From Xiphydria camelus (Eukaryota > Arthropoda > Insecta > Hymenoptera > Xiphydriidae): a stretch of DNA of 64,000 nt. Position 1 is the first letter of the stretch, and each line of letters opens with the position of its first letter. Below the pieces are notes generated by a model. That model saw only the letters and a list, made by a program, of their open reading frames with translations. It searched no databases and was not told the DNA's origin. Made by a program: the position numbers and the translations under genes. Location of the stretch: assembly GCA_963678675.1 (NCBI GenBank), contig OY783195.1, forward strand, positions 13,490,505 to 13,554,504. Direction: 5' to 3'. Of this stretch, positions 1 to 64,000 are shown in pieces.

Positions 1-453
1 GTAGTCTTTCGGCGCAAGCGCAGTGTTGGACATTCGGTTGGATTCACTGACTGCTAACTTCACAACTATTTCTCCAGTGCAGAAATAGTTGTTTTCGTTA
101 AGGGCGTGAAGCGCTATTTCGCTGGGACGGCGCGAAACAACCGAATAACGAATTCTATTTTTTGCCACTAAGTGTCAAATACGAGGTTGACGATTTCACT
201 CACTGCGCAGGTTATTTCACGCACTGCGCAACTTTTTACGAATTGGTGTGTGAAAGATGATTTCACATGCGTCGAGGACGCCCATGAAACCGAGTATTTG
301 ACACTGATTGTGAGTGACAAAAAAAGTGTTCACACACTGCGCAGGTACTTTTACGCACTGCGCAGGTTGTTCACACACTGAGCAGCTTCAGTGCGTGAAA
401 CACGATTTCACAAGCGTCGAGGACGATCGAAAAACCGAGGTTTTTGACACTGG
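1..453. repeat. GCACTGCGCA-rich noncoding block with a tandem duplication
   Basis: No credible coding sequence. The 10-mer GCACTGCGCA or near copies recur between about 200 and 370. A segment of about 65 bp at 259-325 (with GCGTCGAGGACG, ACCGAG, TTGACACTG and GTGACAAAAAA) is repeated imperfectly at 403-468, giving a period near 144 bp. A short hairpin lies at 63-94, where AACTATTTCT pairs with AGAAATAGTT. The block abuts the 5' truncation point of the LINE. The open frame at 172-381 is a by-product of the repeats. Confidence 0.6.
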
Positions 454-899
454 GTGACAAAAAATAACATTGTGATAAGAGGGCTCCAGCTGGAAGGACA
501 AGATGGACAAAACGAAGTGGAAAAATTCCTGAGAGAAAAAGTAAAGGTAGAAGGGAAATTAAAGTGGGCCAAGATTGTTGGAAGAGAGAGGAAGATGATG
601 ATTGCCGGGGTGGAAGACTGGGAGACAAAGAAGAGGATCATGGAAAAGAAGAGTAACCTGTGTGTGGGCAATGTACCAATCTAAATCGACCATGATTTGA
701 CAAGGAAGGAGAGAGAATACAGAGGAAGATTTTGGAATGGGCGAGGCTGGAGAGAAGAAGAGGAATACAGGTGAAAATTGGCTTCCAAAAAGTGTGGAGC
801 AACGGGCGTTGGAGAAGATGGCAGAGGGAAGGATGGGGAGAAGATAATCAGGATTTCTCTAGGCGAGCCACGAAAGAGGGGAATGGATGGAGGAAACGA
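454..899 (+). pseudogene. LINE copy A ORF1, C-terminal remnant
   Basis: Translation of 454-684 gives a charged, lysine-rich segment beginning NNIVIRGLQLEG, with a KWAKIVGRERKM block and ending near NVPI. It matches in layout the RNA-binding tail of LINE copy B ORF1 (KLIVIKGW near 37,290). From 685 to 899 the similarity continues in changing frames (DLTRKERE read across a shift). Only the tail is present, so the copy is 5'-truncated. Function in an intact element would be RNA binding in the ribonucleoprotein; this copy cannot work. Confidence 0.55.
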
Positions 900-902
900 A
901 GA

Positions 903-1660
903 ATGGTTTTCTGGAACGTCGCAGGGGTAAAAAAGAAGGATAGAGACTTTTGGAAATTCGTTCAGGACTTCGACACTGTAGCACTAATAGAAGCATGGAT
1001 AGAGGAGAAGGATTGGAATAAACTAAAGGAGGTTTTGCCGAAAGGCTTTGTATGGAGCAGCTAGCATGCTAAGAGGGAGAATATGAAGGGAAGGGCCAAA
1101 GGAGGGATCATCATGGGAGTGAGAGAAAGCGTGGTAGAAGCCAAAAAGAAGGAGGAAAGGAAGGAAATACAAGGTGAAGGCGTAATGGAGGTAAGTTTCA
1201 GGATTGCTAACGAAAAATGGAGGGCTATCGCAGTCTATAGTAGCGAAGGAGTGAAGAAATTTGCGAGAACAATCGAAGAGGAAGTGAAGGAAGCGGAAGA
1301 AGAAAACCTTGTAATTGCGGGGGATTTTAATGCCAGGATGGGTATAGTGAGTCTAATGCGATTTGATGAAGAAATGGCAAGAAAATCGAAGGACGAAATA
1401 AGAAATGAAGAGGGCAGGAAGCTGGGAAAGTTAATTGAGGAGAAAGACTGGATCATACCCAACGGAAATTTTGTAGGCGATGAGGAAGGGGAGTTTACGT
1501 ACATAGGAGGTAGAGGACCAACAATAATCGACTACGTCATAACGACTATGGAAGCCTGCAATAAAATAAGAAGCTTCCGAGTAGGAGAAAGGACGGAATC
1601 GGACCACCAGCCGCTAATAATTGAACTAGAAGAGGGGGAGAAGTGTATTACGAAGAAGAG
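903..1660 (+). pseudogene. LINE copy A APE-type endonuclease domain
   Basis: One frame runs from MVFWNVAGVK (903) to SDHQPLIIELEE (about 1637), broken by a single TAG at 1062-1064. Diagnostic motifs are the N-terminal WNVAG, the central GDFNAR (near 1320) and the C-terminal SDH triad (near 1600), as in apurinic/apyrimidinic-type endonucleases that nick target DNA for target-primed reverse transcription. An intact domain is about 230 residues, and this one is close to full length. Downstream the frame shifts into the RT linker. Confidence 0.75.
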
Positions 1661-3765
1661 AAAGATAAGCAAATCTGCACATGGAACGAGGATACAATTA
1701 TTACGCAGTATAAGGATTACACAAGGGAGTTAGACTTAGGGAACAAGGACATCGAGGAAAACTGGGAGGAGCTGCAGTCAAGGGTGGTCACTGGCATGCC
1801 AAAGAAAGTGATAAGATTAAAGAGAAGGAGAATTGGATGGAAAAACTGGTGGGATAAAGAGTGCATGAGAAAGTAAAGGGAGGCTGCGAGAGCATACAGA
1901 AAATGGAGGCAAAGTAGGAAATGGAAAGAGGACTACCTGGAGAAGAAGATGGAGTTCAAGGAGCTATGTGAGCAGAAAGAAACGCAGCTGAAGAAAAAGG
2001 AATGGGAGGAGATTAAAAATGTGAGAAAAGCAGCAGACGTATGGAAATATGTGAATAAAGGGAGGAGAAAGAAGGGGATTCCCAGCGATAAAATACAGGC
2101 CGAGGAGTGGAGAACACACTTCATGAAATTGCTGGAGGGAAGCTAGAGGCACGAAGGGAAAGGAAGGAGAAGAAATAGAGAGGGAGACACTGAAGAGGAG
2201 TTAACGGACGAGGAGATAGAAGAGCAAATAAAGAGTCTGAAGAGAAATAAGGCGGCGGGTACGGATGGGATTCCGAGCGAAGCATGGAAATTCAGCCAAG
2301 GGAAGGCCAGAAAGAAATTAAAGGAGCTAGTGAAGAGGGTGTGGAGAGGAGAAGGCTTCCCAGAAAGCTGGAGAGAGGGAGCTATCTTCCCAATTTATAA
2401 AAAAGGAGAGGGATGACCCGGCAAACTATAGAGGGATCACATTACTAAGCACAGCGTACAACATATATGCGGCGGTTTTGGAAAAAAGACTGAGGACGGA
2501 GATAGAGGGAAAAGGAATTCTACCAAAGGTACAGGCAGGATTCAGGGAGAAGAGTTCGGCGCTGGACAACGTGTACGTGCTGCAGCACATAGTGGACAGA
2601 GGAGAAAAGAAGGGTAAGGAGGGCCTTTGTATATTCTTTGTAGACCTCAAGGCGGCTTTTGACACGGTGAGCACAGGGAAAGGATGTGGAATACGATGGA
2701 ACAGAGAGGAGTTAGAAGAGGACTAATAGAAGATGCATAGAGATCTATGAGGAGACAAAGGTAACCATATTGACGGAGGGAGAAACTTCAGAACCCTTCT
2801 GGACGGAAAATTGAAGGAGGCAAGCATGCCCGCTGAGCCCCTCGGTATTTGCAATCTTCTTAGCAGACCTGGAAGAGACGCTGGAAAGAGGAATGGTGAG
2901 AGGAGTCGAATTGGGAGAAAGGAGAATTCACCACCTCGCCTATGCTGACAATATTGTGATGCTCGCAAAGAATGAAGAAGCGCTTAAAGGGATGATGTGG
3001 GACCTGCAAAAGTATTTGTCAGAAAAGGAACTGACCTCGAATGTGGATAAGTCGAAAGTAATGGTATGTAAGAAAGGGAGAGGAAAGGTAAAAAAGACAA
3101 GGTGGAAGTGGAAAGGTAAAGAATTAGAGGAGGTGACGGCATTCAAATATCTAGGTTATATATTTAAAAAGAATGGGGATAGAGCAGGATAGATCAGGGA
3201 CTTAGTGAAAAAGGGCAACGTAGTACTTGGGCAAGTCTGGATCATTGGGGAGCGTCTGTTCAGGGAAGATTTTATAAGGAGAATGTGGCTGTTTGATAAA
3301 CTGGTGTGAAGTGTAGTAAGCTACGGAGTAGAAATATGGGGATGGAGAAGCTGGGAAGGGTTAGAAAAATTACAAAGAAAATATATAAAGTGGGTCCTAG
3401 GGCTAGAGAGATCGACGCCAGGATATATCGTGATAGAAGAATCAAAGAGAAACCTACTTAGGATAAGGGCGGGGAAAAGAGCGATGAGATTCGAAGAAAG
3501 GGTAAGGGAAGAAGGAGATAGCGAGCTGATAAAGGAGTGTCTGTGAGAAAGAGATGAGGGGAAGGTAGGTGGCTCCAGATCGGTAGAGGAGAGAAGCGAA
3601 TATCTAAGGAGATGCGGATATAGTGAGGCAGGGATTGCGGCTATGATAGAGGGACGTATAGCTAGTATAACGTTGAGTGATAGGGATTGCGAGATACACA
3701 AATGCAAGGACAGCGGGACAAAATCTGGAAAGCGAGATATAATGCGAGGTATAGATACTTATGTA
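1643..3765 (+). pseudogene. LINE copy A linker, reverse transcriptase and C-terminal region
   Basis: The linker is basic and coiled (1643-2146, one stop at 1874). The RT starts near 2198 (NKAAGTDGIPSEAW), shifts frame near 2410, continues DPANYRGITLL and VQAGFREKSSALDN, and reaches the first catalytic block FFVDLKAAFDTV near 2640. The frame is lost again after 2680. CPLSPSVFAIFLADLEE follows near 2830, and the catalytic box reads YADN near 2941. The thumb and tail continue to about 3765 with stops. It encoded a DNA polymerase copying element RNA; the Asn in the box and many breaks show it is dead. Confidence 0.8.
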
Positions 3766-5648
3766 GTAACTAGCAGCCCGTCCCTGCTTCGCAAGGGTAG
3801 ATTGTGGATTGATTTTGGTCGTCATTTAATGAATTTTTAGCAGATATCTGTACTCATTTGTAAGGAGCCATGCTATGCTAAAAAAATACATGTATTTAAT
3901 TTAAATTGGAAAGTATATTTCTTTTATTAATTTATCTTAAGGCCAGCGGATAGACAATGTTTTTTATTTTTTTATTTGGAGTAAAAACGTGTAAATTTTT
4001 CGGTGTGCCAACTCTGGAGCAAGCCACATACAATTGGTCGTGTGAAAAACATGAATTTTCCAAATTTAAGCCAGCAATAGTCAACGTTTGACCTTATGCT
4101 TTATTGATGGTAATAGCAAAAGCAAGACGCAAAGGGAACTGCAGCCGCTTGAATTCGAATGTTAAATCGTTGGAAATCATAGGTATGCGTAAATGAGGAC
4201 GTCTTCGCCTTTGAATTTGCCAGTGATGATTGTTACCTCGATTAAATTTGGTTGGAACTAAGGGATTTTTCGTGTAACTGATTTGGAATATTATGTCAGA
4301 TGTAAGAGATTCCAAATGGAGGTCATGGTCAAGGTCAAATACAATATTACCATTGTACAGCCACTAAAAAATCCTAAATCCTACTATCAAAAAGAATTTG
4401 TATAGGGCCCATAGCTTTCATGGTACGAAGCCGAACTGTACTTGACCTCAATTTGACCTCCGCTGACCATAAAGGTCACATGGAAATAATGGTCAAGGAC
4501 ATATTTGAACGTGAAATTTCCCGCTCTTTTCATTTTCGGTATATGAAATAGAGGTTCGGATTTAAAAAAATCAATTTTACCTAGAAGGTCATTGTCAATG
4601 TCAAATACAATATGACCATTGGGTAGCCAGGGAAAAATCCGAAAAGTTTTACATTAAACGTTCTTCTCTAAAATGATTTCCCGCTGAGATAATCAGCTGT
4701 GCCTGGACTTTTTAAACGCCCTGTATAAGATTTACTAACTCAGAAACCTTCGCGGGCATGCGTCCAACCATTCTCCAAAGTTTCATCGCAATCGGATGAA
4801 CGGTTTAGGAAGGCATAATAATCATCCGTACCGCTACTTTTTGAACACCCTGTATACGATTTACTAACTCAGAAACCTTCGCGGGCATGCGTCCAACCAT
4901 TCCTCAAAGTTTCATCGCAATCGGATGAACGGTTTAGGAAGGCATAATAATCATCAGTACCGGTACTTTTTGAACACCCTATATAAGATTTACTAACTCA
5001 GAAACCTTCGCGGGCATGTGACCAACCATTCCCCAAAGTTTCATCGCAATCGGATGAACGGTTTAGGAAGGCAAAATAATCATCCGTACCGCTACTTTTT
5101 GAACACCCTGTATACGATTTACTAACTCAGAAACCTTCGCGGGCATGCGTCCAACCATTCCTCAAAGTTTCATCGCAATCGGATGAACGGTTTAGGAAGG
5201 CATAATAATCATCAGTACCGGTACTTTTTGAACACCCTATATAAGATTTACTAACTCAGAAACCTTCGCGGGCATGAGTCCAACCATTCCCCAAAGTTTC
5301 ATCGCAATCGGATGAACGGTTTAGGAAGGCATTTGATATTACCTTAAAGGTCACGGTCAAGGTCATATCCAATACGACCACTGGATAGCCAAGGGAAAAT
5401 CTTTAAAGTTTTGTATTAAACATTTTTCTCTAAAATGTTTTCCCGCTGAGATAATCGGCCGTACCGGGACTTTTTGAACACCCTGTATAAGATTTACTAA
5501 CTCAGAAACCATCGCGGGCATGCGTCCAACCATTTCCCAAAATTTCATCGCAATCGGTTGAACGGTTTAGGAAGGCATAAGAGACATACAGACAGACAGA
5601 CAGACAAACATTCATTTTTATATATATAGATAGATAGATAGATAGATA
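3766..5648 (+). mobile_element. Non-autonomous retroposon inserted in LINE copy A
   Basis: The LINE frame stops near 3766 and resumes near 5649. The intervening 1.9 kb starts around CCCGTCCCTGCTTCGCAAGG and ends with (GACA)n, a TTCATTTTTATATATA stretch and (GATA)n at 5590-5648. That head-and-tail pairing is familiar from insect RTE-like/SINE-like elements with microsatellite tails. No protein of its own is evident. The interior holds AGGTCA-rich segments (4320-4600) and the 129-bp array. I could not fix the target duplication, so the edges are good to about 15 bp. Confidence 0.55.
4729..5577 (+). repeat. 129-bp tandem array with two-unit higher-order structure
   Basis: The phrase GATTTACTAACTCAGAAACC starts at 4729, 4858, 4987, 5116 and 5245, exactly 129 bp apart each time, and once more at 5491. 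Units 2 and 4 share private variants (TATACGATT, CCTCAAAG, CAGTACCGG) and units 3 and 5 share others (ATATAAG, CCCCAAAG), so the array grew as a 258-bp dimer. A flanking segment of about 150 bp (AGGTCA, GATAGCC, TCTCTAAAATG, CCCGCTGAGATAATC) precedes the array at 4584 and recurs at 5340 before the last unit. No coding potential. Confidence 0.9.
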
Positions 5649-5934
5649 ACAGGGCGAGTTACTTCAGGAGAGTAGGAGAGAGAGGAGACCTAAGAAGGAT
5701 TGCTAGAGCAAGATGCGGAAACGAGGAAGAGGCAAATAAGTACTGGATGGATGCGGAGAGAAGAAGATGTAAGCTCTGCGAGAAAGAAAGGGGCAGGTTG
5801 GAGCATTTAATCATGGATTGCGTCGAGATGCCGCGGGTAGATTTGGAAGTGGAAGAGCTACTAAATGAGGAAGGTAGCGAGAAGGCTAGGGAATGGTTAA
5901 AGCAGCTGGAAAATAGGAGGAAGCGGAAAAACTA
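5649..5934 (+). pseudogene. LINE copy A ORF2 C-terminal zinc knuckle
   Basis: The reading frame resumes after the insertion as ...RRVGERGDLRRIARARCGNEE (5662 on), then the knuckle CKLCEKERGRLEHLIMDC, spaced Cys-x2-Cys, His, Cys, and a charged tail ending RRKRKN at the TAA of 5932-5934. This is the usual C-terminus of ORF2 in this LINE group, involved in nucleic-acid binding. It shows that the sequence at 454-3765 and this piece were one element. Confidence 0.75.
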
Positions 5935-6236
5935 AAGCGTCGAAGTGGTAAATGGTGAAGAAGGGGAATAAGGTGCTCTGTCGTACAAAGCGTTGTGAAG
6001 ATGAGCGTATAGTATTACATGAAATTATTAGTTATTATATTATAGTTATTTTATTATTAGTTATTATATTATAGACATTTTATTATAGTTATTTTTGTTA
6101 TTAGTTATTGTATTATATGAAATACTTTGCGTTATCTTATATTAAGAGATAATGTATAGAGTTGTACAACCAACTTCCTTTCGTGGCTGTAGAGCTTAAA
6201 TAAATCATTATCTATCATTATCTATCTATCTCTACT
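5935..6236 (+). other. LINE copy A 3' UTR and microsatellite tail
   Basis: AT-rich 3' region with TTATTATAGTTAT repeats (6030-6110) and a terminal (TATC)n/(TCAT)n tail at about 6205-6236, in place of a poly(A). The tail directly abuts the 3' side of the minus-strand gene fragment starting at 6240, so the LINE probably inserted into or next to that gene. Confidence 0.65.
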
Positions 6237-6598
6237 ATGTCATCTCCATAAACACTCTCCAGCCTTTTTTTTAGAATGAGGGTTGTTGGGATTGGTCCAC
6301 TGTAATCCTTGAGAATATCACTCATTGTCAGTACAAAGTGGCATTGGTCTTCATTTTCTTCAAGGTAACTACATATGTAATCTACTGCAGCCGTCACTTC
6401 TTCATCCTCTGGGCGGCCTCGCTTTGTTCCTGACTGTAACCATTCTCCGAAGTAATTTTTACAGCATGATGCATGATACCTTCCTTCAGATGTAAAAAGA
6501 TCAATCTCATTTTCAATTCGAAAAATTACAGCTTTACTCCATTCATCATTTTTCCTTATTGTTTTAGCTGCATCGATAACATTTTGTTTGAAATCCAG

Positions 6599-7688
6599 TG
6601 TGACATGGAGAATCGCTCCGTGTCACAAAAAGGGCGCGATCGGCCCTTTCGTGGGCAAACGTGCGTCCGCGGCGTCGAAACGAGCAGGACGCGCTCGTCC
6701 GTGCGCGCGTCGGGCGCACGGGCCATTTGTCAACGGTTGTCGATCGATCAGTTTTCGAAAAGATCGATCGACAACAGCGACGACCTCGAGGCGAAGACGT
6801 CCGAGATTTCGGAGAGAGACGGAACGCGGGGAGGAGATCGAGGTGAGTCGGAGAGGCCGGAAAACCGGCGCGAAGCGCGCCATTCGTTGAGGAGCTATCG
6901 AGCTGGTTCGAGCCTTCGGAGAACAGTCGAGAACTTCCGAGAACCGAATAGTAGAGCGATAGAGTAGGGTAGGCGCACCGAGCAAGGGTGAACGCGAGAG
7001 TGAGCGAGCGAGTGAGTGAGCGAGCCGCTGCACCGCCACCCGCTTCGACGAGAGGAAGGACCGCGGTAGGAGCATCGAGCCGCCGCTGAAGGCCAACCGT
7101 CACCCGGACCGGAAGGCCACCGCCCGCCGGTAATCGTCGCTTCCCGAGGACCAGCCGCTCGGAGAGGAAGGAGGGAAGCCCCGACCGAGGATCACCAGCA
7201 TCGCCCGGTAGGCTCTCCTCTCCTTGTTAACTAGCCCTCCGATTCGCCTTCGCGCCGCCCTCGCATAGGGCACCCGACTGCGCTCGGGTATCCACGTCCG
7301 TCGCCGCGAATTTGAACCGGGGGGTGCACTCGGCACCCCAACCGTCGATTCGTCCTCGTCAGGCGATTCTTGTCTATCGCGCCAATAAACCGCTAACGAT
7401 TAAAGGGTTCGTCTTTCGTGTCCGTCAATTTCGTTCCTCCCGAGTCCTAGCTGCGTCTTCCGAACCGCCCCTCCACCATATGCTGGGGTAGCTGAGCCCG
7501 TCGGAGATCGAATCGTCGCCGATCTCCCGTCGAACGTTCGTTTCGGGGACCGTGTCTGTTTCCCCGATCGTTGGGTTCGCGACCCACCTGGCGCCCATCG
7601 TTTCGTACGCTGTCCCGCGCGTGGGAGCACCGCGTCTTAGCGTGAGTAGTGGAGGGCACCGAGGTCCCTCCACGAAAGCTACGTCACA
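6599..7688 (+). mobile_element. Solo LTR, 1,090 bp, GC-rich, 4-bp target duplication
   Basis: The segment starts TGTGACATGG and ends CTACGTCACA, so it has TG...CA ends and a 6-bp inverted terminus TGTGAC/GTCACA. CCAG stands immediately on both sides (6595-6598 and 7689-7692), and removing the block with one CCAG restores the host reading frame. A polyadenylation signal AATAAA at 7384-7389 suggests plus orientation. It is much more GC-rich than its surroundings. No internal region is left, as expected after recombination between two LTRs. The 4-bp duplication fits Gypsy- or BEL-type elements. Open frames inside are by-products of GC content. Confidence 0.85.
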
Positions 7689-8015
7689 CCAGTTTAGTCA
7701 CGTCATGAACTTTTTCGCGTCGTGATTAGTTTAATTTTTTTTAAGTTTTATAAATTTATCGGAGGCATTTATTCCACAAAAGAGACAGTGTCCCTTGAAA
7801 TTAAACAACGGTTGATTTGATCTCCTAGCTGTGCTAGGCCCAGAAGACTGTTCAGTTAGTGTAGCATCAATGTAGGACTGCTTGTTGTAGATTTTTCTGC
7901 ATTTTTCATGAAGAGTTACAGCAGTTTTATCCTTCAACAAAACGTGTTTCCTATCCTTTCTTTTTTTACTACTGTCCATAAAAGTTAGGATACCTTTTTC
8001 TTTAACTGTCGTCAC

Positions 8016-8447
8016 CTGTAAAGATGGCAATTTTATAAAAAATCATCGATGTATCGATATCGATAGACATCGGTAGACATCGCATCAATGGGTTCCATAC
8101 ATCCCTAGTAGCACACAATATTGATCCAATGTATATTCTATATTGGTCCACTATTGTATATTGGCCCAATATTGGGCATATTTAGCCAATATTGGCTAGA
8201 TTTTGGTAATACAATGTGTTACAATATTGGAATTCCATGTTTTTCCATTATTGGGCTTATACGATTTAGAAAATATAAATATTTTTATATTTTACCCAAT
8301 ATTGGCAATGTATTGGCACAACTACTAGCTGTTTTCTATATTTATTTATAATTATCCTACATTTACAACATCGAAAAAAACATCGATTTTAAGGATCGAT
8401 ATATCGATGTTTTAAAAACATTGATACATCGTTGCCACCTAGCTCAC
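8016..8447 (-). repeat. Intron filled by a palindrome-rich repeat
   Basis: This is the intron of the split gene (donor GTGAGC at 8447, acceptor ending TTTACAG at 8016). Its edges carry TCGAT-rich inverted sequences (8045-8085 and 8370-8430, including ATCGATATATCGAT). The middle carries about ten copies of CCAATATTGG or near variants between 8105 and 8320. It looks like a MITE or satellite fragment inside the intron. No coding potential. Confidence 0.55.
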
Positions 8448-8495
8448 CTGTCCTTGTAAACTATCACCACAGATAAAACATTGTAAATCCGCCAT

Positions 8496-8760
8496 CACTT
8501 TTCACAAAACGTCACTACAACGCACACTGAAATGCGTGAATAACAAACTTGAAAATTTATGACTTAGCCTCACATAAACGACGAACAGCGAGCAAGATAC
8601 TTCACGCTGAAAGAACTTTTCAACCGCGACACGGCCGCGACTCGGGCGTCCCGGCTGCTGCGAAGAGATGTATAGCAAGGGAGGGGGAAGAAGAATGCAG
8701 CGTACGTATATCTGATACATCGTTCGCTGCAATATAAACTCTAAATACAGAATACTTTCA
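8496..8760 (-). promoter_or_regulatory. Possible promoter region of the split gene
   Basis: Immediately upstream of the exon 1 start codon on the minus strand is a locally GC-rich stretch (8600-8700, with CGCGACACGGCCGCGACTCG) in otherwise AT-rich DNA. Position and composition suggest a promoter/5' leader, but no defined core motif was recognised. Confidence 0.25.
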
Positions 8761-9413
8761 TATAATACATTTTCGTAATGGAAATAAGGTTTAAAAATCC
8801 AAAATATTTTTCCTTCAAAAATTGGAAAAATGGTTGTTTTTTAAACGTGCATGTCGTCTTACCACTTGACTTAATTTCAAATATGTGGTGCTTATTCACC
8901 GTAGAGTTTTATGTACTTTAATTTCTAAAAGAATTTCTAAAAGAACTTTCCTAGAAATGCATCGTTTTGGAGTTATTAGTGAAACACTGAAAAAAGTCCA
9001 AAAATGTCGAGGTTGCAAATAAAGAGATTAAAACCATTTCCAGCTTTCCGGGAATTATTCCGCCTACACCCCCTTTCTCGTGACCTATGTTGCCTGGCCT
9101 ATTGTGCCAGTAACGCCATCTGTCATCAAACACGGGTACTTATTGATCCACCCTCGTATGTTTATACATTCGTTTCCGTAGGGACTTGACATATTATTGA
9201 CAAGTTACCAACATGTCGGCCGATAAGTCGGACCCTTACGGATCCGTGGCTTAAGATGAATTACAACGTGATGTAATGTAGAACATTTTCCATCCAGACA
9301 ATGTGTCATGGATGATCTAAATATCCGAGTAGAAAGGATCCGCTGACGATCGGACCACTGTTGAACTCTCAATATTGACATTTAATATTGAGTCAAGCTT
9401 CTAAATGACGACG
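8761..9413. other. Intergenic, no recognised feature
   Basis: AT-rich DNA with no reading frame I trust. The only structure noted is a short palindrome at 9368-9394 (CTCAATATTGAC against TTAATATTGAG) close to the left end of the Transib element. Confidence 0.5.
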
Positions 9414-9499
9414 CACAGTGGGCCGAAATCCCGAAAAGCTAGTCAAAACCTCAAAAGTAATCTGATTCAACTGCAAATTTGTCATGATGGGTTCTTGAG

Positions 9500-9720
9500 A
9501 TTGTTGATTACGAATCCGGCATCAAAATTACAGAAAACAAAATGGTCAATCCGATATAGCGGACCGATTTATTATAAATGATTCCGATTCTTCTAAAAAT
9601 GTGTGGTTGTGGATTTTTGGGATCGCTGATTACGAATCTGACATCAAACTTACGCAAAAGGGAAAAAACAAAGTGGAAGACGCAATATAGCGAACAGATT
9701 TATTATAATTTCATATACAG
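9500..9720. repeat. Two imperfect direct repeats of a GATTACGAATC-type sequence
   Basis: Segments beginning TTGATTACGAATCCGGCATC (9505) and CTGATTACGAATCTGACATC (9624) repeat with a period near 119 bp, each followed by an ATATAGCG(G/A)AC(C/A)GATTTATTATAA block. The core GAT(T/C)ACGAATC resembles the subterminal sequence of the CACAG-ended elements at 11.0-13.4 and 59.9-60.7 kb. They lie just inside the left Transib end, after the transposase stop. Confidence 0.55.
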
Positions 9721-9756
9721 TACTCGGAATCAGAATCCGTATCAGTCTGTATATCA

Positions 9757-12700
9757 ACAGTCGGACACGATAGAAATTGTACGGCTTCTGCTGAAATCTT
9801 CTACAATTTTGTTTTGCGGCAGCTTCCTCAGACTTGTAATATAAAGATTTGAAGATACCAGCAGCCAATAAAATACATCTGTCATTGTTTTTTCTCTAGA
9901 GCATTTCCTCGAAAAATTTTTTCGATATCGTTTTATATCCTTGTTTCGGGGTTCCCGAGCTTCCTCAGAGTTGTCCAATTGGCAACAACGCCGAATCAAT
10001 AATTTGTGGGCCGTGAATGAGAACCTTATGCATAGAAGTTTTCATGTAATACCATGGATATTCTCGAGATGTTCGAGCTGTGTTGCCATCATTAGTACTC
10101 CCAAATCCGGGCTTTTTTGGACGATCGACAAGGAGTCCTAATTGCGATTGGAACCCTTTTTTGATCATTTTTTACGGTGGACTGTATTCTTCTTGTCATC
10201 CTCGATACGCGCTTGCCATTTTTAATACCCATTTTGTAAGACACGTGTAAAAGGCATTCAAATAAACGTATCCACAGATACAAAATCAACTTTCCAAACC
10301 GTAAATTTGCTTTGTTGATATTCAGATATATAGAAGTAAGTCTTAGTCAATATGATTGAATTCCTGTGACGTGACTCCACATAAATGGCAACGTTGCGTA
10401 GACTTTGTAGACAATACTGCATTGCACACTTTTCCGTCTATCATGATAAATACCGTTTCGTATTCTACCGATATTTCCTTTCCATTTATTACTATCGTAA
10501 AGGGCACAAGCGATGCAAACTGCCATTCAACACGTTCCTCTTCGATGACAGAGGATTCGACGTTTTCGCGTAGAAATTGCAGTTTTATTGGCTTATAAAA
10601 CCGAGGAGATGATTGTCTAAGATTTGTCCATATAATAATGTCTGTGAGCTTCACATTCATTAGAAGCAAGCTGCAAAAGTACGAGCGATGTCAAAAACAC
10701 ATTCACATGTGACATACTTTCATCGTTGAACCTCTGCTTGTACTTGCTCTGTCTAAACTTTCCGTCGAATCCCCATTTATAAATCAATCTAAATCAATTT
10801 TAGTTGTTCCACCTCTTCCTGCGCTAAGGTTTTAATGACTTCATTTTGAGTATACAGAATAGGTTCCATTGCATGATTCAATAAATCCTGTTAATCGACT
10901 TCTGCAATACTTTGTGTGAACTTCATGGATGAGCGAAATGGATAGCAACGCAATTTTGCTTCTGCTACTTTTCTGTAGAGTGGATATAATTTGCATTTAT
11001 TCTCCTCCATTGACTCCCTGATTACACAGTCACACAAAAAAAAGTGGGGTATACATTTGATGCAATATATGTTACCCGTAGTAATTTTGCCTCCTGATCA
11101 TGAATCCGGTGTCAAAATTTGGCCATCACGTCACATTTTTTTAAATCTCAAAAAACCATCAAGAGATCATGATTTTCAAAAAATTAATGGACTTAACCAA
11201 ATTCACTATAGGGGGTTTTTTGGGTCGCTGATCACGAATCTCAAGCCGGATCTCCAAAATTCAAGATGGCGGATCCAATATGGCGGACGTGATTTTTGAA
11301 TATCGATGGATTCATGCCGAATTTAGTACAAGGGGGTTTTTTGGGTCGCTGATCATGAATCTGAAGTCAGATTCTAAAAATTCAAGATGGCGGATCCAAT
11401 ATGGCGGACGATATTTTAGAAAATTTTGAATTTTTGTAAATATAACTTCATATTCGTTATTATATTATTCATATTTGGCATGAATCCGTTGATTTTGGAA
11501 AATCTCGTCCGCCATATTGGATCCGCCATCTTGAATTTTTGAAATCTGACTTCAGATTCGTGATCAGCGACCGAAAAAAACCTCCTATAATAAAGGACCC
11601 CGCACAAACCTTATGGGAATTTGGTTCCGATGGATTTGTCTGGGCTTCACATATGTTGTAGATCTTGACGTTCTGATCAAAAGTTATCAGTGCCGCAACA
11701 ACGAAAAATGAACAGTTTTTGAGTTTTGAAACCTAGTTCATACTTTTTGCTTTCCGTCATACGATCTATTGGATCGAGATAATCATGTAAAATCAGGGTT
11801 TCTGTGAATTTTGCTAAAAATCACGTATTTTTTAGTTGGTGAGCTAACGATTCAGGTATCACCCGGTCAGACAAAAAATAAGCAGTTCTGGGGGGGGGGA
11901 GAGACTTTAAAGTTACCGCTTTTTACTCGCAACCATACGCTCCTTTTCAGCCAATTCAAGCACGCATTCAAGATCATGTGCGATCTTGTGAGCACGTGTT
12001 TGTCTCCATATACTTATGCGCGAGTGTGTGCGTGCGCATAAATATTTATTTTTTAATGTCTGATTTTCTAATTTTTTCCGTGTATCTGCATTGTTTTATC
12101 GCACAAATCTTATGGAAACTGGTTCAGTACTGAAATCCTCGCGTACTTCACATATATTGTAGTTTATGACCTCCTGATCAGAAGTTAGCATTGCCATACA
12201 CTCAAAAAATGTACCAGAGCTAAAAGACTTTTAAGCAGTACACCTTTTACTTGCGACCGTACGCTCTGCTGTATTAAACTAGTTATACGGCTCTTAAATC
12301 CTGGTGAATATGTCTCACCTGCACGAATATTGCAGGTCATGATCAGCTTTTCAAATGTCACTGTTCCGACAAACGATGGTCGGAATTCTATAAATATCTA
12401 TTTATATAATTATAAGATTTGTGCGCTAAAATATTGCAGACACACGGAAAAAATTAGAAAATCAAACATTAAAAAATAAATATCTATGCCCACGCACACA
12501 TTTGCGCATAAGTATATGGAGGCAAACACGTACTCACAAGATCGCACATGATCTTGAATGCGTGCTTGAATTGGCTGAAGAAGATCGTATGGTTTCGAGT
12601 AAATATCGGCAGCTTTAAAGTCTCCCCCTCCCCCGCAGAACTGCTTATTTTTTGTCTGGCCGGGTGATACCTGAATCGTTAGCTCACCAACTACAAAATA

Positions 12701-13773
12701 CGTGATTTTTAGCAAATTCACAGAAAACCTGATTTTACATGATTATTTCGATCCAACGGAAAGCAAAAAGTATGTACTTTAAGGTCTCAAAACTCAAAAA
12801 CTGTCCATTTTTCGTTGTTGCGGCAATGATAACTTTTGATCAGAACGTCAAGATTTACAACATATGTGACGCACAGCCAAATCCACCGGGACCAAATTTC
12901 CATAAGGTTTGTGCGGGGTCCTTTGGCATGAATCCGTCAATTTTCGAAAATTTCGTCCGCCATATTGGATTCGCCATCTTGAGTTTTTGAAATCCGACTT
13001 CAGATTCGTGATCAGCGACCGAAAAAACCCCTCTATAACGAATTTGGTTTAAGTCCATTAACTTTTTGAAAATCATGATCTCTGGCTGGTTTTTTGAGAT
13101 TAAAAAAAATGTGACGTGATAGCCAAATTGCGATACCGGATTCGTAATCAGGAGGCAAAATTACTACGAATAACATATATCGCATCACAAGCATATATCC
13201 TACTTTTTTTTTTGTAACTGTGCATAATTTTTTGCGGTTAGAAAAAAATCGTGACGTGATGGCCAAATTTTGACACCGGATTCGTGATCAGGATACAAAA
13301 TTACTACGGATAATATATATCGCATCAAATGTATACCCCACTTTTTTTTTGTGTGACTATGTTATCTCACATTGAGGTTTTGTCATTTTTGCTTCCACCA
13401 TAATTGCGTCTTCGGATAACGGAGTTTCGATCTCCGATTCGAAAGGTTTCTTATATTTAAAGCCTCTTGTTGGATTTGTTGTCACATCTTTCACAACTAT
13501 GGCAGCGTCTAACTCTCCCGAAGAGTGCAAACTCATTTGAGTAGCATAACAACTCCGATGTATCATATGTTACATGCAATTCTTCAGTTTTTCGTCATTT
13601 ACTACGATCACTAGACGACATAAATAACACATCGATGGTCTACCATCTTTATTTTTCGATATCTCCAAGATGGTGGTGGTGGTGGTGGGTATCGGAAAAT
13701 GAACAAAACAATTTAGCCATTCTTTGTGTTGTCGAGAAAAAAAAAGTGTACGTTTCTTGAAGATGTTTGCCAC
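9757..13773 (-). pseudogene. Transib transposase gene (RAG1-like DDE core), broken
   Basis: On the minus strand an N-terminal region (13773-13365, with ATQMSLHSSGELDAA, then KPQCEI) joins ESMEENKCKLYPLY at 11015 once the fold-back is removed. The catalytic core follows. YKWGFDG (Asp codon 10764-10766) is the position of RAG1 Asp600. SSPRFYKPIKL matches the RAG1 pre-loop. MIDGKVCNAV (Asp codon 10436-10438), 16 residues before a Cys-x2-Cys zinc pair (CHLCG), matches RAG1 Asp708 and its ZnC2. LGLLVDRPKKPGFGSTNDG follows near 10,130. Then HKVLIHGPQIIDSALLPIGQ and SEEAREPRNKD (Glu near 9961-9966) match the RAG1 Glu962 region. The gene has several stops and at least two frameshifts (near 10,800 and 9,970), so it is inactive. 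Confidence 0.8.
11025..13361. mobile_element. Fold-back element with CACAG ends and TTA target duplication
   Basis: Almost the whole 2,337 bp is one inverted repeat. The left arm opens CACAGTCACACAAAAAA and the right arm, read on the minus strand, CATAGTCACACAAAAAA. Both continue GTGGGGTATACATTTGATGC, then a GAATCCGGTGTC/CCATCACGTCAC motif, then TTCAAGATGGCG(G/A)ATCC, and further to the centre near 12.3 kb. TTA flanks both sides (11022-11024 and 13362-13364). Removing the element plus one TTA restores the Transib transposase frame (CEI to RESMEENK), which fixes both ends. The two mirror-image reading frames (11811-12041 plus, 12410-12721 minus) lie in the arms; I see no known protein in them. 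Confidence 0.85.
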
Positions 13774-14717
13774 ATTTTTATCATTTTATGAAATAGTTTT
13801 AGCAATTCCAACTTCGCGTACACTTACTGGAAATTGACTCTTTTTCAGACAGTATTTCCTTCAAATGTTAATTTTGATCATTTGGTTCCTTTTTCAGACA
13901 ATCTTGCATGATTAGGAAAATCTCCTTCCGGGTCTATACCAGATTTTATCGGTAAATCCTACAATAGAATGATGTATGAAGACGTATAAAAAATATTACA
14001 AATATTGTAAATTGTGTAGAACACTTCCTATTTATATGGTCATTCCATAGAAAACGATCAGTTTTTGAAGTAAAATAACAGTTCTTTTTTAATTTGGATA
14101 CACTATAGTCGAAGTACTGTAATAATTATATGCAAAAAAAACTTTAAATAGTTTGCAAAATAAAACATTTATCACACTTGGAAATTATAGTGTCAACTTT
14201 AATCGCCTTCTTCTACAGATGCGCCGCTTCCTTCTACAGACGCGCAGTTATTTTGGCTGTATAACAAGGGTAGCAGATATTAGCAGCTAATTTTTTGCGT
14301 ACTTTGTTAGAGAATAGCATAAAGTAAAGGTTTGCACTTGAAATTCCGTGGGAAATAGTGGGAAATAAACTATTCCTATACTTGAAGGTTTACTTTTCTC
14401 CCAGCGTATTACTTTTGTAAGACCATTCGTTAGACGCTATTACCATACATTAAATATTAATTTAATGTTAAGTATGTACGGTAAAATACTCTACCTACCT
14501 CCAGGAATTTCTTCCATTTCACACAGTTAAAACTGGACTCTCCAACCCGCAGTTATTCACTCTGTAACGAAACGCAAATTTATACTCCTCGTTTCGCGTC
14601 GTGTGTTCTCTTGGCGAAGGGCGTTATTTCTCTACCTAATCTAACGGTTAATATGGCCCGAACGTATTATTCATTTTTGAGGTTTTGGATAGTTTATTGG
14701 GATTTCGGCTCACTATG

Positions 14718-15989
14718 CGATGCCCCCCATTCATTAGCCAATGTCGGTTTTTTATGTTGAGCCCATATGAAATTCATTTGAAATTTTGATATAGGTTAAG
14801 ATATTTTGGATATAGCTGTGAAATTTAAATCAGCGAGAGCGCAGTTGCCAAGTTACGGACAATGCTAAATTTGTGTTGTTTCGCGATTAACGTGTAATGA
14901 ACAGCAATTTTGTAAATATTTCAAAATTACGCACATGAATTATAATTTTTTTTGAAGTGAAACTTCTATGCTGAGGGTACTAAAATCGCGCGCCCGACAC
15001 GAGGTCCGTAACGAAACCCACACACTCCAGCGCTTCCGACTGTGACTCACTCATACAGCGCTCTCGACCCTGCCCCAATACACCGCTCTCAACTCTGCCC
15101 CATTCCACCGCTCTCTACCGTACGTAGACTATCGCCTTTGCCAGACAAGCCATGTGTCGATTTTGCGAAGCTGGAGCGCCAGGCCGCCGTGCGACTATCA
15201 TTCACGCGACGAGGCTCACTATTATCGCAACCTAAGTAACGCACTAATCTAGATATCATCTGTACATCGGTCGCAATAGCGAGGTAGGCGGTAGATATGT
15301 TTTGGTGAATGGGGGTTACGAATGCGTTCGCAGCCCCACACATTTCCCTCAAAACTACCTCTCAGTGTATCTAATTGTAAACCACGGCTACATCACGGAA
15401 TTACTGTATCTCTTTGAATCCAATATAATCACCAGTAATATTGTGTGTGAGTGCAGTATTAAATCATTGCAACTAACCGATACGGTTTAAATCCACCACT
15501 CTATGTTTTCGGTCACTATTCGTGTCACACAGTAGTGCCTTCGGGATTTATGACCTCGAGGAGATCTACTCTTGATCGCACATGTTATAGTTATTAACTT
15601 GAAACTGAAGAAAAATGACGCAAAAATCAATCGCTGTTTAGACTGTGCAGAGGGCGTCTAGTTTGTGTTGCTCGAGAGGGTTTCTTCGGGCGATGAAAGC
15701 TATTGTTCGTATTATGAGGCGGCGCAGTGACGCATCTCCACTAACAATAATAAGAGGACTGTTTAGTCTCACCATAAATCTAGCGTTTAGGACCCTTTTT
15801 TGGGCGTATCCGTAAGATGACATGAGAAGCCAGACGAGAGGGCGCAGAGTTACTTGTGAGTTGTTTGTATTTCGTTTGTACATTTTCAGTTTTCCGGATT
15901 TTACCGCGTCGAATGGCCGGCTATACGGAGCTCGTGTAGTCTGCGATCGGAGTCGTGACCTTTCTCGAGTAACCACCATGCATTACTGT
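14718..15989. repeat. Noncoding block; 14,945-15,350 shared with 57.2-58.1 kb
   Basis: No gene recognised. The stretch from TTTTGAAGTGAAACTTCT (14950) through CGAAACCCACACACTCCAGC (15015), the CTCTCGAC(C)CTGCCCCA repeats (15060-15110), to TGCGTTCGCAGCCCCACAC (15325-15345) recurs at 57,222-57,365 and about 58,090-58,115. There its middle is replaced by a palindrome. The triple 'CTCTCGAC...CTGCCCCA' motif here is a short direct repeat. 15,490-15,989 holds no feature I can name. Confidence 0.55.
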
Positions 15990-16362
15990 ACATTCTTTCG
16001 TGTGTGTGTGTGTGTGTGTGTTAATTTATAATTATTGTTGCAAAAAAAACAACAGAACGGTCAAAAGAGTACAGTGACAGGCAACGTGTAAAATAAACTT
16101 TCAATTTCGTTAACGTCAATGAACACTGAACATTCTTTCGCGTGTGTGTTATATTAAAATTATTATGGCAAAAACAGGAAAACAACGGGCAAAAGAGTTT
16201 CATGACAGGCACCGTGTAAAGAAAACAATGACGAAGACACTACCTAAAACTGATGCAGAACGAAGTCGAAAATGGAGAGAGAGAATTAAATTAACACAAT
16301 ATCAAATATTGCTATATCTGCTAATGCAGATCAACACCAGTCCCAAGCCCTGGAGAGAATGA
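15990..16362 (+). CDS. Small basic open frame (16,144-16,362) preceded by a decayed direct duplicate
   Basis: The frame at 16144-16362 encodes a basic peptide starting MAKTGKQRAKEFHDRHRVKK with a KTDAERSRKWRERIK block. That resembles the Lys/Arg-rich N-terminus common in uncharacterised insect transposon proteins, as does MPPPKKKEK at 49,857. The preceding 15,990-16,120 (from CATTCTTTCGTGTGTGTG) is an out-of-frame duplicate with a (GT)n run at 16,000-16,020. The frame stops before the hairpin MITE at 16,478, and the zinc-finger frame follows that MITE. It may be the N-terminus of that gene, cut by the MITE, but this is inference. Confidence 0.4.
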
Positions 16363-16477
16363 ATAGATTTTTAAGTTCCTGGAGGATCCAATATCGGTGA
16401 AAATACATCCAGTGAATATGATATTCCTTACACTACATTTTGTGCCCATAAAAAAATTCATATTGAATTCAACAAAA

Positions 16478-16694
16478 AACACAAAACGTGTGGCCGCCAC
16501 ACGCGGAAGAAGTGAAACTTCGATATCAGTTTCTCTGAATTTGATTCCGGTGGTATTAGTTTCAATTGGCTCTACGAAGAAGCATTGTAAAAGACTTGTA
16601 TAGAGCCAATTGAAACTAATACCACCGGAATCAAATTCAGAGAAACTGATATCGAAGTTTCACTTCTTCCGCGTGTGGCGGCCACACGTTTTGT
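16478..16694. mobile_element. Perfect hairpin MITE, copy 1
   Basis: An inverted repeat with arms of about 105 nt: AACACAAAACGTGTGGCCGC... on the left mirrors ...CCACACGTTTTGTGTT on the right, around a loop of about 20 nt near 16,575-16,595. I see no mismatch in the arms. A second copy lies at 58,669-58,885. The MITE splits the small frame at 16,144 from the zinc-finger frame that begins inside its right arm. Confidence 0.85.
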
Positions 16695-16878
16695 GTTATT
16701 GTTTATTTTTCCGGCAAAATCCCTGGATGAAAACGTCCAAGCCGTCATGGCAGGCACACGGAAATGTGTTACGATACAGAGGTTCTCACAAGGAACCCTA
16801 GTATCGGCGATTGGTCAGGGTGAACAAGCGGGCTCGCAATCGTCGTCATCATGCGACCGCAGCTTCGTAGAAGTAAGT

Positions 16879-18663
16879 CCCTTGGCTTCTACGGAGTATA
16901 AAGCTACAAGACACATTCATGATGATAAAAACAAGCCGGACAGCTTTTGTTATGTCTGCGGTTTGTTTACCCCTCCTAAAACCAGAAAAAAAATCAACGA
17001 TAAAGTTCAAGATGCATACGAATATTGTTTTGGATATAAAATTTCGAATCAAGATAAAGACTGGGTCCCTCACACTGTCTGTGCCAACTGCTACAGAATT
17101 TTAAAGACATGTCACAGTACGAAGAACCTTTCTAATTTGAAATTTTCATCACCAGTCGTATGGGGCATACCAGACAGAAGAGAAGATTGTTTCTTTTGTA
17201 TGACAGTTACAACGGGATATAATTCCAGAAACAGAAATCAAATCAAATATGTATACAGAAACAAAATGAATCCAGCCATTACTATTGAACAGAATAGTGG
17301 TCGTCGGAAGAAACTTTTAGAAGACCCAGCTATCGATGTACGTGAAGGAGGGTTTGATAAAGACAGTGACATGGAAGTGAGTGCAAGTGATCTGGAATCA
17401 AGTTCAAGTGATGAGGAATTCAAAAAAAGAAATGAAGCACCACAGAAATTTAGCCAAGCCAAATTGAGTGATTTAGGCAGAGAGCTGAGTCTATCAAAGG
17501 AAGCACGTGAGCTTTTGGCGTCTAGGTTGAAAGAGAAAAATCTCTTGGATATAAAGGCACTAAGATAACTGTATATAGAAATCATGAGAAAGAATTGAGA
17601 AAGTTCTTTATACAGGATAAGAAATTAGATTTAGTGTATTGTGACAATGTCACCGGACTAATTAATAGTTTGGAGACTGGAGTATATAAGCCAGAAGAGT
17701 GGCGTCTTTTCATAGACTTCTCAATCCGTAGTCTAAAAGCTATACTACTCCACAACACGAACATTCTAGCTCCGATACCTATAGCTCATTCAACAGCCTT
17801 GAAGGAATCTTATGATAACGTGAGTAGTTTTTGACAAAATAAAATACTCTGATCATAGCTGGCCTCTTTGTGATGATTTAAAAATGATAGGGATCGTTCT
17901 CGGGATGCAGAGCGGAAACATCAAATATCCCTGCTTTTTATGTCTCTTTGACAACAGAGATCAATCAAACTATAAAAAGAAAGAATGGCCAGAGCGCAAG
18001 TCTTTAGGACCCGGATCACCAAATGTTTTGAAATTGCCTCTTGTGGATGTATCAAAAATTTTAATTCCACCTTTACATCTCAAACTTGGCCTAATAGCTC
18101 AGTTCGTCAAAGATTTGGATAAGTCGGGCGAATGTTTTAAATATATTGCGAAGAAAATGCATACACTCTCTCTCAGTGACGCCAAATTAGAGGCAGGTAT
18201 TTTTGACGGCCCGAAAATTCGGCAACTATTTAACGATATCACTTTTACAGATCATATGACGAAAACGGAGCGAGCTGCATGGATAAGTTTTCGCGATGTA
18301 TGCCAGAATTTCCTTGGAAATAAGAAAAGTCCAAATTATAAGAAGCTGATGAGTGACATGATACAACAATTTCAAGTTCTAGGTTGCAATATGACTATCA
18401 AAATGCATTTCTTAGATTCATATATCGATTTTTTTCCGAAAAAACTAGGTGACTTCAGTGAAGAACATGGAGATAGGTGCCATCAAGACATGAAGGACAT
18501 GGAAAAACGATATCAAGGGACGTGGGGTGTCAATATGATGGCAGACTATTGCTGGAGTTTGAAACGAAATGTTGTGAAGGATAAGAAAAGTAATAAGCGA
18601 CGTTCACTCCGTCGATCGTTTGAAGACAAGCAAGTTAGGTATCACAAACGAAGTAAAGACTAA
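16879..18663 (+). pseudogene. Transposase-type gene of an uncharacterised multi-copy animal family
   Basis: Three frames join into one protein. The first (16,879-17,568) has two Cys-x2-Cys pairs (FCYVCGLFTPP and VCANCYRIL), then DCFFCMT, an acidic Ser-rich linker, and a coiled region. The second (17,595-17,834) has LDLVYCDNVTGL and EEWRLFIDFS. The third (17,840-18,663) has YPCFLCLFDNRDQ, PPLHLKLGL, FDGPKIRQL, FLGNKKSPNY, IKMHFLDSYID, a His/Asp block (GDRCHQDMKDMEKRYQG) and NMMADYCWSLKR, then a basic tail. Frameshifts near 17,575 and 17,832 break it. I recognise the family only as abundant unannotated genes in arthropods and cnidarians. The acidic residues and copy number suggest a transposase. 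A second fragment lies at 32,087-32,482. Confidence 0.7.
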
Positions 18664-18743
18664 TGAAATTTTCTTTTATTCTTTTTCCTTTTCGTATTTA
18701 TTCAATTTTTATTATTTTTATTCGTTGTTATCGGTCTTATTAT

Positions 18744-18845
18744 TAGTGAGAGGCAAGGGGAACTCACGTTAAAAAAGCACCCCAAGGGAACAGAAACCTA
18801 CTACGTCCACGTCATTGTTCCCGGGTTAGGCTGATGGTAGGTTTA
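18744..18845 (+). other. Conserved noncoding block downstream of the transposase-type gene
   Basis: About 80 bp after the stop codon is GTGAGAGGCAAGGGGAACTC, then AGCACCCCAAGGGAACAGAA, ACGTCCACGTC and GGCTGATGGTAG. The same series follows the homologous gene fragment at 32,505-32,600, also shortly after its stop. The GTGAG/CTCAC pair could close a small stem. The block is noncoding in both copies. Role unknown; a 3' UTR or RNA-structure function is possible. Confidence 0.6.
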
Positions 18846-19099
18846 GCATAAAATATTATTACCTCAAACGACTACGGTGCCAATGAATTACTAGGTTATG
18901 CGGTCACGAGGTTGGAAGGTCACGGCGTTATGAAATGTATCATTTGAGTGGTTAAAGTACATATATGGCTCGTACATACTAAGTTTCGAGGTTTAATGAT
19001 ATACAAGTCTCCTTCTTACAGCGTTATGGGGTAAAGGGTTTATGAGGTTTATGGGTTATGGAGTTTAAGAATTTAATGGCTTTGGGGTTTTTTGTGTTG

Positions 19100-19917
19100 A
19101 ATAATTATTGCTGGATTTGACCTTGAAATGAACTTGACCCTGACATACTGGAGGCAAACGAACTTCGGATTCTAACTGTTGAGAAAATTGTATTTTCCCG
19201 CGTGTGTTGGACTCGACACAGGTAGCAGCACCGTACGGTGGCCGCGACTAGCGCGATATCTTTCTTTGCTGCGGCCAACTACGGCAACTATCCTTAGTTC
19301 GTTACTTGCACTTCCGTTTTCCGGCTGCTCTCGAATGTCGACATCGTGCTGATCTCTTTCGGTTGCACTCTGTATCACCTGACATCGTGTTATGTAAAGG
19401 GTTAAATAAACTATACATAACCAGAAATCAACACGAACTCAGTGACCTCGAAAACATATTGACGTAGTAGTTTATTCCCGTGAAGACACATTTTCTTATT
19501 TTTGCAATTGTCATATGAACCTTCCATACAATAACATGAAGTGACCTTGAAATGACCTTGGGGGTTATGTTATCAAAAAAATTAAATACGTATCTAGACG
19601 TAAAATTTCCCGTTCTTTCAGAATCTGCAGTCAAACATTCATGTTTGGCAGAATACATTTGACCTTGAAATGACCTTGAATCTGACCTTGTCGGATCAAA
19701 CGGACATCGGATTTGGATTCAGCGACTTCAAAAATATATAGGGATAATAATTTGAATCGATTTGGCTATTTTTCCAGGATTTGACCTTGAAATGACCTTG
19801 AACGTGACGTGATGGAGACAAACGGACACCGGATTCGGATTCAGCGACCCCAAAAACATAAAGATATACTGGTCTGGTCAGAGGAAGCATTTTTTCGATT
19901 TTTTTTGTAGAGCTGTG
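19100..19917 (-). repeat. AGGTCA-rich region ending in a CACAG-type terminal repeat
   Basis: TGACCTTGAAATGACCTTGA recurs around 19,540, 19,660 and 19,782, a direct repeat of the half-site AGGTCA with 5-bp spacing on the minus strand. The outermost 230 bp, read on the minus strand from 19,917, begins CACAGCTCTACAAAAAAAAT, then GCTTCCTCTGACC, GTCGCTGAATCCGAATCC and TCCATCACGTCACG. This terminal sequence recurs at both ends of 57,106-60,746. It could be the right end of the element carrying the gene at 16.9-18.7 kb. I did not find a matching left end upstream. Confidence 0.55.
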
Positions 19918-20696
19918 TAGTTCTCGAGACATTGCATTTTGTACATAAATACGCGCCGTAGTGCTCGCGCGTTCTTATAAACAAATGCCTCTAACTTCAA
20001 TAAAAATTGGTATTTTTCGATGATTTTTGTTTTGTTTTAAAGGTAATGAAATATTGCAATCATCAGAAACAAAAACTTGTCAATTTTTTCGGTTTTACGC
20101 AAGAGCATCAAAAATGCATTTACACGTTTTAATAGCGAAAACGCATTTTTTTGTAGAAAATTCAATGTACTCCTTTTTTAAATGCTCACTTGATATAAAC
20201 ATAATTTTCAAAATTATTAGTTTACCAAAATAATTGAGTATTGCTTCGTTTCGGAGTCGAGAAGCTCGAGTTTAGCGTTTCCCGCAGGTGCGACAAGGAT
20301 AACGCGACGTGAGTTCATGCGTCAGAGAGAGATAATCTCGATCTCGTATAGAATGAAATCGTTGAAAATAGCAATTAAACCTCGGTTTTTTTTATAACTT
20401 TTACTAATTTTAGTTATAATACTAATCAAACAGAAAAATTATGTTCAAGTTGGACACAAAACGTGACAGATGAAACAAAAATTGATGGAAGATTTAATAA
20501 TTTATTTTACTATTTTTTAAAGAATTAAGACTATGAAATTACAAGAGGTTATTAAAACTAACTAAAACGTATTAAAAGTAATGAATTTTGTCTGTCGTGC
20601 TAAACCACATGTTAGTGGACGGCGGCAGTTTTTCCCGTCGGTCTGGACTGACGGGTAAGTTTGACAGTTTGATCTGGCGAGTGGCGCGCCCACTAA
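19918..20696. other. Intergenic, no recognised feature
   Basis: AT-rich to 20,590, then a short GC-rich stretch (20,615-20,695, with CGTCGGTCTGGACTGACGGG, a small inverted repeat) directly before the palindromic element. No gene recognised. Confidence 0.45.
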
Positions 20697-23401
20697 TAGA
20701 CTAAGAGCTAGTGACATTTTTCAGTGATTATTTAGTTAAGGCCTATTTTTTGAGAGAATGTTGTGGGGGGCATGTCTAAGTGCCATCCGTGAGGATTAAC
20801 CTTGATAGCGGTATGGGAGGCTGGCGGAACGCCCCCAACTTGTAAAAAATAGTGCACAAAATTATTATTTAGTTAAGGCTGAAATTTTGTTTACTATTCA
20901 TCTGGTAGTCCACAATTATGAATATAAATTGGCGGATCGATTGGCCGGCATTAAAAGGGTGGCGGATCATCCTAAATACGTCGTGTGAACAATAAAATTT
21001 TTATTATTTAGTTAAGGCTCAATTTTTAATATGTTATTGAGGCAACTGTTTCAAGTGGAAATTTAAATTGGCGGAACAAAATATTGGCATTAACTACCTG
21101 GCGGAACGGTTTAAACATCCATTGTGCGCGCCTCGATTTCGTGTTGTTTGCCGCAGAATTTTTTGTATTAGGAATGCTTCTAATATAGATAATGATTTTG
21201 TTTATTTTCTGGAATCTTTTTAGTAATAATAATAATTTAGTTTTTCCCTGGAGTTAATATTTTAGCGCTCATTCAATATTGATGAGCTTCAATATATCAA
21301 TCAAACATCAGTCTTATGTTAGGACACTCAACATTTTATTTGTGATGTCAGATGTTTTAACAATTTTTAAAACGGATGAATGATATAATTTTTTTTAGAA
21401 TACCCTTTTGGCATTTGACCGACGATATAGTGCTTTATACAAATATAACGAGGTGCGTGAAGTGAAAGAATATTTTTAACAGACATTTTTTTAAAGCGAA
21501 CTAATTTCTTAGAGTAGTTATCGACTTACAAATATACGGTAGGTACTTCGTATAAAGACAATTTTAATACCGTCAGTTGTTCGATCATCTAATCATCTTC
21601 TGTGTCCGGCCAGTCAGAATCGTCACCTTCGTCAACAGAATCCAGATCACTAGATGCTCGGGAGCCTACGTCTATAAATTTAAACAAATTGATTAGAAAA
21701 ATGTAATATTTTTTGTTTATATTTACTGTTAAATCTGCATACCTGATTCAATGTCACTGTTCACATTCTCAAGAGCTCAACCTTCTCAACATTCTCAAGA
21801 GCTCTGCCTGGCTTCCACGCCCTTACAGGGTATGATTACAACCCTTCCCGTAAAGGAAAAAATAAATCATATCAGTTATTCAAGGCGTTCTATAATTATC
21901 AAAAGGCATTTGAAGACCTAGGCAAAGATGATGTTGACACTTCAGCAGTGTTTCCTGTTTTGCAAGAATTTATCTGCCGGATGTATGGTGTCAAAAACGC
22001 AGACCCGTTAATGAAGCTCGTTTGGTACTCTTTAACGAAGCTTATAAAGTTGCAGACACTCTACGTACTCATTTGCAAGAAACATCCGCAATTGCGACGC
22101 ATCAAACTTGCCACCATGCTCAACTGAAGTGCAACAGCAACTACTGCGGAGCTCGTACATTGCCAGTATCTGGCTAAATACAAATTTGCAACAACCAACG
22201 GACAAATCTCCAGAAAACCATGGCTGGTGCATCAACGACGGCAAGTATGAATTCGTCTGGTTTCAAGGAGATCAATTGCCTGAATTTCTTGGAGATGTAC
22301 TTGTTGAAGATTCCAATAAAAGCGACAATGATTGCAACAGTGACATTGAATCAGGTATGCAGATTTAACAGTAAATATAAACAAAAAATATTACATTTTT
22401 CTAATCAATTTGTTTAAATTTATAGACGTAGGCTCCCGAGCATCTAGTGATCTGAATTCAGTTGACGAAGGTGACGATTCTGACTGGCCGGACACAGAAG
22501 ATGATTAGATGATCGAACAACTGACGGTATTAAAATTGTCTTTATATGAAGTACCTACCATATATTTGTAAGTCGATAAATACTCTAAGAAATTAGTCCG
22601 CTTTAAAAAAATTTCTGTTAAAAATATTCTTTCACTTCACGCACCTCGTTATATTTGTATAAAGCACTATATCGTCGGTCAAATGCCAAAAGGGTATTCT
22701 AAAAAAAATTATATCATTCATCCGTTTTAAAAATTGTTAAAACATCTGACATCACAAATAAAATGTTGAGTGTCCTAACATAAGACTGATGTTTGATTGA
22801 TATATTGAAGCTCATCAATATTGAATGAGCGCTAAAATATTAACTCCAGGGAAAAACTAAATTATTATTATTACTAAAAAGATTCCAGAAAATAAACAAA
22901 ATCATTATCTATATTAGAAGCATTCCTAATACAAAAAATTCTGCGGCAAACAACACGAAATCGAGGCGCGCACAATGGATGTTTAAACCGTTCCGCCAGG
23001 TAGTTAATGCCAATATTTTGTTCCGCCAATTTAAATTTCCACTTGAAACAGTTGCCTCAATAACATATTAAAAATTGAGCCTTAACTAAATAATAAAAAT
23101 TTTATTGTTCACACGACGTATTTAGGATGATCCGCCACCCTTTTAATGCCGGCCAATCGATCCGCCAATTTATATTCATAATTGTGGACTACCAGATGAA
23201 TAGTAAACAAAATTTCAGCCTTAACTAAATAATAATTTTGTGCACTATTTTTTACAAGTTGGGGGCGTTCCGCCAGCCTCCCATACCGCTATCAAGGTTA
23301 ATCCTCACGGATGGCACTTAGACATGCCCCCCCACAACATTCTCTCAAAAAATAGGCCTTAACTAAATAATCACTGAAAAATGTCACTAGCTCTTAGTCT
23401 A
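20697..23401. mobile_element. Long-TIR element: arms of about 1,063 bp around 579 bp
   Basis: The left arm opens TAGACTAAGAGCTAGTGACA and the right arm ends with its complement. Identity continues to about 21,759 and from 22,339, with only a handful of differences (for example a G6 versus G7 run, and CGTATAAAG versus CATATAAAG). TAA flanks both ends (20,694-20,696 and 23,402-23,404). Each arm has three subterminal copies of TTATTTAGTTAAGGC and several TGGCGGAAC-type motifs. The last exon of the enclosed gene lies within the right arm, and a mirror copy lies at 21,584-21,690. Confidence 0.85.
21797..22507 (+). pseudogene. 3' part of a spliced transposon-type gene inside the long-TIR element
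   Basis: The frame starts FSRALPGFHALTGYDYNPS at 21,797, continues GKNKSYQLFKAF and LQEFICRMYG, shifts near 22,010 (NEARLVLFNEAYKVADTL) and again near 22,085. It then reads PPCSTEVQQQLLRSSYIASI, PENHGW and FVWFQGDQLPEFLGD. At 22,352 a donor (TCAG/GTATGC) and, 73 bp on, an acceptor (TTTATAG) remove a short intron. The last exon DVGSRASSDL... ends DSDWPDTEDD and a TAG at 22,505-22,507. ALPGFHALTG and SYIASIW-x-N belong to an abundant uncharacterised animal family. The 5' part is missing and frameshifts make it dead. The intron and final exon also exist, inverted, in the left arm. Confidence 0.65.
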
Positions 23402-23404
23402 TAA

Positions 23405-24457
23405 CTGAAAGGTAAAACTGCTGGTTTGAACCGCGCCGTTCCAAACCGACAGTTCGAACTCTGTGTGTATGGGCCCCTATTGATGCAATTTAAGTTCTCG
23501 CGAGATCTGTAAAGACTCGTCATTACTTTCTGATATCAATACTTCCCGAAATAAAACTGTTTGTGACAGTTGATTGTTTTCTACATACAATATTTTGTAA
23601 GGTTTTTCTAACTCCAACTTTCATGCGGATATTTTGATGACGATTTTTAATTCGACACGATATTTGAGAAATAAATTTTTCAAAGAGTCCCACACAGCTC
23701 TCGAGATATATTTTAATATTTTCAATGTATCTTAGGGTATTGCATTACAACACTTTCTTATTAAACTAATAATAAACGTTATTCATGAATTGCTTACCCT
23801 AACAGCATAGGTTATGCCTTCCTTCGTCACTAAGTGATCGGGATGTAGCCACCCTCTCGCTGGTTTGTTAATGAAACTACCACCTCCACTGGTAGCCATT
23901 TCTAGAAGACATACATATATTAAAATCCCTTTTATAATAGCAGATTTATATGTTAATATTTATATTATAACTAAAGCAACAATTAAATGATGTATAACGT
24001 GTATCAAATGTATTGTAGGAATTGTATACCACGTTGGAAAATGTCAATCAATCGCGCCTCCAATTAACGACACGGTCTTCTTCAAGAGTAGACACTGTCG
24101 GAGAAAAAACTGTCGTTTATATACGTACAAAGAGGAAAAAAGGCAAGAAAGCTTAACAAACTGGTACAAATTTACTGGCGAAAAAAATACGGCGAGGCGT
24201 CTTCGTCATATGGACCCAATGATTCAAGTGAGGAGTTCCATTGCATCGATAATTCGAACGGTATTAAGGTAGTACCCCCACAAGATCGTTGAATTAAGAA
24301 ATGGTTGAAATTTGACAGATGTTATTTAATGCATTATCCAAACATCTGTGTAATTTAAATAAATTTGACCACCCCAAACCTGAGATATTTACACTTCAAG
24401 AGTTGGCTTGATTTACACGTAACAAATATGTTATGATGGGCAAAACAGTACATCATT
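23405..24457. other. Intergenic region ending in a diverged gene-fragment copy
   Basis: No gene recognised from 23,405 to 24,185. On the minus strand from about 24,310 to 24,190 lies a sequence homologous to the interrupted frame at 26,428-33,167: YYLNTVRIIDAMELLT, then ESLGPYDEDAS after a 1-bp insertion. It has an undisturbed CTACCTTAATACCGTTCG...AATTATCGATGCAA, that is, without either insertion found in the other copy. Confidence 0.55.
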
Positions 24458-24713
24458 AATTGTAGCATGGAAGTAAAATCCGGGCTAAGTGCCAAAAAGC
24501 AAGTTTTGAAATATGCAGTTCTGAAAGCAAGCAAGCAAGCAAGCTTTGCAGCAAGCAAGATTCTTGTGGCAATTATTTGAACTAGTTTTTGAAGGATCTA
24601 GACATAGCCCATTTTACAGCGTATTGGGGTTGTCACATAGTCCACTTTTTAGCACTTAACTCAATTTTTCAGATTCTGGCACTTAGCCCGGATTTTACTT
24701 CCATGCTACAATT
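24458..24713. mobile_element. MITE with inverted repeats of about 37 bp
   Basis: The left end AATTGTAGCATGGAAGTAAA continues ATCCGGGCTAAGTGCCA, and the right end is its complement (TGGCACTTAGCCCGGATTTT...). Length 256 bp. The interior has a (GCAA)n-type run at 24,525-24,560. No coding potential. Superfamily not assigned. Confidence 0.7.
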
Positions 24714-24995
24714 CTACCGTCAAAACTAAAATTAAGAAGTTGATAAAAAACGAGGATAAGGTAGAGTAGGATATCACGAATAATGTGAAAAAAATGAGAA
24801 TGATTCACCATCTAGTTTCCAAGATACAGGGTGCGCCAACGAAACTTGCTGATTTGAATAGCGTGCCGTGAAGGGAGGGAGGGTAAGACGTGGGTGGGGA
24901 TAGTCTCATGCGAAGATGTGGTTTGGGAAGTTTCTTTATCATTAGCGTCAGTAGCGAAAATGCATTGGCCGAAGGAGCAACGCGCGTTTGTCTTA

Positions 24996-25661
24996 GGCCG
25001 TGTTCTCACCAAAGCAACTAGCAACGGCAACGCGAGGGCAACACGACGCGGCATTGGTATTTAAATGTATGTGTTTCCACTGAACTGAAATCAACGCAAC
25101 TTCAACGCAACTAGTTAGCAACCGTAGTGGGGCAACTGTGCAAGCTGCGTCGCAGTCGCTAGTCTCTTTCAAATTTTCACAGAGAATGGTCGAAGAAGCT
25201 GCGATAATAGCTAAATTGGTGGGCCTAGTGGAACTGTACCCGTGTCTATATGACACAACACATACAAATTACTCCCGTGTGAACATCAAGGAGAGAGCGT
25301 GGGTGGAAATCTAAAAAAAATTGGAGACACAGGTAAATTATTTATTGCAATAATTTTTTATACAATTTTATTCCATGGTATAGTATGGATCCAGCTGGTG
25401 TCATAAAATATTCGCACAGTATTTCTCGCATTCCTTGCGTGCCTGAATAATTTCGTATTTTTGATGCTGGTATATTATCAATTATTATTTTATTAATTCG
25501 ATAATCTCGACCGAGATTATTGATTCCACTAGTAGCTGATCCTGATCCGCATCAAATTCATTGAAACTGACGTTCAAAGAACAACAGAGCAACTGCAATC
25601 CAACTGGTGGTTGCATTGCGGTCGCGTTGCCGTTGCTAGTTGCTTTGGTGAGAACACGGCC
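24996..25661 (+). mobile_element. PIF/Harbinger non-autonomous derivative
   Basis: The ends GGCCGTGTTCTCACCAAAGC and GCTTTGGTGAGAACACGGCC are exact complements, and the inverted repeat runs about 40 bp. TTA flanks both sides (24,993-24,995 and 25,662-25,664), the 3-bp target duplication of PIF/Harbinger elements. Internal CAACGCAACT and GCAAC motifs form subterminal repeats. The interior holds a MADF/Myb-SANT-type exon, matching the second gene that Harbinger elements carry. No transposase remains. Confidence 0.8.
25186..25332 (+). pseudogene. MADF / Myb-SANT-like first exon inside the Harbinger derivative
   Basis: From ATG 25,186 the frame reads MVEEAAIIAKLVGLVELYPC, then LYDTTHTNYS and KERAWVEI, then a TAA at 25,312-25,314 where an Ala codon is expected, then KKLETQ to a donor CACAG/GTAAAT at 25,332. 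The pattern LV-x2-V-x-LYPCLYD...Y...ERAW-x-EI is the N-terminal half of a MADF domain, a DNA-binding fold. In PIF/Harbinger transposons a Myb/SANT-like protein assists the transposase. Only the first exon is left, with one stop. Confidence 0.65.
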
Positions 25662-26710
25662 TTATAGAGGCCTACTTTTCTAACAGCCAGTCGATCATTG
25701 CCGCGCAGCGTGCATTTCGTATACACTTCAATATTCCCGCCCGAGGTGCCCGCCCTTGCGACTTCTTTTTATGGGGTTATCTGAAATCTATTGTTTACGC
25801 CGATCGTCCAAGGACCTTACCCCACTTAAAGGAGAATATTCGCCAAGCAATAGCCGGAATACCCGTAGCTATGTTAGAATGAATTAATCAAAACTCCACA
25901 AATCGTCTAATTCAGTGTATTGATAATGATGGGCGTCACTTGCCTAATATTATTTTTAAAACCATGTCATTTTAAATTTCCCATTATGTACGAATATAAG
26001 AAAAAAGAATTAAAACCATATCTATATATTTTTTTTTATCCACCTCTCAAATCAGCAAGTTTCGTTGGCGCTCCCTGTATAACCATGAGAAGCCCGCACA
26101 ATTTTGGTCGTATAGCATATGTATATCTGCAAGGGGCCTGCAAGCGAACGAGTGCGTGGAGGGGAACGGGACAGCGAGTCACGATTGTCGCTCACACGCT
26201 CAAAGAAGACTGCGTCGTCTGTTTATACAAGCTATTTCGTGCATTGGGGCAAAGCCCGGACAGTCCCGGCAAAAAGTTTACTGGCAATGGTATATCAAAA
26301 ACACAATATAGAATATATTTTACGGCAATAAATGATATACATCGTATTATCTATTAGTACCGAGTCAATATTGCGTAGTTTTTAATTTTATTTACTACTA
26401 ATTAAACCAATTATCAATATTTTAAACATGAACATGGTATGTAACTTTTGGTTGAGGTTGTCGCGGAGGAACTACCTTAAGTCACGACTGCCAAGTACCA
26501 TGAATTGAGTATTCATTGGTAGCGCCTTTATTCTTTTCAAAGAAATAATCTGGAAAAATAGATGAACGCAATAGGATATACTCCGCTATAAAATTTGCAC
26601 GCCAGCATAGTTGGTCCAGTATCGGTAGGCACGATTTCCTGTAATTGCATGGCAATACCGATAGCTCAGAACAGAAAAAAAGAACCGAACCAAGCGAAAA
26701 ACATCAACTA

Positions 26711-26790
26711 TAGGGTGATCCAAATTGAACTTTAGGATTTGAATCACTTTAGAAAGCAAATCCTAAAGTTCAATTTGGATCACTCTATAT
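26711..26790. mobile_element. 80-bp hairpin MITE inside the fold-back arm
   Basis: TAGGGTGATCCAAATTGAAC... at 26,712 mirrors ...GTTCAATTTGGATCACTCTA at 26,788, giving a stem of about 33 bp and a loop of about 14 nt. It is absent from the matching place in the right arm (31,640-31,690), so it arrived after the arms formed. Confidence 0.7.
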
Positions 26791-28395
26791 TTCACTCTCT
26801 ATTTCTATAACTAGGTGCGCCTACTGATATGGAACCAACTACGTTGGCGTGTAAGTTCTGCATTGGAGTGTATATGGGGGATTCCACGTTAATTTTAAAT
26901 GCCGCCGACCTTTGAGTCACAGATTTTGTAGTAATTTTTTTTGTATGTAGTGCTTTACCATTTATAATAAATTCTCAAATTTTTTTTTAATCCAACATTG
27001 CGTTCTTGTCCTATCATTTATTGAAATTTGCCATATTTTCTAATCTTGTGAAATTTATTCCCAATTTTCTCCTACTAAATGAACTCTGAGAAAAAAATTC
27101 CTTATACAAAAAATGCTCTTTATAACCTGAACTTAGTAGAACAAAACTGATATTATTTCTAAACAAGCGAATAATATGAGAAAAAATAGTTTATTTTACA
27201 AATATTTAATTATCTCAAATACGCCATTTTTGTTTTCAACGAAATTTTAACCATGAATTCCTTGGTGTATTAGGACAATATTGAGCCCGAAACGAAGTTA
27301 CGATGAGCGTTGGTTCATTTTATATTAACACGTTAACTGTTCCATGAGTCACATATGATTCATACAGAAACGTCGCTGTACGTCCGTGGGACATATGTGA
27401 TTCATTTGCCATTGCCGTATGCATGGTGATTTCATTTTTGAACGTCGTGGGATGGAAAAAATTCCTTATGGGGACAGCCTATGTGTTAAACTATTACTGA
27501 GTAGCAGAAAAAGGAATTCTTTTAAAAATGAAGTTTCAGCATCATATGTCATGATTTTTTTATTTTATTATTTTGTAGACTGTATAATCGTTAGAAAAAG
27601 AATATTTTCTCGTAATTACAGTGACTAGCAGTGGGAATAATACAATGCGAAGAATCGTTCAGTTAAAAAGTTTTTTGAATGGAAATACTTTGAGGATTCA
27701 CAGTACTTTACAGTAGGGGAGAGTGGCCTACGTTGAGACAGCGTATATGTTGAGACAGTCAAAGTTACTTAAAAGTGGTTGATACAAAAATTCTAAAAAA
27801 ATTACATCAATATTGTACCATCGTTATACATGCATGGCTAAGTTTTCTTTGTGTACAATTCATGATTCTTTGAATTAAAAATAAAATTAACTTTTGCGGT
27901 ACATAAAGTAAAATGTAGTGACTTCTTTGTCAGTGAATTTATTGCATTTTAATTTGATACTCTCTCTTACTAAAATAAATTCCAATTAGTAGTTCGTTTT
28001 ATACTGAAAAAGAATCCCTAATCGAAAAATTGAATTAATTCATATACTGTGTAGAAAATATGGATCTTTCATAAGTATGTAGTGCGTCTACGTTGAGGCA
28101 GACAATTGCGTGTACCTTGAGATATATTTTCGACAGTCGCGCATGCGTGATCTTCGCGGTGTCAGCTGAAACCGGCCTTTTTCGCATGCCGACTTTATTT
28201 GAGGTTAGGTACTAGGTATTTGTAAGAAAACTCCATTGCATTGCTCCAGAATCGAACTGAAAGGTAGGTTGAAATATTTTAGGAAATTTTGCTTTTAATT
28301 TTAATTAAAAACAGAAAATGTAGTCATGGGGAGAAAGTCTATGTTCTGTTTTCTCAATATTCTGCCTTCTTGCATATTTTCAGGAAACATTAATA

Positions 28396-29332
28396 CGAGG
28401 GGGGACCCAAAAGAAACGGGAATTTGGTCATAACTTCTTTATTTCTTAATATTTTTACACGAAATTTGTATCACCTTCAAAGTATTCTCCCTTGACCACA
28501 ACGCACCTCTGCAAATGATCCTTCCATTGTTCAAAACATTTTTAAATTCACTTATCGGGATGTTCTTTAGGCCTTCCAGCGATTTTTGTTTTACCTCCTC
28601 CGCAGTGGCAAAACTGCTGCTGCTGCTGCTTTGTTTTGGGGTCGTATGCATAACACCACGATTCATCACCAGTAATCACCTTGGAAAAAAATTCAGGGTC
28701 CTCATTGAGCTGATTTTGAAGCTCAAAACATGCCTGAAGTCGACGCTCCCTTTGCTCGCCTGTGAGAAGGCGAGGGACAAATTTGGCTGCAACTCTTCTC
28801 ATGTGCAAATCTTTGGATAAAATCCTCTGAATGGAACTCCATGATATTCCAGACATCTCACAGAGTTGATCAATGGTTCGGCGACGGTCTTCACGAATGA
28901 GAGCATTGATTTTGTCGACGTTTTCGTCACTTCTTGACGTTGAGGGGCGTCCTGAACGGGGTTGGTCTTCAATTGACATTACTCCATTTTTAAAACGTGC
29001 AAACCACTCGTAGACTCTAGTTTTACTTAGGGCAGCATCCCCATAAGCAGTCTTAAGCATTACAATAGTTTCCGCGGCCGATTTCCCCAACAGGAAATAA
29101 AATTTCACAGCCGCGCGTTGCTCTCGACAATCGGCTATCACGTTTTCGGCGAAATGGAAAAAGTTGTTTCACTAAAAAAATTCCCACGGACGAACCGGTG
29201 CACTCACAGCGACAGAACTTCGCACACTAACTCAGGAGACGTGTCCCTGACGGACACCTGTTCGAACAATGAGTTTCCCCACTCTCCCTCCCCGCCGCAG
29301 CCCAATTCCCGATACTTTTGGGTCCCCCCTCG
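28396..29332 (-). mobile_element. Mariner element, 937 bp, internally deleted
   Basis: Terminal repeats CGAGGGGGGACCCAAAAG at both ends, inverted, each flanked by TA (28,394-28,395 and 29,333-29,334). Intact mariners are about 1.3 kb; this copy lacks roughly 350 bp of the transposase gene. The ends are well conserved, so it could have been mobilised in trans. Confidence 0.9.
28470..29141 (-). pseudogene. Mariner transposase, catalytic middle deleted
   Basis: From ATG 29,141 the N-terminal helix-turn-helix region is complete (REQRAAVKFYFLLGKSAAET, SKTRVYEWFARFKNG, EDQPRSGRPSTS, SWSSIQRILSKDL) up to the first catalytic Asp in VITGDESWCYAYDPKTKQ near 28,660. Then a CAG-rich run (28,617-28,634) fuses directly to the C-terminus, and the second and third catalytic Asp with the HDNA block are missing. 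A 1-bp shift near 28,545 leads into FEQWKDHLQRCVVVKGEYFE. It cannot catalyse transposition but may still bind ends. Confidence 0.85.
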
Positions 29333-29605
29333 TACTTTCATTTTTCGCATCTTATAACTTGTCTCAACGTAGCCTACTCAGTGTCTCATCGTATACCACT
29401 CTGGCCTAGGTTGAGACACTTTACACGGTCGGAATAATTCCTCTAATATAAGAAATGTCAATGAAAAAAAAATTGTTTTTAGGTTACCATTTTGTAGTTA
29501 AAGGTTAGATCTAATAACATATGGCAAAAAACTACCCTTTTTTCTAAATGTTAGTGTTTTATAAACGAACAAATAAAAAGTATCTCAACCAAGGCCACTC
29601 TCCCC

Positions 29606-30110
29606 TAATATTCGGCATATTTCCTGGTGAATTAGCGAAATTATACAAACCAAGGGGACTCCAAATTTGCTCTTCAGCCGAACGCTGCAGACTAGCTCTT
29701 GCTGCCAAGCGCTTAACTGTTCCGCCAATTCCATCATATGGTCCCTTGTCATGAGCTGTCGCAAAAGAATGCCACTCATTGATGGAAAAAATGCCACTCA
29801 TTGTGAGTGCCATTTATTTGCGACAGCTCATGGCAAAGGACCATGTGATGGAATTGGCGGAACAGTTAAGCGCTTAGCAGCAAGAGCTAGTCTACAGCAT
29901 TCAGCTGAAGAGCAAATTTTGAGTCCCCTTGATTTGTATAATTTCGCTAATTCACCAGGAAATATGCCGAATATCACTGTAAAGTACTGTGAATCCTCAA
30001 AGTATTTCCATTCAAAGATCTTTTTAACTGAACGATTCTTGTGTGCGAAAGCTGTTCCTCATACACTTCAAACACATTGTATTATTCCTACTGCTAGTCA
30101 CTTTGTATAA
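29606..30110 (+). pseudogene. Inverted duplicate coding segments at the fold-back centre
   Basis: Plus-strand 29,799-30,110 encodes CHLFATAHGKGPCDGIGGTV, KRLAARASLQ, SPLDLYNFANSPGNMPNI, then a tail ending IIPTASHFV. Minus-strand 29,786-29,606 encodes the same segment (HSFATAHDKGPYDGIGGTVK...) and ends where the TA-flanked element begins. GKG-x3-DGIGG-x-VKR is a signature I recall from abundant uncharacterised insect and cnidarian transposon-type proteins. The two copies differ at only a few residues and face away from each other across about 12 nt, so a transcript across them would fold into a long hairpin. Confidence 0.6.
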
Positions 30111-30855
30111 TTACGAGAAAATATTCTTTTTCTAACGATTATACAGTCTACAAAATAATAAAATAAATAAATTATGACATAAGATGCTGACACTTTATTT
30201 TTAAAAGAATTCCTTTTTCTGATACTCAGTAATTGTTTAACACATATGTTGTCCCCATAAGGAATTTTTTCCATCCCACGACGTCCAAAAATGAAATCAC
30301 CATGCATACGGCAATGACAAATGAATCACATATGTCTCATGGATGTACAGCGACGTTTCTGTATGAATCATATGTAACTCATGGGACAGTCAACGTGTTA
30401 TTATAAAATTAACCAATGCTCATCCCAACTTCGTTTCGGGCTCAATATTTTCCTAATACACCAAGGAATTTATGGTTAAAATTTCGTTAAAAACAAAAAT
30501 GGCGTATTTGAGATAATTAAATATTTGTAAAATAAACTATTTTTTCTCATATTATTCGCTTGTTTAGAAATGATATCAATTTTGTTCTACTAAGTTCAGG
30601 TTATAAAGAGCATTTTTTGTATAAGGAATTTTTTCCTCAGAGTTCATTTAGTAGGAGAAAATTGGGAATAAATTTCACAAGATTAGAAAATATGGGAAAT
30701 TTCAATAAATGATAGGTCAAGAACGTAATGCTGGATTAAAAAGAAATTTGAGAATTTATTATAAATGATAAGTACTACATTAAAAAAAAATTACAACAAA
30801 ATCTGTGACTCAAAGATCGGCGGCATTTAAAGTTGACGTGGAATCCCCCACATGT

Positions 30856-31491
30856 AGGCTGGCCCTTGCGTAAAGGTATAATACTTTGACGTAAACGTGC
30901 ACGTGGTTCGGAATTTTGACGATTTTTATATATTTTTTGTTATTGTTAGAATTATTAACTTGAAGTTGAGATGGGGCAAAATGTATCTAAATTAGAGCGG
31001 CAGTGAATGTGTTAAGATTGTAAAATAAAATTTTACAAAAAAAAAATTGTAAATTTAACTTTCAAATCTCTAAAAAATTCATTATAAATTTTCTATGGGA
31101 GGCCCCACATTCTAAATACTCTCAAAATTACCGTAAAAGATGTAGAAATTTAGTGTAAAAAAATCATGAAAATTAAAAATGTCGGTTTTGAGATACATTT
31201 TTTGTTTCCATTTTCAAAAAAATACGCAATATGAAAAAAATACAATTTTTTTTCGAAATCTTCACAAAAAATACAAATTTTTCATTTGGGTCATTTTTTA
31301 TATTGTGTTAATTTAAGCCGTAAATTGCGATGAAAAAAAAATGAAAAATAAAAATTAATAACAGTTGAACGTCTTATGGAATCGTTCTGAAAATTTATAC
31401 CAGTTTTTATATTGATTAAAGATAGTTGAAAAAAAAATCAATAAATCGGAGACCCAAAAGTTTCTACTACTAAAAGTTGACACGAAATGAC
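30856..31491. repeat. Segment present only in the right arm of the 5.4-kb fold-back
   Basis: The left arm passes straight from TGTATATGGGGGATTCCACG, but the mirror place in the right arm carries about 640 extra bp. They start near TGTAGGCTGGCCCTTGCG and end near TGACACGAAATGACCC. The segment is very A/T-rich with many A-runs and no coding potential. Either it inserted into the right arm or the left arm lost it. No clear target duplication. Confidence 0.5.
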
Positions 31492-32086
31492 CCATATACA
31501 CTCCGTTGCAGAACTTACACGCCAACGTACATAGCTGGTTCCATATCAGTAGACGCACCTAGTTCATTACGTTTCTTGTAATTTCATGGTTCTACCGACA
31601 GCTAAGATCAGAACCAAAATAATCAAACCGAGAATGAAATAGCTGATGCTCTTCGCTTAGTTCGACCCTTTTGGTTCTTACCTGAGCTATCAGTATTACC
31701 ATAAAATTACAGGAAATCGCAGTGGACGGGATGCGCCTACTAATAGAGAACCAGCTATGCTGGCATGTAAGTTCTGTAATGGAGTGTATCCTATTCTATA
31801 CATCTATTATTCCAAATTGTTTCTTTGAAAAGAATAAAGGCTCTACCAATGAAAGCTCAATTCATGGTACTTGGCAATCGTGACTTAATACCGTTCGAAT
31901 TACACAGGTTTACAAAAAAAAAAAAAAAGTCCGGTCTATTTGACCGGACCATAGTATTTCGAGGTATTTTTGCGTCCTGAATCCGATCCCGAGGTCATCT
32001 GAGCCCTATCACGTCAGAAAAACGAGATTTCAAGGTCATTTAGAGGTTAAAATGACCATTTTTTTGGAACTGGACCCGGGACAATG

Positions 32087-32482
32087 ACGGTGGATGAGGA
32101 AGAAGCATGGAAGAGCTTCGTGAATGTTTCTCAGAAATTTCTTGGAAATAAAAAAGACCCAAACTATAGGGAATTGGTGGAGGGCTTGCTCCGGAACTAC
32201 AAAGCCATTGGATGTTTAATGAGCTTGAAGGTCCATTTCTTGGATTCACATTTGGACAATTTCCCAGAAAATCTTGGACATTATAGCGAAGAACAAGGTG
32301 AAAGATTTCACCAAGACATAAAAGAGATGGCAAGATGCTACCAAGGTTTCTGGGACATCAACATGTTGGCAGACTACTGCTGGAACTTGAAGAGGGATAC
32401 GAACAAGGGGCATAAGAGAAAGGCACTTAGAAGGAGTTTTGAGCAAACCTGCAGACTCCATAAAAATGCGCGGAAAGATTGA
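32087..32482 (+). pseudogene. C-terminal fragment of the transposase-type family (second copy)
   Basis: The frame runs from just inside the left terminal repeat (DEEEAWKSFVNVSQKFLGNK) to a stop at 32,480-32,482. It matches the last 130 residues of the gene at 16.9-18.7 kb: FLGNKK, NY, GC-x-MSLKVHFLDSHLDNFP, SEEQGERFHQDIKEM, YQGFWDINMLADYCWNLKRD and a basic tail, around half of the residues identical by eye. The His/Asp motif and ADYCW are intact. The first ATG (32,084) is only an accident of the deletion junction. Confidence 0.75.
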
Positions 32483-32504
32483 AAAATTGGGAGGGAGAAA
32501 AGTG

Positions 32505-32600
32505 AGAGGCAAGGGGACTCACTGTAAACAAGCACCCCGAAGGGAACAGAATCTGCAACGTCCACGTCGTTGTTGCTGGGTGATGCTAATAGCAGAGTTC
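32505..32600 (+). other. Conserved downstream block, second copy
   Basis: GTGAGAGGCAAGGGGACTCA, AGCACCCCGAAGGGAACAGA, ACGTCCACGTCG and GGGTGATGCTAA follow the stop codon by about 25 bp and line up with 18,744-18,845 downstream of the first gene copy. The remaining 230 bp to the right terminal repeat show nothing else recognised. Confidence 0.6.
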
Positions 32601-33356
32601 AGTTTAATAGCAGTGCTGGGTTCACTGTCAATATCTCACAGTGAATGGATCATCGAAATTGGATGCCTTGACAGGGAGATCGAAACCCACGAGATACAAC
32701 GATCATAGCAACATTTTATCCACTGGGGTGGTTCTGTGATAGTCCCGGTCGAGATTTAGGACTCCATTCCAATGTTTGGAAGGTATTCAAGACCTAAACA
32801 GCTACCCTCTCCAACTCAACAGGTCGCTTGAGAAATTATCCCGGGTCCAGTTCCAAAAAATGGTCATTTTAACCTCTAAATGACCTTGAAATCTCGTTTT
32901 TCTGACGTGATGGGGCTCAGATGACCTCGGGATCGGATTCAGGATGCAAAAATACCTCGGAATACCATGGTCCGGTCAAATAGTCCGGACTTTTTTTTTT
33001 TTTTGTAAACCTGTGTTATCGATGCAACGGAACTCCTCACTGAATCATTGGGCCCATATGACGAAGACGTAACATTACCAGCAACTATTCGCGAAGTCAA
33101 TACAGTAGAAATCTGCGCCTATGAAACTGGATTAATAAGTATGAACTTTGATTTTACAAGTTTTTAAATGCAAATTTAAGTCACACTCAATTTTTTTATT
33201 ATAACTGAATTTCATTTAATGGTTACTGGATATATTAAAATCCAATTTGAGAAAACTTTTGCGGAGAACTATACGTTCGACAGTGCAGCTATCGTTGACA
33301 ACAATTTCAAATTAAGAATCCAAGTGACCGACTTCAAGGAGGATCCCAAACTTTAA

Positions 33357-33704
33357 AGTGGCGTTCATATCCGTGTAAAGGGAACCATGAATTAGGATAA
33401 GTGTTCAGTATGATATTAATTTATATTAATTTTGTAATAAAATTGAATATATTCTATAAATATATTCAATATTAATAAAATCAATAATAAATTCTTCATT
33501 CCTTTATATAACCCCATTTTACCCTACCCAGCGGATAAAATAAGATAATATGCAGATTTTTTATTTGTACCTGTTTTTATGGCTGATTTCGTTGGCCGAA
33601 TTGTTTTATTACGTCAAATTCCCGGGATATTCTCACCGGTATCTTAAAGGAGTGGTCTCCTGAAACGAGGTCTTTTTTTAAGAATTTTTTTTCATGGTAA
33701 AGTA
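33357..33704. other. Intergenic, no recognised feature
   Basis: AT-rich, with an ATATATTCAAT-type inverted repeat near 33,440-33,475. No gene, no terminal repeats. Confidence 0.45.
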
Positions 33705-34011
33705 AGGTGGGGCAAGAACGTTTTTGGGGCAAGTGCAGTATTTTCAATTTTTATTCAAGTTTCGTAGCGAATGGTGCTGCCATTTATGAAAACTGTCTAA
33801 CTAGGTAATCCGCCCAACATAACTCAACCACTACCGACCACCTGTGTCTTCCGTTGTGTGAGTGACACGTTCCTTAATTTTAATGTGCATTTGGGATTGA
33901 TATTCGAGTTGGTATATTTTTTTAAATCTTTAAATATCGGCGAATTAGTGCATCTTTGATTCGTAATTTTTGGTGAGTACGTATGTTAATTAAGCTGTTT
34001 TTCTAATCTAA

Positions 34012-34913
34012 GGGCCGAAACCACCAACTCTGATTAAATTGTTAATTCCCGATTAGCTTAATTTAATCAGGCTCTTGCGTTCCACCAATTTTTAAACCAT
34101 GATTAAAGTGAGATAATCACCGTTGAACTTAATCGGCCATTTTTGGCCGATTAAGAACTTAACCAGTGATTAACGTGGATCAACATAGCCTCAAAGTCGA
34201 AGTTTCACTGCTGTGCAATACTATACCGGACATGAATTTATTTTACGACGATATTTTATCATCATCTGATGATGAGAATGGTATCGAAATTGATAGGCCA
34301 CATTTAATTAAGGAACGAATTAATTATTTGCAAGCTTTGGATGATTTGGATTTCATTACGCGTTTTCGGTTATCGAAAGACAGTGTTGAAGCTTTGCTTC
34401 TGGAAATTGTACATAATTTGCAACACGCTACAGAAAGATAAATTACTTCTTAAATAATATATAATCTATTTTTAAATATCGCAACATTATCATATTACGT
34501 TAAAAATCGCGTAGAATTTTCTGTATCTTTACTAAATAAAGGGAGTGCACATTTCGAAAACCACGCTATTGCACCCAGAGTACAACTCCTGCTTGCTATC
34601 TCCGGTATTATGCAACTGGTTCCTTTTTAAATTCTGTTGGAGATTTCGGTAGCTCACTGAGCTCGGCTTGCAGCGCGTCAGTCGATCACATCAGGTTTTC
34701 CTCCTACTCCATTACAAGTTCCGTTGATGAACCAATCAGAATCACCGTTACAACAAAACCAAAACTTATTGCGAAGAGGGTATATGATTAGATAATCGGG
34801 GGTTAAAAATTCATGGTGGAACGAATTGTGCAGTTAATCATGATTAGAATGCCAATTAAATATAATCGTGATTAGGTAATCAAGCATTTAATCAGAGTTG
34901 GTGGAATCGGCCC
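34012..34913 (+). mobile_element. PIF/Harbinger element, 902 bp, deleted
   Basis: Terminal repeats GGGCCGAAACCACCAACTCT (left) and GGGCCGATTCCACCAACTCT (right, minus strand) continue as GATTAAA. TAA flanks both sides (34,009-34,011 and 34,914-34,916). GATTA/TAATC words are scattered inside both ends. A transposase N-terminus is encoded within. The hairpin MITE at 61,480-61,605 has related GGGCCGG ends and the same TAA duplication. Confidence 0.85.
34232..34720 (+). pseudogene. HARBI1-type transposase, N-terminal remnant
   Basis: The frame from ATG 34,232 reads MNLFYDDILSSSDDENGIEI, then DDLDFITRFRLSKDSVEALL and HNLQHATER, then a stop at 34,439-34,441. That is the usual N-terminal region of Harbinger transposases (FRLSK-x2-V-x-LL). 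After about 115 bp, possibly an intron, it resumes with IAPRVQLLLAI and, after a 1-bp shift, YYATGSFLNSVGDFGSSLSS near 34,600, matching the block before the first catalytic Asp. The DDE core is gone. Confidence 0.75.
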
Positions 34914-35602
34914 TAAGAGGTATTTTCGCAGTTACTAACCTAAATTGATGTTTTTGATGATATGATGCACTTACCCCATCTATTTTCTCTAGTGGAGCTA
35001 GTGCAGTCAATTTCTCCCGAGCAAGATCTTCATACAGCTCACTTGCCCCATGCAGCACCGAATACAATGATTATTTTCTTTAAGTAGTTACTTAAATGTG
35101 CATGCGTCTAGCTAGCTTTTAAAAATAGGTGATTTATATTAAATACACTTTAATATTTTGATTTTCCAAAGATTTTCTTAAGGTAGTGCGTTTTCAAACA
35201 ATTCTGTGTAATTTTTTTGAGTTTGAATATGTACTATTAAAATTTAACAAGTTTATAGCTCCTCTATTTTTTGGACCAGTTTTGTTTTAATTTTATTTGA
35301 AAGTAAACATTTCATTGAGATGATTGCTCTTGTCCTGTTTATAGATCGGCATATTTAAGCTAAAATATTGACGAAAGCGCACTTGCCCCGAAATCGTAGG
35401 ACAAGTGCATACTTCGCACCAAAAAATTAAATTAAAATATTTTTAAAATCCCTAATTTTTCTAATTTGTATTGACATTGATCAATGAAGTATACCACAAC
35501 ATCTTAACTCTCATAAGCGGGCAATCCTATGCCAATAATATCATACTTAATGAATTTACAAATTCACCTATTCATTTTTTGGTGCGCTCATGCCCCACCT
35601 TA

Positions 35603-36589
35603 CCTTACATATTTTCTTAGAATTTTAATTTTTTTCGCACATACTATTAGAGGTCTTAGACTGACAGAAAATTTTTTTTTGGTTCTTCGATGATTTTCTT
35701 TCTTGGTAAAGTCGCCTAAACATAGTCTTGTTTATATCTGGTTGACATGATATCTCGACTTTGGAATGTCTGAAAGCAGAAATTCAAGTCGATTCTTGAA
35801 GTATAGAGTTCCCGCTATAGTCCGATCAAGGATTTTATACTTTCGATAAAAACAAAATAAATGGCGGACTTTTGAAATGTTTGACTTCATATTTTCAACT
35901 TGAATTGCTTATAATTTGTTTAAATATAAATACATAATGATATGTGGCTAGTTCCGACTATAGGCATTATTGTGGAGAATAAGCCCTTAAAATTTGAGCC
36001 TGATCGGTTGGATAGTTTTTCTTAAATCATGTCAACGCGAGGTCTAAAAACATTGTTTCGAGAAAAACGCGTTTGAAAGGGCCTAGTGGAATAAGCATGT
36101 TAAATCTGCCCCCACGCGTATCAGCACCAAATTTATATTATCGATAGGTATCTATGAGAGACTAAATCTCCTACATTTTTAGCCCCCCAATCGCTATAGG
36201 AGGGGAGTTATGAGAAGGGGAAGTAAAATCGAAAAACATTTTTTCTCCCGAACGGCTCGACCGATCTTCATGAAAAAAATATATGTTAGTCTTTCTGAAG
36301 AGCAAATTCCAAAAAAAAAATATCTAATTTTTTTTTAATTCGAGAAAAAAATGTATGAAATTTTTCAACATTTTTTTAAAGTTATAATTAATTGCGATAC
36401 CTACAATTTTTTGCTCATTTTTTCATTGGAATGTCCTTAATAACATATTTTTTCCAATTACATCGGAAGTGTACCTCACTGAAAAATATTAACAAATGTA
36501 CACGGCTCATCACCTACATTCTATATAATGTACATTCACTACAAAGGAATTTTTCCACTTTTATATGGTAATTCGGCATATGAGAAAAA
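35603..36589. other. AT-rich region without recognised genes
   Basis: No reading frame or clear terminal repeats. A GAGAAAAACGCGTTTGAAA phrase at 36,060 is mirrored in the TTAA element at 56,164-56,878 (CGCGTTTTTCTCGAAACGG), suggesting remnants of related noncoding elements. Homopolymer A/T runs are frequent at 36,290-36,400. Confidence 0.4.
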
Positions 36590-36697
36590 AAGATGGCGGT
36601 ATCCTGAACGGACACGCGAGTGTACAGCTCCCGATCCACGCTGAAAAGTTAGAGTGAATAAAGTGTAACAAAGTTAAAGTGGAAGCAAAGAAGACGG

Positions 36698-37660
36698 TTG
36701 GAAGCCAGGAAAAAAGCAAGAGATAAGGCGAGTGGATCAGTAGGAGGACGAAGCCAGGGGAGAGGAGTGAAAATCAGGAGAAGTTTGGAGGTTAGGAGAG
36801 ACGTCGAGATGAGGACAAACATGAGCGTTACCAGCAGATCAAGTAGGCAGCAGGATTACCGACCGGAGGCAAACAGCAGTAAGGAAGAAGGACAGAGGGA
36901 GGAGAGGAAAATGAGAGGCAGACCACCGGGCGGGAAGCAGAGCCAAACGGGGGATAAAAAGGTAAGTGCGGTAATAACAAACTTTTTGAATAAAGGAGAA
37001 GTACAGGAAACGCGAAATGAAGCAGAAGAGAGGCAGGCGACTCTGGAACAAGGATCGAGGCCAAGAGGAGACGATAGAATAATGGAGAAATTGGAAAGCT
37101 TATTAGCGGAGGTACTACTACTGAGGAAAGAAAATGCAGAATTTAAGGGACAGCTGCTGTACATGAAGAAAGAATCGGAAGAAAAGGAAAAAAGATGGCG
37201 AGAAGAGAGGGCGGAGCTAGAAAGGAGAATCTGGAACCTCGAATATAATAAGCAAGAGTTGCAGGAAAGAGCGAAGAGAAAGAAACTGATAGTCATTAAG
37301 GGTTGGAAGGCAGAGGGGGAGAGGGGGGGGGGGAGAGTCCGAGAGTTTCAGTGGAAACATTTTTGATGGAGGAAATTGGAGTGGAACAGAGGGTGTTGTC
37401 GGCCGAGGAAAGAGGCAGTGGAGATTCTAAAATGATCGTTGCCGAGTTGGAGGATTGGAAAAGTTAGATGGAGGTGATGGTAAGGAAGAAGAATTTAGGC
37501 AAAAGAAGAATCTTCATAGTTTATGACCTTACTTGGACGGAGCGCGATATTCAAAGAAGAATAAGGTACATTGCGAAGAAAGCGAAGGATAACGGGGCGG
37601 GAAGTCAAGATTGGCTACATGAGTTTGTGGATCGACGGGACTGGCTGGCGCTGGAATGAA
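36698..37660 (+). pseudogene. LINE copy B ORF1 protein
   Basis: The frame from ATG 36,698 encodes a basic, Arg/Ser-rich N-terminus (to about residue 110), then a Glu/Lys-rich coiled coil (ENAEFKGQLLYMKKESEEKE..., about residues 130-190), then KLIVIKGWKAEGE. A run of ten G at 37,322-37,331 shifts the frame. The rest (EERGSGDSKMIVAELEDWKS, a TAG at 37,466, then LGKRRIFIVYDLTWTERDIQ) continues to about 37,660. Likely role: coiled-coil RNA-binding ORF1p of the LINE particle. The G-run shift is the main lesion. Confidence 0.7.
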
Positions 37661-37764
37661 AGAGAAGGAAGATTGGAAGAGGATACTTTTTTAGGAAGGA
37701 AGGGCATGGAAGAAAGACAGGAACATGGCGTCGGAGAGGAAAAGGGGAGAAGACGGAACTGAGC

Positions 37765-38486
37765 ACCTTTAAATCATGTTTTTGGAACGTGGCAGGAGCG
37801 ACGGGGAAGGATTTGGAGTTTTGGAATTTCGTGCAAAATTTTGATTTTATAGGGTGGTGGAGACGTGGGTGGAGGAGAAAACATGGAAAATGGTGGAGAG
37901 GAGGCTACCAAAGGGGTACAGATGGAAGTGCAACTTCGCAGTCAGAGAAGGCAGAAGAGGAAGAGTGAAAGGAGGAATAATAACGGGAGTAAGGAAACAG
38001 TATGAGGAGCAGGAGGTAGGGAGGGAAGACTTCGACACGCTCCAGGAAAGGACAATAAAGGTGGAGGGAGAACAGTGGAAAATGTTGACAGTATATAGCG
38101 GGGACTTCAGCAAGACAAGGAGGGAGTTGGAGGAGGCGGTAGGAGAGACAGAAGAAAGCAAGCTATTAATCGGACGGGATTTGAACGGAAGAACAGGAGA
38201 GGAAGGTGGGATTTGTTGGAATGGAGAAGATTCGCGAAGAAAATCGAGGGACAAGACAATGAACAGGGCGGGACAAGGACTTCTGGAGTTGGTGAGAGAG
38301 AAAGGTTGGAATATTTTAAACGGAAACGTAGAAGGCGATAGGGAAGGGAACTGGACATTCGTAGGAGAGTGTGGCGCGTCGGTGATCAATTGCACGATAG
38401 TCAACGTGGAGGCGAGAGACGACATTACAAGGATGGATGTGAGAGAGAGGATGGAATCGGACCACATGCCGCTAACGGTTGAGTAG
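37765..38486 (+). pseudogene. LINE copy B APE-type endonuclease
   Basis: NVAGATGKDLEFWNFVQNFD starts in one frame near 37,788. After a 1-bp shift near 37,848, VETWVEEKTWKMVERRLPKG leads into the long frame to 38,486. Motifs: KGGIITGVR, LLIGRDLNGRTGEEGG (catalytic block, with RDLN for the usual GDFN) and MESDHMPLTVE with the SDH triad. Near full length for the domain. The Gly-to-Arg change before Asp-Leu-Asn in the metal-binding block would weaken catalysis. Confidence 0.75.
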
Positions 38487-38587
38487 AAGACAAGGATGCA
38501 GGGGACAGGGAGAAACATTGAGGAACGAGTAAGCCACAAGACGATACGGGATTGAACGACGGAAGGTAGAGAGACATTTTACAGAAC

Positions 38588-40648
38588 GTGGAAAATCTGG
38601 CCTTCGGGCAAGAGGATCCAGGAGAATTGATGAGAGAAATAAAGGAAAAAATAGAAGAGGTAGTGGTCAAGAGAGAAGAGAGAAGAAGGCAGTGGAAACC
38701 AGGAAGGAACAATTGGTTTGACAACGACTGCAGAAAGAAAAAGAAAAAAGTAAAACACGCATTAAGGGCGTTAAGAAGAACGAGGAGGAAAGAAGAACGA
38801 GGAGGAAAGAAGACGAAGACAGAGCCAGAGAAGGGTACATACGAGAGAAAAGAGAATATAAACAGCTAATAAAGACGAAAAAAGAAGAGAAGAAGAAGGA
38901 AGAGGAGGAGAAGATCAAGAATTTGAAAAAAGAAGAGGACACTTGGAAGTATATCAACAAGGAACGAAAAAGAAGGGAGGGGATAAGTGAAGAGATCGAC
39001 CTTAAGATGTGGGAAAAGCACTTCATGAACTTGTTGGAAGGCTCGAAGGAAAAGAGATCGGTAGAATACGAAGCAGAGGGGGGAGAAGGGGCCACAGAGG
39101 AAGTTAGCTACGAAGAAATGGAGAAACAGATCAAAAAACTGAAGAAAGGCAAGGCGGCGGAAGCGGATGGGCTTGAAAACGAACTTGGGAAGTACGGCCC
39201 TCCAGTGGTCAAGGAAGTGTTGTTAAGGCTGATAAACAAAGTTTGGAGAGGAGAAGGGATGCCGGATGGATGGAGGGAAGGCGTTATCTATCCCATATTT
39301 AAAAAAGATGACAGGGACAAGGCAGGAAACTACAGGGAGTTACACTTCTTAGCACGGCGTACACGGTATATAGGTATATGCAATGATTTTGGAGGAGAGA
39401 CTGAAAAAGGAACTAGAAGGGCGGAAATTGCTACCGGAGATGCAAGCAGGTTTTAGAGCCGGAAGAAGCACGATGGATAATATATATATTTTGAACTACA
39501 TGGCGAACCGGGAACTGAAGAATAAGGGAGGTAAACTGTACACGTTTTATGCGGACTTCACAGCGGCCTTTGACAACGTCGACAGACAACTTCTGGGTGA
39601 GACATTGAGGAAGACTGAAATAAGCGTAAACCTAAGAGGAAGGATTATGGAAATTTATAAAGAAACTAGATCATCAGTGAGGGTGAGCGGAGGGGCGACC
39701 GGAATATTTTACACGGGGAAAGGAGTCAAGCAGGGATGCCCATTGAGTTCAACCCTGTTCGTATTGTACGTGGCAGATTTGGAAGACTGATTTAACCGCT
39801 TAATGCGCTCACCCGAGTTAACTCGGGCAAGCGCACCGTTTCAGGTTCCGCTAACCCGAGTTAACTCGGGCAACAGAATATCTTGCCTATCTAGCGTGCG
39901 CCGACCTGTATTAACTTGTCCAAACTAGATGCAGCGGCAATGCTGAATCTGTAGATGCAAACAAGGCAATGCGGAATCTGTAGCAGGGTTCGTGATGCCC
40001 GCGGAAAGAAGATTCGAAGAGAGACTAGATATTACTGTCTCGATTGTGAAGTGCAATTATGTGTCACATCCTGTTTTCGAGTATACCATACTATAGCCAA
40101 TATTTAGTTCAATATCTTTACCTTACTTGTATCAGTTAATAATTTTTCGTTGTTTTTTTAATATTTTGAAGTCTACCTTATTTTAGGCTGAATTTTGAAA
40201 GATTTTCTTTCTGCCCGAGATAACTCGGGTAAGCACATGGGCGAAAATAAAGTTGTTTTTTGCAAAAAAATAGTTTTCCTGAATTTCTTTATAGGTTTTT
40301 AAAAGGACTCTACGAATACATCCGACAGATAAAATAAAATAAACCGAACATTTTTGACCATCTTTTGCGAGTAAATTAGCGCGTTAAGCGGTTAAGGGAA
40401 AAAAATGGGGAGGAGTGGGGATACGGAAGAAGAAGATTTGGTCACTGGCATATGCGGACGACGTGGCATTGATCGCGAAGGACGCAGAAGGATTAAGAGA
40501 AATGATGAGGAGCTTCACAAGGTACCTGGAGGAAAAGAAACTAAGCCTGAACACAAGCAAGTCCAAGGTGATGGTCTTCAAAAGAGAAAGAGGGAAGAGA
40601 AAGAAAGATATATGGCAATGGCAGAAGGGGGAAATAGAAGAAGTTAAT
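38588..40648 (+). pseudogene. LINE copy B linker and reverse transcriptase, split by a TTAA MITE
   Basis: The linker (38,588-38,869) and RT fingers (38,923 on: KGKAAEADGLENELGKYG, VWRGEGMPDGWREGVIYPIF) change frame near 38,880 and 39,345. The palm then reads MQAGFRAGRSTMDNIYILNY, TFYADFTAAFDNVDR (first catalytic Asp), VKQGCPLSSTLFVLYVADLE, a TGA at 39,788-39,790, then the MITE. After removing it the same frame continues FKGKKWGGVGIRKKK to LAYADDVALIAKDAEGL (Asp-Asp at about 40,457-40,462) and SKSKVMVFKRERG. Sequence is lost at 40,648. Confidence 0.8.
39796..40391. mobile_element. TTAA-flanked MITE (piggyBac-like), 596 bp
   Basis: TTAA at 39,792-39,795 and 40,392-40,395. Inverted ends CCGCTTAATGCGCT and CCGCTTAACGCGCT. 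The palindrome CCCGAGTTAACTCGGG occurs at 39,812 and 39,857, and CCCGAGATAACTCGGG at 40,204. Removing it with one TTAA keeps the LINE frame, which fixes the boundaries. No coding capacity. Confidence 0.85.
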
Positions 40649-40650
40649 AC

Positions 40651-42458
40651 GTGGTTCAATTACGTTTATTTCGTATTCAATATTTCATTTCAGGGATGTA
40701 TAGACACTTATGGGGACCAGAAGCGACGACGTAATGGTAATTGCGGGGACCGAGTCATAAATGTGCAAAATATCTAACAAAACAGCAATAATCGTATGAA
40801 CAAAGCCAACAAATAAAATAAAATGGCCGGTAGAAATGGTCAGTTTACAAAACTGCAAATTATATTTCATTAAAATTATCAAAATTTTCGACGTATTGGT
40901 ACCTACCAGGACCAACTTCCGGGATGTAACGGGACTTACCGGGACCGCATATTTTAATTTTCAGTTTCTTTGGACAAATCTTAAAAGTTTATTAGTAAAT
41001 TAGAAATTGAGTTGGTTACAATTGCAATCAAGCACCGAACATAGACTAGATAAGAAAGGTTACTCTGTGCGTCAGTATTTTGAAGTTGGGACTACAGAGG
41101 CGAGCCGCGTTGCTGGACGCCACATGTTCGGTGTCGACGTTTACGGTATTTCGTGAGTGACTACACCGGGTGGCGAGTAGAAACGAATTTTGAAGTATCG
41201 ATAGAATTTAATTATTTATTAAACTGTTCAATCGAATTTTACTTTAGTTAAATCTGGTTTATAAATTTTTTCGTACATACGAGTATACTCAGGATTATAA
41301 TATAATCTTCCTTGAATACTATGTAATTGCCCCTTAAATGAATAAATTAGTTAAATTATTGTTTGCAATAATCCATATTCTTAATAAAGTTTCAAATTCA
41401 GCAATAAACAAATTTTAAAAGTACGAACAATCTCTTACAAACTAATTGTTAAGTTAACCGGTTAAACCACCGGTATATCCGATCGCCAATGCTCCCGCGC
41501 GATATGTACGACACCCCGTATAAGAGTTCCGCCACCGCACGCGCCGAAAATCTCCCAAGAAAGAGTGGCGACAGAAAGTGAGCGAGATAGGCAACACTGG
41601 AAGCGTGGCTTCCCTTCCAGTCTTTAGACAACATTGTGTCGGTTTTTTTTGAAACCCGTGACTCGAACCTGAGCTCTTTAGCATATGAGATGTTTCGAGA
41701 CTGCAGCTTTCGCATTGTACCAATTTCGAGCTATGTCAATTATAAGCTAAAACCGGCCATTATACAATGCAACACTGAGATATCTCGGCAAAAATATTTA
41801 AATTAAATATTTATTAAAATAAAATGGCCGGTAGAAATGGTCAGTTTACTAAACTGCAAATTATATTTCATTAAAATTATCCAAATTTTCGACGTATTGG
41901 TACCTACGAGGACCAACTTCCGGGACGTAACGGGACTTACCGGGACCGCATATTTTAATTTTCAGTTTCTTTGGACAAATCTTAAAAGTTTATTAGTAAA
42001 TTACAAATTGAATTGGTTAAAATTGCAATCAAGTCGGGCTGCAATTTAAACCTTTAAGCAAAATTCAGTTGATTGACAGCATTTTCCATGTTTTAATTTT
42101 CTCCAGCAGACGTTACGATCACTGTGTTGGAGTTGGCATTAATTTGGCCAAATATTCCGTTATTTCCCAATACCGCTCAGATGATTGAAATCTATGATGC
42201 AATCGTTTGGCTACCTGTACATTCTTAATATGTGGTTGAATTACGTTTATTTCGTATTCAATATTTCATTTCAGGGATGTATAGACACTTATGAGGACCA
42301 GAAGCGACGACGTAATGGTAATTGCGGGGACCGAGTTATAAATGTGCAAAATATCTAACAAAACAGAAATAATCGTTTGAACAAAGCCAACAAATAAAAT
42401 AAAATGGCCGGTAGAAATGGTCAGTTTACAAAACTCCAAATAATATTTCATTAAAATT
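40651..42458. repeat. Three copies of one noncoding repeat with (AAAT)-(AATGGCCGG) core
   Basis: The block ACGTTTATTTCGTATTCAAT ... CAGGGATGTATAGACACTTA ... AATGGCCGGTAGAAATGGTC ... CGTATTGGTACCTAC(C/G)AGGA ... GGGACTTACCGGGACCGCAT appears complete at 40,651-41,010. Its 3' part appears at 41,815-42,036 and its 5' part at 42,230-42,458. The first copy truncates LINE copy B. Copies are about 97% alike by eye. Between them, 41,030-41,640 holds no recognised feature. Non-coding; type unassigned. Confidence 0.7.
41651..41735 (-). repeat. tRNA-derived SINE head
   Basis: On the minus strand a TAGCTCGAAATTGGTA A-box-like stretch is followed 50 nt later by a GGTTCGAGTC B box, then a (T/A)-rich tail. 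There is no convincing acceptor-stem pairing, so this is a tRNA-derived SINE or pseudogene rather than a functional tRNA. A near copy stands at 42,475-42,560 with the same downstream AATGCAACACTGA segment. Confidence 0.55.
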
Positions 42459-42474
42459 AGTCGGTTTTTTTTTC

Positions 42475-42560
42475 AAACCCGGGACTCGAACCTGCGCTCT
42501 TTAGGATATGAGATGTTTCAAGACTGCAGCTTTCGCATTGTACCAACGTCGACCTATGTC
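42475..42560 (-). repeat. tRNA-derived SINE head, second copy
   Basis: Same sequence as 41,651-41,735 with a few changes (B box GGTTCGAGTC kept; A-box region altered to TAGGTCGACGTTGGTA). It is followed on the plus strand by AGCTAAAACCGGCC and AATGCAACACTGA, as in the first copy, so the unit is longer than the tRNA part. Confidence 0.55.
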
Positions 42561-42686
42561 AAACGTAAGCTAAAACCGGCCTTACTACAATGCAACACTG
42601 AAATATCTCGGCAAAAATATTTTAATTAAATATTTATTTATAAATATTTTTGCCGTGATATCTCAGTGTTGCATTGTGTAAAGGCT

Positions 42687-42690
<4 letters not shown>
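42551..42690. repeat. Palindromic tail of the SINE-like unit
   Basis: ACAATGCAACACTGAAATAT ... CGGCAAAAATATTTT is mirrored by AAATATTTTTGCCG ... ATATCTCAGTGTTGCATTGT around a centre near 42,630. The single-arm version is present at 41,760-41,805, so the palindrome formed by inverted duplication of a pre-existing tail. Confidence 0.6.

Positions 42691-42740
<50 letters not shown>
42688..42740. repeat. (TA)n microsatellite
   Basis: About 25 uninterrupted TA units. It served as target for the MITE that starts at 42,740, and TA-rich sequence continues on the far side (42,955-42,970). Confidence 0.9.
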
Positions 42741-42742
<2 letters not shown>

Positions 42743-42956
42743 GCAGGGAAATAGTAACTTTAGACAACTAGCTTTTGTGGCTTTGCTCGTTTGACTCGTT
42801 CCGCCGATTCTAACCTAACCTAACACATTGAATTATAAATAAATTAGATTCGGTAATAAATTAAATTAGGTTAGATTAGGCTAGAAACGGCGGAGCGAGT
42901 GAAATGAGCGAAGCCAAAAAAGCTATTTGCCTAAACTCACTATTTGCCTGTGTGAC
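42740..42956. mobile_element. MITE with about 60-bp inverted repeats inserted in (TA)n
   Basis: The left end GTCGCAGGGAAATAGTAACT, TAGACAACTAGC, TGGCTTTGCTCG and the right end, inverted, GTCACACAGGCAAATAGTGA, TAGGCAAATAGC, TGGCTTCGCTCA mirror each other. CCGCC...GATTCTAACCTAACC continues towards the centre. Insertion at TA; no coding sequence. Confidence 0.7.
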
Positions 42957-43020
42957 ATATATATGTATATCTCAAAACATGTTTTAAAATAATTTGTCTA
43001 TGTTCGGTGAAGCAAGTAAA

Positions 43021-43495
43021 TGACTCGAGTACCGACCAAGCCTAGGTATACGAAGGTAAATTTTAAACTGGTCAATACCTACCGTATGTATCATGCCAAA
43101 TTAAACAAGCAGATATACCGACATTGCCGAAACTTTACCGACGGTCAAGAATTTTATAGTTAGAGTTGGCTTGAGAAGAGTGCGCTGTGTGTGCTGCGTG
43201 AGAGCGAAAAGTGTCAAACGTCTGATTTCCCGATAGCTGTCAATTCGGAAAATCTAAGTATTGAATAATACACGAAACACTTCGATCTCTTGAATCAACA
43301 GCTATCGGGAAATCAGACGTTTGACACTTTTCGCTCTCACGCAGCACACACAGCGCACTCTTCTCAAGCCAACTCTAACTATAAAATTCTTGACCGTCGG
43401 TAAAGTTTCGGCAATGTCGGTATACCGTATGTCCGTCTCTGTACTGGCCAGTTTGAAAGTTACCTTCGGATAGGCTTGGTCGGTAATCGAGACAT
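43021..43495. mobile_element. Palindromic MITE with ACCGACCAAGC ends
   Basis: The inner arms (43,114-43,243 and 43,293-43,424) are perfect mirrors over about 128 bp, from ATACCGACATTGCCG to CTGATTTCCCGATAGCTGT. The outer arms (ACTCGAGTACCGACCAAGCC, GAAGGTAA, AAACTGG) are similar but diverged. Related fragments: 43,634-43,695 and 48,062-48,135. Loop about 50 nt at 43,245-43,292. No coding capacity. Confidence 0.75.
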
Positions 43496-43817
43496 TTATA
43501 CCGTAATTATAATTATTTTCGTAATTTCCATTATTCGTAAATTCTCAATTTCGAGGTTAGACGCCTCGATCTCCCGAATTGACATCAACTCTAACTGCCA
43601 ACTCGACTTCTACCGTATTAAATGACTCAAGTACCGACCAAGCCTATCCGAAGGTAACTTTCAAACTGGCCAGTACAGAGACGGACATACGGTATCTGCT
43701 TGCCCCGATAGCCAGGTGGCTTCACAGTGGTGGCACTGTGGGACCACACGGTGACTTTGAGAAACATCACAGTGATGTCTTGGTGCGAGCCCACTGGGGT
43801 CACGCAGTGTACAAAGT

Positions 43818-43912
43818 GGATAAAGTAGGATTTTTTGCAAAAGGATAAAGTAGGATTTTGCAAAAGGATAAAAAGTAGGATTTTGCAAAAAGATAAAAAG
43901 TAGGATTTTGCA
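43818..43912. repeat. Minisatellite, four units of about 26 bp
   Basis: GATAAA(AA)GTAGGATTTT(TT)GCAAAA(G/A) is repeated four times, with unit-length variation in the A and T runs. Noncoding. The preceding 43,700-43,815 has several CACTG/CAGTG words (CACAGTGGTGGCACTGTG). Confidence 0.85.
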
Positions 43913-43987
43913 TGCAGTAACTTTACCGAGGTTTTTCACTGTGTGCCCGTGCAGTGCCGCCGCCTAGTAGTGTCGCTTTTTTTTTCA

Positions 43988-44087
43988 CACCCTACCGGGA
44001 TTTGAACCTGCGATCTTCAAGATACGAGATGCTTCGAAACTGGGAATGCTTGCATTCTACCAATTGAGCCATCGACTCTTCGAGCGC
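43988..44087 (-). repeat. tRNA-derived sequence with good A and B boxes
   Basis: Minus strand: GATGGCTCAATTGGTAGAAT fits an A box and D arm, and GCAGGTTCAAATCCCGGTAG fits a B box and T arm. The distance between boxes (about 55 nt) allows a long variable region, but the 5' and 3' flanks do not form a 7-bp acceptor stem and no clear anticodon loop is seen. Probably a SINE head or tRNA pseudogene, a different family from 41.7 and 42.5 kb. Confidence 0.5.
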
Positions 44088-44609
44088 GATGTTGCTCCAC
44101 TCCGGTCATAATATAGAAACCGGACATGACAGACAGGGAGGCTTCTCCACCTTTTGTATACATTTTGTGGAAAATCACGGGTAATCCTAAGCGGATGTGT
44201 GAGTTCAACTAATTGTTGAAACGTAAGTCTTTCTTTCAATTGCTATTTTTCAAATAGACACCATTTAGAAGTTACGGATAATCCCCTTCGCGCTGCTCTA
44301 ACCTACAAACGTCCCGGAATGCAACTGTAAACATTCTTGACTCGTGTTTTACATTTTCAGTTTATTGGCGTAAATGATTGAAGGGGTCGCATTCTCGTGT
44401 CCACCTGTATTATACATTTTCTGGATCTGGGTTGTGTTTATCATCATGTGTTTAGATCATGCCAAAGGGATTCAGGGATACTGCAAAAAACGCGAAGTGA
44501 ACTATCGGAGTATGCTTGATATCTAATTTTAATTGTATAAAGTATTCCAATACTCTTCTGTTTCAGGATTCAAATGGCTAATCCGACCTTATGTGGTGCT
44601 TCAAAAGGA

Positions 44610-44712
44610 ACATCAATGCTTAACACATTCGCTGCGGACCGCGCAGCTCCTGCTTTAAAATACATACACCCTCACGCAGGAGCCGCATGATCCGCAGTGA
44701 ACGTGTAAAGGA
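44610..44712. mobile_element. Short palindromic MITE near TTAA
   Basis: TTAACACATTCGCTGCGGAC and GCTCCTGC at 44,620-44,655 mirror GCAGGAGC and CCGCAGTGAACGTGTAAA at 44,677-44,710. About 90 bp, possibly piggyBac-like (TTAA on the left; TAAA on the right would be a mutated duplicate). Confidence 0.5.
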
Positions 44713-44726
44713 AACTCTTTCAGAAC

Positions 44727-45361
44727 TTGATAGTTCTACAGTATAGGCTCACAATGATCTTCTACTGGGAAATGTATTGTACAATGAAAAAGAAAATAGC
44801 GTTACTTTCATTGACTATGAGTACACTGCTTTTAACTGAGGCTTTTGATATATCCAATCATTTTATTGAATTTGCTGGTAATCAAATTATCCATTTACCA
44901 CAAACTAATAATTTTTATAGCATAGAAGTAATACAAAATCTCTTATTTATTTTTTCAGGTATAGATAATCCTGACTTTGCTCTGTATCCGGAGGAAACAT
45001 TGCAAAGGGCTTGGCTTAGAATATATCTTCGTACGTACAATGAAGTCACAGATGTATCCGAAGATACTGTTACTAAATTTTATTGGGAATCGACATGGGG
45101 GCGTGACCTAACCAATATGGCGCCGAATAAGACCTAAACCATTCGACAATACACGCGATTTGTGAGAAAATAGTAAAAATGTTAATAACTGTAGATCAAA
45201 TTTATGATTGGGCCCAAACAAATCCTTCCCATCGCAATGTGATTGAAGGAAATCGTTACCTTAATGCTAATCACATCATAAAAATCGATAGAAATGTGGA
45301 AAATGTGACACCCGATTATATCAGTTTAACAGCTTTCTGTCTTCAAAAACGTCTCATTTAA
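44727..45361 (+). pseudogene. Unrecognised transposon-type protein, two adjoining frames
   Basis: The frame ending at 45,137 contains GIDNPDFALYPEETLQRAWL, VSEDTVTKFYWESTWGRDLT and NMAP. A good acceptor TTTTTCAG precedes GTATAGATAATCC at 44,960. The second frame (45,179-45,361) reads MLITVDQIYDWAQTNPSHRN, VIEGNRYLNANHIIK, then LTAFCLQ before a stop. The VIEG-x-RYLNANHIIK type of motif reminds me of proteins with a SWIM zinc finger in MULE-like insect elements, and the coding scrap at 47.27-47.70 kb (EGEAVLK, CKC) looks related. Truncated at the C-terminus. Assignment is tentative. Confidence 0.45.
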
Positions 45362-45625
45362 CATAGCACGTTTCATTTTGTAGCACGTTGCCATGCCTTC
45401 AATTTATCTATTTTTTCTAATTTTCCAAACAGTTTTTCAATGCGTTCATTTGGTTTTGGAAAACCGTGAAAATACAAGGATAAATGTTTTTTCGTATTAC
45501 TTTCGCAGCAACTATCTGCACAAGACTTTACATATTTTTTTTATTCGTTCTACGAAGCTTACACCACTCATTATATTCTTTAAACTTTATAAATTCTCAC
45601 GTAAATTTCATTCACTAAACACGAT

Positions 45626-45811
45626 CAGGGGCCCCTTTCTTGAACTCACTCGTACCTTTGCGTGCACGCACCTTAGCGAATAGACCAATCAGGGTCAAGT
45701 ATTCCGTTGTGGTGGGATTACGAACAACGGAATACTTGATCCTGACTGGTCTATTCGCTAAGATGCGTGCACGCAAAGATACGAGCGAGTTCGAGAAAGG
45801 GGCCCCAGCTG
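45626..45811. mobile_element. Hairpin MITE with GGGGCCCC ends
   Basis: GGGGCCCCTTTCTTGAACTC, GTGCACGCA, TAGCGAATAGACCAATCAGG and CAAGTATTCCGTTGT mirror ACAACGGAATACTTGATCCT, GGTCTATTCGCTAA and GAGAAAGGGGCCCC. Arms are about 87 bp with a loop of about 14 nt. A further fragment of one arm (CAGCGAATAGACCAATCAGA) lies at 47,880-47,918. The mirror frames seen here are artefacts of the palindrome. Confidence 0.8.
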
Positions 45812-47209
45812 TCCGTACTTTGTACATAGCGTCTTAATAATGATTGGGGGGATCCGCCACCAGATGGCGAGCATCCAATGTCGATTGCCAATACCAAGGT
45901 TTAAGTTTCCTCCTTTATCTCATTTCTTCCGGGGTTGCTGGGCGCTTATACAGAGTGAACATTCAAATATCGACTTCGATTTTCTGGAGTAAGTTTATTT
46001 AATTATTATCAGATTGTAATCAGGATATTTTCATTTTATAATATTCATATTTCATTTGATGATAATCGTTTTGATAATAGGTACGCTTCTTTCAGATTTA
46101 ACGAACACTTCAAAATGAAGGACGAATGCCTGAACATGAAGTATAAAATTTACGCCAGGACGAAATCATTCCATACAATGAAGAATTTTAATAATTCCCA
46201 ACGATGTATTCTATATGATACTATTTAATTTTACCAGCTTGTTAACTAGATTTCTCAAGGAAATTATCTCCTTTTATTCAGATTCATTATATGTAACAGC
46301 AGTTGAAAAAAATTGCGAATGAAAATACTATGATATAATAGCTTAAATCGTACAGTATTTTATATAAAGAATAGGATAATATACACATAATAGAACCACA
46401 TGTACATATTATATTACCAAATAAAAAAATGTTTTCTGTTATCCATCATGTTTTTCCCGCAATTTCTAAAAATTTCCTTTGGCCCTTTTTAACGGTATCA
46501 TCGGAATTAACATTTCAGTTTTTTCTCCGTACTAGTACTTAAACCTTTGCCAGTAAACGATATTTGTTAGAGCAAGAGTTTAGCATATTTTAAAATATCC
46601 TTCAATGCCTCCGAATAGAAATGAATCGGTGAATCCAAGAACAGTATAAGTCCAACAAATGGCGTTTTGAGTTAAGATAGGTAGCCAAAATGTTTAAAAT
46701 TCTAAGCTCCATATATTGTCAAGAACCGATTCCTATCAGTAATAAGAAAATCCACGTATTTAGCATCCCTCATTACAGTTTTCAAGAGCTTGAAATGATG
46801 GCCATTAACTCATTGTGAAGTTATTATGTTTTTTCATTTCTTCTCGAAACTATCTTTATGCATTTTTACTGTTCTTGGACTCACTGATTCAAATAGAGTG
46901 CGTCTCGCGCCTTACTACGCATGTGCTAAAAAATCGTTCCAACTCAGAACTAGGGACTGAAATTACCGTTCGAGAACCAGTTCTGTTACAGTTCGCGGTT
47001 GGAACGCTCGTTGGAATCGTTCCAGAACTAGTTCTGTGTTTGTTGGAACGGCTGGGTCAGACTGCGCACACTCCGTCGAGTTAAGAACCAGTCCTCGTGT
47101 TAGTTGGAACGAACCTAGTGACTGCTCTCGAAGGTTTTCATTAAATTTTGTAAAATAATTTCATATTTTTCTTGTTCAAAATAAATGTCAACATAACCAC
47201 GTAACATAA
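45812..47209. other. Mostly unassigned; GTTGGAACG motif cluster at 46,935-47,115
   Basis: No gene recognised in 45,812-46,930. Between 46,935 and 47,115 the words GTTGGAACG, CGTTCCAAC and AGAACYAGTYCT recur about ten times in both orientations (GAACCAGTTCTG, GAACTAGTTCTG, GAACCAGTCCTC). This looks like a repeat built of short palindromes. The frame at 46,815-47,084 is incidental. Confidence 0.45.
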
Positions 47210-47765
47210 ACAAATAATTTGTAAATAAAAGTAGTTTTAAAAGTGCAAGTGCAATAAACCCAATTCATAAGTGATGAATATCGGTATCCAAGATATCATC
47301 AATTCTAGGAGTCAAAAATTCCGCTAATGGAAGGAGAAGCGGTATTGAAAGCAGGTTTGTATTTTCCTGCGGAATCAAAAAGAGAAACCAAAATGCAGTG
47401 AAAATCATCGCTTCTTGCGTACAATCGTCACATGGTACTATTTGCCGTACTGATTTATTGCACTTGCACGTTACTTCTTTATTGTTGTTTACTAGTAAGA
47501 TGTTCACTTCAACTTCGTGAGGAGCACTTGTTACATGTGACGATTGTACGCAAGAAGCGACGATTTTCACTGTATTTTGGTTTCTCTTTTTGATTCAGCA
47601 GGAAAATACAAACTGCTTTTTTCAATACCGCTTCTCCTTCCACTAACGGCATTTTTGACTCTCCTAGAACTGACAAGATATCTTCGATATCGATATTCAT
47701 CACTTATGTGAATTGGGTTTATTGCACTTGCACTCTTAAAACTACTTTTAGGTATTTACAAATAC
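47210..47765. repeat. Palindrome enclosing a SWIM-like coding scrap
   Basis: Arms of about 245 bp mirror around 47,487: TAGTTTTAAAAGTGCAAGTG, GAATTGGGTTTATTGCACTT, GAGAAGCGGTATTGAAA, GCGTACAATCGTCACATG. On the minus strand one arm reads DIEDILSVLGESKMPLVEGE, AVLKKAVCIFLL, SENRRFL, and the frame across the loop reads SCVQSSHVTSAPHEVEVNIL then KEVTCKCNKSV. PHEV-x-V...TCKC resembles the first half of a SWIM zinc finger (C-x-C). The protein is too short and broken to function. Family relation to 44.7-45.4 kb is inferred. Confidence 0.5.
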
Positions 47766-47879
47766 TTTGTTTACGTTACATGGTTATCTTGACATTCGGT
47801 CCGCAACGACGGCCATCTTAGGAAGAACGAAACGCCACCATACAGCGGTGTCCGACGCGAATAAAAGTTCCGTACGGCG

Positions 47880-48566
47880 TCAGCGAATAGACCAATCAGA
47901 ATCAAGTATTCCGTTCTGGCAAAAACTCGCACTCCGGATCCTCACTGTGGCATCAGAGTAACGTCACTCAGTGACGCCACCGCGTGACTTTTGGGTGAAA
48001 GTCACGCTTGGCTATCGGGGTGTTTAATTTGGCATGATACATACGGTACAGAGTGGGACATAAGGTAAATGACTCGAGTACCGACCAAGCTCAGCCGAAG
48101 GTATCCCTGCAACTGGTCGGTTCTGCGCGGACATTCTGTACATAATATGTACATAGTCTCTAGCGAGCTTTAACAAGCAGGACTTTTAGTTCAGACACGG
48201 CTAGTAATTCAGTCGAGTAGCGAGTAATTTAGTCGAGTATTTAATAAATATTTTTGTTTTCTTTATATCTTGTGATATTTTTGCTCGCTTTTGATATTTT
48301 ACTGTACGTTCGTATATCCGGATTGTTACGGTCCTGATAAGTCACATTGTATAAAAAGAAAATCGGTCCCGTATAGTACCATTACATTAAAAGTATCTAT
48401 TTTTCAATAATTCTTAAAAACTGAGGTATACATATGATTTTAATCTTGAAATTACAACTCGAAATTTCAATGTAGAGTAATGTATACCAATGTATACGAG
48501 TCCTTTTTACGGTCCCGACAAGTACCTTTCCATAAAATATATATATACATATATATATATATATAC
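47880..48566. repeat. Fragments of neighbouring MITEs, then unassigned AT-rich DNA
   Basis: 47,880-47,918 is an arm fragment of the GGGGCCCC hairpin. 47,997-48,135 has GGCTATCGGGG, TGGCATGATACATACGGTA and ACTCGAGTACCGACCAAGCT as in the 43.0-43.7 kb family. 48,140-48,566 shows no gene and ends in a (TA)n/(ATATAC) microsatellite at 48,537-48,566. Confidence 0.5.
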
Positions 48567-49360
48567 TGACGAATGGAACTTATGACAAAGTTTCCTAATT
48601 TTAAAAAAATAATGATCTGAGGATGTTATGGCGAAAGTTGCATTATCCATTATCAAATATATTATGAATTGTAGTGAAATAATAACATTTACAAAAAAGT
48701 GGTTATATAGTAATATACAGATACTTGATTGCGTGTTTTTGGGATTGTGACACGCCAAAGAACTGACGTTTTGAGGATTTATTGTTTTATTTCACAAATT
48801 TGCTTCAAGAGGAATTAATAGAAATTGGGTGAACAAATAAAGGGGTTTTTACTCTTTTATAATATATTAAAATATTTACAAAATGTTTTAAAATGTCGTA
48901 TCAACTAACTGATGACATCGAGTTACCCACTTTTTGTAGAATCACCCATATATATATTATATATTATATATTATATATATGGGTGATTCTACAAAAAGTG
49001 GGTAACTCGATGTCATCAATTAGTTGATACGACATTTTAAAACATTTTGTAAATATTTTAATATATTATAAAAGAGTAAAAACCCCTTTATTTGTTCACC
49101 CAATTTCTATTAATTCCTCTTGAAGCAAATTTGTGAAATAAAACAATAAATCCTCAAAACGTCAGTTCTTTGGCGTGTCACAATCCCAAAAACACGCAAT
49201 CAAGTATCTGTATATTACTATATAACCACTTTTTTGTAAATGTTATTATTTCACTACAATTCATAATATATTTGATAATGGATAATGCAACTTTCGCCAT
49301 AACATCCTCAGATCATTATTTTTTTAAAATTAGGAAACTGTCATAAGTTCCATTCGTCAG
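48567..49360. repeat. Near-perfect palindrome, arms of about 380 bp
   Basis: The left arm 48,567-48,947 (from ACTGACGAATGGAACTTATG) mirrors 48,981-49,360 with only a few differences (for example AACTGATGACATC versus AATTGATGACATC, and GACAAAGTTT versus GACAGTTT). A 33-bp TA-rich centre separates them. The right arm is also the 5' end of the element at 48,981-50,553, so the left arm is an inverted partial copy of that element placed head to head. Confidence 0.9.
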
Positions 49361-50553
49361 TCCGTTGTGCGATATTCAAATTTAAAATTCCCGTAAAATA
49401 TCGCCAATTCACGGTTGAATCCTATACGATTTTTAATGTTCATACTTAAGTGAGCTGTAGATAGCGCCACTTATACGGCAGCCATTACGACGATAGTGCT
49501 AAAAGCGAGGTAAGCGTGTGTACATGTGCCGATCCAGTCAAAATGTCAGTACTGTGATGAGTTTCTATTTTCTTAAATACCTATATTTTGTTTTAATTTA
49601 TACGTAGTTGATTCTGATTTATTAAAATGTAGCATCCCACTAATTGAAAATATCGATAGAAATATCAGTTTTAGTTATAACCTCAAACGTATATATATTT
49701 CATCAGTACTTTGGCGTCAGTCTCATGTGTGGTAATTGCGCCAGAGGACTAACGAGTTTCCAGGGTACTGATGGTTTTTACTTAAAATCTTTTTTATTTC
49801 AAATGTTACAGTTTGTAAGCATTAGTATTATTATAATAATTTCAGACTAATACATCATGCCGCCACCTAAAAAAAAAGAAAAATTGTCTCGGGAAGATGT
49901 GTTAAAAAAAAAAGAGAAGCCGAAAAGGCTCGTTTGGCCAGAATTAAAAGTGACCCTGTTAAATTTGCTGAATATAAAGAAAAACAAAGGTTACAGTATT
50001 TTTAAAAAAAGAGGAGAGTAATTGATAAGTAGTAAACAAACAAAAATATCTTAGTTTTTTTTTAATTTTAAAAAATTGTTTACTAGTCAACTAATACTAA
50101 TCATCTACTAGAGAGTAATGACAAAAATCAAGAGTGTAAGAAAATTAAGTATTAAAAATTTCAAGACTGTTTTAAAGACTGAGACATCCTTAAATTATTA
50201 CATTGTTAACAATAATCTTAAGTTACTCATTTGATTTAAATCTTAAGATATGTGCCATTATTAGATTTTAAGAAATTTGATACAAAAAATGCTTAAAATG
50301 ACAATAAATCTTATGTACTTCTTATAAAATTGTGTATTTAATCAGTACTCTGTTATCCTCGTCAGTCCCCTGGTAGTCAAATTTAAAAAAATGGAGATGT
50401 CTTCAAAACTACTACAAAAAGTGACTGGCCCGATCTAGGTTAGTATATTAATTAGATTACCTATCTAAAATACCGAAAGACGTAGCTATTTAACTTAAAA
50501 ACTGTAATAAACAAAATACCCCTTAAAGTTACCCAACTTTTGTAGAATCACCC
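48981..50553 (+). mobile_element. TA-flanked element with GGGTGATTCTACAAAA ends
   Basis: The left end GGGTGATTCTACAAAAAGTG (48,981) and the right end, inverted, GGGTGATTCTACAAAAGTTG (50,553) continue GGTAACT. Both lie in TATATA sequence. Length 1,573 bp. The interior holds one short coding exon (49,857) preceded by a polypyrimidine/AG acceptor, and otherwise AT-rich DNA. Superfamily unassigned; the TA target would fit several. Confidence 0.65.
49857..50030 (+). pseudogene. Basic N-terminal exon of an insect transposon-type protein
   Basis: From ATG 49,857, just after acceptor ATTTCAG, the frame reads MPPPKKKEKLSREDVLKKK. A 10-A run then shifts it, and the adjacent frame continues REAEKARLARIKSDPVKFAE, YKEKQRLQYF. 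The K-REAE-x-ARLARIK-x-DP-x-K-x-A-x-Y-x-EK pattern is a frequent N-terminus of uncharacterised insect repeat proteins. A similar style is seen at 16,144. Only the N-terminus remains. Confidence 0.5.
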
Positions 50554-50557
50554 ATAT

Positions 50558-51183
50558 ATATAATTTAATTATCGAAGGAAAAACGTGTTTTAACATTCAA
50601 TTATAAAATTTATCATTTATACTTATACTAATTAGACAAAAATATTTAATCGCTTTTGTCGGTTTCTGACTCGGATGAAGACTCTGATGCGCTATGTTTA
50701 CAATTTTTTGGGTGATACTTATCATAAAAACATGCAAAGCAAACAACTTACATTTAATAAAAGACATATTTGAACATTCACACTTCTTTTTTGCAAGAGT
50801 CAAGGGGAAACAAACCTCATTAACATTAACAAATAACGGCCGTTCATTCGTGAGTTTTGACGCAAACCAAGCATATCTAATCATATCAGAAAAAACAGGG
50901 GTACTTAATTGGTGATGAACAATTGAATGTATCTTTATGGCACTTCGCGAGAGAAAATGTCCCGTTGGTCTTTTAACAAATCAGGCGCATTCTGCAGTCT
51001 TTTGATGAGATTTTTAACTTGACGATAAATATTACCCAAAAAAATTGTAAACAGCGCATCAGTCTTCATCCGAGTCAGAAACCGACAAAAGCGATTAAAT
51101 ATTTTTGTATAATTAGTATAAGTATAAATAATAAATTATAATTGAATGTAAAAAACACGTTTTTCCTTCGATAATTAAATTAT
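50558..51183. repeat. Palindrome with arms of about 160 bp around a coding scrap
   Basis: TAATTTAATTATCGAAGGAA, AAACGTGTTTT, TAAATCGCTTTTGTCGGTT, TGACTCGGATGAAGACT and GATGCGCT at 50,560-50,700 mirror 51,055-51,183. The interior 50,727-51,035 is unique and encodes part of a protein on the minus strand. Confidence 0.75.
50597..51030 (-). pseudogene. Transposon-type protein fragment, unassigned
   Basis: Minus-strand translation before and after ATG 50,884 gives IHSIVHHQLSTPVFSDMIRY, AWFASKLTNERPLFVNVNEV, CFPLT, then C-x-C and SNMSFIKCKLFALHVF. H-x-QLS-P-x-F-x-D-x-IRYAWFAS followed by Cys pairs is a pattern I recall as a recurrent C-terminal region in uncharacterised insect repeat proteins. The 5' part is missing and the last coding stretch runs into the palindrome arm. 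Confidence 0.45.
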
Positions 51184-51365
51184 ATATTATATATATAGAA
51201 ATAAGAATAAATCAAAAACATTTAATACTAGAAAATATTTTTCGTTTGAATGATTTTTCCCATTTTCGTTTCCTCTTTAAAATTAATTTTTTCAGCACAT
51301 TTTTTTATATCTCTGCAATAGAAATTACTATTTCACAATATAGAAATAAATAAAACGAAAAAAAA

Positions 51366-51446
51366 CTGCCCGCAGCAAAAATCGAACTCGCGAGTCTACC
51401 GCGTGGTAAGACTTACCCTTAACCACTGCGCCACCGCGCCGCTGTG
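51366..51446 (-). repeat. tRNA-derived SINE head or tRNA pseudogene
   Basis: Minus strand: GGTGGCGCAGTGGTTAAGGG is a good A box and D arm, GCGAGTTCGATTTTTGC holds a B box (GTTCGATTT), and the 3' flank is GCTGCGGGCAGTTTTTTTTC. The acceptor strands do not pair over 7 bp. The T-run could act as a Pol III terminator. Confidence 0.55.
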
Positions 51447-51686
51447 GAAACTGTCCTTTAAAATCAGACCACTATCGTCCGGTCCGGCAGCGTAAAAACT
51501 AAAATACTGTTTATAAATAAACGAAGCCGCATTGGCAGCAACCGCATTAGGGGGTTGTTTGTGACCCTTTTGGCTACCGTTTAACCAAAACGCCGTTCAA
51601 ATCGGTGTCCCATATCTCGAGCCCTCCCTTTGTTAGTGCCAAAAAATTTACTAACTGAGAGAAGCAATTCGTAGTAAATATTTGAA

Positions 51687-51927
51687 GGGTCCACTGGAAA
51701 AACGATGAGGGTCCATATTTTTAAAAGTTGAGAAACACGACATTTAAAATTTCACAACGCACGGGAGTCCACTGTGCCGCCTATTTTCAACCACAGTTTT
51801 TAGTGGAATCTCAGTGTTCGTCCCCTGTAAGGTTTGATATGTTGATACTTCATGTTACAAGCTAACAGATGTCGCTAAAATATCGATTTCGAAAAAAATG
51901 GACCCTCATCGTTTTTCCACTGGACCC
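51687..51927. mobile_element. MITE, 241 bp, 30-bp inverted repeats
   Basis: GGGTCCACTGGAAAAACGAT, GAGGGTCCAT at the left is mirrored at the right (ATGGACCCTCATCGTTTTTC, CAGTGGACCC) with one mismatch. It interrupts one unit of the 122-126-bp repeat that forms an array at 53.6 kb: GTAGTAAAT on the left and ATTATAATTTTCTACAACT on the right are adjacent in uninterrupted units. Confidence 0.8.
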
Positions 51928-52196
51928 TTTATTTATAAACATTATAATTTTCTACAACTATTTAAATGTATTTATCCCGTTCCAAAAAAATCGGTCGAAA
52001 AATAATTGGTCGATTTTAACCGTTTCGTTACGGGTGCCGACTATAGCCGGTGTCCGCGAGTCGACCTGTGTGTACGGGTGCCGACTGTAGTTGGCGTTCG
52101 CGACACGACATGTGTGTACGGGTGCAGACTATAATAGGCTCTTAAAAAAGTGTACATACAAGCCAATCACAAAGTGGCGTCGAAAGACGTAATGCT

Positions 52197-53490
52197 GCGT
52201 TTACAGGCTGCTCACTGCCGCGGCAGTGAGCAGGGAAGTGGGCAGCGCGAGTCTGTAAACGGGTCACTCGCGCTGCTCATGCCCACTGCCGCTGGTACTG
52301 CCGGCAAGCTGCCTTCGAAAATCTGCGGCAGTGAGCAGGAAATAGGGCAGGGAAGTGAGCAGCGCGAGTCTGTAAACGGGTCACTCGCGCTGCTCATGCC
52401 CACTGCCGCTGCCGCTGCCGCACATCCCTTCGGTGGCGGTATTTGGAGCGGCAGTCAAAGGACTGGCAGGATCGTCGTAAATCGTCTCCCGCAGTGCCCA
52501 TTTGAAGAGGCATCGCCAGAACGCGAATACCGAATCGGCTAACCCATTTGCATCATGCGCCTACTTAGCGTGCCGGACTCAGGTATCAAGGACGGTCAAT
52601 TGACGACTAAGTAATCCCTATCGCCGCGGGGGGTTGATTGTACGTGTGGGAAACGAACTAGAAATGCTGATGGGGTATCATCGATACAACCCCATTGTTG
52701 CATAACATATATGAAATATATGTTCAATTCCTTCTATTATATGAAATAGTTTTTGAATAAAGGCGTGGACAAAACTGTGTCGCCAAAAACCGAATGACGA
52801 ATTTAGTCGATAGACAACCGGGGAAACTTAATTCAGGTACGAAGTGCATGGGCTGAGTATATAGCCGTTCTGCACTTGTCCAAGGATAGTGCCCGTGCCC
52901 TCCCGCGAGGCTCCCGAAATTGGAGAATAGGATCGAGGCATCACCTCGCGCTTTCCGAGACACATCGGCCGCGACCAGTGTCCCGCCGTGAGGGTCCTGA
53001 AATTGGAGAGCAGGGTCGCGGCGCCTTGCGCTCGCCGCGATGAGAGCGGCGAAAATAAACATGCTTGAACGCTTTGCTTTGCTCGACTATTGGCGTATTG
53101 CTCTGCGCTCCACTATACGTGTTCCAATAAGAAAGTACAGGTTTGTATTCGCCGCTTTGTTCTCCGCTTTCATCGCTGCTTTGCTCTCCGCTCCACTAGG
53201 TGCGTAGCCGTAGAAGTAAACAAATTTTGAGAAATTGACCATTAAGCCCCGGCAGACGGTCGGTTTTTGCTACATATATGTGGTACTTTTACTATAAAAA
53301 CTCAAATCTTGTATCCCGATGAGGTAACTTATTTGCCACTTGGCCGTAGGTCTAGCAGGGAAGTGAGTAGCGCGAGTGGCAGCGGCAGCGGCAGCCTGTA
53401 AACGGGGCTGCCGTAAAAATATTTAGGGCAGGGAAGTGGGCAGGGAAGTGGGCAGCGCGAGTGACAGCGGCAGTGGCAGCCTGTAAACGC
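52197..53490. mobile_element. GC-rich element with GCGTTTACAGGCTGC ends
   Basis: GCGTTTACAGGCTGC at 52,197 and its complement at 53,490 are inverted. Near both ends GGGAAGTGGGCAGCGCGAG and GGCAGCGGCAGC words repeat (52,233; 52,345; 53,355; 53,435). In the left part a segment of about 110 bp is tandemly duplicated (GCGCGAGTCTGTAAACGGGT twice), giving an artificial repetitive frame. Between 52,905 and 53,040 a 72-bp unit (GAAATTGGAGA, GCG, CGC) is duplicated. 53,090-53,210 has CGCTTTG/CTCCGCT repeats. No convincing protein. Target duplication not found, so this may be two overlapping MITEs. Confidence 0.45.
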
Positions 53491-53604
53491 CGCATAAGTC
53501 CGAACATCGAAGACTACCGACGTGCAAAATGCACACTTCGCGGCGCGGTGCCCCGTTCAGTGGCGTCACTCTAGTGGAGCGGGCAGCCGTAAGGAAAGGG
53601 TTAA

Positions 53605-53975
53605 CGAAGTGAGAGAAGTTGTTTGTAGTAAATGGTTGCAGAAACTACAACTTTCTACAACTACTTATAGATATCTCTTTATTCTATTCCACAGAATAAC
53701 AACCTTTTACGATTGATTGATCGATTTTAACGGACTAAGAGAAGTAGTTCGTAGTAAATGGTTGTACAAATTATAACTTTATACAACTGTTAATATTTGT
53801 TTATCATGTTTCAAAGAATTATAACCTTTTACAAGGAATTGATCGATTTTAACGAACTGGGAGAAGTAGTTCACAGTAAATGATTGTAGAAATTATAACT
53901 TTCTACTACTGCTTACATTTGTTTATTCCGTTAATCTATCTAATGATTCTACGAGGAATTGATTGATTTCAACGA
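53605..53975. repeat. 122-126-bp tandem repeat, three units
   Basis: GAGAAGTAGTTC(G/A)(T/C)AGTAAATG, GTTGTA-AAATTATAACTTT, TACAACT, ATATCTTTATT and GATTGATCGATTTTAACG recur with starts near 53,611, 53,737 and 53,859. A further unit split by a MITE is at 51,655-52,030. Noncoding. Confidence 0.75.
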
Positions 53976-54498
53976 CGTGAAAGATTCGGTACAGTTACCT
54001 TTCTCTATAAGTCTGATGAAGGAGACTACTATAGGAGAGTTATTCCTCAGAATCAAGCTTTTCCCATTATGTCACTGCGAGCCGGCAGTACACCACCCGT
54101 TCTTTATGAATTTGTAACCACTAATATATGTAAATCAACAAAAAAGTAATATAATTATCCCAAATAATATTTTCTTGGATATCATAAATAATTATCTAAA
54201 ACCCTGTTGTATAAAACTAATGCACGACTGCTTGTTAACTGACTTACAATTATCCAATAGTTACTATTTGAGTAAATAAAGTTTGAAGTTAATAGATATT
54301 ATCTATATACGGATGTCAGTCGTCCTATAGTAAACTTTTGAATAACTATCTGACTATTGAAAAAAAAGGTTAGCTTGGTTCTTTCAAATAGATTATTGTG
54401 GTTAGTTGTAGATTTTGCCATATATATTCGTTATATGTTTTAATTATAACTGTGCCAAGGTACAAGAATCTTAAATCATGATAGTAACGAGCAGAAAA
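53976..54498. other. Intergenic, no recognised feature
   Basis: AT-rich sequence without credible reading frames or inverted ends. Confidence 0.45.
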
Positions 54499-54502
54499 TT
54501 AA

Positions 54503-55233
54503 GGGGGGGGGGGGGGGGTCTAACGGGTGGAAACAAACTCTATTTTACCAATTTTTTTTAGAGCGATTGTTGAAGTAGATATATTGTAATGTTTCGCATG
54601 TTACAAAGCATCATTCGAACAACATTTCGTAATTTCTTTGTAGAAAAATATTGAGAAATAAGCCGGTGACGAAGCATTTTCGAGGCCGCCTTTTAGAAAA
54701 GATGATTTGCGGTGGATACTATATTTCAGCGTAGAATTATTTGAAATCAAAAAATCAAAGCAATTTAGTTAAAACAGATGTTTTTCTAGACCCCAACGGT
54801 TTTTTTAATTTTTTCCCCCATTTTTTAATTTTTGGTGGTTGTTTGAAGTTAAAATTGCGATTTTTCACGAAAAAATCCACCATTTTGTTGCTGTAAAACC
54901 CCTTTAATGTAAGGAAAAAAAACATTGGGGTCTGGTATTTTATATGTAGAAAGTGTGTACAAAATTTGAAAAGAATCGGTGCAGTAGTTTTTAAATGACG
55001 ATGTCTACGGGCTTTTAAAACTTGATTTCGTGAAAAAAGCATTTAACCCTCCTCTCCTACGGTGGTTTCGGATCCATATTTACTAAGAAGGACTAGGTGG
55101 GTCGAATTCGACCCGACCAACGTAGGAGAGGAGGGTTAAAGCGCCGAGTTCTTGTCTGACACATTCTTTAAATGTTTTACTATAAGAAAAGGCAATTAAA
55201 AAAATTGCCTTTTGGAAAGTGTTAGACCCCTCC
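54503..55233. mobile_element. TTAA-flanked element beginning with a G16 tract
   Basis: TTAA at 54,499-54,502 and 55,234-55,237. The left terminus is sixteen G followed by TCTAACGGGTGGAAAC. The right terminus, inverted, is GGAGGGGTCTAACACTTTCC. The shared GGGGTCTAAC is the inverted repeat and the G tract is an expansion. The interior is A/T-run rich with no protein. A second TTAA MITE is nested at 55,047-55,135. Kolobok or piggyBac affinity undecided. Confidence 0.7.
55047..55135. mobile_element. 89-bp piggyBac-like MITE
   Basis: TTAA (55,043-55,046) CCCTCCTCTCCTACG ... CGTAGGAGAGGAGGG TTAA (55,136-55,139): perfect 15-bp inverted repeats starting CCCT, with a perfect target duplication. GGGTCGAATTCGACCC forms a small internal palindrome. 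Confidence 0.9.
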
Positions 55234-55559
55234 TTAAGAACCTGTTTCAAACCTCAAGTGTGCTCTTATATCTATCTATATATATAACACTACCTAGTTG
55301 CAATTTTTGGCGTAAATGATTCTTGTTAGTTCTCCATCTTGGCGTAAATTTTTGTAATAATTTATTAAAACTGAACAAAACTAATTCTACAATAAGTTAT
55401 AAACCTGTTCCAAATCTCGCACTTTTTTTTATAAATACTTGTACTTTTAGCGTAATTTTACCATAGTTATAGTTTTTCCGCGTACTTGATTGTAGTTCTT
55501 TGACAGTTAATCCCACCGTATAGAGTCACTCTTCCCGGAAAAATGGGAAGAGTGATCTC

Positions 55560-56018
55560 ATTGCTGGATTCAATGAGAACACTCACCACCTCACATACTG
55601 CAAACCTTTCGATGGAAGTCGTCAGGGACATTTTCCGGGAAGAGTAATCTCTATACGGGGGGATATTAACTGGCCACCCAGAAGTCCCGATTTAACCCCC
55701 ATGGATTTTGTTCTGTATGGTTATCTTAAAGGAAGGGTATACAGTACGACACCAAGAAATTTGAATCAGTTGAGGCAAAAAATCCGTGCAGAAATTCAGA
55801 ATATCACTCCAGACCTCTGGCGACGACTCATTGCACATTTCCAGTTCTGTCTTGAGGAGGTGCAGCAACGCGAAGGAAAACATCTTGATAATGTTATTTC
55901 CATAAATAATTTTCCATGTTTTTAGTTGTAAAATAAAATTTATTTCACACGAATAACTTTTTTATTAACCGAGTTACACCGTATTGAAAAGAGGAAAACA
56001 TTTTGGGAGACCCTGTAC
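55560..56018 (+). pseudogene. Tc1/mariner-type transposase, C-terminal remnant
   Basis: TSHTANLSMEVVRDIF (55,592) passes by a 1-bp shift to HFPGRVISIRGDINWPPRSP, then DLTPMDFVLYGYLKGRVYST, NLNQLRQKIRAEI and CLEEVQQREGKHLDN, ending at the TAG of 55,923-55,925. WPPRSPDLTPMDF holds the last catalytic Asp of this DDE group. The earlier catalytic part is absent. The end at about 56,018 (TTTTGGGAGACCCTGTA) looks like the right terminal repeat; no left terminus was found. A relative of the remnant at 24.8-26.1 kb by its DF-x-L-x-GYLK block. Confidence 0.7.
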
Positions 56019-56163
56019 TTCGTATCTCGTACTACTGCGAATCTCGTCTTGTACACCAACAGTATCGAATATGAAATGTACACGTATTTCTACTATTTAT
56101 GACCTCCGCATACTGGACGCACCAAGCGTCAAGCTTCGAGTTATCCGCGTCAAATATATTTAA

Positions 56164-56878
56164 GGGGTTACGCCTAGTCAGAATTTTCGAAAAAATCGAA
56201 TTTTCGTTTTCGACGGATTCTTAAAGTATAACCTTTCAAAAATATTCTCTGAAAATTTCAAGTCGATCCATTCAAAATTGAGCGAGTTACGGCCGTTCTT
56301 ATAGTTACGGAGTCCGTTACGTTGTTACCGAGTTAAACGCGTTTTTCTCGAAACGGCTTTTTCAAAATCGGTGACCACGATATCTCAAAAACGAGTGGAC
56401 CGATTCACTTGAAATTTTGCATACTTTTTTTTATATCAAAAGGCAGTCCTTAATCGAAGGATTTTTTTTTTTCGATGCATACTTTTTTTTATATCAAGAA
56501 AAATGAAGTGATTTTTTCACCGAAATTTAGACTTTCACTTTCGATCGCCGACCATTTTTTCAAAAATTAATATTTTATCAAATCCTTCGATTAAGAACTA
56601 GATAATACGATACAAAAACGTAATTTATTTGGTTTTTTGATGTCAGATGATTGGTGTGGAAGTTACAGTGGTCACCGCGGAAAGCCTTTTTTGAACAGTG
56701 GTCCGGGAAATTCATTATATTTGCCACATTTGTGAATTTTTTCCAATAAAAATATTATGAAACATAGTCAAAGACATACCCTTTACTATGAAAAAAAACA
56801 GTTCGAAACCTGCAATCATTTTCCCCAAAAAAATCACAAAATCACGCCTTTTTCCGACCACAAACTAGGCGTAACCCC
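56164..56878. mobile_element. TTAA-flanked non-autonomous element, 715 bp
   Basis: TTAA at 56,160-56,163 and 56,879-56,882. Inverted ends GGGGTTACGCCTAGT are perfect over 15 bp. The interior has phrases such as GCATACTTTTTTTTATATCA repeated (56,410 and 56,477) and ATCCTTCGATTAAG/CTTAATCGAAGGAT mirrored (56,450; 56,582). No coding capacity. Confidence 0.85.
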
Positions 56879-57524
56879 TTAAGTAGTAAGAAAAAAATCT
56901 CAACCATTCATTGGTTGATGCTTGAAGTTTAACGCTCTGCGCATCCAGGGTGAGGAAGCCCTTACTATTCACGCCTCTTAATACGAGCTCCATTAAAAAT
57001 ATAAGGTTCCGGGCTGCAACATAACAAATATAACGTAAACGAATTTGTGGAAGTATAGACAATGAGCGCTATTGCTGATTGGTCGTGGAGGATAGGAGAG
57101 GATAACACAGCTCCACAAAAAAATCGAAAAAATGCTTCCTCTGACGAGACCAGTATACCTTTATGTTTTTGGGGTCGCTGAATCCGAATCCGGTGTCCGT
57201 TTGTCTCCATCACGTCACATTTTTGAAGTGAAACTTCTTTGCTGAGGGGACTAAAAGCGTGGTATGCAACGAAAATTCCTCAAAAACCGTAACGAAACCC
57301 ACACACTCCAGCGCTACCGTATGTGCCTCACTCATACACCGATCTCGACTCTGCCCCATTCCACTTAGGCCCTTTGCACACAACGCTACGCAGGTATCCG
57401 ATACTCGACGAGTATACACACACCACGCGACGCGACTTTCGTCGGTGATGCTATATATTATACTCCCGCGACCGGCATGCTCAAGTGGCCGATGCTCGCG
57501 TCGCCGAGACTGTTCCGTCGCACA

Positions 57525-57992
57525 ATTATGTTTTCTTTTATTTTACAACGATCTATTTTGTTGTTTGGCAATATGTTTATATGTACTCGAAAGAGCTCTT
57601 TCTGCTCTACAAAACTGTTATAATTGTTATTTCGAATAATTAAATTTTTAATTATTTTTCTGGCTTAGAGATGGAATATCCAGGGGTCAAAAATCAGCAG
57701 TTTCGACATCTGCTTTTCTTTGCTTTTCATCGAGGTCAAAAAACTGCCGTATACGGAGAAGGTGTTATAGGCCAGTCTTTGATAAAAAAGATGTCGAAAA
57801 TTCTGATTTTTTCCTCCTGAATATTCCATTTCTAAGCCTAAAAAATAATAAAAAATTGTTATTCGAATAAACAATTATAATAGTTTTGTAGAGCAGGAAG
57901 AGCTCTTTCGAATGAATATAAACACTTTCCGGGACAACAAACAAATCGTTGTAAAATGAAAAAAAAATAAAAGAAAACGCGACGAACTTATT
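57525..57992. repeat. Palindrome, arms of about 160 bp, replacing the middle of a repeat
   Basis: TTTTCTTTTATTTTACAACG, GAAAGAGCTCTTTCTGCTCT, ACAAAACTGTTATAATTGTT and GGCTTAGAGATGGAATAT at 57,530-57,680 mirror 57,822-57,990. The unique centre 57,690-57,810 includes a TCGACATCTG/AGATGTCGAAA pair. No protein. Confidence 0.65.
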
Positions 57993-58091
57993 TTCCAACC
58001 CAATAGCATCGCGATCATAAATACTTCGTCAAACTAGGGTTCATCTCGCCATCAGCGAAGCAGTACATTTCGGCGAATCCAGGCTGCTAAT

Positions 58092-58290
58092 GAGTTCGCA
58101 GTCCCGCACCTTTCCTGAAAGGGTTAATTACTGGACGAATCGAAATGAACCTTTGCTGAAATATTCGGTTATCTATTGAAATCGTCATTTCGAATGCATT
58201 CGAAATATAGCGGTATCTGCGAGAAGTGGTTCATTACAATTCGTTCGGTAATTAGCCTTCCGGGAAAGGTGCAGGACTGCGAATACATAA
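58092..58290. mobile_element. MITE-like inverted repeat
   Basis: GTTCGCAGTCCCGCACCTTT, CCTGAAAGGGTTAATTAC and GACGAATCG at the left mirror CGAATTCGT-type sequence, GGTAATTAGCCTTCCGGGAA and AGGTGCAGGACTGCGAAT at the right, arms about 45 bp. A central ATTTCGAATGCATTCGAAAT is itself palindromic. Confidence 0.6.
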
Positions 58291-58668
58291 GCAGTCCTCG
58301 TTTGCCGAAACGTACCACCCGAACTGCGTGCACTATAATGTGCACTATAATAGAATTTGTAATGTATGTGAAATTCTGAGAAACAGCGATTAATGTTTTA
58401 TCACTGTCAAATTTGGAAGTAAAACTCCTGGATTCCGTTTATGATTTTCTATAAATTCGTCAGTTTAGTGAATACTTCGTTCGTTCGATCAAAGTTACTT
58501 CGTATACTGAGAAAAGAGTTTATTTCCAATTAATAAGTGTATACTTGATTATGGCGGAAAAAATATTTTGTTAAACCAAGTAAGTAAATATACTGGGTGA
58601 TTCTTTAATATTGCGAAAAACTTCAAGGATGGGTTCCTTGGATGAAAATAAGAAGAAAAAAAACAAAC

Positions 58669-58885
58669 AAAACGTGTGGCCGCCACACGCGGAAGAAGTG
58701 AAACTTCGATACCAGTTTCTCTGAATTTGATTCCGGTGGTATTAGTTTCAATTGGCTCTACGAAGAAGCATTGTAGAAGACTTGTATAGAGCCAATTGAA
58801 ATTAATACCATCGGAATCAAATTCAGAGAAACTGGTATCGAAGTTTCACTTCTTCCGCGTGTGGCGGCCACACGTTTAGTTTGTT
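58669..58885. mobile_element. Perfect hairpin MITE, copy 2
   Basis: Same element as 16,478-16,694: AACGTGTGGCCGCCACACGC ... and its mirror, with arms of about 105 nt. It differs from copy 1 at few sites, one of which is changed in both arms so that pairing is kept (GATACC/GGTATC here, GATATC/GATATC there). Two further right-arm changes (AAATTAAT, CCATCGG) are not compensated. Confidence 0.85.
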
Positions 58886-58890
58886 TTTAA

Positions 58891-59850
58891 CCTTCCTTAG
58901 TCACTCATTTCGACTATACACAGAGGTTGTGTTTGAGTCAAAAATGACCCACATATATAACAACACATTCGTTACTATTTATTGCTCCATTTTTTAATAC
59001 ACTTTGGTATTGATTACTTACTTCTAAATACTGGATACGTATTTAAATAAAAAAATATTGCTTTTCGAATATTAACGTACATAAAATTATTTTTTCTTAG
59101 AAAGCTTACATCTAACTAGTGATGATTTTGTCCTGTAATATGCTACAGAAAAACCATTATGAGCACCTCAAGCACATATGTATTTGCACTAGATGACCCT
59201 TACAAATAAATTTTTGGCAACGGTGATATTTGTAAAAAGATTTGTTGTCAGTTTTCTCGCATAAGTAGCAACGACCTCTTTTCTTCGCGCCTATAGACTG
59301 AGATGTAGAAGAAAAAGGTACCACTTCAGATTTAATTTTCAAGTTTAAAAGTTTTGACAAACTAAAAATGCACCCTGCTGCGTGAATGTTCATTGAATAA
59401 CTGATAGGATAATCGAAGAAAGAAGGAGGCGTCAAAGTCAAGCGCGAACAAGTTCGGATCTGCGAGCTGCTGTGAGCAGCAGCTCTGCAACGAACAACAT
59501 TGTTGCTGCTATGTAACTCACGCGAGTACTTTATTTTGGTCGTCCTATATACATATGTATAATAATAAGCACATTATGATACGTTATTTAGTCTTATCAG
59601 TCTAAACACGGGATGTGAGAAAATCGCCGCATAAAAGCATTGGGTCATTTTTGACCCAAATAACCTCCGTGTAACTATTTTTATCGTAAGTACTCCTGAT
59701 CGATTTTTCAAAAATTAAAATCACCAGAACTTCTCTATAGACTATACAAATAAAGTCACTAACCCATAAGTATGTATCATGTGCGGTCTTAGTGTTATTA
59801 ACAAAATTAATATGGTACGGGTCAGAAATGACCCGAGCAACTTAGGAAGG
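58891..59850 (-). mobile_element. piggyBac-type element, 960 bp remnant
   Basis: TTAA flanks both ends (58,887-58,890; 59,851-59,854). Inverted ends CCTTCCTTAGTCACTC and CCTTCCTAAGTTGCTC. The palindrome GGGTCATTTTTGACCC (59,643), with variants GAGTCAAAAATGACCC (58,933) and GGGTCAGAAATGACCC (59,819), lies just inside the ends. It carries the 3' end of the transposase gene only. Confidence 0.85.
59157..59441 (-). pseudogene. piggyBac transposase C-terminal cysteine-rich domain
   Basis: Minus frame: after a variable linker, KKRGRCYLCEKTDNKSFYKY, HRCQKFICKGHLVQIHMCLRC-stop at 59,159. The spacing C-x2-C...H-x-C...C...H...C-x2-C is the C-terminal RING/PHD-like zinc domain with which piggyBac transposases bind their terminal repeats. 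All cysteines appear present. The catalytic DDD core has been deleted (upstream frames are noncoding). Confidence 0.8.
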
Positions 59851-59854
59851 TTAA

Positions 59855-60502
59855 TCTCAAAAAACCATCAATAGATCATGATTTTCAAAAAGTTAATGGA
59901 CTTAAACCAAATTCGCTATAGGGGTTTTTTTTGGGTCGCTGATCACGAATCTGAAATCGGATTTCAAAAATTCAAGATGGCGGATCCAATATGGCGAACG
60001 AAATTTTTGAAAATCGACGGATTCTTGCCGAATTTGGTATAAGGGTTTTTTTTGGGTCGCTGATCATGAATCTGAAGTCAGATTTAAAAAATTCAAGATG
60101 GCGGATCCAATATGGAGGACGAGATTTTCGAAAATCGACGGATTCATGCCAAATTTGGTATAGGGGAGTTTTTTCGATCGCTGATGACGAATATGAAGTT
60201 ATATTTACAAAAATTCAAAATTTTCGAAAATCTCGTTCTCCATATTGGATCCGCCATCTTGAATTTTTTAAATCTGACTTCAGATTCATGATCAGCGACC
60301 CAAAAAACCCCCTTATACCAAATTCGGCATGAATCCGTCGATTTTCAAAAATTTCGTTCGCCATATTGGATCCGCCATCTTGAATTTTTGAAATCCGATT
60401 TCAGATTCGTGATCAGAGACCCAAAAAAAACCCTATAGCGAATTTGGTTTAAGTCCATTAACTTTTTGAAAATCATGATCTATTGATGGTTTTTTGAGAT
60501 TA
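59855..60502. repeat. Inverted GATGGCGGATCC repeat
   Basis: Arms of about 300 bp (59,856-60,163; 60,198-60,502) mirror each other and each holds two tandem units of GGTCGCTGATCA(C/T)GAATCTGA, TTCAAGATGGCGGATCCAAT and ATGG(C/A)G(A/G)AC. The same unit occurs at 11,220-11,410, 11,500-11,580, 12,945-13,030 and, diverged, 9,500-9,720. AGATGGCGG also matches the core of the YY1/Pho-type motif (GCCATCTTG on the other strand). Confidence 0.75.
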
Positions 60503-60800
60503 AAAAAAATGTGATGTGATGGAGACAAACGGACACCGGATTCGGATTCAGGGACCTCAAAAATATATAGGAATAATAATTTGAATCAATTTGACTATTT
60601 TTCCAGGATTTGACCTTGAAATGACCTTGAACGTGACGTGATGGAGACAAACGGACACCGGATTCGGATTCAGCGACCCCAAAAACATAAAGATATACTG
60701 GTCTGTTCAGAGGAAGCATTTTTTCGATTTTTTTTGTGGAGCTGTGTAAACAGGACTGGCACCTATCGGAAATGAAACACTTTAATCAGGTAGGTACACC

Positions 60801-61018
60801 CAGCGTCAATGATTCTGATTGACCTGCTTTGGGTGACGGTACTTTTATAAAATCGACCGTAGTTAAAGAATTCGAGTAAATCGTAGTATTTTGCCATAAA
60901 GGCTAAATTTGACTAATGTTTCGTGGCAAACAAAGAAGATTCGTTCGTACCGTTCAACTATGGTTGACTAAATTAAAGTACCGTCACCCAAAGCGGGTCG
61001 ATCAGAATCGTTGACACT
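60801..61018. mobile_element. MITE with about 50-bp inverted repeats
   Basis: AGCGTCAATGATTCTGATTG, ACCTGCTTTGGGTGACGGTA, CTTTTA at the left mirrors TAAAGTACCGTCACCCAAAG, CGGGTCGATCAGAATCGTTG, ACACT at the right, with a few mismatches. No coding sequence. Confidence 0.75.
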
Positions 61019-61476
61019 AGATGTATGCCTCCCAGATAACATTTTGCTAGCACCTTGCTACTGAATTACCTACTGAGAACTGTTGCTATCACGTTGCCAA
61101 CAAGGTGTGTCCTCATCTGCTTCAATATTGCTAGCAAAAGGAGACGAAAACCGTTGACAGTAACATCACTACAATGTTGCACGCAAGATTTGCAACAATA
61201 TTACAGCAATTTTATATCAACTATTGCTATAAATTTATTCAATTGTGGATCTTCAAAGCTAGAAAATATTATCCTACATATTATTGTATTTACACTGATA
61301 ATAAAATGTAGATGAATCATGGAGCGTAATGGAGCCCGTGTTACAATACGGGAAAACTTTTCATCGATGTGAACAATCATTTCTCCCAATATGCATAGTC
61401 TCGCTGCAGCGAGGTCAGATTTAAAGAAATAATTAATTACATGGAAAAAAAATTTCTCGAGTAAAATCAATGTCAT
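61019..61476. other. Intergenic, no recognised feature
   Basis: Contains GCTAGCA, TTGCTA and GTTGC words (61,040-61,215) that may be remnants of a MITE, but no clear ends and no gene. Confidence 0.4.
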
Positions 61477-61479
61477 TAA

Positions 61480-61605
61480 GGGCCGGTTTTACCAACACGG
61501 TATAAACGCGGTATAGCGCTATACTGAGAATAACCAGCAATAAGCCTTATGGTTATTCTCAGTATAGCGCTATACCGCGTTTATACCTGTTGGTAAAACC
61601 GGCCC
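61480..61605. mobile_element. 126-bp hairpin MITE, Harbinger-type ends
   Basis: GGGCCGGTTTTACCAACACG, GTATAAACGCGGTATAGCGC, TATACTGAGAATAACC is mirrored with one mismatch (CCTGTTGG versus CCAACACG), loop about 15 nt. TAA flanks both sides (61,477-61,479; 61,606-61,608). The GGGCCG-x3-CCAAC end resembles the Harbinger element at 34,012. Confidence 0.85.
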
Positions 61606-62246
61606 TAAATAATAAAGTTATATTAGGTGTACAAATAAGTTTTAGGACACTTCCATTCCGTGTCATAAAAGTAATTCAAAGTTACCGCTCACGTATTATA
61701 TGGTGGAACTTGTTATGTAGTATCGAAACATAAGGGAGTCATAGATATAACCTTCAGATTCTATGAATAAAACATGCAGACCGATAAGCTCTTTATTAGA
61801 CACTGCATTCGCTATGACTTCCATCGAGGAAAAAGTGTTAGAAAGCATGTGGATCGATCTGTTCTGTTCTTGGGGACGACATTGTATCTAAAAGTACATG
61901 TAAGTATTGGTATAAGAGATTTAAAGACGGTGATTTTTATGTTAGTGACCGAGAACGTACCGGGGCCCCTGTAAAGGTGGACGACCAGGAACGGCAAGCG
62001 TTGTTGGATGGAAATTCTTGCCCGACGGAAAAACAACTTTCAGAACAGCTAGGAATAACAACAAACTATTTCCTATCGCTTTGAAGCAATGAGAAAAATT
62101 CGAAAAGGAACAAAATGGGTGCCACACTCTTTGACTCAAGCAAATAAAAATAGCCGTCTTGACATATATTTGAATCTTTACAACAAGCAACAAAGAAAGT
62201 CTTTTTTATGGAAAATTGTGACCGGCGATGAAAAGTGGATTTTCCT

Positions 62247-62998
62247 CACTCATGCCCATTTCGAGGCCTTTTCCAGTCTACTTTTAGACCGTAAGATGGC
62301 GTTTTTCCCGCGTGTCACCGACTGGGAGTCCGTAGACTATTAAAAACACTTTACTCGGACTGACGCGAATACTTAGTCGAAGTGGGTCCTTTTTTCAAAT
62401 TGACGAACGGAACATGAAATGAGCAGAGTATAGCTATCTCACTTCGTCAGCTGACACTGTTGCACTCTGATTGGCGCGATTGCTTAGTCCGAAGTGGGTC
62501 TTTTTCAAATTGACGATCGCAACGTGAAATTAACCGTATCGAATCGATTCATGCGAGTCGACTGAAGGATGCACGAGACTACCTACACGAAACCTATAAG
62601 TGTAAAATAAAAATATGGAGAGAAAAAGCGTCATTATCCCGAAAAGCGATGAAGAAGGCGACGAATTTCAAAATATCGTGAAACAAGAGCTAAATTGTAC
62701 TTCGACATCGAGTGTAGAGATAAATTTACATTCGTTGAGTTATCAAGAGAATGTAGAAAGTGATAATAACCTCGCTGACGACAACATCCCGCAGGACGTC
62801 CTCAATGAAGCTCGTGAGGCTGAGTTTATAAAATTGCTTTAGATTTTTGCTATTTTTTCAATGGGGGGGCTTCGGATTTTTCAGACTGTCTTCAAGCCGA
62901 AGGCGAGCCCCGTCCCCCCACCATCCCTCGTGCCACGACTTGAACACAGTCTGAAAAAGCCTCGGATTACCGCCTTATGACATAAGATACTATTATTT
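62247..62998 (+). mobile_element. Insert in the mariner gene with its own small frame
   Basis: Mariner homology breaks after TGGATTTT (62,246) and resumes at ATAATCCGAAACGC (62,999). ATTTT before and TATTATTTTG after may be the target duplication. The insert has two direct repeats of about 70 bp (CTTAGTC(C)GAAGTGGGTC, TCAAATTGACGA, at 62,371 and 62,485), a TATA-poor leader, a 75-codon frame, and a terminal stem (GGATTTTTCAGACTGT against ACAGTCTGAAAAAG) at 62,872-62,958. Type unknown. Confidence 0.6.
62615..62842 (+). CDS. Hypothetical 75-residue acidic protein in the mariner insert
   Basis: An uninterrupted frame from ATG 62,615 (context AAAATATGGAG) to TAG 62,840-62,842: MERKSVIIPKSDEEGDEFQN, a Ser/Asn-rich middle and an acidic tail DVLNEAREAEFIKLL. 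No signal peptide, membrane segment or known motif. It may be the first exon or N-terminus of a larger gene captured by the insert. No homologue recognised; coding status unproven. Confidence 0.35.
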   Translation: MERKSVIIPKSDEEGDEFQNIVKQELNCTSTSSVEINLHSLSYQENVESDNNLADDNIPQDVLNEAREAEFIKLL

Positions 62999-63632
62999 TG
63001 ATAATCCGAAACGCTGATATCATTGGGTTGACCCCGGCGAGCCGACGACATCGACACCAAAGCACAATATTCACGGTGACAAAGTCATGCTGTGTATATG
63101 GTGGGATATGAAAGGCGTACTCCATTATGAACTTCTGAAACATGACCAGACAGTTACTGCCGATCGCTATCATCAACAATCAATACGATTGAACCAAGAA
63201 ACTGACCAAAAGCATCCATTTACTGGCAAAGGAAAACGTTCAGTAAAACTGCTTCATGACAACGCCAGGTCTGATATGGGTAAACCGGTCATGGATACGC
63301 TAACGGCTCTTAGATGGGAAGTTGTATCACACCCGGCGTATTCACCAGACTTAGCTCCAACTGATTTTCACTTGTTTCGGAAAATGCAAAACGAATTGTC
63401 TGATGTGAGATTCAAAACATTTGAAGAAGTTCAAAAATGGGTCGATAACTTTCTCATCTCGCAAGATACAACTTTCTTTGCGGAAGGCATCCGTGAATTG
63501 CCTAAAAGATGGCTGAAGGTAATTGAAAAGGAGGGGGATTATTTTGATGAATAAATGAATTTTACTATTCAAAAATAAATTTGAATGTTTACAAGTGTCC
63601 TAAAACTTATTTATACACCTAATATATTAAAT

Positions 63633-63878
63633 CTGTGGTACTAAGTCAAAACCCGATATGTCAAAAAAAGCGATTTTTTGTTTTTAATGGCAATATGTAC
63701 AGTCAGCAATGAAGAATATGATGGCAAAACCCGATATGGCTCCAAATCACCTACAACTTGTAGGTTAACAAAATAATATTCCGATTACGCTCTACGCCCA
63801 TTGAATTGGTCGGTGGTTTGAAGCGTCTCCTGAAAAATCAACTTTCTTGACATATCGGGTTTTAACTTAGTACCACAG
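63633..63878. mobile_element. MITE with about 35-bp inverted repeats
   Basis: CTGTGGTACTAAGTCAAAAC, CCGATATGTCAA at the left mirrors TTGACATATCGGGTTTTAAC, TTAGTACCACAG at the right with one mismatch. An internal second copy AAAACCCGATATGGC lies at 63,725. It starts 11 bp after the mariner end. The last 120 bp of the window (63,879-64,000) hold nothing recognised. Confidence 0.75.
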
Positions 63879-64000
63879 AAAGGATGTCCACTGAATAAAG
63901 TAATGTCCCTGAAATCTTTTCAAACATTACAAAATAAGACAACAATGGGACTTTTCAGTTACATGCTCGTCATGTTCCTGAAACCTTCCTAAAAGGTGTT

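Follow-up and report, generated by a model that had tools for sequence, protein, structure and literature searches.

A transposon family with CAC...GTG ends in Xiphydria camelus, very probably Chapaev3, and its transposase of predicted RAG1-like fold

Elements and transposase genes in the window

The window, that is, the whole 64,000-nucleotide stretch of Xiphydria camelus DNA analysed here, contains three elements delimited by CACAG-type ends, along with a transposase gene and the lone end of the element that carried it. The element at 31903-33015 (plus strand) is non-autonomous and 1,113 bp long, with terminal inverted repeats of about 183 bp that are identical in 175 of 183 columns. It lies between TTA duplications at 31900-31902 and 33016-33018, and its flanks read ATTA/CACAG...CTGTG/TTAT, the slashes marking the junctions. 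The element at 11025-13361 (plus strand; 2,337 bp) is bordered by TTA at 11022-11024 and 13362-13364. Its flanks read ATTA/CACAG...CTATG/TTAT, and its right end, which is duplicated (extra end at 13222), is thus CATAG; its inverted repeat spans 139 columns at 90%, flank bases counted in. The third element, at 57106-60746 (plus strand; 3,641 bp), is flanked by TAA at 57103-57105 and 60747-60749 (ATAA/CACAG...CTGTG/TAAA). Its inverted repeats agree in 112 of 117 columns, and its terminal repeat is also that of the lone end at 19917 (112 of 117 positions identical), which forms the 3' terminus of the transposase-carrying element (19902-19917, minus strand) and is followed by TAG, not TWA. The TTA, TTA and TAA duplications proposed in the initial annotation are therefore confirmed by the flanks, while its end near 19,917 has the repeat but not the adjoining TWA.

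Within the window the pattern CACAGN{4,6}ACAAAA is found at six positions, each of them at one of these ends; shuffled sequences lead one to expect 0.19 occurrences, and none of 100 shuffles reached six. The CACAG terminus that had been described as common to the elements is thus shared, except at the right end of the 11-kb element. A paralogous empty site of the 31.9-kb insertion lies at 24198-24268 on the minus strand: the flanks of this element, joined by a script over one TTA, match it at 95.8% over 71 columns. With its single TTA and no element, this site shows that insertion created the duplication. A search of the window gave no empty site for either the 11-kb or the 57-kb element.

The transposase gene at 16747-18660 (plus strand) is nearly full length, and consists of pieces at 16747-17547, 17532-17822 and 17824-18660 separated by two frame breaks. 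It was mapped by tblastn with the full-length relative P0147 (643 aa), and its start with P0124. In this broken copy the second H of the H(4)H motif is replaced by Y; its N-terminal zinc domain, with three CxxC pairs, is encoded at 16912-17301 (plus strand). The 5' end of the element was sought between 13.3 and 16.8 kb of the window and was not found. The C-terminus of the same protein is encoded within the 31.9-kb element, at 32075-32473 (plus strand; tblastn, 54-67% identity to four relatives), and carries H(4)H and a SEEQGER stretch. The initial annotation had placed this C-terminus in the element and a fuller copy near 16.9-18.7 kb, in agreement with these positions. In the 11-kb and 57-kb elements, tblastn revealed no transposase pieces.

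Further inside the ends, the window has eight copies of ATCACGTCA where 0.43 would be expected, and all of them lie at base 101-106 of an end (19805-19813 on the minus strand; other starts at 11125, 13112, 13252, 32008, 32903, 57209 and 60634). GAATCCG is found at base 75-80 in all eight ends, including the extra one (13222) and the lone one (19917); since 7.4 copies are expected in the window by chance, its position alone counts. The proposal that the ends have subterminal motifs in common thus holds for both motifs, at fixed positions. One end per subfamily was taken from three subfamilies and compared over bases 31-150; all three comparisons aligned better than all 1000 Markov-shuffled controls. 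Judging by their position, the GAATCCG and ATCACGTCA sites probably serve end recognition together with the N-terminal zinc domain. Ten of the 12 window copies of TCAAGGTCA, which has the form of a nuclear-receptor half-site of the FTZ-F1/ERR type, lie inside elements (19118-19801, 32030, 32881, 60611, 60622), and three pairs are 11 bases apart. These repeats, situated further in than the other motifs, may be extra recognition sites or host-factor sites. All seven window copies of CAAGATGGCGG, which resembles a YY1/Pho site, are inside the 11-kb and 57-kb elements (11262-11523, 59973-60372).

Several other repeats were observed in the window. A palindromic repeat of about 230 bp is present at 16474-16709 and 58656-58887 (96% identical between the two places), the former copy occupying the place of the missing 5' part of the transposase element. 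At 20696-23402, a 574-bp spacer separates the two arms of an inverted repeat, each about 1,067 bp long and 99.25% identical to the other. By eye, open reading frames in 1-3200 and 36700-40800 resemble pieces of non-LTR retrotransposon endonuclease and reverse transcriptase, and those in 28548-29168, 55524-55925 and 63018-63554 resemble pieces of mariner-type transposases.

Copies elsewhere in the genome

The assembly from which the window derives (357 Mb) yields at least 141 matches to the protein. The best 30 matches of the window subfamily were taken as loci, one of them being the window copy. Downstream of the protein, 14 of the 29 other loci carry the same terminal repeat as window position 19917, each time followed by TWA and, in 13 of the 14, by a further T; the remaining 15 have no such intact 3' end within the DNA examined. 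Ten of the 14 were extended in the 5' direction, and in four of these the protein is enclosed by two ends at a distance of 3.8-4.6 kb, with equal duplications; in the other six the 5' end was not recognised. Among the ends of the copies, which are of the form CAC[A/T]G, L007 is an exception with TACAG.

Two sister families, whose proteins share 55% and 51% identity with that of the window across the part searched, were each examined at ten places (L031-L040 and L041-L050). In the first, the copies are 99.58-99.75% identical to L031, and in the second 99.83-100% identical to L041 (nine comparisons each). Both ends are seen in 8 of 10 copies of the first family, which read ATWA/CACAGGGGAAC...GTTCCCCAGTG/TWAT and measure 2,391-2,392 bp, and in 10 of 10 of the second, which read ATWA/CACTGGTCAAC...GATCAGTG/TWAT and measure 2,317-2,318 bp, with C for the last T in L050. 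Open frames without stops, counted by eye, number at least 28 rows with 576 aa for the first family and at least 15 with 587 aa for the second; in all three copies examined of each, an ATG-started frame contains all motifs, with 565 aa and 559 aa respectively. The uniformity of the copies suggests, at the level of sequence, that both families moved very recently in this genome. We also observed that the transposase of the first family (L031) is 97% identical over 408 residues to P0032, an annotated protein of the beetle Aromia moschata, which might reflect horizontal transfer.

Counting the 8, 10 and 4 genomic copies and the 3 in the window, 25 copies have both ends. The left and right duplications are equal in all 25 (TTA in 17, TAA in 8), a result never reached in 100000 random re-pairings, whose mean was 14.1. 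Whether TTA or TAA, the left and right triplets always change together, which marks them as target DNA rather than as part of the element. Insertion occurred between A and T: A precedes in 25 of 25 copies, and T follows in 23 of 25, the exceptions being the 57-kb element of the window (A) and L050 (C).

The protein family, its predicted fold and its zinc domain

Searches returned 283 relatives in a first round and 2345 in a second, of which the best 120 of each were considered. Among the matches listed, named relatives come from ants, a wasp, moths, a beetle, flies, crustaceans, a tunicate, a frog and a nematode, and the C(2)C, LH and H(4)H patterns are present in 213, 217 and 217 of 229 proteins, respectively. 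In an alignment of 69 sequences, two window pieces included, the residues conserved at 90% or more include D327, D381, C400, C403, L448-H449, H557, H562, E575, E576 and E579. The last three fall in the SEEQGER stretch, which is the probable seat of the last catalytic acid. Members of a longer subfamily (P0124, P0136, P0139, P0142, P0147, P0150 and others) have a similar N-terminal peptide, roughly MQG..PVSAAGQGE.AGPQASSS, which is of low confidence in the P0147 structure model. Pattern searches for relatives matched 20 stretches in viral contigs and 44 in genome contigs, and confirmed none in either. Pfam and NCBIfam name no transposase for the protein, and none of the 69 members matches a Pfam transposase model at E <= 0.01; this includes the CACTA model, Transposase_21, which a distant member could escape.

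The protein is predicted to fold as a DDE recombinase of the RAG1/Transib type. When the family profile was compared with the PDB by sequence, the RAG1 or Transib core was not found at E <= 10; kinship with that core rests on the predicted fold. Viral proteins gave no fold match at E <= 0.001, a result that carries no evidence about the fold. Transib itself was ruled out, since its duplications are of 5 bp and those found here are of 3 bp. Together, the genomic copies, in which the protein lies between CAC[A/T]G ends with TWA duplications, and the predicted DDE recombinase fold strongly support the earlier proposal that this protein is the transposase of the family. By analogy with RAG1 and HzTransib, a RAG1-like DDE core would pair both element ends, cut the element out with hairpins on the flanking DNA, and insert it with a 3-bp stagger at A^TWA^T; gap repair at this stagger would then give rise to the TWA duplication. 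Small derivatives with the same ends, such as that at 31.9 kb, occur alongside the copies that encode the protein.

Two resemblances were seen for the zinc domain at 16912-17301, to the N-terminus of RAG1 and to the ZAD domains of insects. Among PDB profiles, the N-terminal domain is matched best by the RAG1 N-terminal zinc region (E 0.015), and RAG1_imp_bd matches 4 of 24 zinc-domain pieces. ZAD (zf-AD) scores 24.4 bits against the window piece, where the Pfam cut-off is 28; in a profile-profile comparison it gives E 0.015 and a probability of 3%, yet it scores above all 100 column shuffles. FYVE zinc fingers match as well (3 of 24 pieces, best E 9.6e-4), and part of the ZAD/RAG1 signal may therefore be general to zinc fingers. 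The ZAD of insect zinc-finger factors differs from the present domain, which has a third CxxC pair. According to the available text of PMC4411706, the Chapa domain, a complex zinc finger of Chapaev3, also forms part of the RAG1 N-terminus; the N-terminal zinc domain present here, with three CxxC pairs, may be of this type. That the Chapaev3 zinc domain, the RAG1 N-terminus and insect ZAD form one domain family is a tentative idea, which we consider rather doubtful, and one that would bear on the origin of the insect ZAD factors. At the level of titles and abstract openings, we found no literature that links ZAD to RAG1 or to a transposase, or that combines ZAD, RAG1 and zinc finger.

Assignment to Chapaev3 and comparison with known systems

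In the available part of PMC4079192, Chapaev elements are described as starting with CAC, ending in GTG and showing C(2)C, LH and H(4)H in the transposase, and all Chapaev3 elements examined there have TWA duplications between A and T, checked against empty sites. The copies found here have CAC...GTG ends, with CATAG in the 11-kb element and TACAG in L007 as exceptions; their 3-bp TWA duplications are equal throughout, and the empty site has a single TTA; and all three motifs appear in the family alignment. Because these published marks are present, single exceptions aside, we file the family as Chapaev3. That is, the window elements are, with high confidence, cut-and-paste DNA transposons of the Chapaev3 kind (CMC/CMCT group), as gauged by published descriptions of named members: one broken transposase-bearing copy (16.7-19.9 kb) and three non-autonomous derivatives. 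The same marks rule out a new superfamily; the initial annotation had recognised no named superfamily in a combination that is that of Chapaev3. Chapaev is grouped with EnSpm, Mirage, Transib and RAG1 in a CMCT clade (PMC12730594, available text), a placement that fits the predicted RAG1/Transib-like fold.

A separate lineage of the CMCT group, either an animal EnSpm or an unnamed sister of Chapaev3, might have the same ends and target. EnSpm likewise has CAC...GTG termini, duplicates 3 bp of target and carries C(2)C and H(3-4)H (PMC12730594, available text), so that the two are told apart by the TWA target with its flanking A and T, by LH and H(4)H, and by the N-terminal domain; moreover, the family was compared with named Chapaev3 through published descriptions. 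The family nevertheless has the target reported for all examined Chapaev3 (PMC4079192) and all of C(2)C, LH and H(4)H, which makes a separate lineage improbable. The lack of a Pfam transposase match among the 69 members argues weakly in the same direction, since a distant EnSpm could be missed too.

PIF/Harbinger elements also duplicate TWA, and one with unusual ends would explain the duplications. Their GG... ends, from which the initial annotation rightly distinguished those seen here, are however incompatible with CAC[A/T]G and rule this superfamily out; the RAG1/Transib-like fold and the C(2)C and H(4)H motifs are also against it, and we give this reading next to no credence. Nor are A-rich ends and TWA flanks likely to mimic insertions by chance or composition. 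TWACACAG alone occurs 7 times in the window against 3.4 expected, which is not rarer than chance, favours such a reading and is by itself no evidence for insertion. The shuffles, the empty site, the long inverted repeats and the near-identical copies found at 20 places, in 18 cases complete with both ends and matching duplications, rule chance out, and its probability is vanishingly small.

With the assignment to Chapaev3, the identity of a previously unexplained protein and its ends is settled. The original observation was correct and useful, and its inference of a transposase was right, for a kind of element that is already known; new here are the anatomy of the subfamilies, the evidence that copies moved recently, a predicted structure resembling RAG1 and the lead on the zinc domain. 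The data indicate that elements of Chapaev3, which by its predicted fold is kin to RAG1, have transposed in this genome very recently. The sister families are good candidates for an assay of Chapaev3 transposase activity and for a comparison of its chemistry with that of RAG1, the enzyme that cuts antibody genes.

Among known systems, RAG1 and Transib (HzTransib) superpose on the predicted catalytic core over about 360-370 residues, with 10-15% identity in the fold alignments. EnSpm/CACTA is alike in its CAC ends and duplications of 3 bp, and also in C(2)C and H(3-4)H (PMC12730594, available text); it differs in that the present family targets TWA between A and T and lacks a Pfam transposase match. 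Closest are the named Chapaev3 elements Merrow, Garfield and Conan, which, as described in the available part of PMC4079192, share the CAC...GTG ends, the TWA target between A and T, and C(2)C, LH and H(4)H; like them, the family is widespread in animals. Garfield_BM, with 2,289 bp and a 556-aa transposase (PMC4079192), compares with about 2,391 and 2,317 bp and 565 and 559 aa in the sister families. The Garfield and Merrow transposases are encoded in two exons (PMC4079192), whereas those of the sister families occupy one open frame, and the window subfamily is longer than named Chapaev3, with 3.8-4.6 kb in four copies and a longer N-terminus (the relative P0147 measures 643 aa).
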